Assembly: GCA_030065755.1 (NCBI GenBank)
Contig: JASJDA010000059.1
Location: 1-46,513 of the forward strand
Source: Prochloraceae cyanobacterium
Lineage (GTDB): Bacteria > Cyanobacteriota > Cyanobacteriia > Cyanobacteriales > JASJDA01
Direction of reading: 5' to 3'
Length of the DNA stretch: 46,513 bases
The translations under genes and the position numbers were made by a program. This document shows positions 1 through 46,513 of the stretch, in pieces (the first letter of the stretch is position 1; each line of letters starts with the position of its first letter). Below the pieces are notes generated by a model, which made no database searches, was not told the origin of the DNA, and worked only from the letters and a program-made list of their open reading frames with translations.

Positions 1-2
1 CC

Positions 3-752
3 TACCTAGACGCTCATCCAGACCGTTTTAGTTTAGAGTTTTTTATGGAAGAGTATCTGCGTCTATTGCCAGAATATCAAAAAGTAGAATTATCTCAACT
101 CAAATTCGAGCGGTTTTTATTTGGTTTTTTCCCTTCATATCGCCAAAGTCCTTTGCATCTGAGTTGGAATCGCATTTTACCAGTAGGGGACAGTAGCGGG
201 GGACAATCTCCTGTAAGTTTTGGCGGTTTTGGTGCCATGGTCAGACATCTAAAACGGCTAACTTTCGGTATCGACGAAGCATTAAAAGCGGATACTTTAA
301 ATAACAAGGATTTATCTTTGTTGCAACCATATCAACCAAATATTGCTGTTACTTGGTTATTTCAAAGGACAATGAGCGTTGGAATTGATAAACAAGTTCC
401 TCCAAATCAAATTAACGATCTAATGAATGGTGTTTTTGAAGTCATGGATAAATTGGGAGATGAAGTACTCAAACCATTTCTTCAAGACGTGATTCAATTT
501 CCCGCTTTAGCTAAAACCTTAATCTTAGTTAATCCCAAATTAGCCTTGCCAATTCTTCCTCAAGTTGGCATAAATATTCTTGTAGATTGGCTCGTGCATT
601 ACCTTAATTTGGGAGTTTATAGCGCTTTGTTTCCCGCAGGTAAGTTAGTATCCCCACTAGCGAAAAAATGGTCTTTGGCGCAGCAATACTACTACCATCG
701 CTGGTTAGATGCCTGGAAGTATGGGTCTGGTGGCGATTATAGTCTAGAATAG
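3..752 (+). CDS. cruP: CruP-type lycopene cyclase paralogue (5' truncated by window edge)
   Basis: C-terminal 249 residues of a FAD-dependent protein of the CruA/CruP family. The reading frame is open to the left edge (codons from position 3; the first ATG is at 45), so the flavin-binding N-terminus lies outside the window. Visible family marks are GDSSGGQSPVSFGGFGAM followed by RHLKRL, then LLQPYQPNIAVTWLFQRTMS, PFLQDVIQFPALAKTL and the ending DAWKYGSGGDYSLE. From memory of the family these agree better with CruP, including its plant chloroplast members, than with CruA. CruP is reported to affect carotenoid levels under oxidative stress, and cyclase activity is disputed. It converges on the kinase gene that ends at 818. 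CruA is the alternative reading. Confidence 0.8.
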   Translation, partial: YLDAHPDRFSLEFFMEEYLRLLPEYQKVELSQLKFERFLFGFFPSYRQSPLHLSWNRILPVGDSSGGQSPVSFGGFGAMVRHLKRLTFGIDEALKADTLNNKDLSLLQPYQPNIAVTWLFQRTMSVGIDKQVPPNQINDLMNGVFEVMDKLGDEVLKPFLQDVIQFPALAKTLILVNPKLALPILPQVGINILVDWLVHYLNLGVYSALFPAGKLVSPLAKKWSLAQQYYYHRWLDAWKYGSGGDYSLE

Positions 753-817
753 GTGCAAGATGCGATCGCTACTACACTTTTAATCTAATTGCACGTCTTT
801 ACAAGGGTGGGATTAGG

Positions 818-2158
818 TCAGAAACGACTGCGATAATTTAGTTCAGCAAAAACTAGATTAAATGAAGTCCCTTGGCAGCGTTTCATTTCAATTTCTCCTT
901 CCAACTGCTCGGTCAAAGTACAAACTAATTGCATTCCTAATGATTCTGTTTCTCGAAAGTCTAAATCTTCAGGAAAACCAATTCCGTCATCTCTAATATT
1001 AAGGACAATTTTCTGGTTTGAATTCTGTTTTAAACCGATCCAGATGTTGCCTTTTCTTTGTTCTGGAAAACCATGTTCTATAGCGTTAGATATCAATTCG
1101 TTGACAAGCAGTCCACAGGCATGAGCTGTTTCAATATTGAGATTAACTGGTTGTATTTCTAGATGACAGCGAATAGATTCGTGATTTATATTGTAAGATT
1201 CAAATAAATTATAAACTAAAGATTCAAGGTATGTACCAAAGTCTAGTTTGGCTAAATCTTTAGATTTATATAATTGCTCGTGAATCAGTGCCATTGAATA
1301 AATGCGATTCTGACTATCTGCAAACATGCTGATAATATCAGGGTCTTTAATGTAGTCAGTTTGAAATTCTAAAAGACTAGAAACTACTAGTAAATTGTTT
1401 TTAACTCTATGGTGAATTTCTTTGAGCAACATCTCTTTTTCCTTGAGAGATTTTTTAATTATTACTTCTGCTTGTTGCCGCCGTGTAATCTCTTGTTGTA
1501 ATCTTTTGTTAATCTCAATTAATTTGAAGGTGCGTTGCTTAATTATAGTTTCGAGTTCTTCATTAAACTTTTGGAGCGACTTTTGTGCTTCAGTGCGTTC
1601 TCTAAGAACCTGCTTTAATCTTTGATTGGTTTTTTTAAACTTTATTTCTATTGCTTGACGCTGTTCAATTTCCTGTCTGAGCAGCAGATTTGTTTGCGTT
1701 AAATTTTTATTTTTTTCTTCTAGGCTTTGAGTCAAAGAATGCAGTTGGAGATGGAGCTTAATTCTCGCAAATACCTCTTCTTGTTGAATCGGCTTAACCA
1801 CATAATCAACTGCCCCAACTTCAAATCCTTTAACTCGATCTTCCGTACTAGATAAAGCAGTCATAAAAATGACAGGAATATCTTTGGTTTTCGGATCTGC
1901 CTTCAAAAGACGACAGGTTTCAAAACCATCAATTCCTGGCATCATCACGTCGAGCAAAATTAAATCTGGATTGGCGTATTTAGCTCTATTGAAAGCACTT
2001 TCGCCATCTTGAGAAACCAAAATTGTCAACCCGTAATCTTCTAAATAATCTACTACTAATTCCAAGTTAGTCGGGTTGTCATCGACAAGCAAGATGGTAT
2101 ATTTTTGAAAATCGAAGTTTCTATTATCTTTAATGGTATTTTTTGTAGTTAAGGTCAT
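818..2158 (-). CDS. Receiver-HisKA_2 histidine kinase
   Basis: 446 residues. An N-terminal receiver (about 20-140) has the acidic pair VDD at 25-27, phospho-acceptor D70 in LILLDVMMPG and the lysine of VVKP. A long coiled coil (about 145-240) follows, then a HisKA_2-type dimerisation/H box KEIHHRVKNNL (H249/H250), N box NELISNAIEH (353-362) and G1 box DDGIGFP (390-396). There is no membrane segment, so it is cytosolic. A receiver placed before the kinase suggests that it is phosphorylated by, or gated by, one of the hybrid kinases upstream. It is the last gene of the minus-strand array, 81 bp after the kinase ending at 2240. A remnant of a second gene of this family lies at 17471-17600. The output partner is unknown. 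Confidence 0.9.
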   Translation of the reverse strand: MTLTTKNTIKDNRNFDFQKYTILLVDDNPTNLELVVDYLEDYGLTILVSQDGESAFNRAKYANPDLILLDVMMPGIDGFETCRLLKADPKTKDIPVIFMTALSSTEDRVKGFEVGAVDYVVKPIQQEEVFARIKLHLQLHSLTQSLEEKNKNLTQTNLLLRQEIEQRQAIEIKFKKTNQRLKQVLRERTEAQKSLQKFNEELETIIKQRTFKLIEINKRLQQEITRRQQAEVIIKKSLKEKEMLLKEIHHRVKNNLLVVSSLLEFQTDYIKDPDIISMFADSQNRIYSMALIHEQLYKSKDLAKLDFGTYLESLVYNLFESYNINHESIRCHLEIQPVNLNIETAHACGLLVNELISNAIEHGFPEQRKGNIWIGLKQNSNQKIVLNIRDDGIGFPEDLDFRETESLGMQLVCTLTEQLEGEIEMKRCQGTSFNLVFAELNYRSRF

Positions 2159-2239
2159 TTTTTTTGTAGGTAAAAAGATTATTGAATTAAATATTAATTA
2201 ACGATCGCCAACTATAAAAATTATTCAAAGTAGTTCGAT

Positions 2240-4615
2240 TTATTTAACTGGGTTTAGATATTGTTCTACGAGGTTGACAATTGCCTTTTCGCGGAATCCT
2301 TTGGCTAAATCTTGGAGTCGATCGGCAAAAGGAATGTAATTGGCATCGAGTTCCTTCAAATAAGCTGCTCGCTGTCGAATTTTTTTCATATTGCCAAGTA
2401 AGGCTAACTCATATAATATTTTCATCTCTTCAGCAGGAGGTACTTTAAGGATGCGATCGTCAGAGTTAGATTTATCTACGGTAATTTTGGTTTCTTCTAG
2501 CTCGACATTTTCTTGGTATATCCACTCTAAATGCAACAACTCCTTTAACAATGCCAGTAACTTTTGCTCTTCAATTGGTTTGAGTAGAAATGCATTAAAA
2601 TTAGCCCATTGACTTTCCTGTTTGGTAATAGCAAAGGAACTGGCTGATAGAGCCACAATCGGAACTTCTTTAAGAGAGTTTATTTGGCGAATCTCTCTGG
2701 CAGCTTCAAAGCCATTTTTAACGGGCATGACTAGATCGCTTAAAATCGAGTCAGGATGAATTTGTCGAGCAATTTCCACAGCTTGCTGACCGTTTTCTGC
2801 GGTAACTATTTCAAACCCGATCGGTTCGAGCATACTGCACAATACTGAAAGATTAGCAGGTTTGTCATCAACCACTAAAAGGTTGCGTTGTTTTCCTTGA
2901 TATCCGATAATTTGCTTGGTATGAGCGGGTTTATCTTCTACTAAACTTTCTACTATGGGTACTTCAATCTCAAACCAGAAGGTCGAGCCTTTACCCAGTT
3001 CGCTTTTCACTTGCAACTTTCCTCCCATCATTTCTATTAATTGACGACTAATGGTTAACCCCAGACCAGTCCCAGATTCCCGTTGTTTTTGGTTACCCAC
3101 TTGTTCAAAAGGCTCAAAGATTTTCTGTAATTTCTCATTAGCAATACCAATTCCCGTATCGATAACTTCAAAACGAAGGATTTTTGACAGCAGTGGGGAA
3201 GGTGTTTCTTGCTTCTCTACAACAGTTAGCCGCAAAATTACTTGTCCTTCTTCGGTAAATTTGATCCCATTGCCTAATAGATTTATAAGTATCTGACGCA
3301 AGCGTTTTTCGTCAGCCAAAATGGTGGGGGGTAAGTTGGTTGCAGTTTCTGAGTTAAACGCCAGATTTTTTTCCAATGCTCGCATACTAAAAATCCCGAC
3401 TACTCCCTCCAAGAAACTGGCAAAATTAATCTCGTTGGGATAAAGATCTAGCTTGCGGGCTTCAATTTTAGACAGATCTAAGATGTCATTAATCAACGTC
3501 AGCAGATGATTTCCACTGTCGTTAATAATTTTCAAGCCTTTTTTTTGCTGAGCATTTAAATTACGATCGCGCCTTAAAATTTGAGCATATCCTAAAATAC
3601 CGTTGAGAGGGGTGCGCAATTCGTGGCTCATGTTAGCGACAAATTCGCTTTTAGCTCGGTTGGCAGCATCGGCAGCTTCTTTGGCTTGTTGCAATTCTTG
3701 ACTCTGCTGTTTTTGACGGATGACTTCTGCTTCTCGATCGGCTAAGAGATTTTTGACTTGAGCAATAAGTTGATTCAAAGCCTCGGCTAATAAACCAACT
3801 TCGTCTTGAGTCTTAATCTGAGCTTGAATCTCAAAATCAGATTGACGAGTAACTCGTTGGGCTACGCGGGTAACTTCTTGGATGGGACTAGCGATCGCCT
3901 TGCTGGTATATTGTGCTAGCCAAACTGCGATCGCCACCGATAGAAACGTACTGCCGATCGTTATCTCTTGTCTTACTGAATTGGCTCTGATTAATTTTGC
4001 CGCAGCTTTTTGGTATTGGCTTTCTGCTAGATTTGAGAACCGAATCAAGCTTTCTGAAAGGCGTTCAAATTTAATTCCGATCTCAATAGCTTTCTGGCTT
4101 TGCATATCCACCAGCACTTTATCCTTGATTTGTGAAATTTCTGACGAGGATGAGTTGAGAGCATCCATTTCCTCCCACAAAGATTCGATCGATTGAGAGT
4201 ATTCCTCTAATGTCTCCTCGTAGTTTTGGGCTAGATCTTCATAATCCTTCATACTTAAGGCCAGATTTTGCGGATTGTTCCTAAGAACAACTCTCAGCTC
4301 GGATAAGATTGTGTTAATTTGAGCGATATGGGCACGAAATTTGTTCTTTTCGTACTGAACCCAAATCGAATCTTCTGCAACACCTAGCAATTGTTGAGGA
4401 TGAAAACGCAGCATTAAGATATTAATTTCTAATTTCTGGAGCAGATGTTTCTGCTTGCCAGCGAAGATTAATTTTTCTTGTGCGTCTTTTTGGTAAAGAT
4501 CCCCGATCGATAGACCTATTATGGTTCCTATAGCAGCAACACCGATAGCCAAAGCGTAGCCGCAGCCGATCTTTTGGACAATAGTCAAGTTAGGAAATTT
4601 GGGAATAATTTTCAC
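2240..4615 (-). CDS. Membrane hybrid histidine kinase (helical periplasmic sensor-HAMP-HisKA-HATPase-REC)
   Basis: 791 residues. A membrane segment at about 15-38 is followed by a largely helical periplasmic region (40-215), a second membrane segment (217-236), HAMP (about 237-290) and a short coiled coil. The H box [12 protein letters not shown] holds H331. The N box reads LLGNGIKFT, the G1 box IDTGIGI and the G2 box [12 protein letters not shown]. The receiver starts near 578 with VVDD and has D627 in ILSDLVMP and a lysine in LLKPIEEQ. The last ~65 residues are the helical tail shared with the other hybrid kinases here; it has no Hpt-type histidine. The gene lies 34 bp after the binding lipoprotein ending at 4650, the obvious candidate for its ligand-sensing partner. 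It is the most divergent of the four hybrid kinases in the window. Confidence 0.9.
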
Positions 4616-4649
4616 TGTTAGTTACTGTTACAGGATCTTGATGTTGGGT

Positions 4650-5540
4650 TTATTTGAGAAAATCACCTTGTCCGATCTCTGCATATACCTGGCGAATCAT
4701 GTTGTAATCGGAATCATTTGCTGGTATTAAAGCACCTCCTTTAAACTTGGATTCAGCAGCGATAATCCCTTCCATTAGTTTGTCCTGATTCTCGAGCATT
4801 CGCGAGCGCATCTTCTCGACAAATTGAAGAGCAAGCTGGCTGCTGGCAATAAAGACATCGCTGGGAAGTAGTTTTCCCTTGGCGATCGCCGGAAAGTCAT
4901 TTTGGGATAAGCCTCGATCTTGGAGGTATTTTTCGTATCTGTAAATAACCACTCCCCAAGCATCCACCTCGCGGTTTTTTAACGCTTCTAAGCCCTTCTT
5001 TCCATGGCTACTATCTTCTAAAATAAGAACTTTGAGATCGGATTGAGGATTTAAGCCCGCCTCTATTAGTAAATCTATCGAACCGAGATGGCTAGCCGTA
5101 GAGCCTAGGTTGGACACGGCGATAGTTTTGCCTTTCAACTGCGCTAATGACTTAATGCCGCTATTGGCACGCACAGCAATTACCGAGCGGTATCTGGGTC
5201 GGGTGAGAGCAACAATGGGAATAGCATTAGTTCGAGCGTTGACGATTACATATTCCGAAGGGCCTGCCAGTACTAAATCTACTCGATCCAACTGTAAGGC
5301 TGAGGCAGCATCAATAAAATTGTTTACGGGGAAAAACTCAATTGGTTTCTCCAAAACTTCTTGAAGCCCGTTGCGAAAGGTTTCGTATTCTTGTTGCAAC
5401 CGTTCTAAACCTCGAACGTCGGTGACGGCAAATCGAAGTTTTTCCGGCTCGGCGATTGCTGAATTGTCATAATTCTTTGTTGCCGCGCTACAACCAGCTA
5501 AAAATAATAGAGAATACCCAATAAAATTACGTCTTTTCAT
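4650..5540 (-). CDS. PhnD-like periplasmic binding lipoprotein 1
   Basis: 296 residues from the ATG at 5540; a TTG one codon upstream is less likely. The signal peptide MKRRNFIGYSLLFLAGC ends in a lipobox with C17 as the lipidation site, and the KRRNF context resembles a Tat signal. The mature part matches the phosphate/phosphite/phosphonate-binding family (Phosphonate-bd type): KLRFAVTD at the start, DLVLAGPSEYVI, the hinge region IKSLAQLKGKTIAVSNLGSTASHLG, and DAWGVVIYRYEKYL. No permease or ATPase gene is nearby, so transport is not supported. The gene sits between two paralogues upstream and a hybrid kinase 34 bp downstream, which favours a sensory role. The ligand is unknown. Residues from about 120 to the end are very similar to lipoprotein 3 (6531-7424). 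Confidence 0.88.
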   Translation of the reverse strand: MKRRNFIGYSLLFLAGCSAATKNYDNSAIAEPEKLRFAVTDVRGLERLQQEYETFRNGLQEVLEKPIEFFPVNNFIDAASALQLDRVDLVLAGPSEYVIVNARTNAIPIVALTRPRYRSVIAVRANSGIKSLAQLKGKTIAVSNLGSTASHLGSIDLLIEAGLNPQSDLKVLILEDSSHGKKGLEALKNREVDAWGVVIYRYEKYLQDRGLSQNDFPAIAKGKLLPSDVFIASSQLALQFVEKMRSRMLENQDKLMEGIIAAESKFKGGALIPANDSDYNMIRQVYAEIGQGDFLK

Positions 5541-5603
5541 CAAAAATTTAACTCCCGATCGAATAGAATATTGACTGAATAACTCCAGTGAGAGATTTGG
5601 TGT

Positions 5604-6491
5604 TTATCTAATTAATTCCTCCTTGCCCAAAGCGCGATAAACTTCCCGAATCATGTCGTAATCTGTATCTTTTACTGAAATTAGCTTGCTCTTATTAAAC
5701 TTATGGAAGAGAAATTGAGAAGAAGAAATAAGAGCTTGCTTGAGTTTCTGCTGATGCTCGATCATTTGCTCTTTCATGAGTCGGGCAAAATCTCGATTAA
5801 ACTGGCTATTAACGACAAATACGTCGCTAGGAAGAAAAGGCCCAGTAGCTATGAGAGGATATTTTTGCTCGGATACTCCCTCACTCAAAAGAAAGTTTTC
5901 ATAGTAGAAAGTAGACAATCCACAAGCATCCACCTCACCCTTTTTTAAAGCTTCCATTCCTCGATCGCCCAGCATGATAGTTTTGTAGTCAGAGTTCGGT
6001 TTTAGCCCCGCATCTAGAAAAATTTTGGTCGGCCCCAGATGACCAGCTGTCGAGCCTTGCGAGCGCATAGCGATGGTTTTGCCTTGAAACTGAGATAAAG
6101 ACTTAATGTTGCTGTCACCACGGACAGTGATGGCGGCGCGGTATCCAGGTCTACTCAGACCAATTACAGGAACTGCTTTCGCCCTAGAATTTAGGATGAC
6201 GTATTCTGACGGCCCCCCCAAAACCAAATCTACCTGGTTTTGTAGTAGGGCTGGTGCTGCTGCAGTAAAATTATCCACAGGATAAAACTCAATATCTGTT
6301 TGTAAGACCTCCTCCAGAGCATCTTTAAACCGCCCATAATCTCGCTGTAAATCTTCTAAACCCGACACATCTGTGACGGCAAATCGAAGCTTTTCCACTT
6401 TAGAGATTGAATTTTTATCATTTAAAGTGCTCACCGTAGTGCAGCCACTTAAAAATAGAAAGGAATAAGTGAGAAAATTGCGTCGTTTCAT
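5604..6491 (-). CDS. PhnD-like periplasmic binding lipoprotein 2
   Basis: 295 residues. The signal peptide MKRRNFLTYSFLFLSGC has lipobox LSGC (C17) and a Tat-like RRNFL motif. Family marks are KLRFAVTD, DLVLGGPSEYVILNSRAKA and IKSLSQFQGKTIAMRSQGSTAGHLGP. The second half differs most from its neighbours: DACGLSTFYYENFL replaces DAWGVVIYRYEKYL, so the ligand pocket may differ. It lies 39 bp after lipoprotein 3 and 63 bp before lipoprotein 1 in the same direction. The N-terminal ~115 residues are close to those of lipoprotein 3. Its role is inferred to be periplasmic solute recognition for one of the kinases; no transporter genes accompany it. Confidence 0.87.
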   Translation of the reverse strand: MKRRNFLTYSFLFLSGCTTVSTLNDKNSISKVEKLRFAVTDVSGLEDLQRDYGRFKDALEEVLQTDIEFYPVDNFTAAAPALLQNQVDLVLGGPSEYVILNSRAKAVPVIGLSRPGYRAAITVRGDSNIKSLSQFQGKTIAMRSQGSTAGHLGPTKIFLDAGLKPNSDYKTIMLGDRGMEALKKGEVDACGLSTFYYENFLLSEGVSEQKYPLIATGPFLPSDVFVVNSQFNRDFARLMKEQMIEHQQKLKQALISSSQFLFHKFNKSKLISVKDTDYDMIREVYRALGKEELIR

Positions 6492-6530
6492 GTGAAAAAA
6501 ACATAGTGTTAAATATTTTAGAAGGGAGCG

Positions 6531-7424
6531 TCAATCAATATATTCACCTTGTCCGATCGCTCGATATACTTGGCGAATCATGTCGTAATCAGAATCATTA
6601 GCTGCAACTAAACTACCTCCTTTAAACTTGGATTCAGCAGCGATAATGCCCTCCATTAGTTTGTCCTGATTGGCTAGCATCTGCGAGCGCATGGTGTGAA
6701 TAAATTGAGGAGTAAGTTGGCTGTTAGCAATAAAGACATCGTTAGGAAGTAGTTTTCCTCGCGCGATCGCGGGAAAGTCTTTTTGAGATAAACCTCGATC
6801 TTGAAGATATTTTTCGTATCTGTAAATAACTACTCCCCAAGCATCCACCTCGCCATTTTTTAAGGCTTCTAAGGCCTGTTTGCCGTGGGTCTTATCATCT
6901 AAAACAACAACTTTAAGATCCGATTGAGGATTTAAGCCCGCTTCGATTAGCAATTGCATAGATCCGAGATGGCTAGCAGTAGAAGCTAGGTTAGTCACGA
7001 CTATAGTTTTACCTTTTAACTGAGCCAATGACTTGATGCCGCTATCGGCACGCACGGCAATTACGGAGCGATAACGCAATCGAGTCAGAGCAATTACAGG
7101 AATTGCTTTGGCCCTGGAATGGAGGATGACGTATTCTGACGGTCCCGCCAAAACCAAATCTACTTGGTTCTGTAATAGGGCTGGTGTTGCCGCAGTATAA
7201 TTAACTACAGGATAAAATTCAACATCTGTTTTTAATACCTCTTGTAGATCGTCTTTAAACTTTCCGTAATTTTGCTCTAATTCTTCCAAACCTGAGGCAT
7301 CTGTGACGGCAAATCTAAGCTTTTTTAGTTTGGGAATTGTTTTTTTGTCATTTGAAGTATTTGTGGCTGTAGTGCAGCCAGTTAAAAACAGAAGGGAATA
7401 AGTGAGAAAATTGCGTCGTTTCAT
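6531..7424 (-). CDS. PhnD-like periplasmic binding lipoprotein 3 (mosaic of its neighbours)
   Basis: 297 residues. The signal MKRRNFLTYSLLFLTGC has lipobox LTGC (C17) and a Tat-like RRNFL motif. The first ~115 residues share runs with lipoprotein 2, for example PALLQNQVDLVL and SRAKA. From about residue 120 on it follows lipoprotein 1: RYRSVIAVRA, SGIKSLAQLKGKTI, DAWGVVIYRYEKYLQDRGLS, DKLMEGIIAAESKFKGG. This pattern fits gene conversion or unequal crossing-over. It is the first complete gene after the EAL remnant at 7494-7604. The ligand is unknown. As for the other three lipoproteins, no ABC permease or ATPase gene is present in the window. Confidence 0.88.
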   Translation of the reverse strand: MKRRNFLTYSLLFLTGCTTATNTSNDKKTIPKLKKLRFAVTDASGLEELEQNYGKFKDDLQEVLKTDVEFYPVVNYTAATPALLQNQVDLVLAGPSEYVILHSRAKAIPVIALTRLRYRSVIAVRADSGIKSLAQLKGKTIVVTNLASTASHLGSMQLLIEAGLNPQSDLKVVVLDDKTHGKQALEALKNGEVDAWGVVIYRYEKYLQDRGLSQKDFPAIARGKLLPNDVFIANSQLTPQFIHTMRSQMLANQDKLMEGIIAAESKFKGGSLVAANDSDYDMIRQVYRAIGQGEYID

Positions 7425-7493
7425 CTTAGAAAAAGTAGTATAAAATTTGCGATCGGTAAATTATTATCAGTTCCAGTTACATTCGGTTTTTTA

Positions 7494-7604
7494 TCATGTA
7501 ACTACTTTTATTATTCCCTTTTTACTGCTCGATAATAACTTTTCAAATTCTTTTACTGGTAAGGGAGGACTGAATAAATAGCCTTGGATTTCATCCCATT
7601 TCTG
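7494..7604 (-). pseudogene. C-terminal remnant of an EAL-domain (c-di-GMP phosphodiesterase) gene
   Basis: A 36-codon open stretch, closed upstream by a stop at 7605-7607, encodes DEIQGYLFSPPLPVKEFEKL and then SSSKKGIIKVVT. It is almost the same as the last residues of the complete receiver-GGDEF-EAL protein ending at 15698 (DEIQGYLFSPPLPAAEFEKL, SSSKQGIIKAVA). The DNA similarity continues about 30 bp past the stop codon in both places. The rest of the gene has been lost. It therefore marks a second EAL gene that once lay between the kinase ending at 7683 and lipoprotein 3. Confidence 0.85.
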
Positions 7605-7682
7605 TTATTTTATTTACTATTCAATTGACTCCATATAAGATACTTAAAACTAGGCATTCTATCGATACTGCTACTCTTTTTG

Positions 7683-9797
7683 TTACTTCTGAGTAAGATA
7701 TTGCTCGACTAAATTAACGATCGCTTTTTCTTGAAAACCTTGGGCTAATGCTTGAAGTTTGGCAGCCAGAGGAGCATATTTTTCGTCTAATTCCACCAGA
7801 TAAATCGCTCGTTCGCGAATTTTCTTCATACTCCCCAGCATAGCTAGTTCGTAGAGTAGTTCCATCTCTTCTGGAGGCGGAGCAATTAAAGTTTGAGTGG
7901 CAGCAGCTTCCGTTATTACTAGATCCGAAGAACTCGATTCGGCTACATCCTCGTAAATCCAATCCAACTGTAAATACTCTTGTAACAGAGCCAGTAACTT
8001 TTGCTCATCTACTGGTTTGGGTAAAAATGCCTCACAACCGGCAATCTGACTTTGCTTCTTATCCATTTCCAGGACGCTAGCAGAGATGGCAATAATAATT
8101 ACATTCTCGATCTCGGAAATCTCTCTAATTTCTTTAACTGCTTCAAAGCCTGTTTTGACTGGCATGACTAAATCGGTCAAAATACAGTCTGGTTTAATTT
8201 GCTGTGCTAGTTCAATTTCCTGTTGACCGTCCTCTCCTAGAGCGATCTCAAAACCTAACGGTTCGAGCATATTCTGTAAGACGAGACGATTCTCTTCTTT
8301 ATCATCGACTACCAGAATCTGTCGCCGTTTGCCTTGATAACCGACTATTCTTCTCTGTTTACTTAATTGGTCTTGAGCCGTTACTTGTTCAACAACGGGG
8401 AAAGTCGCTTCAAACCAGAAAGTTGAACCTTTTCCTAATTCGCTGCTGACTTGTAATTGACCTCCCATCAGTTCTACTAATTGTCTACTAATGGTTAAGC
8501 CTAAACCTGTTCCTGCTGCTCGCCGTTTGACATCCCCGACTTGTTCAAAAGGTTGGAAGATTTTGGCTAATTGTTGGGGATTGATGCCTACCCCCGTATC
8601 CCTAACTTCAAAGCGAAGAGTTGTCTCGAAAGTGCTATCGTCCGATCGGTATTGCTGAAGCGAACTCACCTCTAAAGTAACTGTGCCGCGATCGGTAAAT
8701 TTAACGGCATTGCCCAAGAGATTGAGTAATACTTGTCTTAGTCTTTTTTCGTCGGCTTGAATACCTGTAGGTAGATCGGGTAAAGCTTCGTATTGAAACA
8801 AGATATCTTTTTCTGTGGCTCGCATTTTGATAATCCCTGCTACTCCTGAAAGAAAGTTAGCAAGATGAATATCGGTTAAATGTAGTTCTAGTTTGCGGGC
8901 TTCGATTTTGGAGAGATCGAGGATATCGTTAATCAGGGTGAGTAAATGGTTGCCACTTTGATGAATAATCTTTAATCCCTTGTCTCGATCGGGACTTAAA
9001 TGGCGATCGCGCCTGAGAATTTGAGCATAACCCAGAATACCGTTGAGGGGGGTGCGAAGTTCGTGACTCATGCTAGAGAGAAATTCGCTTTTGGCTTGAC
9101 TGGCTACTTCAGCTTTTTCTTTTGCTTCTTTAAGTTGGGCAGTACGTTCTTCTACTCGATGCTCTAGTTCTTGGTTGAGTTGTTGTAACTTAAGTTCGGC
9201 ACGTTTGAGAGCGAGCAAATCCTCTTGATTACTATAACCCTCACGACGCAGCCAAATCGATAGATAACTCATCATAGTGATAAAAGGCAGAAAGTAGGTG
9301 ATGTGAGAACCAAACATGACCCAAAAATGAGGGTTGTTAAAGACATAAATTGGTGAGCCGAGAGTCTGAGCGTAACCTAGTACCAGATGATGCAAGTAGA
9401 TAGATACAGTCGCGACAATAATAGTGCGCCAGTCGCGGTAATAAAGCAACACGCCGATCAAGCCAAAGGCAGAGAAATGCGCTTCGGTGACACCCCCATT
9501 CTGATGAATAATCAGGGCAGTGTAAATCATGAAGCCCAATGCCATGAATAACCGAGTTTTTAACTCTCCTGGGTATTTGTTCGTTAACCAAATCGATAGT
9601 AATAAGGTTGGCAACCCAATTACTCCGACGGCAATCAAAGTATTGTGTAAAGGAGCGAGCGCTAAACACACCAAAAACAGGAAAATGTTCATACCAACCA
9701 TAATGCGATCGGCACGTTCGCGGTAGGGTTTTAGTAGCTCGTCAAAAGCAGCTTCTGAGGCAATTATTTTGTTGAATATTGGGATATTGATAGACAT
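7683..9797 (-). CDS. Hybrid histidine kinase with multi-spanning His-rich membrane sensor
   Basis: 704 residues. The N-terminal ~185 residues form about six membrane segments and contain GGVTEAHF (101-108), YRDW (120-123) and LHHLV with H136/H137. This pattern is also seen in the membrane domains of some bacterial chemoreceptors; its ligand is unknown to me. A coiled coil (190-235) precedes the H box [13 protein letters not shown] (H245). N, G1 (RDTGVGI) and G2 ([12 protein letters not shown]) boxes are complete. The receiver has VVDD, the aspartate of LTDLVMP and the lysine of LPKPVD. The last ~65 residues are the shared helical tail. From about residue 224 (nucleotide 9128 down to the stop) it is nearly identical to the kinase ending at 13074. 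It follows the kinase ending at 9848 by 50 bp. Confidence 0.9.
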   Translation of the reverse strand: MSINIPIFNKIIASEAAFDELLKPYRERADRIMVGMNIFLFLVCLALAPLHNTLIAVGVIGLPTLLLSIWLTNKYPGELKTRLFMALGFMIYTALIIHQNGGVTEAHFSAFGLIGVLLYYRDWRTIIVATVSIYLHHLVLGYAQTLGSPIYVFNNPHFWVMFGSHITYFLPFITMMSYLSIWLRREGYSNQEDLLALKRAELKLQQLNQELEHRVEERTAQLKEAKEKAEVASQAKSEFLSSMSHELRTPLNGILGYAQILRRDRHLSPDRDKGLKIIHQSGNHLLTLINDILDLSKIEARKLELHLTDIHLANFLSGVAGIIKMRATEKDILFQYEALPDLPTGIQADEKRLRQVLLNLLGNAVKFTDRGTVTLEVSSLQQYRSDDSTFETTLRFEVRDTGVGINPQQLAKIFQPFEQVGDVKRRAAGTGLGLTISRQLVELMGGQLQVSSELGKGSTFWFEATFPVVEQVTAQDQLSKQRRIVGYQGKRRQILVVDDKEENRLVLQNMLEPLGFEIALGEDGQQEIELAQQIKPDCILTDLVMPVKTGFEAVKEIREISEIENVIIIAISASVLEMDKKQSQIAGCEAFLPKPVDEQKLLALLQEYLQLDWIYEDVAESSSSDLVITEAAATQTLIAPPPEEMELLYELAMLGSMKKIRERAIYLVELDEKYAPLAAKLQALAQGFQEKAIVNLVEQYLTQK

Positions 9798-9847
9798 TGA
9801 CGAAATAATTTTTGATAATGTAATGTTTTTTGAATAATGAACACTTT

Positions 9848-12106
9848 TTACGGCAGATATTGCTCGACTAAATTAACGATCGCCTTTTCTTGAAAACCTC
9901 GAGCCAATTCTTGGAGTTTGGCAGCAAGAGGAGCGTATTTTTCGTCTAATTCCGCCAGATAAATCGCTCTTTCGCGAATTTTCTTCATGCTGCCTAGCAT
10001 AGCTAGCTCGTAGAGTATTTCCATCTCTTCTGGAGGCGGAGCAATTAAAGTTTGAGTGGCAGTAGCTTCCGTTATTACTAGATCCGGAGAACTGGATTCG
10101 GCTACATCCTCGTAAATCCAATCCAACTGTAAATACTCTTGTAACAAAGCCAGTAACTTTTGCTCGTCTACTGGTTTGGGTAAAAATGCATCACAACCAA
10201 CAATCTGACTTTGCTTCCTGTCTATTTCCAGGACGCTAGCAGAGATGGCAAAAATAATTACATTCTCGATCTCGGAAATCTCTCTAATTTCTTTGACTGC
10301 TTCAAAGCCTGTTTTGACGGGCATGGCTAAATCAATTACAATACAATCTGGTTGTATTTCCTGTGCCAGTTCGATTGCTTGTTGACCATTTTTCCCTAAA
10401 ATAATTTCAAAATCTAGCGGTTCGAGCAGATTCTGTAATACAAGAAGATTCTCTACTATGTCATCGACTATCAGAATCTGTTGCCGTTTGCCTTGATAAC
10501 CGACTATTCTTCTTTGTTCAGTTAATTTATCCTCAGCCGTTACTTGTTCGACGACGGGGAAAGTCGCTTCAAACCAGAAAGTTGAACCTTGACCTAATTC
10601 GCTGCTGACTTGTAATTGACTTCCCATTAGTTCTACCAATTGTCGGCTAATGGTTAAGCCCAAACCTGTTCCCGTTTGACTGTATTCTATCTGTCCTACT
10701 TGTTCAAAGGGTTGGAAGATTTGTTCTAGTTGTGAGGGACTAATGCCTATTCCCGTATCCCTTACTTCAAAACGGAGAGTTTGTTGATTGGTCTCTATTT
10801 GTTTGTCTTCTGAAGTTGCTGGAACTAGACTAATATCTAAAATTACTTGTCCGCGCTCGGTAAACTTCATTGCATTACCAAGTAAGTTCAGTAATACTTG
10901 TCGGAGTCTTGTTTCATCGGCATGAATACCAATAGGGAGAGAAGATTGAGCCTGGTAGTGAAACTCCAAGTTTTTGATTTTAGCTTGCATCGCCATAATA
11001 CCCATAATGCTCTCAATAAAGTTGTTAAGGTGAAGCTCGCTAATAACTAATTCGAGTTTGCCAACTTCTATTTTGGCGAGATCGAGGATGTCATTAATCA
11101 GCGTAAGGAAATGATTACCACTGTTGTAGATAATATTTAAACCTTTAGTTTGTTTAGAGGTTAAAGTTCGATCGCGCCTAAGAATTTGAACGTAACCCAG
11201 AATTCCGTTAAGGGGAGTACGCAGTTCGTGACTCATCCTAGAGAGAAAGGCGCTTTTAGCTTGATTAGCAGCTTCCGCTTTCTCCTTCGCTTGCTGCAAT
11301 TCCCCTAGGGTTTCCTCTAGCTGAATGGCTTTTTGTGAAGCCAACCGTTCGCTTTCTTGTAAACTCTCAATTACTTTTTTGAGCTTGGCAGTCATGGTAT
11401 TAAAAGCATTAGCCAAAATAGATAATTCATCTTTACTATGAACCTCGATTTGGTGATTGAGATCTCCCTGAATTAAATACTCAGTGGCTTTAGTCATTTG
11501 AATTAGAGGTTCGGTAATCGATTGACTCAGCCACAGTGAAACTGTCGTGCCGATAATTACCACGATCGTGGCTAAGATAATACTTTGATTGCGTTCGGCT
11601 ATATTCTTATGGCGTAATTTTGCTGTAGAGAGTTCTACAGAGATTGCGCCAATTGTTTCGTGGCTCAAAATAATCGCCTTGCCAGCAACCAGACGATCTG
11701 ATTGCCAATCAAACAAGATTGTCCGACGCTGTAAAATCTTCTTGCCTAAAGGATCTGCTGTTAAGGTAAATGGGTGTTGCTCCTGAGTTTCTGTATTGGC
11801 GATAATCTTGCCGTCTTTGTTATAAATACGGCTAGATAGTAAGATTTTTTGGAGAGTTAATTCATCGATGATATCGTTAAGGAGCTCGAAATTACCAAAA
11901 TAGACTGAGTCAGTAGTTGATATGAGCAGAGTATTTAAGAGAACCTCTGCTTGTTGTTCCATTTCTTGGCGAAAGATTTGGTGATTGCGATAAATTGATA
12001 CAAAAGTTGCACTACCAATAGAAATAGAGACTAAACCGGTCATTACCAGGGTCAGTTTGGCAGCTAGAGGTATTTGCAGTTTTGAGAATTTATGCTTCCA
12101 CTTCAT
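9848..12106 (-). CDS. Membrane hybrid histidine kinase (periplasmic sensor-HAMP-HisKA-HATPase-REC)
   Basis: 752 residues. Membrane segments at about 18-38 and 174-194 enclose a ~135-residue extracytoplasmic mixed alpha/beta region ([33 protein letters not shown]) resembling CHASE/Cache-like sensors. HAMP (195-245) and a coiled coil follow. The H box is [12 protein letters not shown] (H293), and N, G1 (RDTGIGI) and G2 boxes are present. The receiver has IVDD, the aspartate of VIDLAMP and the lysine of LPKPVD. The ~65-residue helical tail closes the protein. The ATG follows directly on the stop codon of the binding lipoprotein gene (TAAATG at 12104-12109), so the two are almost certainly translationally coupled and should act together. 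Confidence 0.92.
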
Positions 12107-13063
12107 TTATTTATTTTGATATTTTTGATAAAGGTCTTGGATTTTGTTTAAACTGTTATCGTTAGGAATTTTGTCAAACTTAGTTGTCTTATTAAATTTT
12201 TTTAGTACTGCTTTACCTTTGTTAGTTTTATCCATTGCTAATAGTATTGACGAAATTTCCTCAATTTGGTCTACTAACATATCTTCCCTAACCATGACCA
12301 GATTGCGAGCTAACTTATCTGTTTTCGCTAAGATGAGCGATTTATTCTTGATTTCTGCTGATAATTTTTCAAAGCTTTGATTATCTGTCGCTGCTGCTTC
12401 TACTTTTCCACTGAGCAACCATTCAAGACTATTTTCATCCTCATAACTGAAAACATATCCCACGTATTCCTTCGATACCTGAGTACTATATACACTTTTT
12501 TCTATCGGATTGAGTCCAGATTCTATAAGTTTAGCTAGAGGCAACATATAGCCTGTGGTAGAAAAAGGATCTTCAAAAGCAATAATTTTCCCTTTTAAAT
12601 CTGACAGAGAATTAATATTGTTATCTTTCATAGTAAAAATCACTGAGTAATATTCGGCATTACCTTTTTTCCAGCGACGCAAAATCGGTTTGGCATTAGC
12701 ACCATTCATAGCTAGCATCGCAGGATAGGGGCTGTCTATATAAAGATCCACTTCCCCAGATTTAAGCCAGGCGATCATGGTATCCATATCACGAGCAATT
12801 TTCACTTTACCGAGATCGAATTGGTCAGAATTAGCAGCTAGATAATCAGCTAAAGGTTGGATTGTCCTAATTTTTTTTTGCGGGTTATCAGAAATATCCG
12901 CCAACACAATCGTCTTTTGTACTTCAGGCGATTGATTGGGCTCGGAAACCTTCTTGGGAGAAGTATTAGTTTTAAGTATATTTTGAGGACTACAAGCCAC
13001 AATACCAAATACGATTAAGGCCAAACTGATAAAAGTTAAAGATTTGTTTTTCAAAATCAGCAT
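12107..13063 (-). CDS. PhnD-like periplasmic binding lipoprotein 4 (coupled to a kinase)
   Basis: 318 residues. The signal peptide ends in lipobox GIVACS (C24) and lacks the RR motif of the other three lipoproteins. The mature protein shows the phosphonate-type binding fold: KTIVLADISDNPQKKIRTI, YLAAN, DLYIDSPYPAMLA, NINSLSDLKGKIIAFEDPFSTTGYMLPL. It is only distantly related to lipoproteins 1-3. A likely ribosome site AGGAAA overlaps the stop of the upstream kinase gene, 10 bp before the ATG, and its own stop touches the ATG of the next kinase. The kinase-lipoprotein-kinase order with such spacing suggests a periplasmic receptor for one or both kinases. The ligand is unknown. Confidence 0.9.
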   Translation of the reverse strand: MLILKNKSLTFISLALIVFGIVACSPQNILKTNTSPKKVSEPNQSPEVQKTIVLADISDNPQKKIRTIQPLADYLAANSDQFDLGKVKIARDMDTMIAWLKSGEVDLYIDSPYPAMLAMNGANAKPILRRWKKGNAEYYSVIFTMKDNNINSLSDLKGKIIAFEDPFSTTGYMLPLAKLIESGLNPIEKSVYSTQVSKEYVGYVFSYEDENSLEWLLSGKVEAAATDNQSFEKLSAEIKNKSLILAKTDKLARNLVMVREDMLVDQIEEISSILLAMDKTNKGKAVLKKFNKTTKFDKIPNDNSLNKIQDLYQKYQNK

Positions 13064-13073
13064 GATATTTTTC

Positions 13074-15437
13074 CTATAGATATTGTTTGACTAAATTAAC
13101 GATCGCTTTTTCTTGAAAACCTTGAGCTAATGCTTGAAGTTTGGCAGTCAGAGGAGCATATTTTTCGTCTAATTCCGCCAGATAAATTGCTCGTTCTCTG
13201 ATTTTTTTCATACTCCCCAACATGGCTAGCTCGTAGAGTATTTCCATCTCTTCTGGAGGCGGGGCAATAAAAGTTTGAGTGGCAGCAGCTTCCGTTATTA
13301 GTCGCTCGGGACAACTCGATTCGGCTACATCCTGGTAAATCCAATCCAACTGTAAATACTCTTGTAATAAGTCAAGTAACTTTTGCTCGTCTACTGGTTT
13401 GGGTAAAAAGGAATCGCAACCCATGAGCCGACTTTTTGCTCGCTCCATTTCTAGGACGCTAGCAGAGATGGCAATAATAATTACATTCTCGATCTCGGGA
13501 ATCTCTCTAATTTCTTTAACTGCTTCAAAGCCTGTTTTGACTGGCATGACTAAATCGGTCAAAATACAGTCTGGTTTGATTTGCTGTGCCAGCTCTACTT
13601 CCTGTTGACCGTCCTCTCCTAGAGTTATCTCAAAACCTAACGGTTCGAGCATGTGCTGTAAGACTAGACGATTCTCTTCTTTATCGTCGACTACCAGAAT
13701 CTGTCGCCGTTTGCCTCGATAACCGACTATTCTTCTCTGTTGAGTTAATGTATCCTGAGCCGTTACTTGTTCGACCACGGGGAAAGTCGCTTCAAACCAA
13801 AAAGTTGAACCTTTTCCTAATTCGCTGCTGACTTGTAATTGACCTCCCATCAGTTCTACTAATTGTCTACTAATGGTTAAGCCTAAACCCGTTCCTGCTG
13901 CTCGCCGTTTGACATCTGAGGCTTGTTCAAAGGGTTGGAAGATTTTGGTTAATTGTTGGGGACTCATGCCTATCCCTCTATCCCTAACTTCAAAGCGAAG
14001 AGTTTGCTTTAAACTGCTATCCTCTGATTGCTCTTGCTGAAGAGAACTTACTAATAAAGTAACTGTGCCGCGATCGGTAAATTTAACGGCATTGCCCAAG
14101 AGATTGAGTAATACTTGTCTCAGTCTTTTTTCGTCGGCTTGAATACCTGTAGGGAGATCGGGTAAAGCTTCGTATTGAAACAAGATATCTTTTTCTGTGG
14201 CTCGCATTTTAATAATGCCTGCTACATCTGAAAGAAAGCTGGCCAGATGAATATCGGTTAAATATAGTTCTAGTTTGCGAGCTTCGATTTTGGCGAGATC
14301 GAGGATATCGTTAATTAAGGTCAGTAAGTGTTTGCCACTTTGATAAATAATTTTTAATCCCTTGTCTCGATCGGGAGTTAAATGGCGATCGCGCCTGAGA
14401 ATTTGAGCGTAACCGATAATGCCGTTGAGGGGGGTGCGAAGTTCGTGGCTCATGCTAGAGAGAAATTCACTTTTGGCTTGACTGGCTACTTCCGCTTGTT
14501 CCTTGGCTGCTTGCAGTTTAGTGGTGCGATCTCGAACCTTTTTTTCCAAGGTATGACTATAGTCATGAATGAGACTGGCCAGTTTGCTGTAAGTATCTAT
14601 CATATAGCTAATTTCATCGTCTTGATGCCCTTCGATCGGGTAATACACCTGGGAATAGTCTGCTGAGGATTGTCCATTGCCGATCTGGTCTTTAGAGCTA
14701 TAAGCCTGGCGCGCTTGATGACTCTCTTCTAGAAAATTTGTAAAGCGGACAATCCGACGCATGGGGTTCATTACCACAATCGTTAAAATACCTGAGCAAG
14801 CCAGAATCATCAGAATGAGTCCGCTTGTACTGATGAGTAAGAAATTCCTGATATATCTTTTATTATCTTGTAATAGCTTTTCTCGGTCAGCCTGAATCTG
14901 CTGTAACACTTGGGTTAACTCTCCTGCGACTTTACCGCCTTTTCCCCTAACAAATCGATCGCCAGCTGTGCGATCCTGCGTTTTCTCAAAAATTTCGATA
15001 CCTTGGTAGTAGATATCCATCAATTGGGCATGGTTGCGGACAAACAGCTTTAAGTCAGCCCGATAAGTTTCCGCCAAAGGGTTTTGTAAAATTTCGTCTA
15101 TTTTTGTTTGAATATTCTCGCTCATCTCATTGACACGACCGAGATATTTGTCCATATCCTTCTTATCGTGCCCTCGCAAAAACAAATTTTTGCGGTCTTT
15201 TGCCTGACGAATGAAGTATTTGTTAACGGTTTCTACTTCACGGCTAAGTTCGTCAAACTCCAGGAGCGATTGGTTAATCATTTCAAGTCTACTAGCAATG
15301 AAATAAACTGAGACTGATATCGTCGAAATCAAAAAAAAGGCATACCCACCTAAAAACCACAAAGTTTTATTGAGTACACTTGTTTTGTGAGGTCGATTAA
15401 GCAGAGATATCTTTTTAGTCTTTTGAGAAGGATTCAT
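13074..15437 (-). CDS. Membrane hybrid histidine kinase with helical-bundle sensor
   Basis: 787 residues from the ATG at 15437; a TTG at 15452 would add five residues. Membrane segments (about 26-49 and 197-224) enclose a helical-bundle periplasmic region containing KNLFLRGHD, a motif common in four-helix-bundle sensors of chemoreceptors. A HAMP-like/linker region and coiled coil follow, then the H box [13 protein letters not shown] (H331), N box, G1 (RDRGIGM, with R in place of the usual T) and G2. The receiver has VVDD, the aspartate of LTDLVMP and the lysine of LPKPVD. The helical tail ends in KQYL. The DNA from 13074 to about 14507 is nearly a copy of the kinase ending at 7683. It is the first kinase after the EAL gene. 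Confidence 0.9.
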
Positions 15438-15550
15438 AATTGTTACTAACAATCGAGGAAATTATTGAGTTTGAGGCGGCTCATGAATTTATGGGGGTTC
15501 AATAGTTCCAGGTTTAGTATTCCCTCCCAGATAAGTCAATTCGATGCGCA

Positions 15551-15654
15551 GATTTGGGATTTATGATTTTGGATTGAAATCAATCGGAGCACGTACTTAC
15601 GATCGAGCTCGAAGCTGAATTTAATCCCCAATCCAAAATCTAAAATCCAAAATT
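15551..15654. repeat. Inverted AT-rich interspersed repeat
   Basis: Imperfect inverted repeat between the kinase start and the EAL gene. One arm (about 15551-15577) reads GATTTGGGATTTATG and onwards. The other arm (about 15630-15654) is built of AATCCAAAATC-type units. Similar ATTTTGGATTTTAGATT-type repeats occur between genes in many cyanobacteria. It could fold into a hairpin in the transcript that links the EAL gene to the kinase. Confidence 0.6.
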
Positions 15655-15697
15655 GTTTGGTCAATTATTATCAATCCCAGTTACACTAGTTGTTTTC

Positions 15698-17449
15698 TCA
15701 TGCAACTGCTTTTATTATTCCCTGTTTACTGCTCGATAATAACTTTTCAAATTCTGCTGCTGGTAAAGGAGGACTGAATAAGTAGCCTTGGATTTCATCG
15801 CATTGATGTTTCCTCAATATAGCCAATTCTGCTTCGGTTTCTATTCCTTCGGCGATCGTTCTCAAGCCGAGCAGATTTGACATCTCAATAAAGGATTTGG
15901 TAATGGCATCATTAGTAGGATTTGTGTTAATGTCCCGTACGAAACACTTATCAATTTTGAGAATATCGAAGGGGAATTGTTTCAAATAGTTGAAAGATGA
16001 ATAGCCAGTACCAAAATCATCTAAAGCCAGTTTTATTCCTAACTTTTTAATTTGATTTAAGCGCTGAATGTTAATATCTACGTCATCGATGAGAATTTGT
16101 TCGGTTAGCTCTAGCTCTAGATACTGAGGAGCTAATTTTGAATCTGATAAGCTTTGCATAATTATGCGGTACAAATCTGGTTGCTTTAATTGATTGGCAG
16201 AAAGATTCACCGAGACCCGAATTGGCTCTAATCCGTCTCGATGCCAAGCACTAACTTGACGACAAGCTTCCTGCAACACCCAAGTACCAATGGGGTTAAT
16301 TAAACCACTTTCCTCGGCGATCGGAATAAATTGGTTAGGACCAACGACTCCTCGCTTGGAACTAAACCAGCGTAACAGTGCCTCAGCAGCAACGATTTGA
16401 CCAGTTTTGAGATTAATTTGTGGTTGATAATAGATTTGAAATTCTTCTCTTTCTAAGGCATAGTAGAGATCTGCTTCTATGCTTAGGTCGCCACTAGTAG
16501 GAATTTCGAGATCTTCGCCATAAAACTGATATTGATTTTTACCCTGTTGCTTAGCATATTTCATTGCTTTAGTGGCATGGCAAAGTAATTTATTAATCTC
16601 CTGACCGTCGAAAGGATAGCAAGCAATACCCAGGCTAGCGGTCATAAAAATTTCTCGCTCGTCTATTAAGAAAGGACGACGAAGTTCCCCAAGGATATTT
16701 TGAGCATAATTAGCTACTGAATGTTCGCCGCTTAGTGGATTGAGGATAATGGCAAATTCATCATTGTTCAAACGAGCGATCGAGCCATTATTACCAATGC
16801 AATTGCTTAACCGTTGGGCAATAATTTGCAAAATTAAGTCCCCGTTTAAACTGCCCAAAAAATCATTGATTCTCCCGAAACGATCTAAATTCAGACAAAT
16901 AACCGCTATTCTAGTATTTAAACGATTATTTATATCTTGTTGCTGCTCCCAACCGAAACTCAAAATATCCTCGAACATATCTCGTAACAATAGCTGATTG
17001 GGAAGATCGGTCAAACTATCGTAATACATCCAATCTTTGCGGGAATCTTTGGCAAGGGATTGCTTAATTTTTACTTGCTCTTGATGTTTACTCAGTGCAA
17101 TCTTAATGGTGGCGTGTAATTCTTTTTCCTTAAAAGGTTTGAGAAGATAACCGTAAGAGCCAGTTTTCGCGGCTCGCTCTAGAGTTTCTTCATCTGCATA
17201 AGCTGTTAAATAAATAACAGGAATATCATCGATCTCTCTAATTTTGGCAGCAGTTTCAATCCCGTCCATATCTCCTTTGATAGCAATATCCATCAGGATT
17301 AGATCGGGCTTAGTCGAACTAGCTTTTGCGATCGCCTCTTTTCCCGATGAAACAATTCCATTAATGGAATAGCCAAACTTTTTGAGTTTTCTAGATAAAT
17401 TTTTAGCAATCAACAATTCATCTTCGACTATTAATATGTTAGTTGTCAT
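15698..17449 (-). CDS. Receiver-GGDEF-EAL protein, probable c-di-GMP phosphodiesterase
   Basis: 583 residues. The receiver (1-120) has VEDE near the start, D54 in LILMDIAI and the lysine of LLKPF. A GGDEF domain (about 140-305) has the signature changed to LNNDEF (227-232), so cyclase activity is unlikely. The EAL domain (about 325-575) is complete in its visible catalytic motifs: EALLRW (356-361), NLSANQL, LELTEQ, DDFGTGYSSF, KIDKCFV, AEGIETEAEL, QGYLFSPPLP. The likely role is to break down c-di-GMP when the receiver is phosphorylated by a kinase of this array. A good ribosome site AAGGAG lies 6 bp before the ATG. It is the first complete gene of the minus-strand run. Its 3' end has a decayed copy at 7494-7604. 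Confidence 0.92.
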   Translation of the reverse strand: MTTNILIVEDELLIAKNLSRKLKKFGYSINGIVSSGKEAIAKASSTKPDLILMDIAIKGDMDGIETAAKIREIDDIPVIYLTAYADEETLERAAKTGSYGYLLKPFKEKELHATIKIALSKHQEQVKIKQSLAKDSRKDWMYYDSLTDLPNQLLLRDMFEDILSFGWEQQQDINNRLNTRIAVICLNLDRFGRINDFLGSLNGDLILQIIAQRLSNCIGNNGSIARLNNDEFAIILNPLSGEHSVANYAQNILGELRRPFLIDEREIFMTASLGIACYPFDGQEINKLLCHATKAMKYAKQQGKNQYQFYGEDLEIPTSGDLSIEADLYYALEREEFQIYYQPQINLKTGQIVAAEALLRWFSSKRGVVGPNQFIPIAEESGLINPIGTWVLQEACRQVSAWHRDGLEPIRVSVNLSANQLKQPDLYRIIMQSLSDSKLAPQYLELELTEQILIDDVDINIQRLNQIKKLGIKLALDDFGTGYSSFNYLKQFPFDILKIDKCFVRDINTNPTNDAITKSFIEMSNLLGLRTIAEGIETEAELAILRKHQCDEIQGYLFSPPLPAAEFEKLLSSSKQGIIKAVA

Positions 17450-17470
17450 TGTTATTCTCCTTATTTGTTT

Positions 17471-17600
17471 TTAAAAACGACTGGTGTAATTCAATTCAGA
17501 AAAAACGATCTTAAATAAAGTACCGTTACAGTTTTCTATTTCAAGTGTTCCCTCCAATTGTTCTGTTAAAGTGCAATTGAAGATGTGGAGCCCACCACCT
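17471..17600 (-). pseudogene. C-terminal remnant of a HisKA_2-type kinase
   Basis: Minus-strand reading gives CTLTEQLEGTLEIENCNGTL and then FKIVFSELNYTSRF before a stop at 17471-17473. This matches the end of the receiver-HisKA_2 kinase at 818-2158 (CTLTEQLEGEIEMKRCQGTS, FNLVFAELNYRSRF). Upstream only a short stretch (GGGLHIFN) remains related; the kinase body is gone. It lies 21 bp upstream of the EAL start, suggesting that a HisKA_2 kinase gene once preceded the EAL gene. Confidence 0.8.
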
Positions 17601-18051
17601 ACATCGCTGACGAAATACTAAGTTCTTTGCCACATCTTGACAATTCTCGAAAATATAAGTACTCGGACACAATTAAAGTTAACTGTGAGATAAGGGAAGA
17701 GGGAACGGGGAACAGGGAAGAGAAAAGAGTTTCAGCAACGCCTAACAGTTTTTTACACAGAGTCGTTTATTTATGTCCGACTACTTAGAATGATTGCTAT
17801 ACTTGTTTACTCTAAATAGATAAATATCCGTGTTTCAGTTTTTTATCAGTAAAAATACGACATTTGTAGGAAGTGTTTCTTTTTCAAACCATGCTAATAT
17901 CAAATAGCACAATTTATGTTTTAAAATAATTCCTTATTTACTAATATCTATATCTTGAATCGATTTGCCCTCGGCATAATTGCGTAAAGATAAAAAAAAT
18001 AGAGAAAGAAATTGAAAAACTCAAGTTAAATCGGAATTTTGATAGTTAAAG

Positions 18052-18079
18052 AGAGGAAGTCTACCTATCGACTTCCTCT
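18052..18079. terminator. Perfect hairpin, possible terminator
   Basis: AGAGGAAGTC (18052-18061) and its exact complement GACTTCCTCT (18070-18079) enclose an 8-nt loop. No clear T-run follows on either strand, so termination is only one possibility; a small structured RNA or a processing site is another. Confidence 0.4.
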
Positions 18080-18309
18080 GCTGAATAAATCATAAAAAGC
18101 GATCGAGATTCCAGAAAAGCTCCCAAAAGGCAAAAGGAAACCTGTTTGTCGAGTGAAGCGCTGCGAGATATTATGTCGAGAAACTATTATTTTGTGCTTA
18201 TATTTTATTATTTGGCATGAGGTAACTGGAGGTTTATAGCAATCAATTCTCATGCATTCGCTAGATGAATATCTTGACGATCGAAAATCAAAGGGTGACA
18301 ATTTTTCTA

Positions 18310-18396
18310 TTTTTTAGAGTGGAGTCCAGTCCGAGATATCCCAATAACCTTGGCTGCTAAATGACAACCTATCGAGAAGGACTTCACTCTAAAAAA
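18310..18396. repeat. 87-bp inverted-repeat element downstream of kaiC (possible MITE)
   Basis: TTTTTTAGAGTGGAGTCC (18310-18327) pairs with GGACTTCACTCTAAAAAA (18379-18396), with one mismatch that can form G-U. The loop is 51 nt. TA dinucleotides flank both ends, as expected after insertion of a mariner/IS630-type element, although TA is self-complementary and therefore weak evidence. It could also act as a stem-loop in the kaiC 3' region. Confidence 0.5.
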
Positions 18397-18423
18397 TAAA
18401 TACATCTATCTCTCAGGGAAAGA

Positions 18424-18453
18424 GGAAAAAGCTTGTGATAGAAAGCTTTTCCC
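18424..18453 (-). terminator. Probable kaiC terminator
   Basis: Hairpin 40 bp past the kaiC stop. On the minus strand GGGAAAAGCTT pairs with AAGCTTTTTCC across an 8-nt loop, with one mismatch and T-rich sequence in the descending arm. Its position fits the end of the kaiBC transcript. Confidence 0.55.
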
Positions 18454-18493
18454 TTTCATACTAAGTTGACCGTTCAATGCCTGAGAATTGGTA

Positions 18494-20056
18494 TTATTCT
18501 TCTTTAGACTTATCTCGCATACCTCTAACAATGCGAGATAGTTCGCTTTTTTCATCAATACTAATCCGAGTAGGCGAACCACTAATAATCCGTTCGTAGT
18601 GGCGGAAAGAATCTTTAATGTCTGGCCCGTCCTGACTAATACTATATTCGCGAATTCCTTTATCGTGCCAAGAACCTCGCATTTTAAATACGTTAACAGC
18701 CCTAGACATTTCCCCTCTAATTTCTACGTATTGCAGCATAATAATCGTGTCTGTAATGGTAGAAATATGAGACTCTGTAATCGAATGCGCCCCCATAAAT
18801 TGATCGGTGGTATTGGTGAAGAAACCTGTTATTTCTTCTTGTTTGGCATAACCAGTAACCCCAATGACAAACTGTCGGAACGCATTGTTAGTTACGCCTC
18901 TAGCCATTGCAGACAGGGAATCGATCGCAATGCGAGAAGGTTTAAATTCGATAATTTCGGATTTAATCATTTGTAAGTGATCTTCTAAACCTGCTGATTC
19001 TGGATAAGAACACAGCAATTTTAGTAGTCCTTTTTTCTCCATCTCCTCAAAGTCAATTCCCCAAGAGAAAGCATTACGGGATAGCTGGGCTCTCGATTCT
19101 TCGTAAGCAAACAAGATCGCTCTCTCGCCTCGTCTGCAACCCTCTTCTAAAAACTTACTTACCAACAAAGTTTTTCCAGTTCCGGTTGCTCCTGTTGCCA
19201 GAATAATCGAATCTTTGAAGAAACCACCACCGCACATTTCGTCGAGAGTTTTGATCCCAGAAGAAATGCGCGCGTTGGAAGAACGCTGAGTGAGCCGCAT
19301 TGCTCCGAGAGGAAATATATTAATCCCCTCGTTAGTAATAGTGAAAGGATATTCCCCTTTCATGTGGGTCGTACCGCGTAGTTTGAGTATTTCAATGGTA
19401 CGACGGCGGCGTTCTCCTTCTATAACATTGCGAACAATTGCTACATTATCCGAGACAAATTCCTCTACGCCAAAGCGAGCAATAGGGCCATATTCTTCTA
19501 TTCGCTCTGTGGTCATAATTGAGGTAACTTGTAGCTGTTTGAGCCTGGCAACTAAACGGAATATTTCTCGCCTAACTACAGAAGCAGCATCGTACTGCTG
19601 AAATACGGCAGTTACAGAATCAATAGAAACTAACTTTGCTTTGTACTTGCGAATAGCATACTGAATGCGCTCAATTAAGGCAGAAAGATCGAAATTTCCT
19701 ACTACTTCTTGACCTTCTGGATCTGGAGAAGCATCGAGAATAAATAATTTTCCCTCATCAACTAACCTTTGTAAATCCCAGCCAAAGCTACAGGCATTTT
19801 GAATAATATCTCTAGGAGATTCTTCGAAAGTAACAAATAATCCTGGATAATCAAAATATTTGATTCCGTTATAAAGAAATTGTAGCGCTAGTAAGGTTTT
19901 GCCTGTACCCGAAGTTCCACTAACAAGACTGGTTCTTCCTATTGGTAGACCTCCGTGGGTGATCTCGTCAAAACCTTCAATCATTGTCCGGATTTTTTTG
20001 ACACCCTTGTCTTCTAGTTCGTCTCTTTGTGGCCCATTTGTATTAAGTTGATTCAT
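18494..20056 (-). CDS. kaiC: Circadian clock protein KaiC
   Basis: 520 residues, one longer than the Synechococcus elongatus protein as I recall it. CI domain: Walker A GTSGTGKT (47-54) and the catalytic pair in TFEESP. CII domain: Walker A GATGTGKT (about 289-296) and YEESRAQ. The autophosphorylation segment HSITESHISTITDT keeps the threonine, serine and threonine equivalent to T426, S431 and T432. The C-terminal tail FRHYERIISGSPTRI, the region that binds KaiA, is intact. KaiC is an ATPase and autokinase whose roughly 24-h phosphorylation cycle, driven by KaiA and KaiB, times gene expression through SasA/RpaA-type outputs. kaiB lies 97 bp upstream and the two are probably co-transcribed. 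A likely terminator follows at 18424-18453. Confidence 0.99.
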   Translation of the reverse strand: MNQLNTNGPQRDELEDKGVKKIRTMIEGFDEITHGGLPIGRTSLVSGTSGTGKTLLALQFLYNGIKYFDYPGLFVTFEESPRDIIQNACSFGWDLQRLVDEGKLFILDASPDPEGQEVVGNFDLSALIERIQYAIRKYKAKLVSIDSVTAVFQQYDAASVVRREIFRLVARLKQLQVTSIMTTERIEEYGPIARFGVEEFVSDNVAIVRNVIEGERRRRTIEILKLRGTTHMKGEYPFTITNEGINIFPLGAMRLTQRSSNARISSGIKTLDEMCGGGFFKDSIILATGATGTGKTLLVSKFLEEGCRRGERAILFAYEESRAQLSRNAFSWGIDFEEMEKKGLLKLLCSYPESAGLEDHLQMIKSEIIEFKPSRIAIDSLSAMARGVTNNAFRQFVIGVTGYAKQEEITGFFTNTTDQFMGAHSITESHISTITDTIIMLQYVEIRGEMSRAVNVFKMRGSWHDKGIREYSISQDGPDIKDSFRHYERIISGSPTRISIDEKSELSRIVRGMRDKSKEE

Positions 20057-20153
20057 TAGTATTTATTTATCACGATTTGCCTATATTGCGGTTTAGCTAA
20101 AAAAAGAATATAGGAGAGAGAAATTGGAGAAACAAAATCAATCTAGTTACTCT

Positions 20154-20468
20154 TTACATTTCAGGGTCTCTCTCTCTAATTTCTTCGTAAAGAAGATCTA
20201 AGCCTATTAACACTTTCTCACGATCGGACAGATCTCCAATAATTTTGCGTACGGGAGGTGGCAAAACTTTGGATAGAGTTGGTGTTGCTAATATTTTATC
20301 CTCTTCAGCTAGTTGGGGATTTTTTAGCACGTCAATCACCTTTAAAGCATAAACTCCTTGAAAGTCTTGTTCGAGAATATTTTTAAGTGTTTTCAAGGCT
20401 CTCACGGAGTTGGGAGTATTGCCAGCTACATAGAGTTTTAAAACATAGGTTTTTTTAAAAGCGCTCAT
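20154..20468 (-). CDS. kaiB: Circadian clock protein KaiB
   Basis: 104 residues, with the conserved core [40 protein letters not shown] and [20 protein letters not shown]. KaiB binds the CI ring of phosphorylated KaiC after switching to a thioredoxin-like fold and then sequesters KaiA. The protein differs from that of S. elongatus mainly in the N-terminal residues and the C-terminal tail ([11 protein letters not shown]). The gene lies 98 bp after kaiA and 97 bp before kaiC. The kaiA-kaiB gap is long enough to hold the usual separate kaiBC promoter, though I see no clear -35/-10 pair there. Confidence 0.99.
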
Positions 20469-20566
20469 AAGATATTAATTAAGTCTTAGTGATATTTTTT
20501 TTGTAATAAATGAATAACGATTGAAAATTTAAATAAGGCAATCCAGACGATAACAATCGATTTTTC

Positions 20567-21520
20567 CTAATCTATTTGAAACAATAAGTCATAGGGAATG
20601 TCTTCTCTTGGAATCGAGCGACGGTACATTTCACAAAGATGCGCAATCAGATCGATTAAAGCCAAACGGTAATCGAGTAAAATTTCTTCGCTTCTTCCTT
20701 CTAACTTTAGCTGTTTGGCAAATTCACCCATTAGTGCCATGTGCATTTCTAAAATTTGAGAAACTGAAATATCTGCAAAAAAAGCCCGATTGATAAATTG
20801 ATCTATCGCCTGATTGGTCGCAGCATCATCTCCAAAATAATTAAGAATAATTTCCCTATACTCTAAATTTAATTGTTCTAATAATTCTTTTTTCTCTTCT
20901 TGGTTGAGATTACGATAAAAAGACTTAGGATTTCTTTTGTAGTATACTCCAAGATATCCCAACCTTTCCTTAAGTTTTTCCGCTAATCGACGCTGTTGGA
21001 GCATGAGAAAATTTTGTTTGGTTTCCAACTTTTGCGGTTCGCTAAGAGTAGTTGATTTTTCAGCAATACTACAACTTGGCCCTAAGTGGAGAAACTTGCC
21101 GATCGCAGAATCGATAGAAGAGGCTATTTCTTCTAATTCCGTCGATAAGAGTTTAACTTCCCCACTATGGTATATATGTTTGCCGTCGTCTTCTACTTCC
21201 TCAGAGCGATTGAGATCGTTTTGGAGTTTCGATTCACCCTGGCGATCTATAATTACGATTGCTGGCAAGAGCGTTCCTTGCTCGTATAATAGATGAAGTA
21301 AGGGTAATAGAGCTTTTTCTAGTAGCACTATTAAACAATCAACTTGCTCTTTGTGTTCTTCGATAAACTTTACTAATTCCCCAGGAGACTCAACCATATT
21401 TAATTTATAGCGATCTCCGCTCAGTAATTCAGCTATCGACTGAGCTAACTTTTTTTCAGTAACAAAAATACAAATAGATAATTGAGAGTTCAAGGGATTA
21501 CGAGCGAAAATTACTTTCAA
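20567..21520 (-). CDS. kaiA: Circadian clock protein KaiA
   Basis: 317 residues, full length and longer than the ~284 of S. elongatus. The N-terminal pseudo-receiver (about 14-135: LSICIFVTEKKLAQ, DCLIVLLEKALLP, LLPAIVIID) lacks the phospho-aspartate, as expected. An extended linker (about 136-170) accounts for the extra length. The C-terminal four-helix domain carries ERLGYLGVYYKRNP, RAFFADISVSQILEMHMALM, RSEEILLDYRLALIDLIAHL and CEMYRRSIPRED. This domain dimerises and pulls on the KaiC tail to stimulate KaiC autophosphorylation. A later start near LSICIFV would match shorter homologues. The divergent neighbour at 22028 shares a ~500-bp upstream region with it. Confidence 0.98.
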   Translation of the reverse strand: MKVIFARNPLNSQLSICIFVTEKKLAQSIAELLSGDRYKLNMVESPGELVKFIEEHKEQVDCLIVLLEKALLPLLHLLYEQGTLLPAIVIIDRQGESKLQNDLNRSEEVEDDGKHIYHSGEVKLLSTELEEIASSIDSAIGKFLHLGPSCSIAEKSTTLSEPQKLETKQNFLMLQQRRLAEKLKERLGYLGVYYKRNPKSFYRNLNQEEKKELLEQLNLEYREIILNYFGDDAATNQAIDQFINRAFFADISVSQILEMHMALMGEFAKQLKLEGRSEEILLDYRLALIDLIAHLCEMYRRSIPREDIPYDLLFQID

Positions 21521-22027
21521 ATAGTTGACCTCGGTTTTGGCTTGGAGACAAATTTCAAATTGCCCACTTAAATTTCCATCCTAATTCTTCTAAAAACTTA
21601 ACATCCATTGTCCCTATGTAAAAATTGTAATTAATTTTAACTAATTGGTTTATAGCTTTCTAGTTCGAGAGTAATAATTAAGTAGTAGTTCCTAATTAAT
21701 TATTACTTCCTAACGTCAACTTCCTAGATATTACATCGATTGATTTTTGTCAATAGTCAATGTAGAGTAAAGAGTGGTTGACAGGGCAGCTCGTCTAATT
21801 GTAACAAAATGTTACCGACAGCGATCGAAAAATGCCCGATATAAACCCGATCGCTTATTCTATCTGCCTTATATTTAATTACTTTAGTACAGGGTTCCCA
21901 AGATATAAATATAACTATAGAGCTTTCCAGACTTCCTTATTTTCAGGCTTCCTTGGAAACAACTAGAAGCTAAACAATAACTTCAAGAACTCCAACAGCA
22001 AGTTTTTCTCAATCGAACAGATTGTTA
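21521..22027. promoter_or_regulatory. Divergent promoter region between kaiA and the CBS kinase
   Basis: 507 bp without a gene. On the plus strand TTGACA (21778-21783) is followed after about 18 bp by a weak TAACAA, a possible promoter for the rightward kinase. The sequence is AT-rich and contains a short near-repeat, GACTTCCTT / GGCTTCCTT (about 21929-21956). No terminator or RNA gene is evident. Control elements for kaiA must lie here, but I cannot place them. Confidence 0.4.
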
Positions 22028-24889
22028 ATGTCAACAACTACACTCGCCCTCAAAAATTTTATTCAGCTAACTCCTATTTGTAAACAGCTTGCCAATTTTG
22101 AAGTTGTGCTAAGCGCCTTTCAATCTGGTCAGTACGACACCCTAGTCTTGGTGAGCGAATACAATTATCCCATAGGAGCTATCTCCTGTAGCTACTTCCT
22201 CTCTCATTTGATTAAACACAATAGGTTGAAGAAAATAGATTCAATTGGCTCTAATTTTAATCCAACCGAGCAACAAGATATTGTACCTAGAGAGGAACTC
22301 AACTCTTTAATTGAGCCAATTGTGAGCTTAAACGCCGAAATGAGCGTCAAAGAATTTTGCTCCTATTTACAAGGGACAAAAGAGCAAAAGAGATATGCTC
22401 TAGTAGATTCAGAAGGGAAGTTTTTGGGACTTTTAAATATCGGGAGTCTACTGAAACATTTATTACCATTAACTAGAGATTGTCAACAGAACAATGGCAA
22501 AACTCTTTTCGGAAATATAGAAAAGACAATACTATCTTTATTAGAACAACTCCCATTTCCCATAAGATTAGAAAATACTCTAGGTCAAATGCTATATCAT
22601 AATTTGGCTTGGCGCAACGATATTGGGGAATTTATGGCTGGGGAAAAGAGCTCCAATGCCTCTGACGTGACAATTTATACAAAAAAACACAAAGCTATTT
22701 CCAGCGCACCAGAAAATAGCTTAAAGCATAAAAAAACCTCGACTTTTCAAGCCGATCGCCTGCAAAATCAAGCCCCTGAAAACACTACGCATTTGGCTCG
22801 ATGTTCAGCCCGTGCAAAAAGCAGAGAGGAAGAGCTAAATATAGGTTTAGAATTCAACTCGGAGGCAGCTACAACTTTCTGCCAAAAACAGGAAATTAGG
22901 CCCGATCGCCCCAGAAAAAAAATAAGACAACATAGAACTACGGGGCAGCTTGAGACTGTTTCTTTGAGCTCGAAAACTCCTGACGAGCATTTATGGCAAT
23001 TTACCAAGTTTCCCTTGAAAATTTCCACAGACTCAAAAATTCCCTCGGATACAGACTTAAACCTAAGAGTAGAACCAACCAAATTATCTTTTTCTCATTC
23101 TATTCAAGCAAATTCTCATTCTTCCTCTAAAGCACGGGCAGAATGTAATAAAAAAGACAATCTTGAGGATATTTTAGGTGATTGCAAAACGAATTCTGAA
23201 GATTTAGCGGTTAGATTAGCTTTAGAATCAACTAGCGCCTCTCGCAGCGATCCAATACCTTCAGGAGATTCTAGTTCGGAAGAATCTCCTATTTGGTTAA
23301 TTATGGGAGAAAAAATAACACAACAAGAACAATTATGTCAAGATCTGAAAGCCAAAAATTCTGAGCTAATTCAATTAAATCATTGGAAGAATGAATTGCT
23401 AGCCAGTATTAGCCACGAAATTAAATCTCCGCTAACAGCGATTGTTGGTTTATCTACCCTCTTACAAGAGAAAAGATTGGGAAAACTAAATCAACGTCAG
23501 GCTCGCTATGCAGAACAAATTTATCACAGCGGTCGCCAGCTAATGAATCTGGCAAATCAGCTTCAGGATTTAACTAGTTTAGAAAGCGGACAATTAAAAT
23601 TAACCCTAGAACAAGTAAATATTAAAGAGACCACTCAGCGAGTATGGGAAACCATACAGCAAAAATATCCTGATGTTATCGGAGCTGAGATTAAATTTAC
23701 TATTGAAATTGAACCAAACACGCAGGTGCTACTAGCAGACGAGTTACGCTTGCATCAAATGCTGGTTTACCTAGTAGAAAATGCGATTGAATTAATAGAA
23801 GCTGAAGGTCAAATTCATTTGAAGGTCAATCGCTGGCAAAATTGGCTTGCCTTTACAGTTTGGGACACTGGAATAGGAATTCCACAAGAATCTCAACCTA
23901 AAATCTTCCAACAATTACAACAAGATAAAAATTATCTCCCCAGCGATCGATTACAAACAACTGGTTTAGGACTGATATTAACCCAACGTTTGGCTAAAGC
24001 TCACGGAGGAGATATTTCTTTTATCTCTTCTTGTGGTAAAGGAACTCAATTTACCTTATTGCTTCCTCATAACACAGATTTCTTGAACGCCGAGACTGAG
24101 TCGAGGGAGTCTAAAACACAAAGCGATTGCACTTTTCCTATAGTGTTACTGGTCGAGTCAACATCTCAAAATATTGCCAGTATATCAGAAGAACTTATTG
24201 ACCTAGGATATCAAGTAGTTATTGCTCGATCGGGGAAAGAAGCACTCTCAAAAGCCTATAAGCTTCAACCGTTTGCTATTTTAGTTAATGTAGGCTTACC
24301 CGTACTTTCTGGCTGGGAAGTTTTGCATCTGCTCAAATCAGACGATCGCACTAAAAAAATTCCAGCGATCGCCATCTCAAAAGAAATTGACCGACAAATC
24401 AGTAAAGAAAAAAGCGCAGATGGCTTTTTATCCTTGCCGATCGACAAACAAGCTTTACAAGAGATTTTTCCGCAGCTAGATCTCAAACTGTCTCCTCAAA
24501 CAAAAAATCTGACAATTTTATGCCTCCATCCCGATCCACAACAAATAGGTTGGGTCGGATCTACGATCGAATCTCAATTATCTGGTTTCAAGCACCGAGT
24601 TTTAGAAGCTGATTCTCTAGAACAAGGGGAAATTCTCGCCCGCATCTGGAAGATTGATGTAATTGTCCTTGACGGGACTCCTGTTTGCGAACCCCTTTCT
24701 TATTTGCGATCTCTAAGTAAATGCGAGTCTTTAGCTTCTTTACCGCTGGTTACTTGGAATGCCAAAACTACTGAAGCAGCCAATCAAATAAAAGGTCTTA
24801 GCGTATTTCCCTGTTTGGTTCCAGTCAAAAAACGAACTTTGACTCATTTACTACAAGCTATTCAAATTGCAGCTAAAATTAGCGATTAG
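22028..24889 (+). CDS. CBS/PAS-like hybrid histidine kinase with degenerate receivers, divergent from kaiA
   Basis: 953 residues from the ATG at 22028; a TTG two codons earlier is less likely. The N-terminus (about 1-140) reads as a CBS-domain pair (YDTLVLVSEYNYPIGAIS, RYALVDSEGKFLGLLNIGSL). A PAS-like stretch (165-195) and a ~230-residue low-complexity polar linker follow. The kinase is complete: H463 in SISHEIKSPLTAIVG, N box VENAIEL, G1 DTGIGIP, G2 TTGLGLILTQRL. The first receiver (about 700-815) has lost its key residues: VES for the acidic pair, N754 in place of the phospho-aspartate (ILVNVGLP), and LP without the lysine. A second receiver-like domain (820-945) keeps an aspartate in VIVLDGTP. 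It is not SasA, since the KaiB-like N-terminus is missing. Position suggests, but does not prove, a clock-linked role. Confidence 0.85.
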   Translation: MSTTTLALKNFIQLTPICKQLANFEVVLSAFQSGQYDTLVLVSEYNYPIGAISCSYFLSHLIKHNRLKKIDSIGSNFNPTEQQDIVPREELNSLIEPIVSLNAEMSVKEFCSYLQGTKEQKRYALVDSEGKFLGLLNIGSLLKHLLPLTRDCQQNNGKTLFGNIEKTILSLLEQLPFPIRLENTLGQMLYHNLAWRNDIGEFMAGEKSSNASDVTIYTKKHKAISSAPENSLKHKKTSTFQADRLQNQAPENTTHLARCSARAKSREEELNIGLEFNSEAATTFCQKQEIRPDRPRKKIRQHRTTGQLETVSLSSKTPDEHLWQFTKFPLKISTDSKIPSDTDLNLRVEPTKLSFSHSIQANSHSSSKARAECNKKDNLEDILGDCKTNSEDLAVRLALESTSASRSDPIPSGDSSSEESPIWLIMGEKITQQEQLCQDLKAKNSELIQLNHWKNELLASISHEIKSPLTAIVGLSTLLQEKRLGKLNQRQARYAEQIYHSGRQLMNLANQLQDLTSLESGQLKLTLEQVNIKETTQRVWETIQQKYPDVIGAEIKFTIEIEPNTQVLLADELRLHQMLVYLVENAIELIEAEGQIHLKVNRWQNWLAFTVWDTGIGIPQESQPKIFQQLQQDKNYLPSDRLQTTGLGLILTQRLAKAHGGDISFISSCGKGTQFTLLLPHNTDFLNAETESRESKTQSDCTFPIVLLVESTSQNIASISEELIDLGYQVVIARSGKEALSKAYKLQPFAILVNVGLPVLSGWEVLHLLKSDDRTKKIPAIAISKEIDRQISKEKSADGFLSLPIDKQALQEIFPQLDLKLSPQTKNLTILCLHPDPQQIGWVGSTIESQLSGFKHRVLEADSLEQGEILARIWKIDVIVLDGTPVCEPLSYLRSLSKCESLASLPLVTWNAKTTEAANQIKGLSVFPCLVPVKKRTLTHLLQAIQIAAKISD

Positions 24890-24928
24890 CTATTTGCTGT
24901 TGGCTATTTGCTGTTGGCTATTTGCTGT
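24889..24928. repeat. Three tandem copies of a 14-bp unit
   Basis: TGGCTATTTGCTGT is present twice (24901-24914 and 24915-24928) and once without its first two bases (24889-24900). It begins at the last base of the CBS kinase stop codon and ends at the stop codon of the convergent glycosyltransferase gene. Such units are common between cyanobacterial genes. Confidence 0.85.
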
Positions 24929-26871
24929 TAATTCATGCTCCCCATCTCCCCTAACCTCTGACCTCTGACCTCTGACCCCTGACCCCTCACTCCAGCTTCA
25001 GGAGCGAAGACTTTCTCTTTAGCAACTCTAATTAATTCATAGGCCCCTTTTTCATTTAAAGACTCGTAATCTTGGGCCGCTAGAGGTATTTTGCTGATAA
25101 ACTTTTTTTGACTTAAAATCAATAATGAATCAGAGTGTTTTGAATAATTTTCAGGATCCTTTGCATATACTCTGAGAAAAAATTGGTTTTTAAAAAACTG
25201 TACCGGACGTTGGGTATAGAAAACTATAGAAGGTTTTTTAATACCGATCGCCCATAAGTCTTCTCCTGGTTGTTGAACTCGAACAATTGTTTGGCTCAAT
25301 TGTCTGAGAGGAAGTTGACGAAGGTTATCGAGCATAAAGAAAGCGGGTGTAACGACGAAAACAAAACAAGCAACAAATCCGATACAATTCGTTAAACTCA
25401 ACCAACCCCATCGCTCTCTTTTACTCAATAAGATGATGCTAATTGCTGCAGTTGTTGCCCAAATAATTCCACCTCGCCCAGTCAAACCAGATGCTCGTAA
25501 TGATTCGCGTAAGTTAGGTGCAGTTGGATCGGGACCAAAAAAATTAGTAACAAAGACAAAAGCAATTGCTAATAAAATTAAAAACAAAATATTAACAATA
25601 GCACTGAGTAGAAAACCGTAACTATTTTTTTGTTGGTTTTTCTGGCCAGAAGATAGTGAATTTTTAGTTAATTCTTCACTCCATAATAGAGCTACGAGAA
25701 TTGCTCCCGCAGGCATTAGAGGTAAAACATAACTGGGTAATTTAGTTACTGAAATACTGAAAAAAATAAAAATTACAGCAAACCAAAATAGTGCAAATAA
25801 ACTTAATTGAGCGTAACGAGGTTGTGCTACCCAAAAATTTCGCTGCCAAACTCTTTGACGAGCGATCGCCAGTGGCAAATAAATCGACCAAGGAGCAAAT
25901 AAACCCAACACTATTAAAAAATAAAAATACCAAGGAGCCCAATGATCGTTAACTACACTAGTAAAGCGTTCAAAATTGTGATAGCCGAAAAATGAGTTAA
26001 TATAGGCGCTGCCATTTTCTAAAATAACCAAAACATACCAAGGGACGGTCATTAATAAAAAAATCAATCCTCCCCAAAAAACTCCCATTTCTGCTAAAAC
26101 TTGCCTAAATTTACCTACATAAAGCAGAAAAAGGCAAATAATCAACCCTGGCAAAACAATACCAACAGGACCTTTCGTTAAAACTGCTAAACCCAGCAAA
26201 ATATAAAAAGCGAGATACCAACTGTTGGAGATTTTAGAAAAGGGATTTTGGAGAATAGATTGAGAATGCTCTTTTTTGGTTTTGGAAACATATCCGTGGA
26301 AAAAACAGAAAAGACTTCCTCCCATACAACCACTCAGAAGCATGTCAGACACCCCCAAGCGCGCCCAAATGAGTGTTTCCATATTGAAAGCAATGAGAGC
26401 AGAGCCGATCCAAGCAGATAGCCATAATTGTCGTTGGGTTCGTCCGCTTTGGAGTGCTTGGGGTTGGGTAGCAGCGGGGTTAGCAAAACCAAAATAGCGC
26501 AAGATGTAAAAACCTAGTACGGTGAGAGCGATCGCTGCAAGGACTGAGGGGAATCTGACCGTCCAGGAGTTGAGACCAAATAGCTTGTAACCAATTGCCA
26601 TTAACCAATAAACTAGAGGCGGCTTGTCAAATCTGGTTTCGCCGTTGAAATAGGGGGTAATCCAATTACCTGTAACTGTCATCTGACGAGCTGCTTCAGC
26701 AAAAAGAGGTTCCGTTTCGTCAATTAATCCCGTATTGCCTAAATTCCATAAAAAAGCTATCCAAACGATCGTTGCTAACCAGACAATTGAGAATATCCAG
26801 GTACCTTTTGGATCTTTCTCAAAAGTTTGCCACCACTGTTCGATCGTCTCAGCTACCTTAAATTTTTTCAC
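24928..26871 (-). CDS. GT39 family (ArnT-like) membrane glycosyltransferase
   Basis: 647 residues from the GTG at 26871. A cytosolic N-terminus is followed by about 11-12 membrane segments. The first external loop carries the family signature: DETEPLFAEAARQM, NWITPYFNGETRFDKPPLVY. This is the acidic catalytic loop of enzymes that transfer sugars from polyprenyl-phosphate carriers (ArnT/PMT type) in the plasma membrane. The acceptor is unknown; lipid or surface glycan modification is plausible. The last ~25 residues, with VRGQGSEVRGQ, are not part of the family and are encoded by the heptamer repeat at 24953-24987, so the original stop codon was probably lost. The response-regulator gene lies 265 bp upstream, with hairpins between, so co-transcription is doubtful. 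Confidence 0.88.
   Translation of the reverse strand: MKKFKVAETIEQWWQTFEKDPKGTWIFSIVWLATIVWIAFLWNLGNTGLIDETEPLFAEAARQMTVTGNWITPYFNGETRFDKPPLVYWLMAIGYKLFGLNSWTVRFPSVLAAIALTVLGFYILRYFGFANPAATQPQALQSGRTQRQLWLSAWIGSALIAFNMETLIWARLGVSDMLLSGCMGGSLFCFFHGYVSKTKKEHSQSILQNPFSKISNSWYLAFYILLGLAVLTKGPVGIVLPGLIICLFLLYVGKFRQVLAEMGVFWGGLIFLLMTVPWYVLVILENGSAYINSFFGYHNFERFTSVVNDHWAPWYFYFLIVLGLFAPWSIYLPLAIARQRVWQRNFWVAQPRYAQLSLFALFWFAVIFIFFSISVTKLPSYVLPLMPAGAILVALLWSEELTKNSLSSGQKNQQKNSYGFLLSAIVNILFLILLAIAFVFVTNFFGPDPTAPNLRESLRASGLTGRGGIIWATTAAISIILLSKRERWGWLSLTNCIGFVACFVFVVTPAFFMLDNLRQLPLRQLSQTIVRVQQPGEDLWAIGIKKPSIVFYTQRPVQFFKNQFFLRVYAKDPENYSKHSDSLLILSQKKFISKIPLAAQDYESLNEKGAYELIRVAKEKVFAPEAGVRGQGSEVRGQRLGEMGSMN
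24953..24987. repeat. Heptanucleotide tandem repeat inside a coding 3' end
   Basis: Five 7-bp units in succession: AACCTCT, GACCTCT, GACCTCT, GACCCCT, GACCCCT. This is the short tandemly repeated repetitive sequence type known from cyanobacteria. On the minus strand it is translated as part of the glycosyltransferase tail. Confidence 0.9.
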
Positions 26872-27064
26872 TTACCTAGAGACATTCCCAACCGTATTTC
26901 TGCCTAAACTGCTCCCTATGATTACTAATATTTTTCTACTATGTCAAGGATTTTTTGATAATTATTTATTTTTTCTTTCTGCTGCCCATTGCCAAAATAA
27001 TCTAAATTTTTTGAAGCTCGAGTCAATTATTCGGCTAAAATAAAATTGAGAAATAATAGGAGCG

Positions 27065-27097
27065 CTGGGGCTTAAAAAATTAACTTCTAAGCCTCAG
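27065..27097 (-). terminator. Hairpin downstream of the response regulator
   Basis: CTGGGGCTTA (27065-27074) and TAAGCCTCAG (27088-27097) pair over 10 bp with one G-U and a 13-nt loop. On the minus strand it follows the regulator stop by about 40 bp and has a run of T in its loop. It may be a second terminator after the A/T hairpin at 27114-27140. Confidence 0.45.
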
Positions 27098-27113
27098 AAC
27101 ATCTTAGTGTATC

Positions 27114-27140
27114 TTAAGTTTTTTACAATAAAAAACTTAA
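27114..27140 (-). terminator. A/T hairpin overlapping the response-regulator stop codon
   Basis: TTAAGTTTTTT (27114-27124) and AAAAAACTTAA (27130-27140) form an 11-bp perfect stem with a 5-nt loop. It includes the TAA stop codon of the regulator gene. It is a plausible terminator or mRNA-end stabiliser, though GC-poor. Confidence 0.5.
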
Positions 27141-27844
27141 TTATTACTTAAGGCAGTTTCAAACTTATAGCCAACTCCCCTAACAGTATGAATTAACGAT
27201 GGCTCCGAGGAATCAGTCTCTATCTTTTTCCTGATTTGACCGATGTGAACGTCAACTACGCGCTCGTCCCCTACGTGCTCGTAATTCCAAACCTTTTGAA
27301 TTAATTCGGGGCGACGCCAAACTTTACCTGGATGGCTGGCTAAGAAATGCAACAGATCGAATTCAAGTGCGGTTAAAAACACCAAACTGTCATTGACTGT
27401 TACTTGTCGGCGTTCTGGGTCAATTACCAAGTTATCAAAGATTAAAGATTGTTGTTTTAAAGGAGTTACAGACCGCTTGCGTTTGAGAATAGCCCTAATG
27501 CGACATTCTAGCTCTACAAGATCGAAAGGTTTGGTTACGAAGTCATCTGCCCCTTTGCCGAATCCTTCTTGTTTGTCAGAAGTATCAGCGCGGTTGGTTA
27601 GCATGAGAATAAAGACGTCTGTTCGACTCTGCATTTGTTCGCACAAGTTAAAACCCACTGTATCTGGCAGGTTAATATCGAGAATAACTAGATCGGGACT
27701 AAATTTGTTAAATGCTTCTAAAGCATCTTTTCCATTATCAGCAGATTCTAGTTGATAATCTTTCTGATTCAAAAAGCGAACGATTAAATTGCGAATTGCG
27801 GGGTCGTCGTCCACAACAAGAATTTTGGCTGCGGGCATAGTCAT
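27137..27844 (-). CDS. OmpR/PhoB-family response regulator
   Basis: 235 residues. The receiver (1-120) has VVDDD, phospho-acceptor aspartate in LVILDINLPD, and the lysine of DDFVTKPFDL. The winged-helix DNA-binding domain (about 135-230) shows LTALEFDLLHFLASHPGKVW, RPELIQKVWNY, RVVDVHIGQIRKKIE and HTVRGVGYKFE. No kinase gene is adjacent, so the partner kinase lies elsewhere. It resembles, but as far as I can judge is neither of, the clock/light regulators RpaA and RpaB, whose receivers differ. Two ATGs (27844, 27838) are possible starts and the ribosome site is weak. The next gene rightward (28285) is divergent. Confidence 0.93.
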   Translation of the reverse strand: MTMPAAKILVVDDDPAIRNLIVRFLNQKDYQLESADNGKDALEAFNKFSPDLVILDINLPDTVGFNLCEQMQSRTDVFILMLTNRADTSDKQEGFGKGADDFVTKPFDLVELECRIRAILKRKRSVTPLKQQSLIFDNLVIDPERRQVTVNDSLVFLTALEFDLLHFLASHPGKVWRRPELIQKVWNYEHVGDERVVDVHIGQIRKKIETDSSEPSLIHTVRGVGYKFETALSNN

Positions 27845-28145
27845 AACTTTTTCTTAGCAAAAACTAGCTTATTATCTCAATTCGGTAGTGGTGGAGAAAA
27901 AGATGGTCGATCGAAACGTTCCACCGATCGTTTCTACTCAATTATTGACGGATAACTACAGCGATGCCAACAGTATTAACACAGTGACTGGGATAATCTG
28001 GTGTTAAATCGCTAGCATGTAGTTAGACTTTTATAGTGTTTCATTAATTAGACTACTAGAGGAAAGGCTTTCTTAATTATCTTATGAGTCTTATAAATGC
28101 CAGCGCCCGAATATTCAAGTTAAACTAGCTTGAGAAGGAGTGAAA
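27845..28145. promoter_or_regulatory. Divergent upstream region, no gene seen
   Basis: About 300 bp upstream of the response regulator (minus) and of the small reading frame and CPP1-like gene (plus). There is a short pair GAAACG / CGTTTC near 27918-27934. No clear promoter pair, repeat or RNA gene is recognisable. Confidence 0.4.
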
Positions 28146-28259
28146 ATGACACCAATTAAGATAAACCTATCGATTGTCCGGCTCGCTCTCGAATTCAATA
28201 ATATTTTTAGGTTCAGTTTTTCCCAACTTCATACATTTTATCTAAAGTGTTGCTACTAG
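28146..28259 (+). CDS. Possible 37-residue peptide upstream of the CPP1-like gene
   Basis: ATG at 28146, stop TAG at 28257-28259. A strong ribosome site GAAGGAG (28134-28140) sits 5 nt before the ATG, better than that of most genes here. The peptide starts MTPIKINLSIVRLALEFNNI and ends LKCCY. I do not recognise it. It ends 25 bp before the CPP1-like start and could be a small protein, a leader peptide or chance. It is reported because of the ribosome site. Confidence 0.3.
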   Translation: MTPIKINLSIVRLALEFNNIFRFSFSQLHTFYLKCCY

Positions 28260-28284
28260 ATGGAAAGATCAAAGGAGTTTTTAG

Positions 28285-28911
28285 ATGAGCGATAAAAATC
28301 CCTATCAAGAACTTGGGGTCAAGGAAAATGCTTCCTTTGACGAGATCCAAGAGGCAAAAAAACGCTTGAGCGAACAGAATAAAGACAATTCCAAAGCAGT
28401 TCAAAATATTGAAGCTGCTTATGACGCTATTATTATGGATCGCTTAAAAATGCGTCAGGAAGGGAAAATTAAGGTACCAGAGCGCATTCGCTTTCCTGAT
28501 AAAGAATACGAAACGCCCCAAAATGTTACCTCGACCCCAACCAATAACTCTCCTGGATGGTTGCAACAATTCATAGATACTCCTTCCCAGGCAGATATTG
28601 TCATCCCAGCAGGAGTATTTATACTGTTAAGCTCTATAGCTATATTTTATCCTGACAAAGCCCAACTACCACCACTGCTAGTAGCATTAGGATTTAGCTT
28701 TAATATCTACTTCCTCAATCGCAAGGAACAACGCTTTGGTCGCGCAATACTATTAACCCTAGTTGGTTTACTTGTGGGTATTGGATTGGGTTCAGTAATA
28801 GCTGACGTACTAAATAGTCAAAGTGGAGGGGGAATAAATTTTGGTTCCCAGCAGTTTGCTTCTATATTCACTTTTTTCTTGTTCTGGCTGATTAGTAGTT
28901 TCCTCCGGTAA
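28285..28911 (+). CDS. CPP1-like membrane protein with degenerate J-domain
   Basis: 208 residues. The N-terminus (NPYQELGVKENASFDEIQEA, then KKRLSEQ and NIEAAYDAIIMDRLKMRQEG) resembles a J domain but has no HPD motif, so it should not stimulate DnaK. Residues about 105-208 contain three or four membrane segments. This is the architecture of the CPP1-like family; the plant member, chaperone-like protein of POR1, stabilises protochlorophyllide oxidoreductase in chloroplasts. The function in cyanobacteria is less clear. A ribosome site AAAGGAG precedes the ATG. The last 20 bp overlap the convergent HAD hydrolase gene. Confidence 0.8.
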   Translation: MSDKNPYQELGVKENASFDEIQEAKKRLSEQNKDNSKAVQNIEAAYDAIIMDRLKMRQEGKIKVPERIRFPDKEYETPQNVTSTPTNNSPGWLQQFIDTPSQADIVIPAGVFILLSSIAIFYPDKAQLPPLLVALGFSFNIYFLNRKEQRFGRAILLTLVGLLVGIGLGSVIADVLNSQSGGGINFGSQQFASIFTFFLFWLISSFLR

Positions 28912-29578
28912 CTAAATCTACTGCTTCGCAAAAGTTATTGACAATGAAATCTGGTTGGTAACTCTGTAGCTGAGAGCGATCGCGAATACCAGATAGAACG
29001 GCAATGACTTTAATTTTGTGAGTTTTGGCAGCAACAATATCGGCTTCTGTATCACCCACCATCCAAACTTCCCTAGCTGGCGGTAACTCTTTTAAGGCTT
29101 TCTCCATGAGCAGAGGTTTGTCCTTGACATCGCCAGTTTTTATGTAGTCATTGCTCAAATAGTAGCGGCGATCGCTAGGAAAAAAACTCTGAAGATCGTA
29201 GCGATCTAATGCTGCTTCTAGTTCCTTTTGGCGACGCATGGTCATTACTACTAGATCGAATCCTAATTGTTGTATTTTGTTTAGGGTTTCTATAGCAATA
29301 GATAATGGGCGATCGTACTTTAAATAGGGCAGTTGATGCACGGTTTGACGGCGTAGTTGAGTGAATTTTTCTGCTTGGTCTTCGTCTAAACCAGAAATAA
29401 TTCCTATTTGTTGTTCGGGAGTGCGCGATCGCTTTAATTGCCAAAATTCTGATTTTGATAGTTCTCGCAAGGGCTGTTGGGGACGTTTGGTTTGTTCTAA
29501 ACACAATTTGTAAACCCGATAGTAGCGCTCGCTCACGTCCATTATCGGCCCGTCGAAGTCGGTAATCAGTCTCAGCAT
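28892..29578 (-). CDS. HAD-superfamily hydrolase
   Basis: 228 residues. Motif I is DFDGP (residues 7-11; nucleophile D7, acid/base D9), with proline in place of the usual threonine. Motif II lies in LVVMTMRRQ, the motif III lysine probably in KDKPLLMEKAL, and motif IV is MVGDTEADIVAA. The helical cap between about 15 and 95 indicates a C1-cap, phosphoglycolate-phosphatase-like subgroup. The substrate cannot be read from the sequence. The 3' end overlaps the 3' end of the convergent CPP1-like gene by 20 bp, so no terminator separates them. Confidence 0.82.
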   Translation of the reverse strand: MLRLITDFDGPIMDVSERYYRVYKLCLEQTKRPQQPLRELSKSEFWQLKRSRTPEQQIGIISGLDEDQAEKFTQLRRQTVHQLPYLKYDRPLSIAIETLNKIQQLGFDLVVMTMRRQKELEAALDRYDLQSFFPSDRRYYLSNDYIKTGDVKDKPLLMEKALKELPPAREVWMVGDTEADIVAAKTHKIKVIAVLSGIRDRSQLQSYQPDFIVNNFCEAVDLVTGGNY

Positions 29579-29719
29579 TAAATAAAATTTGTTAAGTTTT
29601 ATTTATAAATTACCGTAGTTGGCATTCTTTGGCAACTTCTTTTAATGAGAGCAATATATTTACTTTTACCTATACTGTAGATTATTCGATTAACTCTGCA
29701 ATTTTATAATTAACTATTG

Positions 29720-30004
29720 TTATGCTGTGGATCTTTCTCCTGACAAGATTAACTTTCGATGAAAAGTAGCTCCGTCTGCAGCAAACAATTCTACATAAAG
29801 ATCTGTCGCCTCAGGATCCTCTCCATTGTGTACTACAGCAATTACTTTGTAAAATTTCGGCTCTTCGTCGGGATCTTTAAGTTCGATAAATTCTCCAGTT
29901 CTAGGGGTAACTCGAAATCTATAAGAGTCTGTAGTTGATGCTGTAAATTGGTTATTTTGTTTTTTAATAAGCACGAATTCAAGTAAGTTTAAATTTTCTT
30001 CCAA
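29720..30004 (-). CDS. Small protein of unknown function
   Basis: 94 residues, rich in acidic residues and beta-strand-like pattern: SYRFRVTPRTGEFIELKDPD, FYKVIAVVHNGED, DLYVELFAAD. No signal peptide or membrane segment. I do not recognise the family, but the composition and ordered pattern suggest a real, conserved cyanobacterial protein. It stands alone, about 140 bp from the HAD gene and divergent from the gene at 30250. Confidence 0.6.
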   Translation of the reverse strand: MEENLNLLEFVLIKKQNNQFTASTTDSYRFRVTPRTGEFIELKDPDEEPKFYKVIAVVHNGEDPEATDLYVELFAADGATFHRKLILSGERSTA

Positions 30005-30249
30005 AGCTAACCTTTCCTTCCCTATAGGCTATTGCTTAATTCAATTGTTGTCTAAATTCAAATTTAAGTAATTGGAATAATGACTAAAAAAACTTAGTCA
30101 AATGTACTATCTCGATCGATTTCAAAGCGATCGATTTCCGCGAACTATATTGTCAAGGATAGGTTTAGATAGCACGGGATATTTTGCTGTTATTTTATTT
30201 TTTATAAAATTATATTTAGGAGTAATAAAATTTTTTATAGATAATAACG

Positions 30250-30579
30250 ATGGTAGAACCAATTGCAGCAATTACTTTACCCAATAGCCAAGATCCCATC
30301 AAAGAGGGTCAATGGTTGTCCAAAGCATTACGGGACTGGCTCGATCGCGAGTTTATACCCGAAGCGATTAACGAGAAAATAGCCCAAAGAGCTGCTCAAA
30401 TTTTTGTTCGCCAGCGCCTTGAAGGGGAAAATGACCTGGGAACTTTAGTAATTGCAATAGTAACTGAAATGCAAGCTTTCGATTTTAGAGCAAGTTTTTT
30501 TAGCGAATTTGCTATTGCCAATGCGATCGGCGATCTGCTCTTAGAAAGTCTGGGTGTCGATCGCTGCTGCGGACAATAG
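30250..30579 (+). CDS. Conserved small helical protein of unknown function
   Basis: 109 residues, predicted mostly helical: EGQWLSKALRDWLDREFIPE, INEKIAQRAAQIFVRQRLEG, LGTLVIAIVTEMQAFDFRAS. It is soluble, without signal peptide. I recognise no functional motif. Its codon use resembles that of its neighbours. It converges on rpsN with a shared hairpin at 30588-30629 between them. The role is unknown. Confidence 0.65.
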   Translation: MVEPIAAITLPNSQDPIKEGQWLSKALRDWLDREFIPEAINEKIAQRAAQIFVRQRLEGENDLGTLVIAIVTEMQAFDFRASFFSEFAIANAIGDLLLESLGVDRCCGQ

Positions 30580-30587
30580 GATAATAA

Positions 30588-30629
30588 AAGTTATCAGCTA
30601 ACAGATAACTACTGAATAACTGATAACTT
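30588..30629. terminator. Bidirectional terminator-like hairpin
   Basis: AAGTTATCAG (30588-30597) and CTGATAACTT (30620-30629) form a perfect 10-bp stem with a 22-nt loop, exactly between two convergent genes ending at 30579 and 30635. The loop holds a further partial copy, AGATAACT. Confidence 0.6.
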
Positions 30630-30634
30630 GGAGA

Positions 30635-30937
30635 TTACCAGCTAGATTTAACAACCCCTGGTAATAAGCCTTGGTGCGCCCAATCTCGTAAAACATTGCG
30701 ACACAAACCAAAATCCCGATAGTAAGCTCTAGGTCTTCCCGTGACCCAGCAACGATTGCGCTTGCGAGATGGAGCGCTATTGCGGGGTAATTGTTGAATT
30801 TGGCGATGAATTTCCAATTTTTCTTGCTGAGAGGAAGCTTGACGAAATTGTTCTTTTAATTCTTCTCGCTTAGCTGAGTATTTTGCTACCATGCGAGCGC
30901 GTTTTTTTTCACGCTCGATCATCGATTTTTTTGCCAT
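30635..30937 (-). CDS. rpsN: 30S ribosomal protein S14
   Basis: 100 residues, the usual length for the long, zinc-free bacterial/plastid form. It begins [13 protein letters not shown] and has the conserved C-terminal region [20 protein letters not shown] followed by [15 protein letters not shown]. It binds 16S rRNA in the head of the small subunit. In cyanobacteria this gene stands outside the main ribosomal protein operon, as here. Confidence 0.98.
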
Positions 30938-31022
30938 AAGTCTTGCTACTATTATTGAATAAACACAGCATTCTCTATCTTATCTAATCTTTTGACTGGG
31001 CTGCCGGAAAAGATCCGCTCGA

Positions 31023-31682
31023 TTATGTAATTTCGGCCGCAGGGCACAGACTGGATAACTTACAAGCGCTGCAATTGGGCGATCGCGCCTTGCAAACTGC
31101 CCGACCGTGATAAATGAGGCGAATTGACCAATTTTCCCAATCTGGTTGGGGGACGAGCCGCATTAAATCTTTTTCTATGGGGATGGGGTTTTCTTTTTCC
31201 GTAAGTCCTAGCCGCCTGCTAAGTCGTTTGACGTGAGTATCTACAGTCACTCCGGCAATGATGCCAAAACCGTGGGCGAGAACTACATTAGCCGTTTTGC
31301 GGGCAACTCCTGGTAACTTAATTAATTCTTGCATCTGCTGGGGGACTTCTCCCCCATATTCGGCGACGATTTTTTGGCAAGCACCTTGAATATTCTTCGC
31401 TTTATTGCGATAAAAACCAGTAGAGCGAATTAAGTTTTCTAATTCTTCGCGATCGGCACCAGCTAGGGAAGGAGCGTCGGGAAAGCGAGCGAATAAGGCT
31501 GGAGTTACTTGATTGACTCTTTCGTCAGTGCATTGAGCCGAAAGAATGGTAGCTACCAACAGTTGTAAAGTAGTGTCGTAGTTGAGGGTACAAGTAGCAT
31601 CTGGATAGAGGCGTTTGAGTAAAATCAGAATTTCTAAGGTTCGCTGTTTTTTGCTAGCCCACTTACTAGTGATACTCACCAA
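31023..31682 (-). CDS. nth: Endonuclease III (DNA glycosylase/AP lyase)
   Basis: 219 residues. The helix-hairpin-helix carries the catalytic lysine (LPGVARKTANVVL) and the catalytic aspartate follows in VTVDTHVKRLSRRLG. The 4Fe-4S loop near the C-terminus keeps all four cysteines with spacing C-X6-C-X2-C-X5-C. The enzyme removes oxidised pyrimidines and cleaves abasic sites in base excision repair. It begins 9 bp after the rseP stop and is probably translated from the same mRNA. Confidence 0.97.
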   Translation of the reverse strand: MVSITSKWASKKQRTLEILILLKRLYPDATCTLNYDTTLQLLVATILSAQCTDERVNQVTPALFARFPDAPSLAGADREELENLIRSTGFYRNKAKNIQGACQKIVAEYGGEVPQQMQELIKLPGVARKTANVVLAHGFGIIAGVTVDTHVKRLSRRLGLTEKENPIPIEKDLMRLVPQPDWENWSIRLIYHGRAVCKARSPNCSACKLSSLCPAAEIT

Positions 31683-31691
31683 TCGAACCTA

Positions 31692-32780
31692 TCAAAAAAG
31701 TTGTTGAAAAAACTCTAAGTTTGCCGTATCGCGAACGATTAAAAACATACCCAGACCCAACAACAACACCAATCCAGTTTGCATAATTCCTTCTTGGAGT
31801 TTATTCGGTACGGGTTTGCCCGACAATCCTTCGATCGCCAAAAACACCAACTGTCCCCCATCTAAAGCCGGTATGGGCAAACTATTAATAATTGCCAAAT
31901 TAATGCTAATTAAGGCAGCAAACTGAAACATATTTCCTATGTCATTTTGGGCTATTTGGGCTCCCACAGCAACGATCGCTACTGGTCCTGCTACTTGCTG
32001 TGCTGTTTCTTGGAAGTTACTCAATAGCTGCCCAAAGCCTTCAAAGGTTAGCTTGGTAATTCGCTCGAATTCATTGGCACCAATACTAAATGCTTGCAAA
32101 ATGTTTTCAGGACGAGTGCGTATGACCTCGTTGTTAGGCTGAAGCATGACCCCAATTTTACCTTGACCGTTTTCGTCTGGAGTAGGGATTACTTCAATGG
32201 TTTTTATTTCTTCTCCTCTAGAAATTGTTAATTCTATATTGCGATCGGGAGAGTTTTGAATTGTCGCCATCAAAGACTTAATTGCTCGCTCGTTAGCCTC
32301 TAACTTCTCGCCCTCGACAGCTATAATTATGTCTCCTGCTTTGATTCCTGCTTTATAGGCTGCAGAAGTTTCTTCAGTCATCACTTGAGGAACTTTGACC
32401 CCTGGCTGATACTGAATATCTGGGATGCCAATTGTTGCTGCTTGAGAGACTAGCAGAAAGTAAGCAAAAATTAAATTAGCTATTACTCCCGCACTAATTA
32501 CGATCGCTCGATCGAATATGGGTCTGTTGCTTAGCAAGTTGGGGTCATCTTTAGGAATCTGACTGTCGGGATCTTCATCTGGAAATCCTACGTATCCTCC
32601 CAAGGGAAGAGCTCTTATTGCATATTCGGTTTCTTTTCCTTGATATTTTACTAGTGCAGGGCCAAATCCGAGAGAAAAGCGATTGACGCGAATTCCTTGG
32701 AATCGGGCTGCTGCAAAGTGTCCCAATTCGTGAACAAAAATTAAAATTGCCAATACTAAGATCGGTGCCAGAACTGACAT
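31692..32780 (-). CDS. rseP: RseP/site-2-type intramembrane metalloprotease
   Basis: 362 residues. The first membrane segment holds the zinc motif HELGH (VHELGHFAAARF). One PDZ-like domain (about 120-215: AGIKAGDIIIAVEGEKL) is present, against two in the E. coli protein. The third zinc ligand region is SLPIPALDGGQL near 305. A final membrane segment ends the protein. It cleaves membrane-bound anti-sigma factors or other single-span proteins within the plasma or thylakoid membrane. The upstream region (32781-33255) holds a dead tnpB remnant rather than another gene. Confidence 0.96.
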   Translation of the reverse strand: MSVLAPILVLAILIFVHELGHFAAARFQGIRVNRFSLGFGPALVKYQGKETEYAIRALPLGGYVGFPDEDPDSQIPKDDPNLLSNRPIFDRAIVISAGVIANLIFAYFLLVSQAATIGIPDIQYQPGVKVPQVMTEETSAAYKAGIKAGDIIIAVEGEKLEANERAIKSLMATIQNSPDRNIELTISRGEEIKTIEVIPTPDENGQGKIGVMLQPNNEVIRTRPENILQAFSIGANEFERITKLTFEGFGQLLSNFQETAQQVAGPVAIVAVGAQIAQNDIGNMFQFAALISINLAIINSLPIPALDGGQLVFLAIEGLSGKPVPNKLQEGIMQTGLVLLLGLGMFLIVRDTANLEFFQQLF

Positions 32781-32825
32781 AGTTTTAAAATCTTTTATTA
32801 TCTCAAGCAGTACACTGTGTATATT

Positions 32826-32863
32826 TTGACACTCCGAGCGCCTGAAGGCTCAGGGATTCTTGG
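32826..32863 (-). mobile_element. Right-end hairpin of an IS200/IS605-type element
   Basis: Read on the minus strand, GAATCCCTGAGCC, TTCA, GGCGCTCGGAGTGTCAA form the imperfect hairpin typical of the right end of IS200/IS605-type elements. It lies 5 bp beyond the tnpB remnant stop. In active elements this end also forms the 3' part of the guide RNA used by TnpB. Confidence 0.65.
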
Positions 32864-32867
32864 TTAA

Positions 32868-33098
32868 CTAACTCAACTTGCTATCACAAGTGTTACTACC
32901 AGCAATAGTAGAGGCTAAATCTTCCCAAGCGTTTATATCTGAAGATAAAGTTCCGACGTGCCCCGCCGTACTATGTGTTTTGTCAAGTATATTTAATGCT
33001 GCATTTATATAGCGATCTTCGCAATAACTGCACTCACAAACATGACTTCTTACAGATAAAGATTTTTTGATTCGTTTACCGCAGTTTACGTTGTGTAA
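32868..33098 (-). pseudogene. tnpB: C-terminal remnant of tnpB (IS200/IS605 or IS607 family)
   Basis: An open stretch of 76 codons before the stop at 32868-32870. It holds NCGKRIKKSLSVRSHVCECS, then YCEDRYINAALNIL, HSTAGHVGT, and NAWEDLASTIAGSN. These match the zinc-ribbon and RuvC-III end of TnpB (usual form CGxxxDRDxNAAxNIL, with the last catalytic aspartate). The first zinc cysteine is lost, a stop codon stands at 33099-33101, and the remaining ~300 codons and the left end are absent. It cannot be active. Confidence 0.8.
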
Positions 33099-33255
33099 TT
33101 ATTATAACGCGAGTTCTTACCACACTAAATATATTGCTAGGCTCGTATTATAGTATGGGGCACGAAGGCAAATTTAGCTAAAATATTATACTTTTAGCGA
33201 TTAGACGACACTAGAGGCCATATGTCCCTCCATAAGTAAAACAAATTAACTACAT

Positions 33256-33765
33256 ATGATTATTTGGCAACAAAATACTAGCGATCCCAATAATCCCGAT
33301 AACTTAGCCATTATTAAACAGTGGTGGGCAAATCTCAAAGGTAAAGAAATTGCTTTTGCTCAAAGATTGCTTGGAGAAACTGGCAACCTCAAAGAAATTG
33401 ACTGGGAACCTCAGAAATTTGACGAAAATTTCGCGATCGTCGCTCCAGAAATTCGCGGTATTACCCTCTATTGGCAAAAACCTGATTCTGAAAGAGAGCG
33501 CAACCTCACTCCTTACAAATTAGCACTTGACATTACTGCACAAAAGTTGTATGTCTATCCCCAAACTCAACAACAAGTAGTAATTAGGGTAGGAACGGAA
33601 GAAATTATTTATCAAACCGTAGAGATCGAAGATCCTTTGATTGTAGGAACTTCTACCCAAGATAAATACGTTCTTCTGCTTAGAGATCGGCAAAAACAGG
33701 TGCAAGTTAAAATTACCTTAGGTTCGGAAAGTTTAGCTTTACTCAAAAAAAGTTTGCCAGAATAA
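33256..33765 (+). CDS. Conserved protein of unknown function
   Basis: 169 residues, soluble, without signal peptide. N-terminal helix region (NPDNLAIIKQWWANLKGKEI, FAQRLLGETGN), then a beta-rich part (FAIVAPEIRGITLYWQKP, YKLALDITAQKLYVYPQTQQ, QVVIRVGTEEIIYQTVEIED). I do not recognise the family. The 5' side is flanked by the tnpB remnant, the 3' side by a heptamer repeat, so the gene stands alone and is probably transcribed by itself. Confidence 0.6.
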   Translation: MIIWQQNTSDPNNPDNLAIIKQWWANLKGKEIAFAQRLLGETGNLKEIDWEPQKFDENFAIVAPEIRGITLYWQKPDSERERNLTPYKLALDITAQKLYVYPQTQQQVVIRVGTEEIIYQTVEIEDPLIVGTSTQDKYVLLLRDRQKQVQVKITLGSESLALLKKSLPE

Positions 33766-33776
33766 TTTTAAAGTGA

Positions 33777-33804
33777 GGGAATAGGGAATAGGGAATAGGG
33801 AATA
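33777..33804. repeat. Heptanucleotide tandem repeat (GGGAATA, four copies)
   Basis: Four exact 7-bp units directly after the stop of the gene ending at 33765. Same class of cyanobacterial short tandem repeat as at 24953-24987, with a different unit. Confidence 0.95.
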
Positions 33805-34244
33805 GTCACGAGGAGCAAAAGGGTCGCGAAATATTTCCGAGGCTTCCTCGGAGTTAGGACCCACCAAGCAGGAGGCTGTAACCCTATTCAAAAATTTTCA
33901 CCGAAAAGTTGAGGAAATCTTATACGTCAACATTAGGAAAGAAGATCTCGAGGATACTGTTCCCCTTTCCCTCGTAAGCAACAGCCTCCGATAAAGAAGG
34001 GATGAGGGATGAAAGTATAGGGCCTGAAAATTTAGCCTTCATCTTTCATCCTTTAGTTGAGAGTTTGTTAGCATAATAGCCTCACAAGGGATTTATATGT
34101 CATAAAAGAGAATATCGTTATTATTTTGGCAGCCCTGTTATGGTGACAAAATGTTGGTATTAACCGACAACTAATCGATCTTGGCTGCTTTATTACAATA
34201 AATTAGCTAAGTAAAAACTGTTAATTTTACGAGTTTCTTTAACT
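33805..34244. other. Gene-free region with several hairpin pairs
   Basis: 440 bp. It holds a perfect 7-bp stem with a 3-nt loop (TCCGAGG 33836-33842, CCTCGGA 33846-33852). A 9-bp inverted pair is about 100 bp apart (GGAGGCTGT 33871-33879, ACAGCCTCC 33981-33989). Another 9-bp pair is GGATGAAAG 34007-34015 with CTTTCATCC 34043-34051. No reading frame is convincing. It may be a decayed mobile element, a non-coding RNA, or the promoter region of the DUF3285-ybeY operon. Confidence 0.45.
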
Positions 34245-34430
34245 ATGAGCGATCGAGCTTCATCCACAACCGCAACAGCTTCACGAGAAGTCAACGAACC
34301 CAAACCTAGCTTTGTCAAACTAGCAATGCGAAACATGGTGAGTAAAGGCGGTAAATCTTTAAGGCACTTTTTCCTCACTACCATTGGCATATTGGCATTG
34401 TTTATTGGTTTAGCTTATTTAACTCGCTAA
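34245..34430 (+). CDS. DUF3285-family small membrane protein
   Basis: 61 residues. A polar N-terminus with several S/T/A residues precedes the conserved stretch PSFVKLAMRNMVSKGGKSLR and a single membrane segment, HFFLTTIGILALFIGLAYL. This is the pattern I know as DUF3285, found in cyanobacteria, usually directly before ybeY. The gene ends 8 bp before the ybeY start, so the two are very likely co-transcribed. Function unknown. Confidence 0.8.
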   Translation: MSDRASSTTATASREVNEPKPSFVKLAMRNMVSKGGKSLRHFFLTTIGILALFIGLAYLTR

Positions 34431-34438
34431 GCAGGTTA

Positions 34439-35005
34439 ATGATGCTGCCAGCAGAAAAGCCTACTTTAGTAGTAGAAGTAAACGTTCAGGATATTTTTTC
34501 GACCAACTCATCCACCAGTAATAGTGGTGTAGAAGAAAACTACCAAATTACTCGGAGTACTTGGAAAAGTTGGTTTACTACCTGGCTAAACCTACTCGCT
34601 CCCAATATTCCAGCAGCAGAGGTTTACGAAGTTACCCTCCGTCTCACTGACGATCGCGAAATTCAACATCTTAATGCCCAATACCGCAAGTTGGACAAAC
34701 CAACAGATGTTTTGGCATTTGCAGCCCTAGAGGTAGACTTTCCTGTGACGTTAGATAAATTGTCATTATCCGAGCCTTTGTATCTAGGAGATCTGATAAT
34801 TTCAATAGAAACGGCATCTAAACAAGCCAAACAACAACAACATTCCTTAACTACAGAACTTGGTTGGTTAGCTGCCCACGGTTTTCTCCATCTTTTAGGC
34901 TGGGATCATCTAGACGAAGAAAGCTTGAAGGCGATGCTATTACAGCAGGAAATATTGCTTAAAGCTGTAGGTATTATCACTAAGGAAAGGTTGGCGATCG
35001 ATTAG
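34439..35005 (+). CDS. ybeY: Endoribonuclease YbeY (16S rRNA maturation)
   Basis: 188 residues. Family signature: LTDDREIQHLNAQYRKLDKP, TDVLAF, LGDLIISIETA, and the zinc motif HGFLHLLGWDH with all three histidines. YbeY is needed for 16S rRNA 3'-end processing and 70S quality control. Two consecutive ATGs (34439, 34442) are possible starts. The N-terminal ~45 residues are longer than in E. coli. It precedes dgkA, also the common order in other bacteria. Confidence 0.97.
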   Translation: MMLPAEKPTLVVEVNVQDIFSTNSSTSNSGVEENYQITRSTWKSWFTTWLNLLAPNIPAAEVYEVTLRLTDDREIQHLNAQYRKLDKPTDVLAFAALEVDFPVTLDKLSLSEPLYLGDLIISIETASKQAKQQQHSLTTELGWLAAHGFLHLLGWDHLDEESLKAMLLQQEILLKAVGIITKERLAID

Positions 35006-35046
35006 AGAAAACAACCATACTCCAAAATAAATTTGGGCGAGGAATT

Positions 35047-35583
35047 ATGGCACTAAATCCAAGTATTACTCCATCGACAAAACCATCTGCTTTTTTATCT
35101 CCCATCTTCACCTCCAAGCTTCTATTGATGTCATTCGATAAAATAAAAACATCAAACACCAGCAAAGAAAAGAATAAGCGAGAATTAGCCTGGAAAGTGG
35201 CACCGAATCTGATAATGAGTTTTCGATATGCCTGGGCTGGAGTTAGTTATGCTTTTACGACTCAACGCAATTTTCGCATCCATACCGCGATCGCCTCACT
35301 AGCAGTTAGTTTGGGCATTTTTTTACACGTAACTAACACGCAAATGGCAATTATTGTGGTGACTTGTGCCATGGTAATGGTAATGGAGTTATTAAACACA
35401 GCATTAGAATCAGTTGTAGATCTTACAGTAAAGCAGACCTATCACGAATTAGCCAAAATAGCTAAAGACTGTGCTGCAGGTGCGGTGCTTATTTCTGCTG
35501 TTGCTGCTGTTTTGGTGGCGGCGTTTATTTTGATGCCACCCCTTTGGGCAATAGTTATTTCCGAGGCACTAAAGTTAGTGTAG
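35047..35583 (+). CDS. dgkA: DgkA-family lipid (diacylglycerol/undecaprenol) kinase
   Basis: 178 residues. Three membrane segments in the C-terminal ~120 residues and the family motif [14 protein letters not shown] with its catalytic glutamate, followed by [11 protein letters not shown]. The N-terminal ~50 residues are an extra polar region. A GAGG ribosome site (35039-35042) supports the ATG at 35047; a later ATG at 35128 would give a length nearer to bacterial homologues. In Gram-positive bacteria the enzyme phosphorylates undecaprenol, in E. coli diacylglycerol; which applies here is unknown. Its stop codon overlaps the ribosome site of the next gene. Confidence 0.92.
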
Positions 35584-35594
35584 GAGGATGTTAC

Positions 35595-36179
35595 GTGATT
35601 GTTGTTATCGATAACTACGATAGCTTTACCTATAATTTAGTTCAATATTTAGGGGAACTCGGTGCTGAACTACCGGTTGCCAAAGAAATTCAAGTATATC
35701 GCAACGATCGAATTGAAATTGAAAAAATTCGCCAACTGCAACCGAGTAGTATAGTTATTTCTCCAGGACCAGGTCGTCCCGAAGATGCAGGAATTTCTCT
35801 AGAATTAATTAAACAACTGGGAAACGAAATACCCATACTGGGAGTTTGCTTGGGCCATCAAAGTATCGGGCAGGTTTTTGGGGGGAAAATTGTTTCAGCC
35901 CCAGTCTTAATGCACGGCAAAACTTCTGAAATTTATCATCGGGGTGAGGGGGTTTTCTGCGGATTGGAAAATCCTTTTACCGCTACTCGATATCACAGTT
36001 TAGTCGTCGAACCAGATAGTCTTCCTGAAGTTCTCGAAGTAACTGCCTGGTTAGAAGACGGTACGATTATGGGGCTCCGACATAAAAATTATCCCCACAT
36101 TCAAGGTGTACAATTTCATCCAGAAAGTATTTTAACAACTTCAGGAAAACAATTATTGCGGAATTTTTTAATCGATTAG
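35595..36179 (+). CDS. pabA/trpG: Glutamine amidotransferase of anthranilate/aminodeoxychorismate synthase
   Basis: 194 residues from the GTG at 35595. This start is chosen because AGGAGG (35582-35587) lies 7 nt before it and the protein then begins [20 protein letters not shown], the family's exact N-terminus. An in-frame ATG at 35544 would add 17 unrelated residues inside dgkA. The triad is visible: cysteine in [10 protein letters not shown], histidine and glutamate in VQFHPESI. It supplies ammonia from glutamine for tryptophan and folate precursors. Bacteria often use one protein for both, and the partner gene is not in the window. It is probably translationally coupled to dgkA. Confidence 0.95.
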
Positions 36180-36236
36180 TTGGGGCGCGATCGATTAATA
36201 TCTACTACCGAGCGACAAGCAACAAAGAAAAAACAG

Positions 36237-37034
36237 ATGAAACGGCGAAAGTTAATACGCTACGCAGGGGCTAGTTTGCTAGCAACAATGGGAAGCATTT
36301 ACGCTTCAGGGTTTCAGAAATCTGTTGCCCAATCTCGCGGTTCAGTGGTGGTTAGATGGTTGGGACATACCTGCTTCCTATTTACTGGTGATGGTTTGAG
36401 AATTTTAGTAAATCCTTTTCAAACCATAGGTTGCACTTCGGGATATCGCTTACCCAGAGTCGAGGCAGATTTAGTACTAATTAGCAGCCAATTGTTGGAT
36501 GAAGGAGTAGTAGACGGACTCCCAGGAAATCCCGAAATTTTGTTTGAACCAGGAGTTTACGATTTTCGGGGTCTCAAAGTAGAGGGAATTGGCATCGCCC
36601 ACGATCGCGAGGGAGGAAGGCGCTTTGGGACTAATGTAGCCTGGAATTGGACTCAAGGAGGGGTAAAAATTGCTCATTTAGGTGGTGCTGCAGCACCCAT
36701 TGAAATCGAACAAAAAATTCTCCTCGGCGCTCCAGATGTGGCATTAATCCCAGTGGGTGGCGGGGTAAAAGCTTATAATCCTAGAGAAGCTAAACAGGCG
36801 ATGCAGGTTCTCAAACCTAAAATAGTTATTCCTACCCACTATCTAACTCCTGCTGCGGACGAAAACGCCTGCGATATCGTGCCATTAGAACAGTTTTTAC
36901 AATTGAACGATGGCATACCAGTGAGTCGAATAAACAGCGATCGCCTGACTATTAGCAAAAGAAATTTACCCCAACAAGGTCCAGTAATTAAAGTCCTCAG
37001 TTACCGCAATTCTGTGGCACTCTCTCAATATTGA
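36237..37034 (+). CDS. Exported MBL-fold (UlaG-like) metallohydrolase
   Basis: 265 residues from the ATG at 36237; a TTG at 36180 is less likely. The N-terminus MKRRKLIRYAGASLLATMGS is a Tat-like signal with twin arginines. The body matches the UlaG/Zn-dependent beta-lactamase-fold group: VRWLGHTCFLFTGDGLRILV, KIAHLGGAAAPIE, ALIPVGGG, KIVIPTHYLTP. Several usual metal ligands of the classic HxHxDH motif are not visible, so catalytic activity is uncertain. It follows pabA/trpG closely and converges on mltG with only 10 bp between the stops. Substrate unknown. Confidence 0.8.
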   Translation: MKRRKLIRYAGASLLATMGSIYASGFQKSVAQSRGSVVVRWLGHTCFLFTGDGLRILVNPFQTIGCTSGYRLPRVEADLVLISSQLLDEGVVDGLPGNPEILFEPGVYDFRGLKVEGIGIAHDREGGRRFGTNVAWNWTQGGVKIAHLGGAAAPIEIEQKILLGAPDVALIPVGGGVKAYNPREAKQAMQVLKPKIVIPTHYLTPAADENACDIVPLEQFLQLNDGIPVSRINSDRLTISKRNLPQQGPVIKVLSYRNSVALSQY

Positions 37035-37044
37035 GGGTTAATTA

Positions 37045-38118
37045 TTATCTCCCTCTAGCCTGTCTTTGTCGGCGAATAGCCCTAGTAGCGGCGTTATGCT
37101 GCGCTAAAGTTTTACTAAATACGTGAGTGCCGTCGTAACGGGCGACAAAATAAACATATTCTGTATTTTCTGGATAAAGAGTAGCTTTCAAACTAGCAAT
37201 CCCTGGACTGGCGATAGGAGTAGGTGGCAATCCAGTGTTGATATAGGTATTATAGGGATTAGGAGTTTCTACCTGTTTGTAGGTTAAGGGGCGATCGGCT
37301 GTTTGTTTAATTCCCAGTCCGTATTCTACAGTAGGGTCGGCTTGCAGTCTCATCCCTACCTTTAAGCGTCTGACAAATACTCCAGCAATTAGAGAACGTT
37401 CTTTTTCGACTACGGTTTCTTTCTCGACGATGCTAGCTAAAGTTGCCCATTCAAGGAGGTCGAATGACGAGGGATTTTGTGCCTGTTGGTAAACTGGTAG
37501 TGCTAATTGCTCGAAGCGATCGAGCATGGCGTTAATAACTCGTTGGGGAGTGATGAGATCGCCAGTAATTTTATAAGTATCTGGATATAAGAAACCTTCT
37601 AAATGAGGTAGATCGTTTGGCAACCAGGCATACTTATTTTGAGGAATAACTCTTGTTGCTGAGACAAACTCATCTCGCGAGAAAAAGCCTTTTGATTCAA
37701 AATATTCTCCCATCTGGTTGATGTTCCAGCCTTCAGGGATAGTAAAGTTAACTTGTATTACTTTTCCTTGCCAAATTGTGCTAGCAAGCTCTGGGACTGA
37801 TGCTGTAGGAGATAGTTGATAGGTACCTGCTTTATATTCTCCTTCACTATCTTTTATTTGTAGCCAATAAGTCCATAATTTCCAAGCTGTAGCTGAACGA
37901 ATTATGCCTTGGTTTTCTAATTTCTGACCAATTTGCACTGCTGCTGTTCCAGGGGGAATATAGAATTCTATCGTTTGGTCTTGTTTTTGATTATCTGCTA
38001 CTGGGGCAGATAAAAACCAATTCATCAATTTCCATCCTTGCCAACCGCCAAAAAATAAGGAGACAGGCAAAATTAGCCCAAAGAATAAGAATCCTACGAC
38101 ATTTTTAATGATTTTCAT
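37045..38118 (-). CDS. mltG: Endolytic peptidoglycan transglycosylase MltG (YceG-like)
   Basis: 357 residues. One N-terminal membrane segment (about 7-30), a LysM-like region (FYIPPGTAAVQIGQKLENQG), then the YceG domain with WATLASIVEKETVVEKERSL (catalytic glutamate in this motif), VFVRRLKVGMRLQADPTVEY and NPYNTYINTGLPPTPIASPG. It cuts nascent glycan strands at the plasma membrane and so sets strand length. In many cyanobacteria the next gene upstream encodes a DUF3727 protein, as it did here before the insertion. Confidence 0.96.
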   Translation of the reverse strand: MKIIKNVVGFLFFGLILPVSLFFGGWQGWKLMNWFLSAPVADNQKQDQTIEFYIPPGTAAVQIGQKLENQGIIRSATAWKLWTYWLQIKDSEGEYKAGTYQLSPTASVPELASTIWQGKVIQVNFTIPEGWNINQMGEYFESKGFFSRDEFVSATRVIPQNKYAWLPNDLPHLEGFLYPDTYKITGDLITPQRVINAMLDRFEQLALPVYQQAQNPSSFDLLEWATLASIVEKETVVEKERSLIAGVFVRRLKVGMRLQADPTVEYGLGIKQTADRPLTYKQVETPNPYNTYINTGLPPTPIASPGIASLKATLYPENTEYVYFVARYDGTHVFSKTLAQHNAATRAIRRQRQARGR

Positions 38119-38165
38119 CTACTCTTGTGGTCTCTATGGGGTTCATTCGTTTTAGCGAATGTTCT

Positions 38166-38699
38166 TTATTCTAGTTCCTCGAATAACAATTCTTCTAGTA
38201 TTGGCTGAATCATCTTATCTTCTGGCGAGACCAAGGTTAACTGGCCTATTTTATTGTCTCTTGCTAAAAATAGCAAAGGTGTTATGGGAGTGTAAATATT
38301 ATATTTGCGATCGCCGTTATAAAAACCAGCTAAAAACTGTAATTCTTCTGTTTCTTTTTGGTTGTCTTCGTCAAATTCTATAGTAATAATTTTGTCTTCT
38401 TCTAAAGGAGGTAATTCTCCAGTGACAGTTAGAGTATAGGCAGTGTGCTTAAGAGTTAGATCTAGTTCGGCAAGTACAGCTTTAGCATCAGCAAAGATTT
38501 GCTCGATTTCAATTTCTTCTTCGATCGTCACCGCTTCTGAGATTTCTTCATCTTCTGAGCCTTCCTCTGAGCCAATAATTACTATAGGTGAGTCTACAGG
38601 CATGAGTAACAGATAGATTGAATCTTCTATTTCGAGAGAATTTTCTACGTAACATTCAAGCGATCGTTGGCGATCGTCGGTTAGGGTCACGATTTCTTC
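38166..38699 (-). pseudogene. 3' part of split DUF3727 gene (copy B)
   Basis: Encodes the C-terminal ~177 residues of a DUF3727 protein (RSLECYVENSLEIEDSIYLL, YTLTVTGELPPLEEDKIITI, YNGDRKYNIYTPITPLLFLA). It is close to the intact copy at 42764-43339. Its start lies at 42509, on the other side of the inserted segment. It is now translated only as the tail of the TPR protein. The left target copy occupies 38689-38699. Confidence 0.85.
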
Positions 38700-41027
38700 G
38701 GCGTTGCTAATCATCCCTTTATTCAGCAACGCCATATTTTCTACTACTCGCAAGGGAATGTCAAACTCATCTCGGATTTTGTGTTCTGGGAAGGTAACAG
38801 TAACTAAAATTCGCTGATCGCCAGACTTTTCGGGATTAACCGTCAGACTTACTCTATCAGACGATTGCTTCGCCCGAATAGGCAAGGTCACTAGCACTGG
38901 CGATAGGTTCAGATTGTCGCTCTGAAATTTGAGATACATCAACGATAATTCATCTTTCTTCTGAATTATATCTGTTGTTCGACGACCGACATTAGATAAG
39001 CTTCGCCCCTTTAGAGCTGAAATTTCAGAAGAGAGTGAGGGTGGCACTGACTCAGCAGGAGTCACTACATTAGTTGGTTCTGTAGATTCAGCGTTATTCA
39101 CAGGTTCAGTACTAATCGTACTAATCCTAAAGCCTTCTCGGGGCTGCTCTTCAATCTTGTTTTGGGTTGTTTCATCTGGGAGATCTCGATGGTAGATCCA
39201 AGCATATTTCGGGATTGATCCTCCACGCTGAATATAGAAAGTATAGAGCTGGTGGGTACGCATAACAGGTTGTTCATCTTCTACTTCAACAGAACCTGGC
39301 GCTAACCAGATTATTAACTGTCGAGTTCGCTTCAAATCCTCCAACTTAGCTTGAAGAAGTTTCGCTCGATCTGCCTGACCTAAATTCTGCAAGATCTCAA
39401 TGTACTTCTCATAAAATGTAATTGTGTCTTGAGGGATATTATGTTTAAGAAGATGATGAGCCTCGAGTAACCAGTCGTTTTTTTGAAGAAGCGGTAAATC
39501 TATGCGGCGACAAAGTTCCAGTAATTTGTCGAGGCAATGTTTTTGAGTTTCCAGATTGCCAGAGATTTTACTCTGTTTGACAAATTTTTTTACCCAATCA
39601 ACCTCCCCCTCATCGTCTTGCAAAAACTTAGGACCATGAAGCTCAACTAATTTTTCCAAAGCTACTGAATTTAACCCGTTGAAGCCAAGCTCCTCGGCAA
39701 TTTGTTGTGCTTTCTTATAGTTTTCTTTGGCTCGATCGAGCTTATCCATATTACGCAAAGCATCACCCAAGTTTAGATACTGGTTCAGCTCATCCTGCTT
39801 ATTACCTATTCTCTGGCTCAGATGCAAAGCTTTGTCATAAGAGTCGATCGCCTCTTTGTAATTCTCGCGGTCATACTCGACCAGCCCAATATTGCCCAAA
39901 TCTTTCACTTCACTTTGTTTACGGTCCAATTCTCGGCTAATTTTCAAGGCTTCTCTGTGATATTCAATAGCCCGCTCAAATTCCCTAAGCTTTCGATAAA
40001 CTAGACCCAAATTGCCGAGGACATCACCTTCACCTTGCCTTTTGCCCAGCTTTCTGTTAATCTCTAATGCTTTTTTATAAGACTCAATTGAATCCTTGAG
40101 ATTGCCATTCCTATACTGGGCAAATCCTAAATGATTATATCCAACAGCTAGTGCTTCGTCATTCTGTTGCTTTCTAACCAAAGCTTGGTATTGCTCAAAA
40201 TACTCAATGGCTTTGGTAAACTCACCCCAATCTGTATAAACTAAACCAAGTCCATTGAGAGCTATCCTTTTTCTCTCAATATTGTCAAGCTGGTTCTGAT
40301 TTAATTGAAGAGCCTTCTCAAAATTTTCTTTAGCTTTGTTGGTCTTACCTACAAAGCGATAAGCCTCACCCAACTTCAACATCAAATCCGTCTTGGTCTT
40401 GTCAGGTATAGGAACTTGCGAGTTTAAAATACGTTCGATAAGAGGAATTTGAGTCGTTTTATCTCGCCATTCGGTGAGATCTTTATACTCTGAAACTATT
40501 CGATTTAGGTCATAGTCTAAATCGGCTTGTTCCTTGGCAAGAAAGGTGAAAACCCCGTTACGAACAGACCAAAAGTCTGGGGCAACATTGGCCAGTTTAA
40601 TGTAAGCATAATCAGGCAGCCAGATCAAAAGAGGATAAGTAATCTCTGCTCGAAAGATCTCTCGTTTGAGATTAAGGTTTTGCAAAACGGCAGGAAAACG
40701 TTCATCGGCATCCAACAAAATCGAAATCTCAAGACCCATAACCTGTATGGCTAGACTAGAAGACAATTTGTTCGGGAAATTCTTAGAAAGATGCTCGTGT
40801 ATAATCAAATATAGATTTTCGATTGGTGCCTTTCCCCAAAGATCGATAGTTGTTAGGTTTATATTGCTTTGAGAACAGCGCCGAGCAAGTTCCTTCTGAA
40901 GATGTGTTTGATCTCCGAGTGAATCGCAATTGGCAAAAATCAAAGCGAAGCTGCCTGCCTTAACGGCTCGCCTTATGAGCCGCATCAAGCTTTTCAGCTC
41001 GTTTTGGCGATTCAATTTAACATTCAT
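38166..41027 (-). CDS. NTPase-like/TPR protein fused in frame to a split DUF3727 domain
   Basis: 953 residues. Residues 1-175 resemble the NTPase-like domain that precedes TPRs in many cyanobacterial proteins (YPLLIWLPDYAYIKLANVAP, DFWSVRNGVFTFLA). A P-loop is not visible (NCDSLGDQTH stands in its place), so it is probably inactive. About six TPRs follow (205-460; LGEAYRFVGKTNKAKENFEK, LNGLGLVYTDWGEFTKAIEY), then a helical stretch and a beta-rich region (570-770) ending DEFDIPLRVVEN. The next residues, ALLNKGMISNA, are encoded by the 34-bp terminal element. From EIVTLTDDRQRSLEC on, the protein is the remainder of a DUF3727 protein. The original C-terminus must have been just before the junction. 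The start ATG overlaps the ATPase stop (ATGA). Confidence 0.85.
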   Translation of the reverse strand: MNVKLNRQNELKSLMRLIRRAVKAGSFALIFANCDSLGDQTHLQKELARRCSQSNINLTTIDLWGKAPIENLYLIIHEHLSKNFPNKLSSSLAIQVMGLEISILLDADERFPAVLQNLNLKREIFRAEITYPLLIWLPDYAYIKLANVAPDFWSVRNGVFTFLAKEQADLDYDLNRIVSEYKDLTEWRDKTTQIPLIERILNSQVPIPDKTKTDLMLKLGEAYRFVGKTNKAKENFEKALQLNQNQLDNIERKRIALNGLGLVYTDWGEFTKAIEYFEQYQALVRKQQNDEALAVGYNHLGFAQYRNGNLKDSIESYKKALEINRKLGKRQGEGDVLGNLGLVYRKLREFERAIEYHREALKISRELDRKQSEVKDLGNIGLVEYDRENYKEAIDSYDKALHLSQRIGNKQDELNQYLNLGDALRNMDKLDRAKENYKKAQQIAEELGFNGLNSVALEKLVELHGPKFLQDDEGEVDWVKKFVKQSKISGNLETQKHCLDKLLELCRRIDLPLLQKNDWLLEAHHLLKHNIPQDTITFYEKYIEILQNLGQADRAKLLQAKLEDLKRTRQLIIWLAPGSVEVEDEQPVMRTHQLYTFYIQRGGSIPKYAWIYHRDLPDETTQNKIEEQPREGFRISTISTEPVNNAESTEPTNVVTPAESVPPSLSSEISALKGRSLSNVGRRTTDIIQKKDELSLMYLKFQSDNLNLSPVLVTLPIRAKQSSDRVSLTVNPEKSGDQRILVTVTFPEHKIRDEFDIPLRVVENMALLNKGMISNAEEIVTLTDDRQRSLECYVENSLEIEDSIYLLLMPVDSPIVIIGSEEGSEDEEISEAVTIEEEIEIEQIFADAKAVLAELDLTLKHTAYTLTVTGELPPLEEDKIITIEFDEDNQKETEELQFLAGFYNGDRKYNIYTPITPLLFLARDNKIGQLTLVSPEDKMIQPILEELLFEELE
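38700..38733. mobile_element. 34-bp left terminal element (internally deleted copy)
   Basis: GGCGTTGCT (38700-38708) and AGCAACGCC (38725-38733) are perfect 9-bp inverted repeats. The whole 34 bp equal the first 9 and the last 25 bases of the 91-bp element at 42366-42456, in the same orientation, so this is an internal-deletion copy. It can form a hairpin in the mRNA and is read through as protein. Confidence 0.85.
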
Positions 41028-42313
41028 CGCTGTTTCAAAGCTTTCTGAAATTTATTGTTTTTTACAACAGCTGGGTGAACATCTTTCCACTCAGTTTCAT
41101 CAGTCTCCGTATAAACTAAGATAACGTTGTTATAGATAAGTTTTTGATTGGTTTCATTATTAGGGGGATCTTGGGTTTGGTATACAGTGACTATATGTTC
41201 GTATTCTTCATCTCGAATAACCTTCTCGTAGTCTCGGATCAATTTATTGATTGCTCGCTCGGCATGATGGGGTTGGATTTTATCCTCCGTTTCATTACAA
41301 GCAAAGCCAATCAACTTCATCAGATCTCGCAAATGACCACCACTAGCTAAAATAAGCTCATCGACAGTCTTTTGTGGACAGGCAAAAACTTCTTCAACAA
41401 CTAGCCGCTTTTCAACTACTTTCTTCAAATGCTCAATGCCTACTTCATTCAGTATTCGTTCATATCCACCCTTGTAGATAGGAATCATCGGCAAAATTAG
41501 TTGCTCATCAAACGGCAAAAGTGTTGCTTGTTCATCATAAAAAAGAGAGATGGGTACAACATAAATAAAATTAGCTTGAAGCTGTTTTAATAGGGATCCA
41601 CTCCCTTGAAATAAATTCTTATCTAAACCTAATCTTAACCGATCTAAGCTATCCATAATGAAAATTAGATCGACTTTGCCTTTATCTTGAACCCTTGCTC
41701 TAGACTCTCTTAGTAAGGAGTTTACTTTGTCAATCAACTCGGTAATATCTCTTTCCAGTTTTCGCCTCATAATTTGGCGATCGTCTGTACTCATCTGGAC
41801 ACCAGAAAAGATCTTGGTAGTAATGAAACTGAACCAGTCAGGAATACCAATGTCTGCTTTGGCACCAATTTCTGCGATGATTTTCTCAGAACGCTCTAAG
41901 ACTTTCTCAAAGAACCAATCCCCCACGTTTTCTAGAAGGTTATCTGGCAGGCAATAGCCTGCTTTAGTCATGCCCTCAACTGTTATCTTGGCAATAACTA
42001 GTAACAGATCGCTTAAGGTTAAATTATTCACATCTAATTCAGATACATCGAAATAAATTACTTCATAATCTGACTTAATAATGCTTTGAAGCTGATAGAG
42101 TTCCGTTGTTTTGCCATTGCCTCGATATCCGGTAAATAACAGATGTAAATTTCTTTTTGCTTTCGCATGGCGTTTGAGCATCCGCTTGATGCGCTCCAGA
42201 GTATTGCCACGTACCTGAGAACAATCTACGTATCTTGGATCGCCAGGTTGTAATGGGAACAAATCTACAGCGCTCCATGCGTCGTCAATATTTCGAGCTA
42301 ATTCAAAGTGCAT
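41024..42313 (-). CDS. P-loop ATPase of the inserted two-gene module
   Basis: 429 residues, AAA/ORC-like. Walker A is GYRGNGKT (within LLFTGYRGNGKTTELYQLQ) and Walker B LIFIMDSLDRLR. The C-terminal part (about 290-370) reads as a helical lid/winged-helix region: ILASGGHLRDLMKLIGFACN. No membrane segment and no nuclease or other effector motif. The stop codon overlaps the start of the TPR gene by 4 bp, so both proteins are made together and presumably act as a pair. Such ATPase plus NTPase-like/TPR pairs recur in cyanobacteria as I recall; a role in phage or stress response is conjecture. Only 52 bp separate the ATG from the right terminal element, which may contribute a promoter. Confidence 0.85.
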   Translation of the reverse strand: MHFELARNIDDAWSAVDLFPLQPGDPRYVDCSQVRGNTLERIKRMLKRHAKAKRNLHLLFTGYRGNGKTTELYQLQSIIKSDYEVIYFDVSELDVNNLTLSDLLLVIAKITVEGMTKAGYCLPDNLLENVGDWFFEKVLERSEKIIAEIGAKADIGIPDWFSFITTKIFSGVQMSTDDRQIMRRKLERDITELIDKVNSLLRESRARVQDKGKVDLIFIMDSLDRLRLGLDKNLFQGSGSLLKQLQANFIYVVPISLFYDEQATLLPFDEQLILPMIPIYKGGYERILNEVGIEHLKKVVEKRLVVEEVFACPQKTVDELILASGGHLRDLMKLIGFACNETEDKIQPHHAERAINKLIRDYEKVIRDEEYEHIVTVYQTQDPPNNETNQKLIYNNVILVYTETDETEWKDVHPAVVKNNKFQKALKQR

Positions 42314-42365
42314 AGACCAAGTGCTATCTATTCCTTCCCAAAATTCTCTCTTTAATTCTATTATT

Positions 42366-42456
42366 GGCGTTGCTGAGATGCGGAATGAAATGATTGTTTT
42401 CAGCCCCGTAACCTCGTTCCGAATTAGGCCAAATCATCCCTTTATTCAGCAACGCC
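42366..42456. mobile_element. 91-bp right terminal element (MITE-like)
   Basis: GGCGTTGCTGA at the left end and TCAGCAACGCC at the right end are perfect 11-bp inverted repeats. The interior has no gene. The right flank is the target copy ACGATTTCTGC. The left flank (AATTCTATTATT) is cargo and not a target copy, so this element did not insert by itself but moved as one end of the larger segment. Confidence 0.85.
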
Positions 42457-42509
42457 ACGATTTCTGCATCGTATAGCTCATTATCTTTGGGAAATTGATA
42501 GGAGGACAT
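42457..42509 (-). pseudogene. 5' part of split DUF3727 gene (copy B)
   Basis: Starts with ATG at 42509 preceded by an upstream region very similar to that of the intact copy. Encodes MSSYQFPKDNELYDAEIV and then runs into the terminal element (ALLNKGMIWPNS) and stops. The intact copy reads MSSYQFPEDNELYDPEIV and continues ILTDDRDRSLEC. A TTG at 42530 gives the same 7-residue extension as in the intact copy. Confidence 0.88.
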
Positions 42510-42593
42510 AATAACTACAAGTGCTGTCAATAAAACAGCGATTGATTTGGATAAAATTTAATTGGGAGTCTAGTCCCTCGAAGACACTTATAG

Positions 42594-42727
42594 CAGCGTT
42601 ATTTCATTCTAAATCTTCAGAACGAATTTAGGGGATTTCAAGGATTAAATTTTTGGAAGTCGTACAGTTGAAAGTACTTATTTTCGTAAGAGTATAAAAT
42701 CTAAAAAATTAGAATGAAATGACCCTG
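42594..42727. mobile_element. 134-bp MITE with perfect 9-bp target duplication
   Basis: The left end CAGCGTTATTTCATTCTAA and the complement of the right end, CAGGGTCATTTCATTCTAA, agree at 17 of 19 positions. Exact CACTTATAG copies flank it (42585-42593 and 42728-42736). The corresponding upstream region of the other DUF3727 copy lacks it. No coding capacity. CAGGG ends with 8-10 bp target duplications are described for the ISAs1 family, so a parent of that kind is possible. Confidence 0.88.
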
Positions 42728-42763
42728 CACTTATAGTAACATCACAACTGATTCCAATGTTTT

Positions 42764-43339
42764 TTATTCTAGTTCCTCCAATAACAATTCTTCTAGTATT
42801 AGCTGAATAGTCCTATCTTCTCGTGAAACTGGAGTTAATTGCCCTGCTCTATTGTCTCTTGCCAAAAATAGTAAAGGCGCTATGGGAGTATAGATATTAT
42901 ATTTACGATCGCCGTTATAAAAACCAGCTAAAAACTGTAATTCTTCTGTTTCTTTCTGGTTATCTTCGTCAAGTTCTAGAGTAATAATTTTGTCGTCTTC
43001 TAAAGGAGGTAGTTCTCCAGTGACAGTTAGGGTATAGGCAGTGTATTTAAGAGTTAGATCTAGTTCGGCAATTACAGCTTTAGCATCAGCAAAGATTTGC
43101 TCGATTTCAATTTCTTCTTCGATCTCCACTGCTTCTGAAATATCTTCATCTTCTGTGGTTTCCTCTGAAGCGATAATTACTATAGGTGAGTCTACAGGCC
43201 TGAGTAACAGATAGATTAAATCTTCTCTTTCGAGAAAATTTTCCACGTAACATTCAAGAGAGCGATCGCGATCGTCAGTCAGGATCACAATTTCTGGATC
43301 GTATAGCTCATTATCTTCGGGAAATTGATAGGAGGACAT
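42764..43339 (-). CDS. DUF3727-family protein (intact copy A)
   Basis: 191 residues from the ATG at 43339 (MSSYQFPEDNE); a TTG at 43360 would give 198. Acidic, beta-rich protein: LTDDRDRSLECYVEN, IYLLLRPVDSPIVIIASEE, EQIFADAKAVIAELDLTLKY, YTLTVTGELPPLEDDKIITL, YNIYTPIAPLLFLARDN. The family is known in cyanobacteria and plastids, often next to mltG; the function is unknown. It is the upstream member of a tandem pair; the downstream member is split by the inserted segment. Flanking DNA on both sides of the two copies is also similar, marking a recent duplication. This copy now presumably supplies the function alone. Confidence 0.85.
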   Translation of the reverse strand: MSSYQFPEDNELYDPEIVILTDDRDRSLECYVENFLEREDLIYLLLRPVDSPIVIIASEETTEDEDISEAVEIEEEIEIEQIFADAKAVIAELDLTLKYTAYTLTVTGELPPLEDDKIITLELDEDNQKETEELQFLAGFYNGDRKYNIYTPIAPLLFLARDNRAGQLTPVSREDRTIQLILEELLLEELE

Positions 43340-43511
43340 AATAACTACAAATGCTATCAATAAAACAGGGATTGATTTGAATAGAATTTAATTGAGAGTC
43401 CAGTCGAGCCAAGAGGCTTATAGTAACAGTACAACTGATTATTCCGAAAAGATTCAAGAGACAACGGGCTTGTAAAATAAAGACGTTCGACCGAACGCCT
43501 GTAGGTCTTGT

Positions 43512-44363
43512 TTATGAGGACTGTTCGTTTGTTGTTCTAGTTCCTTGTAGTCTCTCAAACCAACTATTGTTATACAAGTATTCTACACTTGTGACATCGG
43601 TGAGGTTATATTGCAAGGGTACGACAGTAATGTAATTATCGCGAATTGCTAGCACGTCTGTAGGAATGTGGGTTGGTAGATGGGTCGGATCTGGTTGATC
43701 GATATCTTCAACTACCTCTCCCGCTAACCAGTAGTAGCTTTTGCCGCGAGGATCGGTACGCTTTTGAAAACTTTCAATATAGCGACGCAACCCTTGACGA
43801 CTAATTGCTACTCCCGCGATCGCTTCGGCTTTAACGGGGGGAATGTTAACATTTAATAAAGTTCCTTTAGGTAGGGGTTCGATCGCTAGAGTAGCAACTA
43901 GGTTACAGGCAAAATCAGCAGCAACTTGGAATTCAGTGGAGGTGTAACTAGCCAAACTCATTGCTATGCTGGTAATTCCCTCGATCGCTCCTTCCATTGC
44001 TGCCGAAACGGTGCCAGAATAAAGAACGTCGCTGCCTAGGTTAGAACCGTGGTTAATTCCAGAAAGAACAAAATCTGGGCGAGTATCTAAAACCGCACAG
44101 AGGGCAAATTTAACGCAATCGGCTGGAGTTCCAGAACAAGACCAAGCTGTTACCTCAGGGTGGAAAAGAGAATCGACCATTTCAGCACGAATGGGTCGGT
44201 GTAGGGTCAGTCCGTGACCCGTAGCAGATCGTTCGCGATCGGGACAGACGACAGTAACTTGATGACCTGCTTTTGCCAGAGTATTAGCTAGGGTTCGCAA
44301 GCCTAAGGCAAAGATACCGTCGTCATTGCTGATTAATAGTTTGAGAGATTTGTCATTGCTCAT
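43512..44363 (-). CDS. surE: 5'/3'-nucleotidase SurE
   Basis: 283 residues. Metal-binding N-terminus [20 protein letters not shown] and the family motifs [77 protein letters not shown]. SurE dephosphorylates nucleoside monophosphates and is linked to stationary-phase survival. The last ~40 residues are a lineage-specific tail. Divergent from pheS, with a ~157-bp shared upstream region. Confidence 0.97.
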
Positions 44364-44520
44364 CCGGAAACTAGAACGCGCTAATAAAATTAAAAAAGAT
44401 TCTCTTTTTTATTTTCCATTACTTGTGGGCGATTATATCTTTCTTTAACACAGTCGCCACCCTGGTAAACTAAAGATCGACTTGAAAAATACTAGACGAC
44501 TACGCTTCGACCTAGACAGC

Positions 44521-45525
44521 ATGAGCAATTCCCCCAACCAGATAGAGACTCAATTAAAAGAACTACAAACAGAAGCAACTCAAGCGATCGCTGCTTCATC
44601 AACTCTGCAACGTCTAGAAGAACTCAGAATTGCCTACCTGGGTAAAAAGGGACAGTTGTCGCAAATATTGAGAGGTATGGGCAAACTCAGCCCCCAAGAA
44701 AGACCTCTAGTTGGCGCTTTAGCTAATGAAGTTAAAGAGGCATTACAAGCCAATCTCGATCGCCAGCGTCAAGATTTACAAACAGCCGCAATTGCCGCTC
44801 GACTGGAAGCAGAAACCCTAGACGTTACTATGCCTGGAGTTAGGAATTCTCTGGGTCGCATTCATCCGATTAACGGCACAATTGACGCAATATTGGATAT
44901 TTTTGTCGGTCTTGGCTATACCGTGGCTACGGGTCCAGAAATGGAGACGGATTATTACAATTTTGAAGCCCTCAATATGCCTGCCGACCACCCAGCAAGA
45001 GACATGCAGGATAGTTTCTATCTACCTGGCGGTAAAGTGCTGCGCACTCAGACTTCTACTGTCCAAATTCGCTACATGGAAAACCACGCTCCACCAATTC
45101 GCATTGTTTCTCCAGGTCGATGCTATCGAAGAGATAATGTAGATGCTACTCATTCAGCAGTGTTTCATCAGGTGGAAATCTTGGCAGTTGACAAGGGACT
45201 CACTTTTACCGATCTTAAAGGTACGATTAAGGAATTCGTGCGCCAGATCTTCGGGGAAGAACTACCCATGCTATTCCGCGCCAGTTATTTTCCATTTACC
45301 GAACCTTCAGCAGAAGTGGACGTGCAGTGGGAAGGTAAATGGTTAGAGGTTTTAGGCTGCGGTATGGTCGATCCTAACGTGCTCAAAGCAGTTGGTTACG
45401 ATCCAGAAATTTATACTGGATTTGCTGCTGGTCTTGGAGTAGAGCGATTCGCCATGGTATTGCACAAAATAGACGACATTCGTCGCTTGTATAATAGCGA
45501 TTTACGCTTTTTAAGGCAGTTTTAG
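44521..45525 (+). CDS. pheS: Phenylalanyl-tRNA synthetase alpha subunit
   Basis: 334 residues from the ATG at 44521; a TTG at 44482 would add 13 residues not found in the family. An N-terminal coiled coil (about 1-90) binds tRNA. The class II catalytic core shows motif 1 near [20 protein letters not shown], motif 2 in [20 protein letters not shown], and motif 3 in [13 protein letters not shown]. It forms a tetramer with PheT and charges tRNA-Phe; pheT is not adjacent, as is usual in cyanobacteria. Terminator at 45520-45547. Confidence 0.98.
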
Positions 45526-45547
45526 CAGCATAAAGCTAAAATTTTTT
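45520..45547 (+). terminator. Intrinsic terminator of pheS
   Basis: TTTTAGC (45520-45526) and GCTAAAA (45535-45541) form a stem with an 8-nt loop, followed by six T (45542-45547). The stem includes the pheS stop codon. Confidence 0.7.
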
Positions 45548-45877
45548 GATACTCTAGAAAAAAACTATAGCTAACCAATTTATTTTGATTTGTTTTGTTT
45601 GTGGTATCTGTTGAATCTGAAGGGTTCCTTAATTTCAACTCTCCATATTAGTCTTGGCTAGTTGCTGCTGGCTATGTTAATTTAACTGAGGAGGATAACT
45701 GCGATTATTTCAGTTATTTAACATTGCTAGGAAGCTTAATAGTTTTTATTGTTATCCTATAAATTCTAGATTTTCACCTTGAATAAGGTGTCAAAATTTT
45801 ACCTTTGGTTGTAGCAGAGAGAGCGAGCAAAAATCACAATCTACTAACAGACAATCCCGTTAATAGGAGGTTATATT
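45548..45877. promoter_or_regulatory. Region between pheS and the pentapeptide gene
   Basis: 330 bp, AT-rich, without a gene. The only clear element is a strong ribosome site TAGGAGG (45864-45870) before the pentapeptide-repeat gene. The promoter of that gene must lie here but cannot be placed. Confidence 0.5.
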
Positions 45878-46513
45878 ATGGCAGATAAAAAACATATAGC
45901 TATGCTCAAGAAAGGTGTGAAAGCCTGGAATGAATGGAGAGATAAAAATGCTGATATAATTCCCGATCTTAGTGAAGCAAATCTTATAGAAAAAAATTTG
46001 AATGGAGCTAATTTATCTAAGGTAAACTTGACTGGGGCTGACATGATTGGAGTCAAACTCAAAGAAGCTAACCTGAGCGGTGCCAATTTGTCTGGAGCTG
46101 ACTTAAATATAGCCAATCTAATGTGGGCAAATTTAGTACAAGCTCAATTCATTCAATGTAATCTGATGGGAGCGCAACTGACTCAAGCAGACCTTAGCGG
46201 TGCTGACCTTCGCGCAGCTAATCTGAGAGGAACAAACTTGATGGGAGCAACTCTCAATCAGACTGACTTTGGCTCTACCGATCTGATTGGAGCGAATTTG
46301 AGCGGCAGTCAAGCTGCTTTTGCTAATTTTGACGGTGCTAACTTGACAGGAGCTTGTCTAGAAGATTGGGAGTTTAACAGCGAAACTAGGCTTGAAGAAG
46401 CAATTTGCGATTACTTTTATTTGCGAGAGAAACAACAAGAACGCTGTCCTAGTATCGGTATATTTAGTATGGGAGAATTCTCTAAATTATTGCACGGAGA
46501 AACTACTGAAACT
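45878..46513 (+). CDS. Pentapeptide-repeat protein (3' truncated by window edge)
   Basis: 212 residues visible, no stop before the window end. The ATG at 45878 follows TAGGAGG by 7 nt. A short helical N-terminus (MADKKHIAMLKKGVKAWNEW) is followed from about residue 35 by roughly 25 pentapeptide units of the A(D/N)LXX type (ANLSGANLSGADL, ADLSGADLRAANLRGTNLMG), which form a right-handed beta helix. After the helix come DYFYLREKQQERCPS and MGEFSKLL, a C-terminal motif I associate with cyanobacterial pentapeptide proteins. Function unknown; the protein probably continues into further domains. Confidence 0.9.
   Translation, partial: MADKKHIAMLKKGVKAWNEWRDKNADIIPDLSEANLIEKNLNGANLSKVNLTGADMIGVKLKEANLSGANLSGADLNIANLMWANLVQAQFIQCNLMGAQLTQADLSGADLRAANLRGTNLMGATLNQTDFGSTDLIGANLSGSQAAFANFDGANLTGACLEDWEFNSETRLEEAICDYFYLREKQQERCPSIGIFSMGEFSKLLHGETTET

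Follow-up and report, generated by a model that had tools for sequence, protein, structure and literature searches.

A conserved kaiA-linked histidine kinase with degenerate receivers as a candidate clock kinase of cyanobacteria

The input and output network of the KaiABC clock (CikA, SasA, LdpA, Pex, and RpaA/B) has been defined in S. elongatus. The kai locus of a Prochloraceae cyanobacterium, carried on contig JASJDA010000059.1 (46,513 nucleotides, referred to as the window), raises the question of what a large sensor kinase does beside the clock genes, its gene being divergent from kaiA, with kaiB and then kaiC located downstream of the latter (Table 1). The evidence places the kinase in a family of hybrid-type histidine kinases that is conserved, single-copy, and linked to kaiA, and that, on balance, most likely functions in the input and/or output of the KaiABC clock, a role that is the leading idea because of the linkage to kaiA. 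The SasA of the window genome was retrieved elsewhere (G000:C13, 549 bits). Identity of the kaiA-linked kinase with SasA was rejected, since PRK09303 matched the kinase core only (110 bits, versus a cut-off of 342 bits) and the N-terminal KaiB-like domain of SasA was not found.

Table 1. Coordinates of the kai genes, the kinase gene with its domains, and the region between kaiA and the kinase gene in the window
Feature	Position	Strand	Evidence or remark
kaiC	18494..20056	-	NCBIfam TIGR02655 over cut-off
kaiB	20154..20468	-	NCBIfam PRK09301 and TIGR02654 over cut-off
kaiA (N-terminal pseudo-receiver and C-terminal domain)	20567..21520	-	Pfam KaiA 3e-63, KaiA_N 1e-39
Intergenic region common to kaiA and the kinase gene	21521..22027	.	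motif scan
Kinase gene, CBS-PAS-HisKA-HATPase-PsR1-PsR2	22028..24889	+	953 aa from ATG 22028; in-frame TTG at 22022
CBS pair (Bateman module)	22028..22483	+	AlphaFold model, structural matches to AMP- or ATP-bound CBS pairs, motif counts
PAS-like region, with long variable low-complexity insert inside	22505..23323	+	alignment; assignment weak
HisKA dimerisation/phospho-acceptor domain; H465 codon 23414-23416	23387..23590	+	Pfam, H in 78/78
HATPase catalytic domain	23738..24070	+	Pfam; N, G1, and G2 boxes conserved
PsR1, first receiver; N756 (codon 24287-24289) at the phospho-Asp position	24143..24463	+	Pfam, model, N in 75/78
PsR2, family-diagnostic pseudo-receiver; C931 codon 24812-24814	24497..24880	+	model, C in 74/78, genome scans

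The original prediction had located the kinase gene correctly, both in its coordinates and in its divergence from kaiA. Indeed, the ORF is open throughout 22022-24889 (+), and the ATG was taken as the start codon because it fits the family start consensus MSxxxxxLxxF of the ortholog alignment. Residues are numbered here from the TTG, which gives numbers two higher than in that prediction (N754 becoming N756), and residue counts refer to 78 aligned proteins, namely 77 orthologs from named GTDB loci and the window protein. Searches against Pfam returned HATPase_c (6e-22), HisKA (1e-15), one Response_reg (1.5e-9), and a sub-threshold CBS match, and no GAF domain at E up to 1. Because the Pfam CBS match of relatives falls on the first repeat (above the cut-off once), both CBS halves are visible by sequence. 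The AlphaFold model of the first 213 residues (pLDDT 84) had CBS pairs as its top PDB matches, several with AMP or ATP bound (Foldseek, E 3e-8, CBSX2-AMP), and gave a structural match to CBS pairs with Z about 12 over residues 3-149 (VIA). As modelled, two CBS folds pack against each other in this region, as in CBS-pair (Bateman) proteins. The idea that the pair senses adenine nucleotides is weakened: the fold was upheld but not the canonical ribose-binding Asp (motif GhhT/SxxD), the position of which is occupied by Y58 in CBS1, with Asp in 7 of the 78 orthologs, and by S142 in CBS2, with Asp outside the eight commonest residues of the 78 proteins; judging by sequence, neither repeat carries the canonical adenosyl-binding motif of CBS pairs. 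The PAS-like region is bounded by LLExLPLPLMLQTxxG...NxxWR and LWLVLATDxTEQ in the ortholog alignment, and a PAS_8 match was obtained for one ortholog, below the Pfam cut-off.

The kinase boxes are complete, as had been claimed: H465 is present in all 78 proteins, N587 in 74, and the G1 and G2 boxes in about 74, with DxGxG and GxGL present. With its phospho-His in HisKA and its HATPase boxes, the protein qualifies as a sensor histidine kinase. The first receiver is degenerate, as expected, but less so than had been thought. Asn (N756) occupies the phospho-Asp position in 75 of 78 orthologs and L805 that of the catalytic Lys, but the acidic pair, believed to be lost, is only half lost, E712 being kept (E in 70/78) and its partner being S, A, or T. 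The second degenerate receiver was likewise confirmed. The AlphaFold model of the last 252 residues (pLDDT 88) contains two successive (beta-alpha)5 receivers, and PsR2, recognised by the motif RxLEADDLEQAELLARxW...LPLVTLDxxTTEAANQ...GLSVFPCL, adopts the full (beta-alpha)5 fold in it and lacks both the acidic pair and the Lys. Its phospho-Asp position is occupied by Asp884, Asp being found there in 61/78 proteins of one ortholog set and in 24/45 of a second one, with N, E, T, or G occurring elsewhere. A phosphorelay into the clock via Asp884, with PsR2 still being phosphorylated, would fit the frequency of this Asp but would have to operate without the Mg-binding acidic pair and the Lys, and in the face of these substitutions, which makes it very improbable. 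Neither PsR1 nor PsR2 retains all the elements (acidic pair, Asp, T/S, and Lys) that a fused receiver needs for phosphorylation. C931 of PsR2 (motif VFPCL) is near-invariant, being Cys in 74/78 proteins and present too in the deep-branching relatives G132 and G213 (~28% identity); following the secondary-structure register of the AlphaFold model, it probably coincides with the catalytic-Lys position or is one residue away from it. In G059, PsR2 (L051) contains a long in-frame repeat of NYAQS/NYAQG units, inserted near its C-terminal end.

Many orthologs possess a third degenerate receiver (PsR3), which the window protein lacks. A pseudo-receiver is also found at the N-terminus of KaiA, encoded across the intergenic region from the kinase, and a kinship between the two had been suggested. 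This was not borne out, as profile-profile comparison (hhalign) with KaiA_N gave probabilities of 1%, 1%, and 12% for PsR1, PsR2, and PsR3, respectively. As this comparison detected nothing, the idea that the pseudo-receiver of KaiA derives from PsR2 or PsR3, or is paralogous to either, was not retained. Among 117 kinase/KaiA pairs, a third pseudo-receiver was present on the kinase in 20/21 cases in which KaiA lacks its N-terminal pseudo-receiver, the single exception (L112) being cut by a contig end, versus 56/96 with a full KaiA, shared ancestry being uncorrected in these counts.

Conserved linkage to kaiA, on which the original prediction had staked its case, turned out to be far stronger than suggested. 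Strong orthologs of the kinase were retrieved from 43 of the 60 related genomes searched, and in 39 of these 43 same-order genomes the kinase gene shares its contig with a divergent kaiA. Four exceptions were found: G026 resembles a contig break, G003 has the kinase without detected kaiA (assembly of 510 contigs, 96% complete), and in G025 and G050, two same-genus genomes, the kinase truly moved away from kaiA. In a phylum-wide sample of 244 genomes, scanned with a PsR2 profile, the PsR2 domain was present in 68 genomes belonging to 22 families, with one match each, all 68 of which contain kaiA; none of the 143 kaiA-less genomes of this draw had the domain (Fisher 1.5e-35 for co-occurrence over the 244 genomes, shared ancestry being ignored). 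The pair is divergent and within 6 kb in 61 of these 68 genomes, the other seven pairs being on different contigs. Similarly, the divergent pair was found in 68 of the best 80 loci of the GTDB species collection, the remaining 12 lacking kaiA on the fetched DNA, and the named loci with the kinase include Nostoc, Spirulina, Prochloron, and Pleurocapsa. The same-order, phylum-wide, and GTDB samples overlap and are not independent. Divergent linkage, and the fact that in the phylum-wide draw the kinase never occurred without kaiA, support the proposed link to the clock.

A conserved neighbourhood could also reflect hitchhiking, the two genes being ancient neighbours that are functionally unrelated and the kinase belonging to another pathway. 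Other genes recur at the locus as well, the glycosyltransferase gene (24928-26871) being one, but inertia hardly explains a single copy retained at the scale of the phylum and missing from all 143 kaiA-less genomes of the phylum-wide draw. In addition, the kinase diverges fast (mean p-distance of 0.48 versus 0.16 for KaiC) and yet keeps its place, so that hitchhiking is unlikely. Pairwise kinase distances correlate with those of KaiC (r 0.52) and KaiA (r 0.24), with none of 500 permutations as high, and the pair has therefore mostly been inherited together. The receiver composition varies at the locus, four genomes (G020, G034, G046, and G056) having a kinase beside kaiA that lacks PsR1, keeps PsR2, and mostly keeps the CBS pair. 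The glycosyltransferase gene, of the PMT family and encoded on the minus strand in the window, is met again on the far side of the kinase in several families. The locus L138, on a contig titled Candidatus Gracilibacteria, contains a cyanobacterial kaiA and the kinase and is probably cyanobacterial DNA that was mis-binned or mislabelled.

The clock-kinase reading has points against it, namely kaiA-bearing genomes lacking the kinase, a few relocated copies, and the genome without detected kaiA mentioned above. In the phylum-wide draw, 33 of the 101 kaiA-bearing genomes lack the kinase, which indicates that it is dispensable to the KaiABC clock as such; these include S. elongatus-like G089 (identity inferred), the marine-Synechococcus-like family f41, and several unicellular families. 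The absence from an S. elongatus-like genome may be the reason why the kinase has stayed unstudied. In the f29 genomes (L078, L084, and L199), the glycosyltransferase gene abuts kaiA and the kinase is missing, as if it had been excised from the locus. The reduced, endosymbiont-like genome G182 (2.79 Mb; L177) contains a PsR2 fragment with stop codons, with the kaiA and kaiC frames being open.

The region between both genes bears on another explanation, since linkage to kaiA may result from promoter sharing rather than from function. The kinase would then be an ordinary stress or redox sensor, made rhythmic by a bidirectional RpaA/RpaB-type control region shared with kaiA, and without action on the clock. 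Indeed, a direct repeat TTACA-N5-TTACA (TTACAATTAATTACAATT, with exact 10-bp spacing) was found in 28 of 115 shared intergenic regions, amounting to 30 sites versus 1 expected, all of them on the strand of kaiA, and exact sites occur in 33/129 loci with the kinase versus 1/32 without. This repeat resembles HLR1, the site of RpaB (for example TTACAATCGTTTACAA; PMC6331805), and may be the candidate RpaA site reported upstream of kai in Anabaena (PMC8064755). Strict HLR1 sites were absent from the kaiA-kinase intergenic regions, and NtcA sites were not enriched in them (9 versus 6.3 expected). The window itself has a degenerate TTACA tandem on the kaiA strand (21617-21630, -), with 9-bp spacing where relatives have 10. 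The repeat is oriented towards kaiA and mostly located nearer to it, and most loci lack an exact copy; it bears mainly on the control of kaiA. Moreover, co-regulation alone predicts neither the strict absence of the kinase from the kaiA-less genomes of the phylum-wide draw nor its retention where it is separated from kaiA (G025, G050, G147, and G192). Co-regulation without a clock role deserves some weight but is rather unlikely, and a clock input and/or output kinase is the preferred reading.

Among known systems, CikA (the circadian input kinase of S. elongatus, GAF-HisKA-HATPase-pseudo-receiver) likewise combines a HisKA core with a subsequent non-phosphorylatable receiver, and both proteins are connected to the clock, the window kinase by genomic linkage. 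They differ in that CikA has a GAF domain, whereas the window kinase has a CBS pair and a PAS-like region instead; in addition, the kinase family has two or three pseudo-receivers and a kaiA-adjacent gene, and displays no detectable pseudo-receiver sequence match. The PsR2 profile retrieved no CikA or KaiA chains from the PDB at E up to 10, fold alone not being diagnostic, and none occurred among the 50 structural matches listed for the receiver models, a listing that argues against neither. The kinase could nonetheless replace CikA, as an RpaA phosphatase that docks on KaiB and mediates quinone reset, in lineages in which CikA was lost or changed. The common general plan (hybrid-type HisKA core and C-terminal pseudo-receiver) agrees with this, as would the H-box HE(L/I)K(S/T)P, which is compatible with phosphatase activity in HisKA kinases. 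However, the missing GAF domain and the PDB search argue against it, as do Thermosynechococcus and Anabaena, which presumably have both CikA and the kaiA-linked kinase, and replacement is improbable overall. Two further observations fit replacement and count equally for the preferred reading of a clock input and/or output kinase: in Crocosphaera watsonii, a recognisable CikA was reported to be lacking and the sensor kinase to be 'yet to be identified' (PMC12265555), and Crocosphaera isolates carry the kaiA-linked kinase gene (GTDB loci). The redox-sensing kinase noted as unassigned in Crocosphaera thus has a concrete candidate in the kaiA-linked kinase.

ShkA, a hybrid kinase of Caulobacter in which a regulatory pseudo-receiver precedes a true receiver, shares the tandem receivers, with a degenerate one possibly gating the kinase, and was among the structural matches to the first receiver unit (6qrj), a unit that matches many receivers; it differs by its true receiver, as the window kinase has no complete phosphorylation site and no evidence of c-di-GMP control. 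The best Foldseek matches to the PsR1-PsR2 model were PleD-type tandem receivers (one true, one degenerate), which have a GGDEF output, whereas no output domain follows the receivers of the window kinase. The best NCBIfam match was HrmK (NF038297, hybrid histidine kinase/response regulator), covering the kinase core and first receiver with 244 bits, far under the curated cut-off of 725 bits; HrmK lacks PsR2 and has a different N-terminus.

The best reading of these analogies is a kinase that is CikA-like in role and would act on a separate response regulator, a separate partner being invoked since phosphoryl transfer to the fused receivers cannot take place in the standard manner. The HisKA/HATPase core would autophosphorylate and pass its phosphoryl group to, or remove it from, this regulator, for which RpaA and RpaB are the natural candidates. 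The CBS/PAS part may sense a metabolite or the redox state, and a redox or ligand site might be provided by the near-invariant Cys931 of PsR2. The pseudo-receivers may serve as docking or inhibitory modules, either on a Kai protein or on the kinase core. Precedents for both exist, as the pseudo-receiver of CikA inhibits autophosphorylation and binds quinones and KaiB, and that of ShkA gates its kinase, blocking it until c-di-GMP binds (review PMC12632262). A more far-reaching and tentative possibility is that the kinase is an unrecognised clock component that was probably present early in cyanobacteria, the Cys-bearing pseudo-receiver of which, by docking on the Kai complex or by gating the kinase, conveys the redox or metabolic state to RpaA/RpaB, and that would have been missed owing to its absence from S. 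elongatus, the main model. A kinase kept at the side of kaiA in 22 families of the phylum-wide draw would represent a missing input or output arm in a large part of the phylum, filamentous and nitrogen-fixing forms among them.

No paper describing the kaiA-linked kinase was found in the accessible literature, most subscription papers lying outside the search, and the kinase is not named in the consulted parts of a 2017 survey of clock factors (PMC5520375) and of a 2024 study of KaiA3 (PMC11372060). The kaiA gene of Anabaena sp. PCC 7120 is alr2884, and all2883 of the same strain is given in PMC2633013 as a kinase for which a CRP site was predicted; being numbered next to alr2884, on the opposite strand, all2883 is, by its numbering alone, probably the kinase ortholog.

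Further genes of interest were noted in the window and elsewhere in its genome. An OmpR-type regulator (27137-27844) was considered as cognate partner of the kinase but not adopted, as only weak generic matches were found at other kai loci. A second KaiA-like gene occurs in the window genome (L089, 6317-6847; contig C174 of G000), N-terminally truncated, with a 177-codon frame coding for the C-terminal domain of KaiA only (157 bits) and with neither kaiB nor kaiC nearby. Lastly, the minus strand of the window (818-15452) encodes four receiver-bearing hybrid histidine kinases, of which two have HAMP. Their genes are interleaved with genes coding for phosphonate-type periplasmic binding proteins, in repeats of a ligand-sensor/kinase unit that lie upstream of a gene coding for a receiver-GGDEF-EAL protein (15698-17449).
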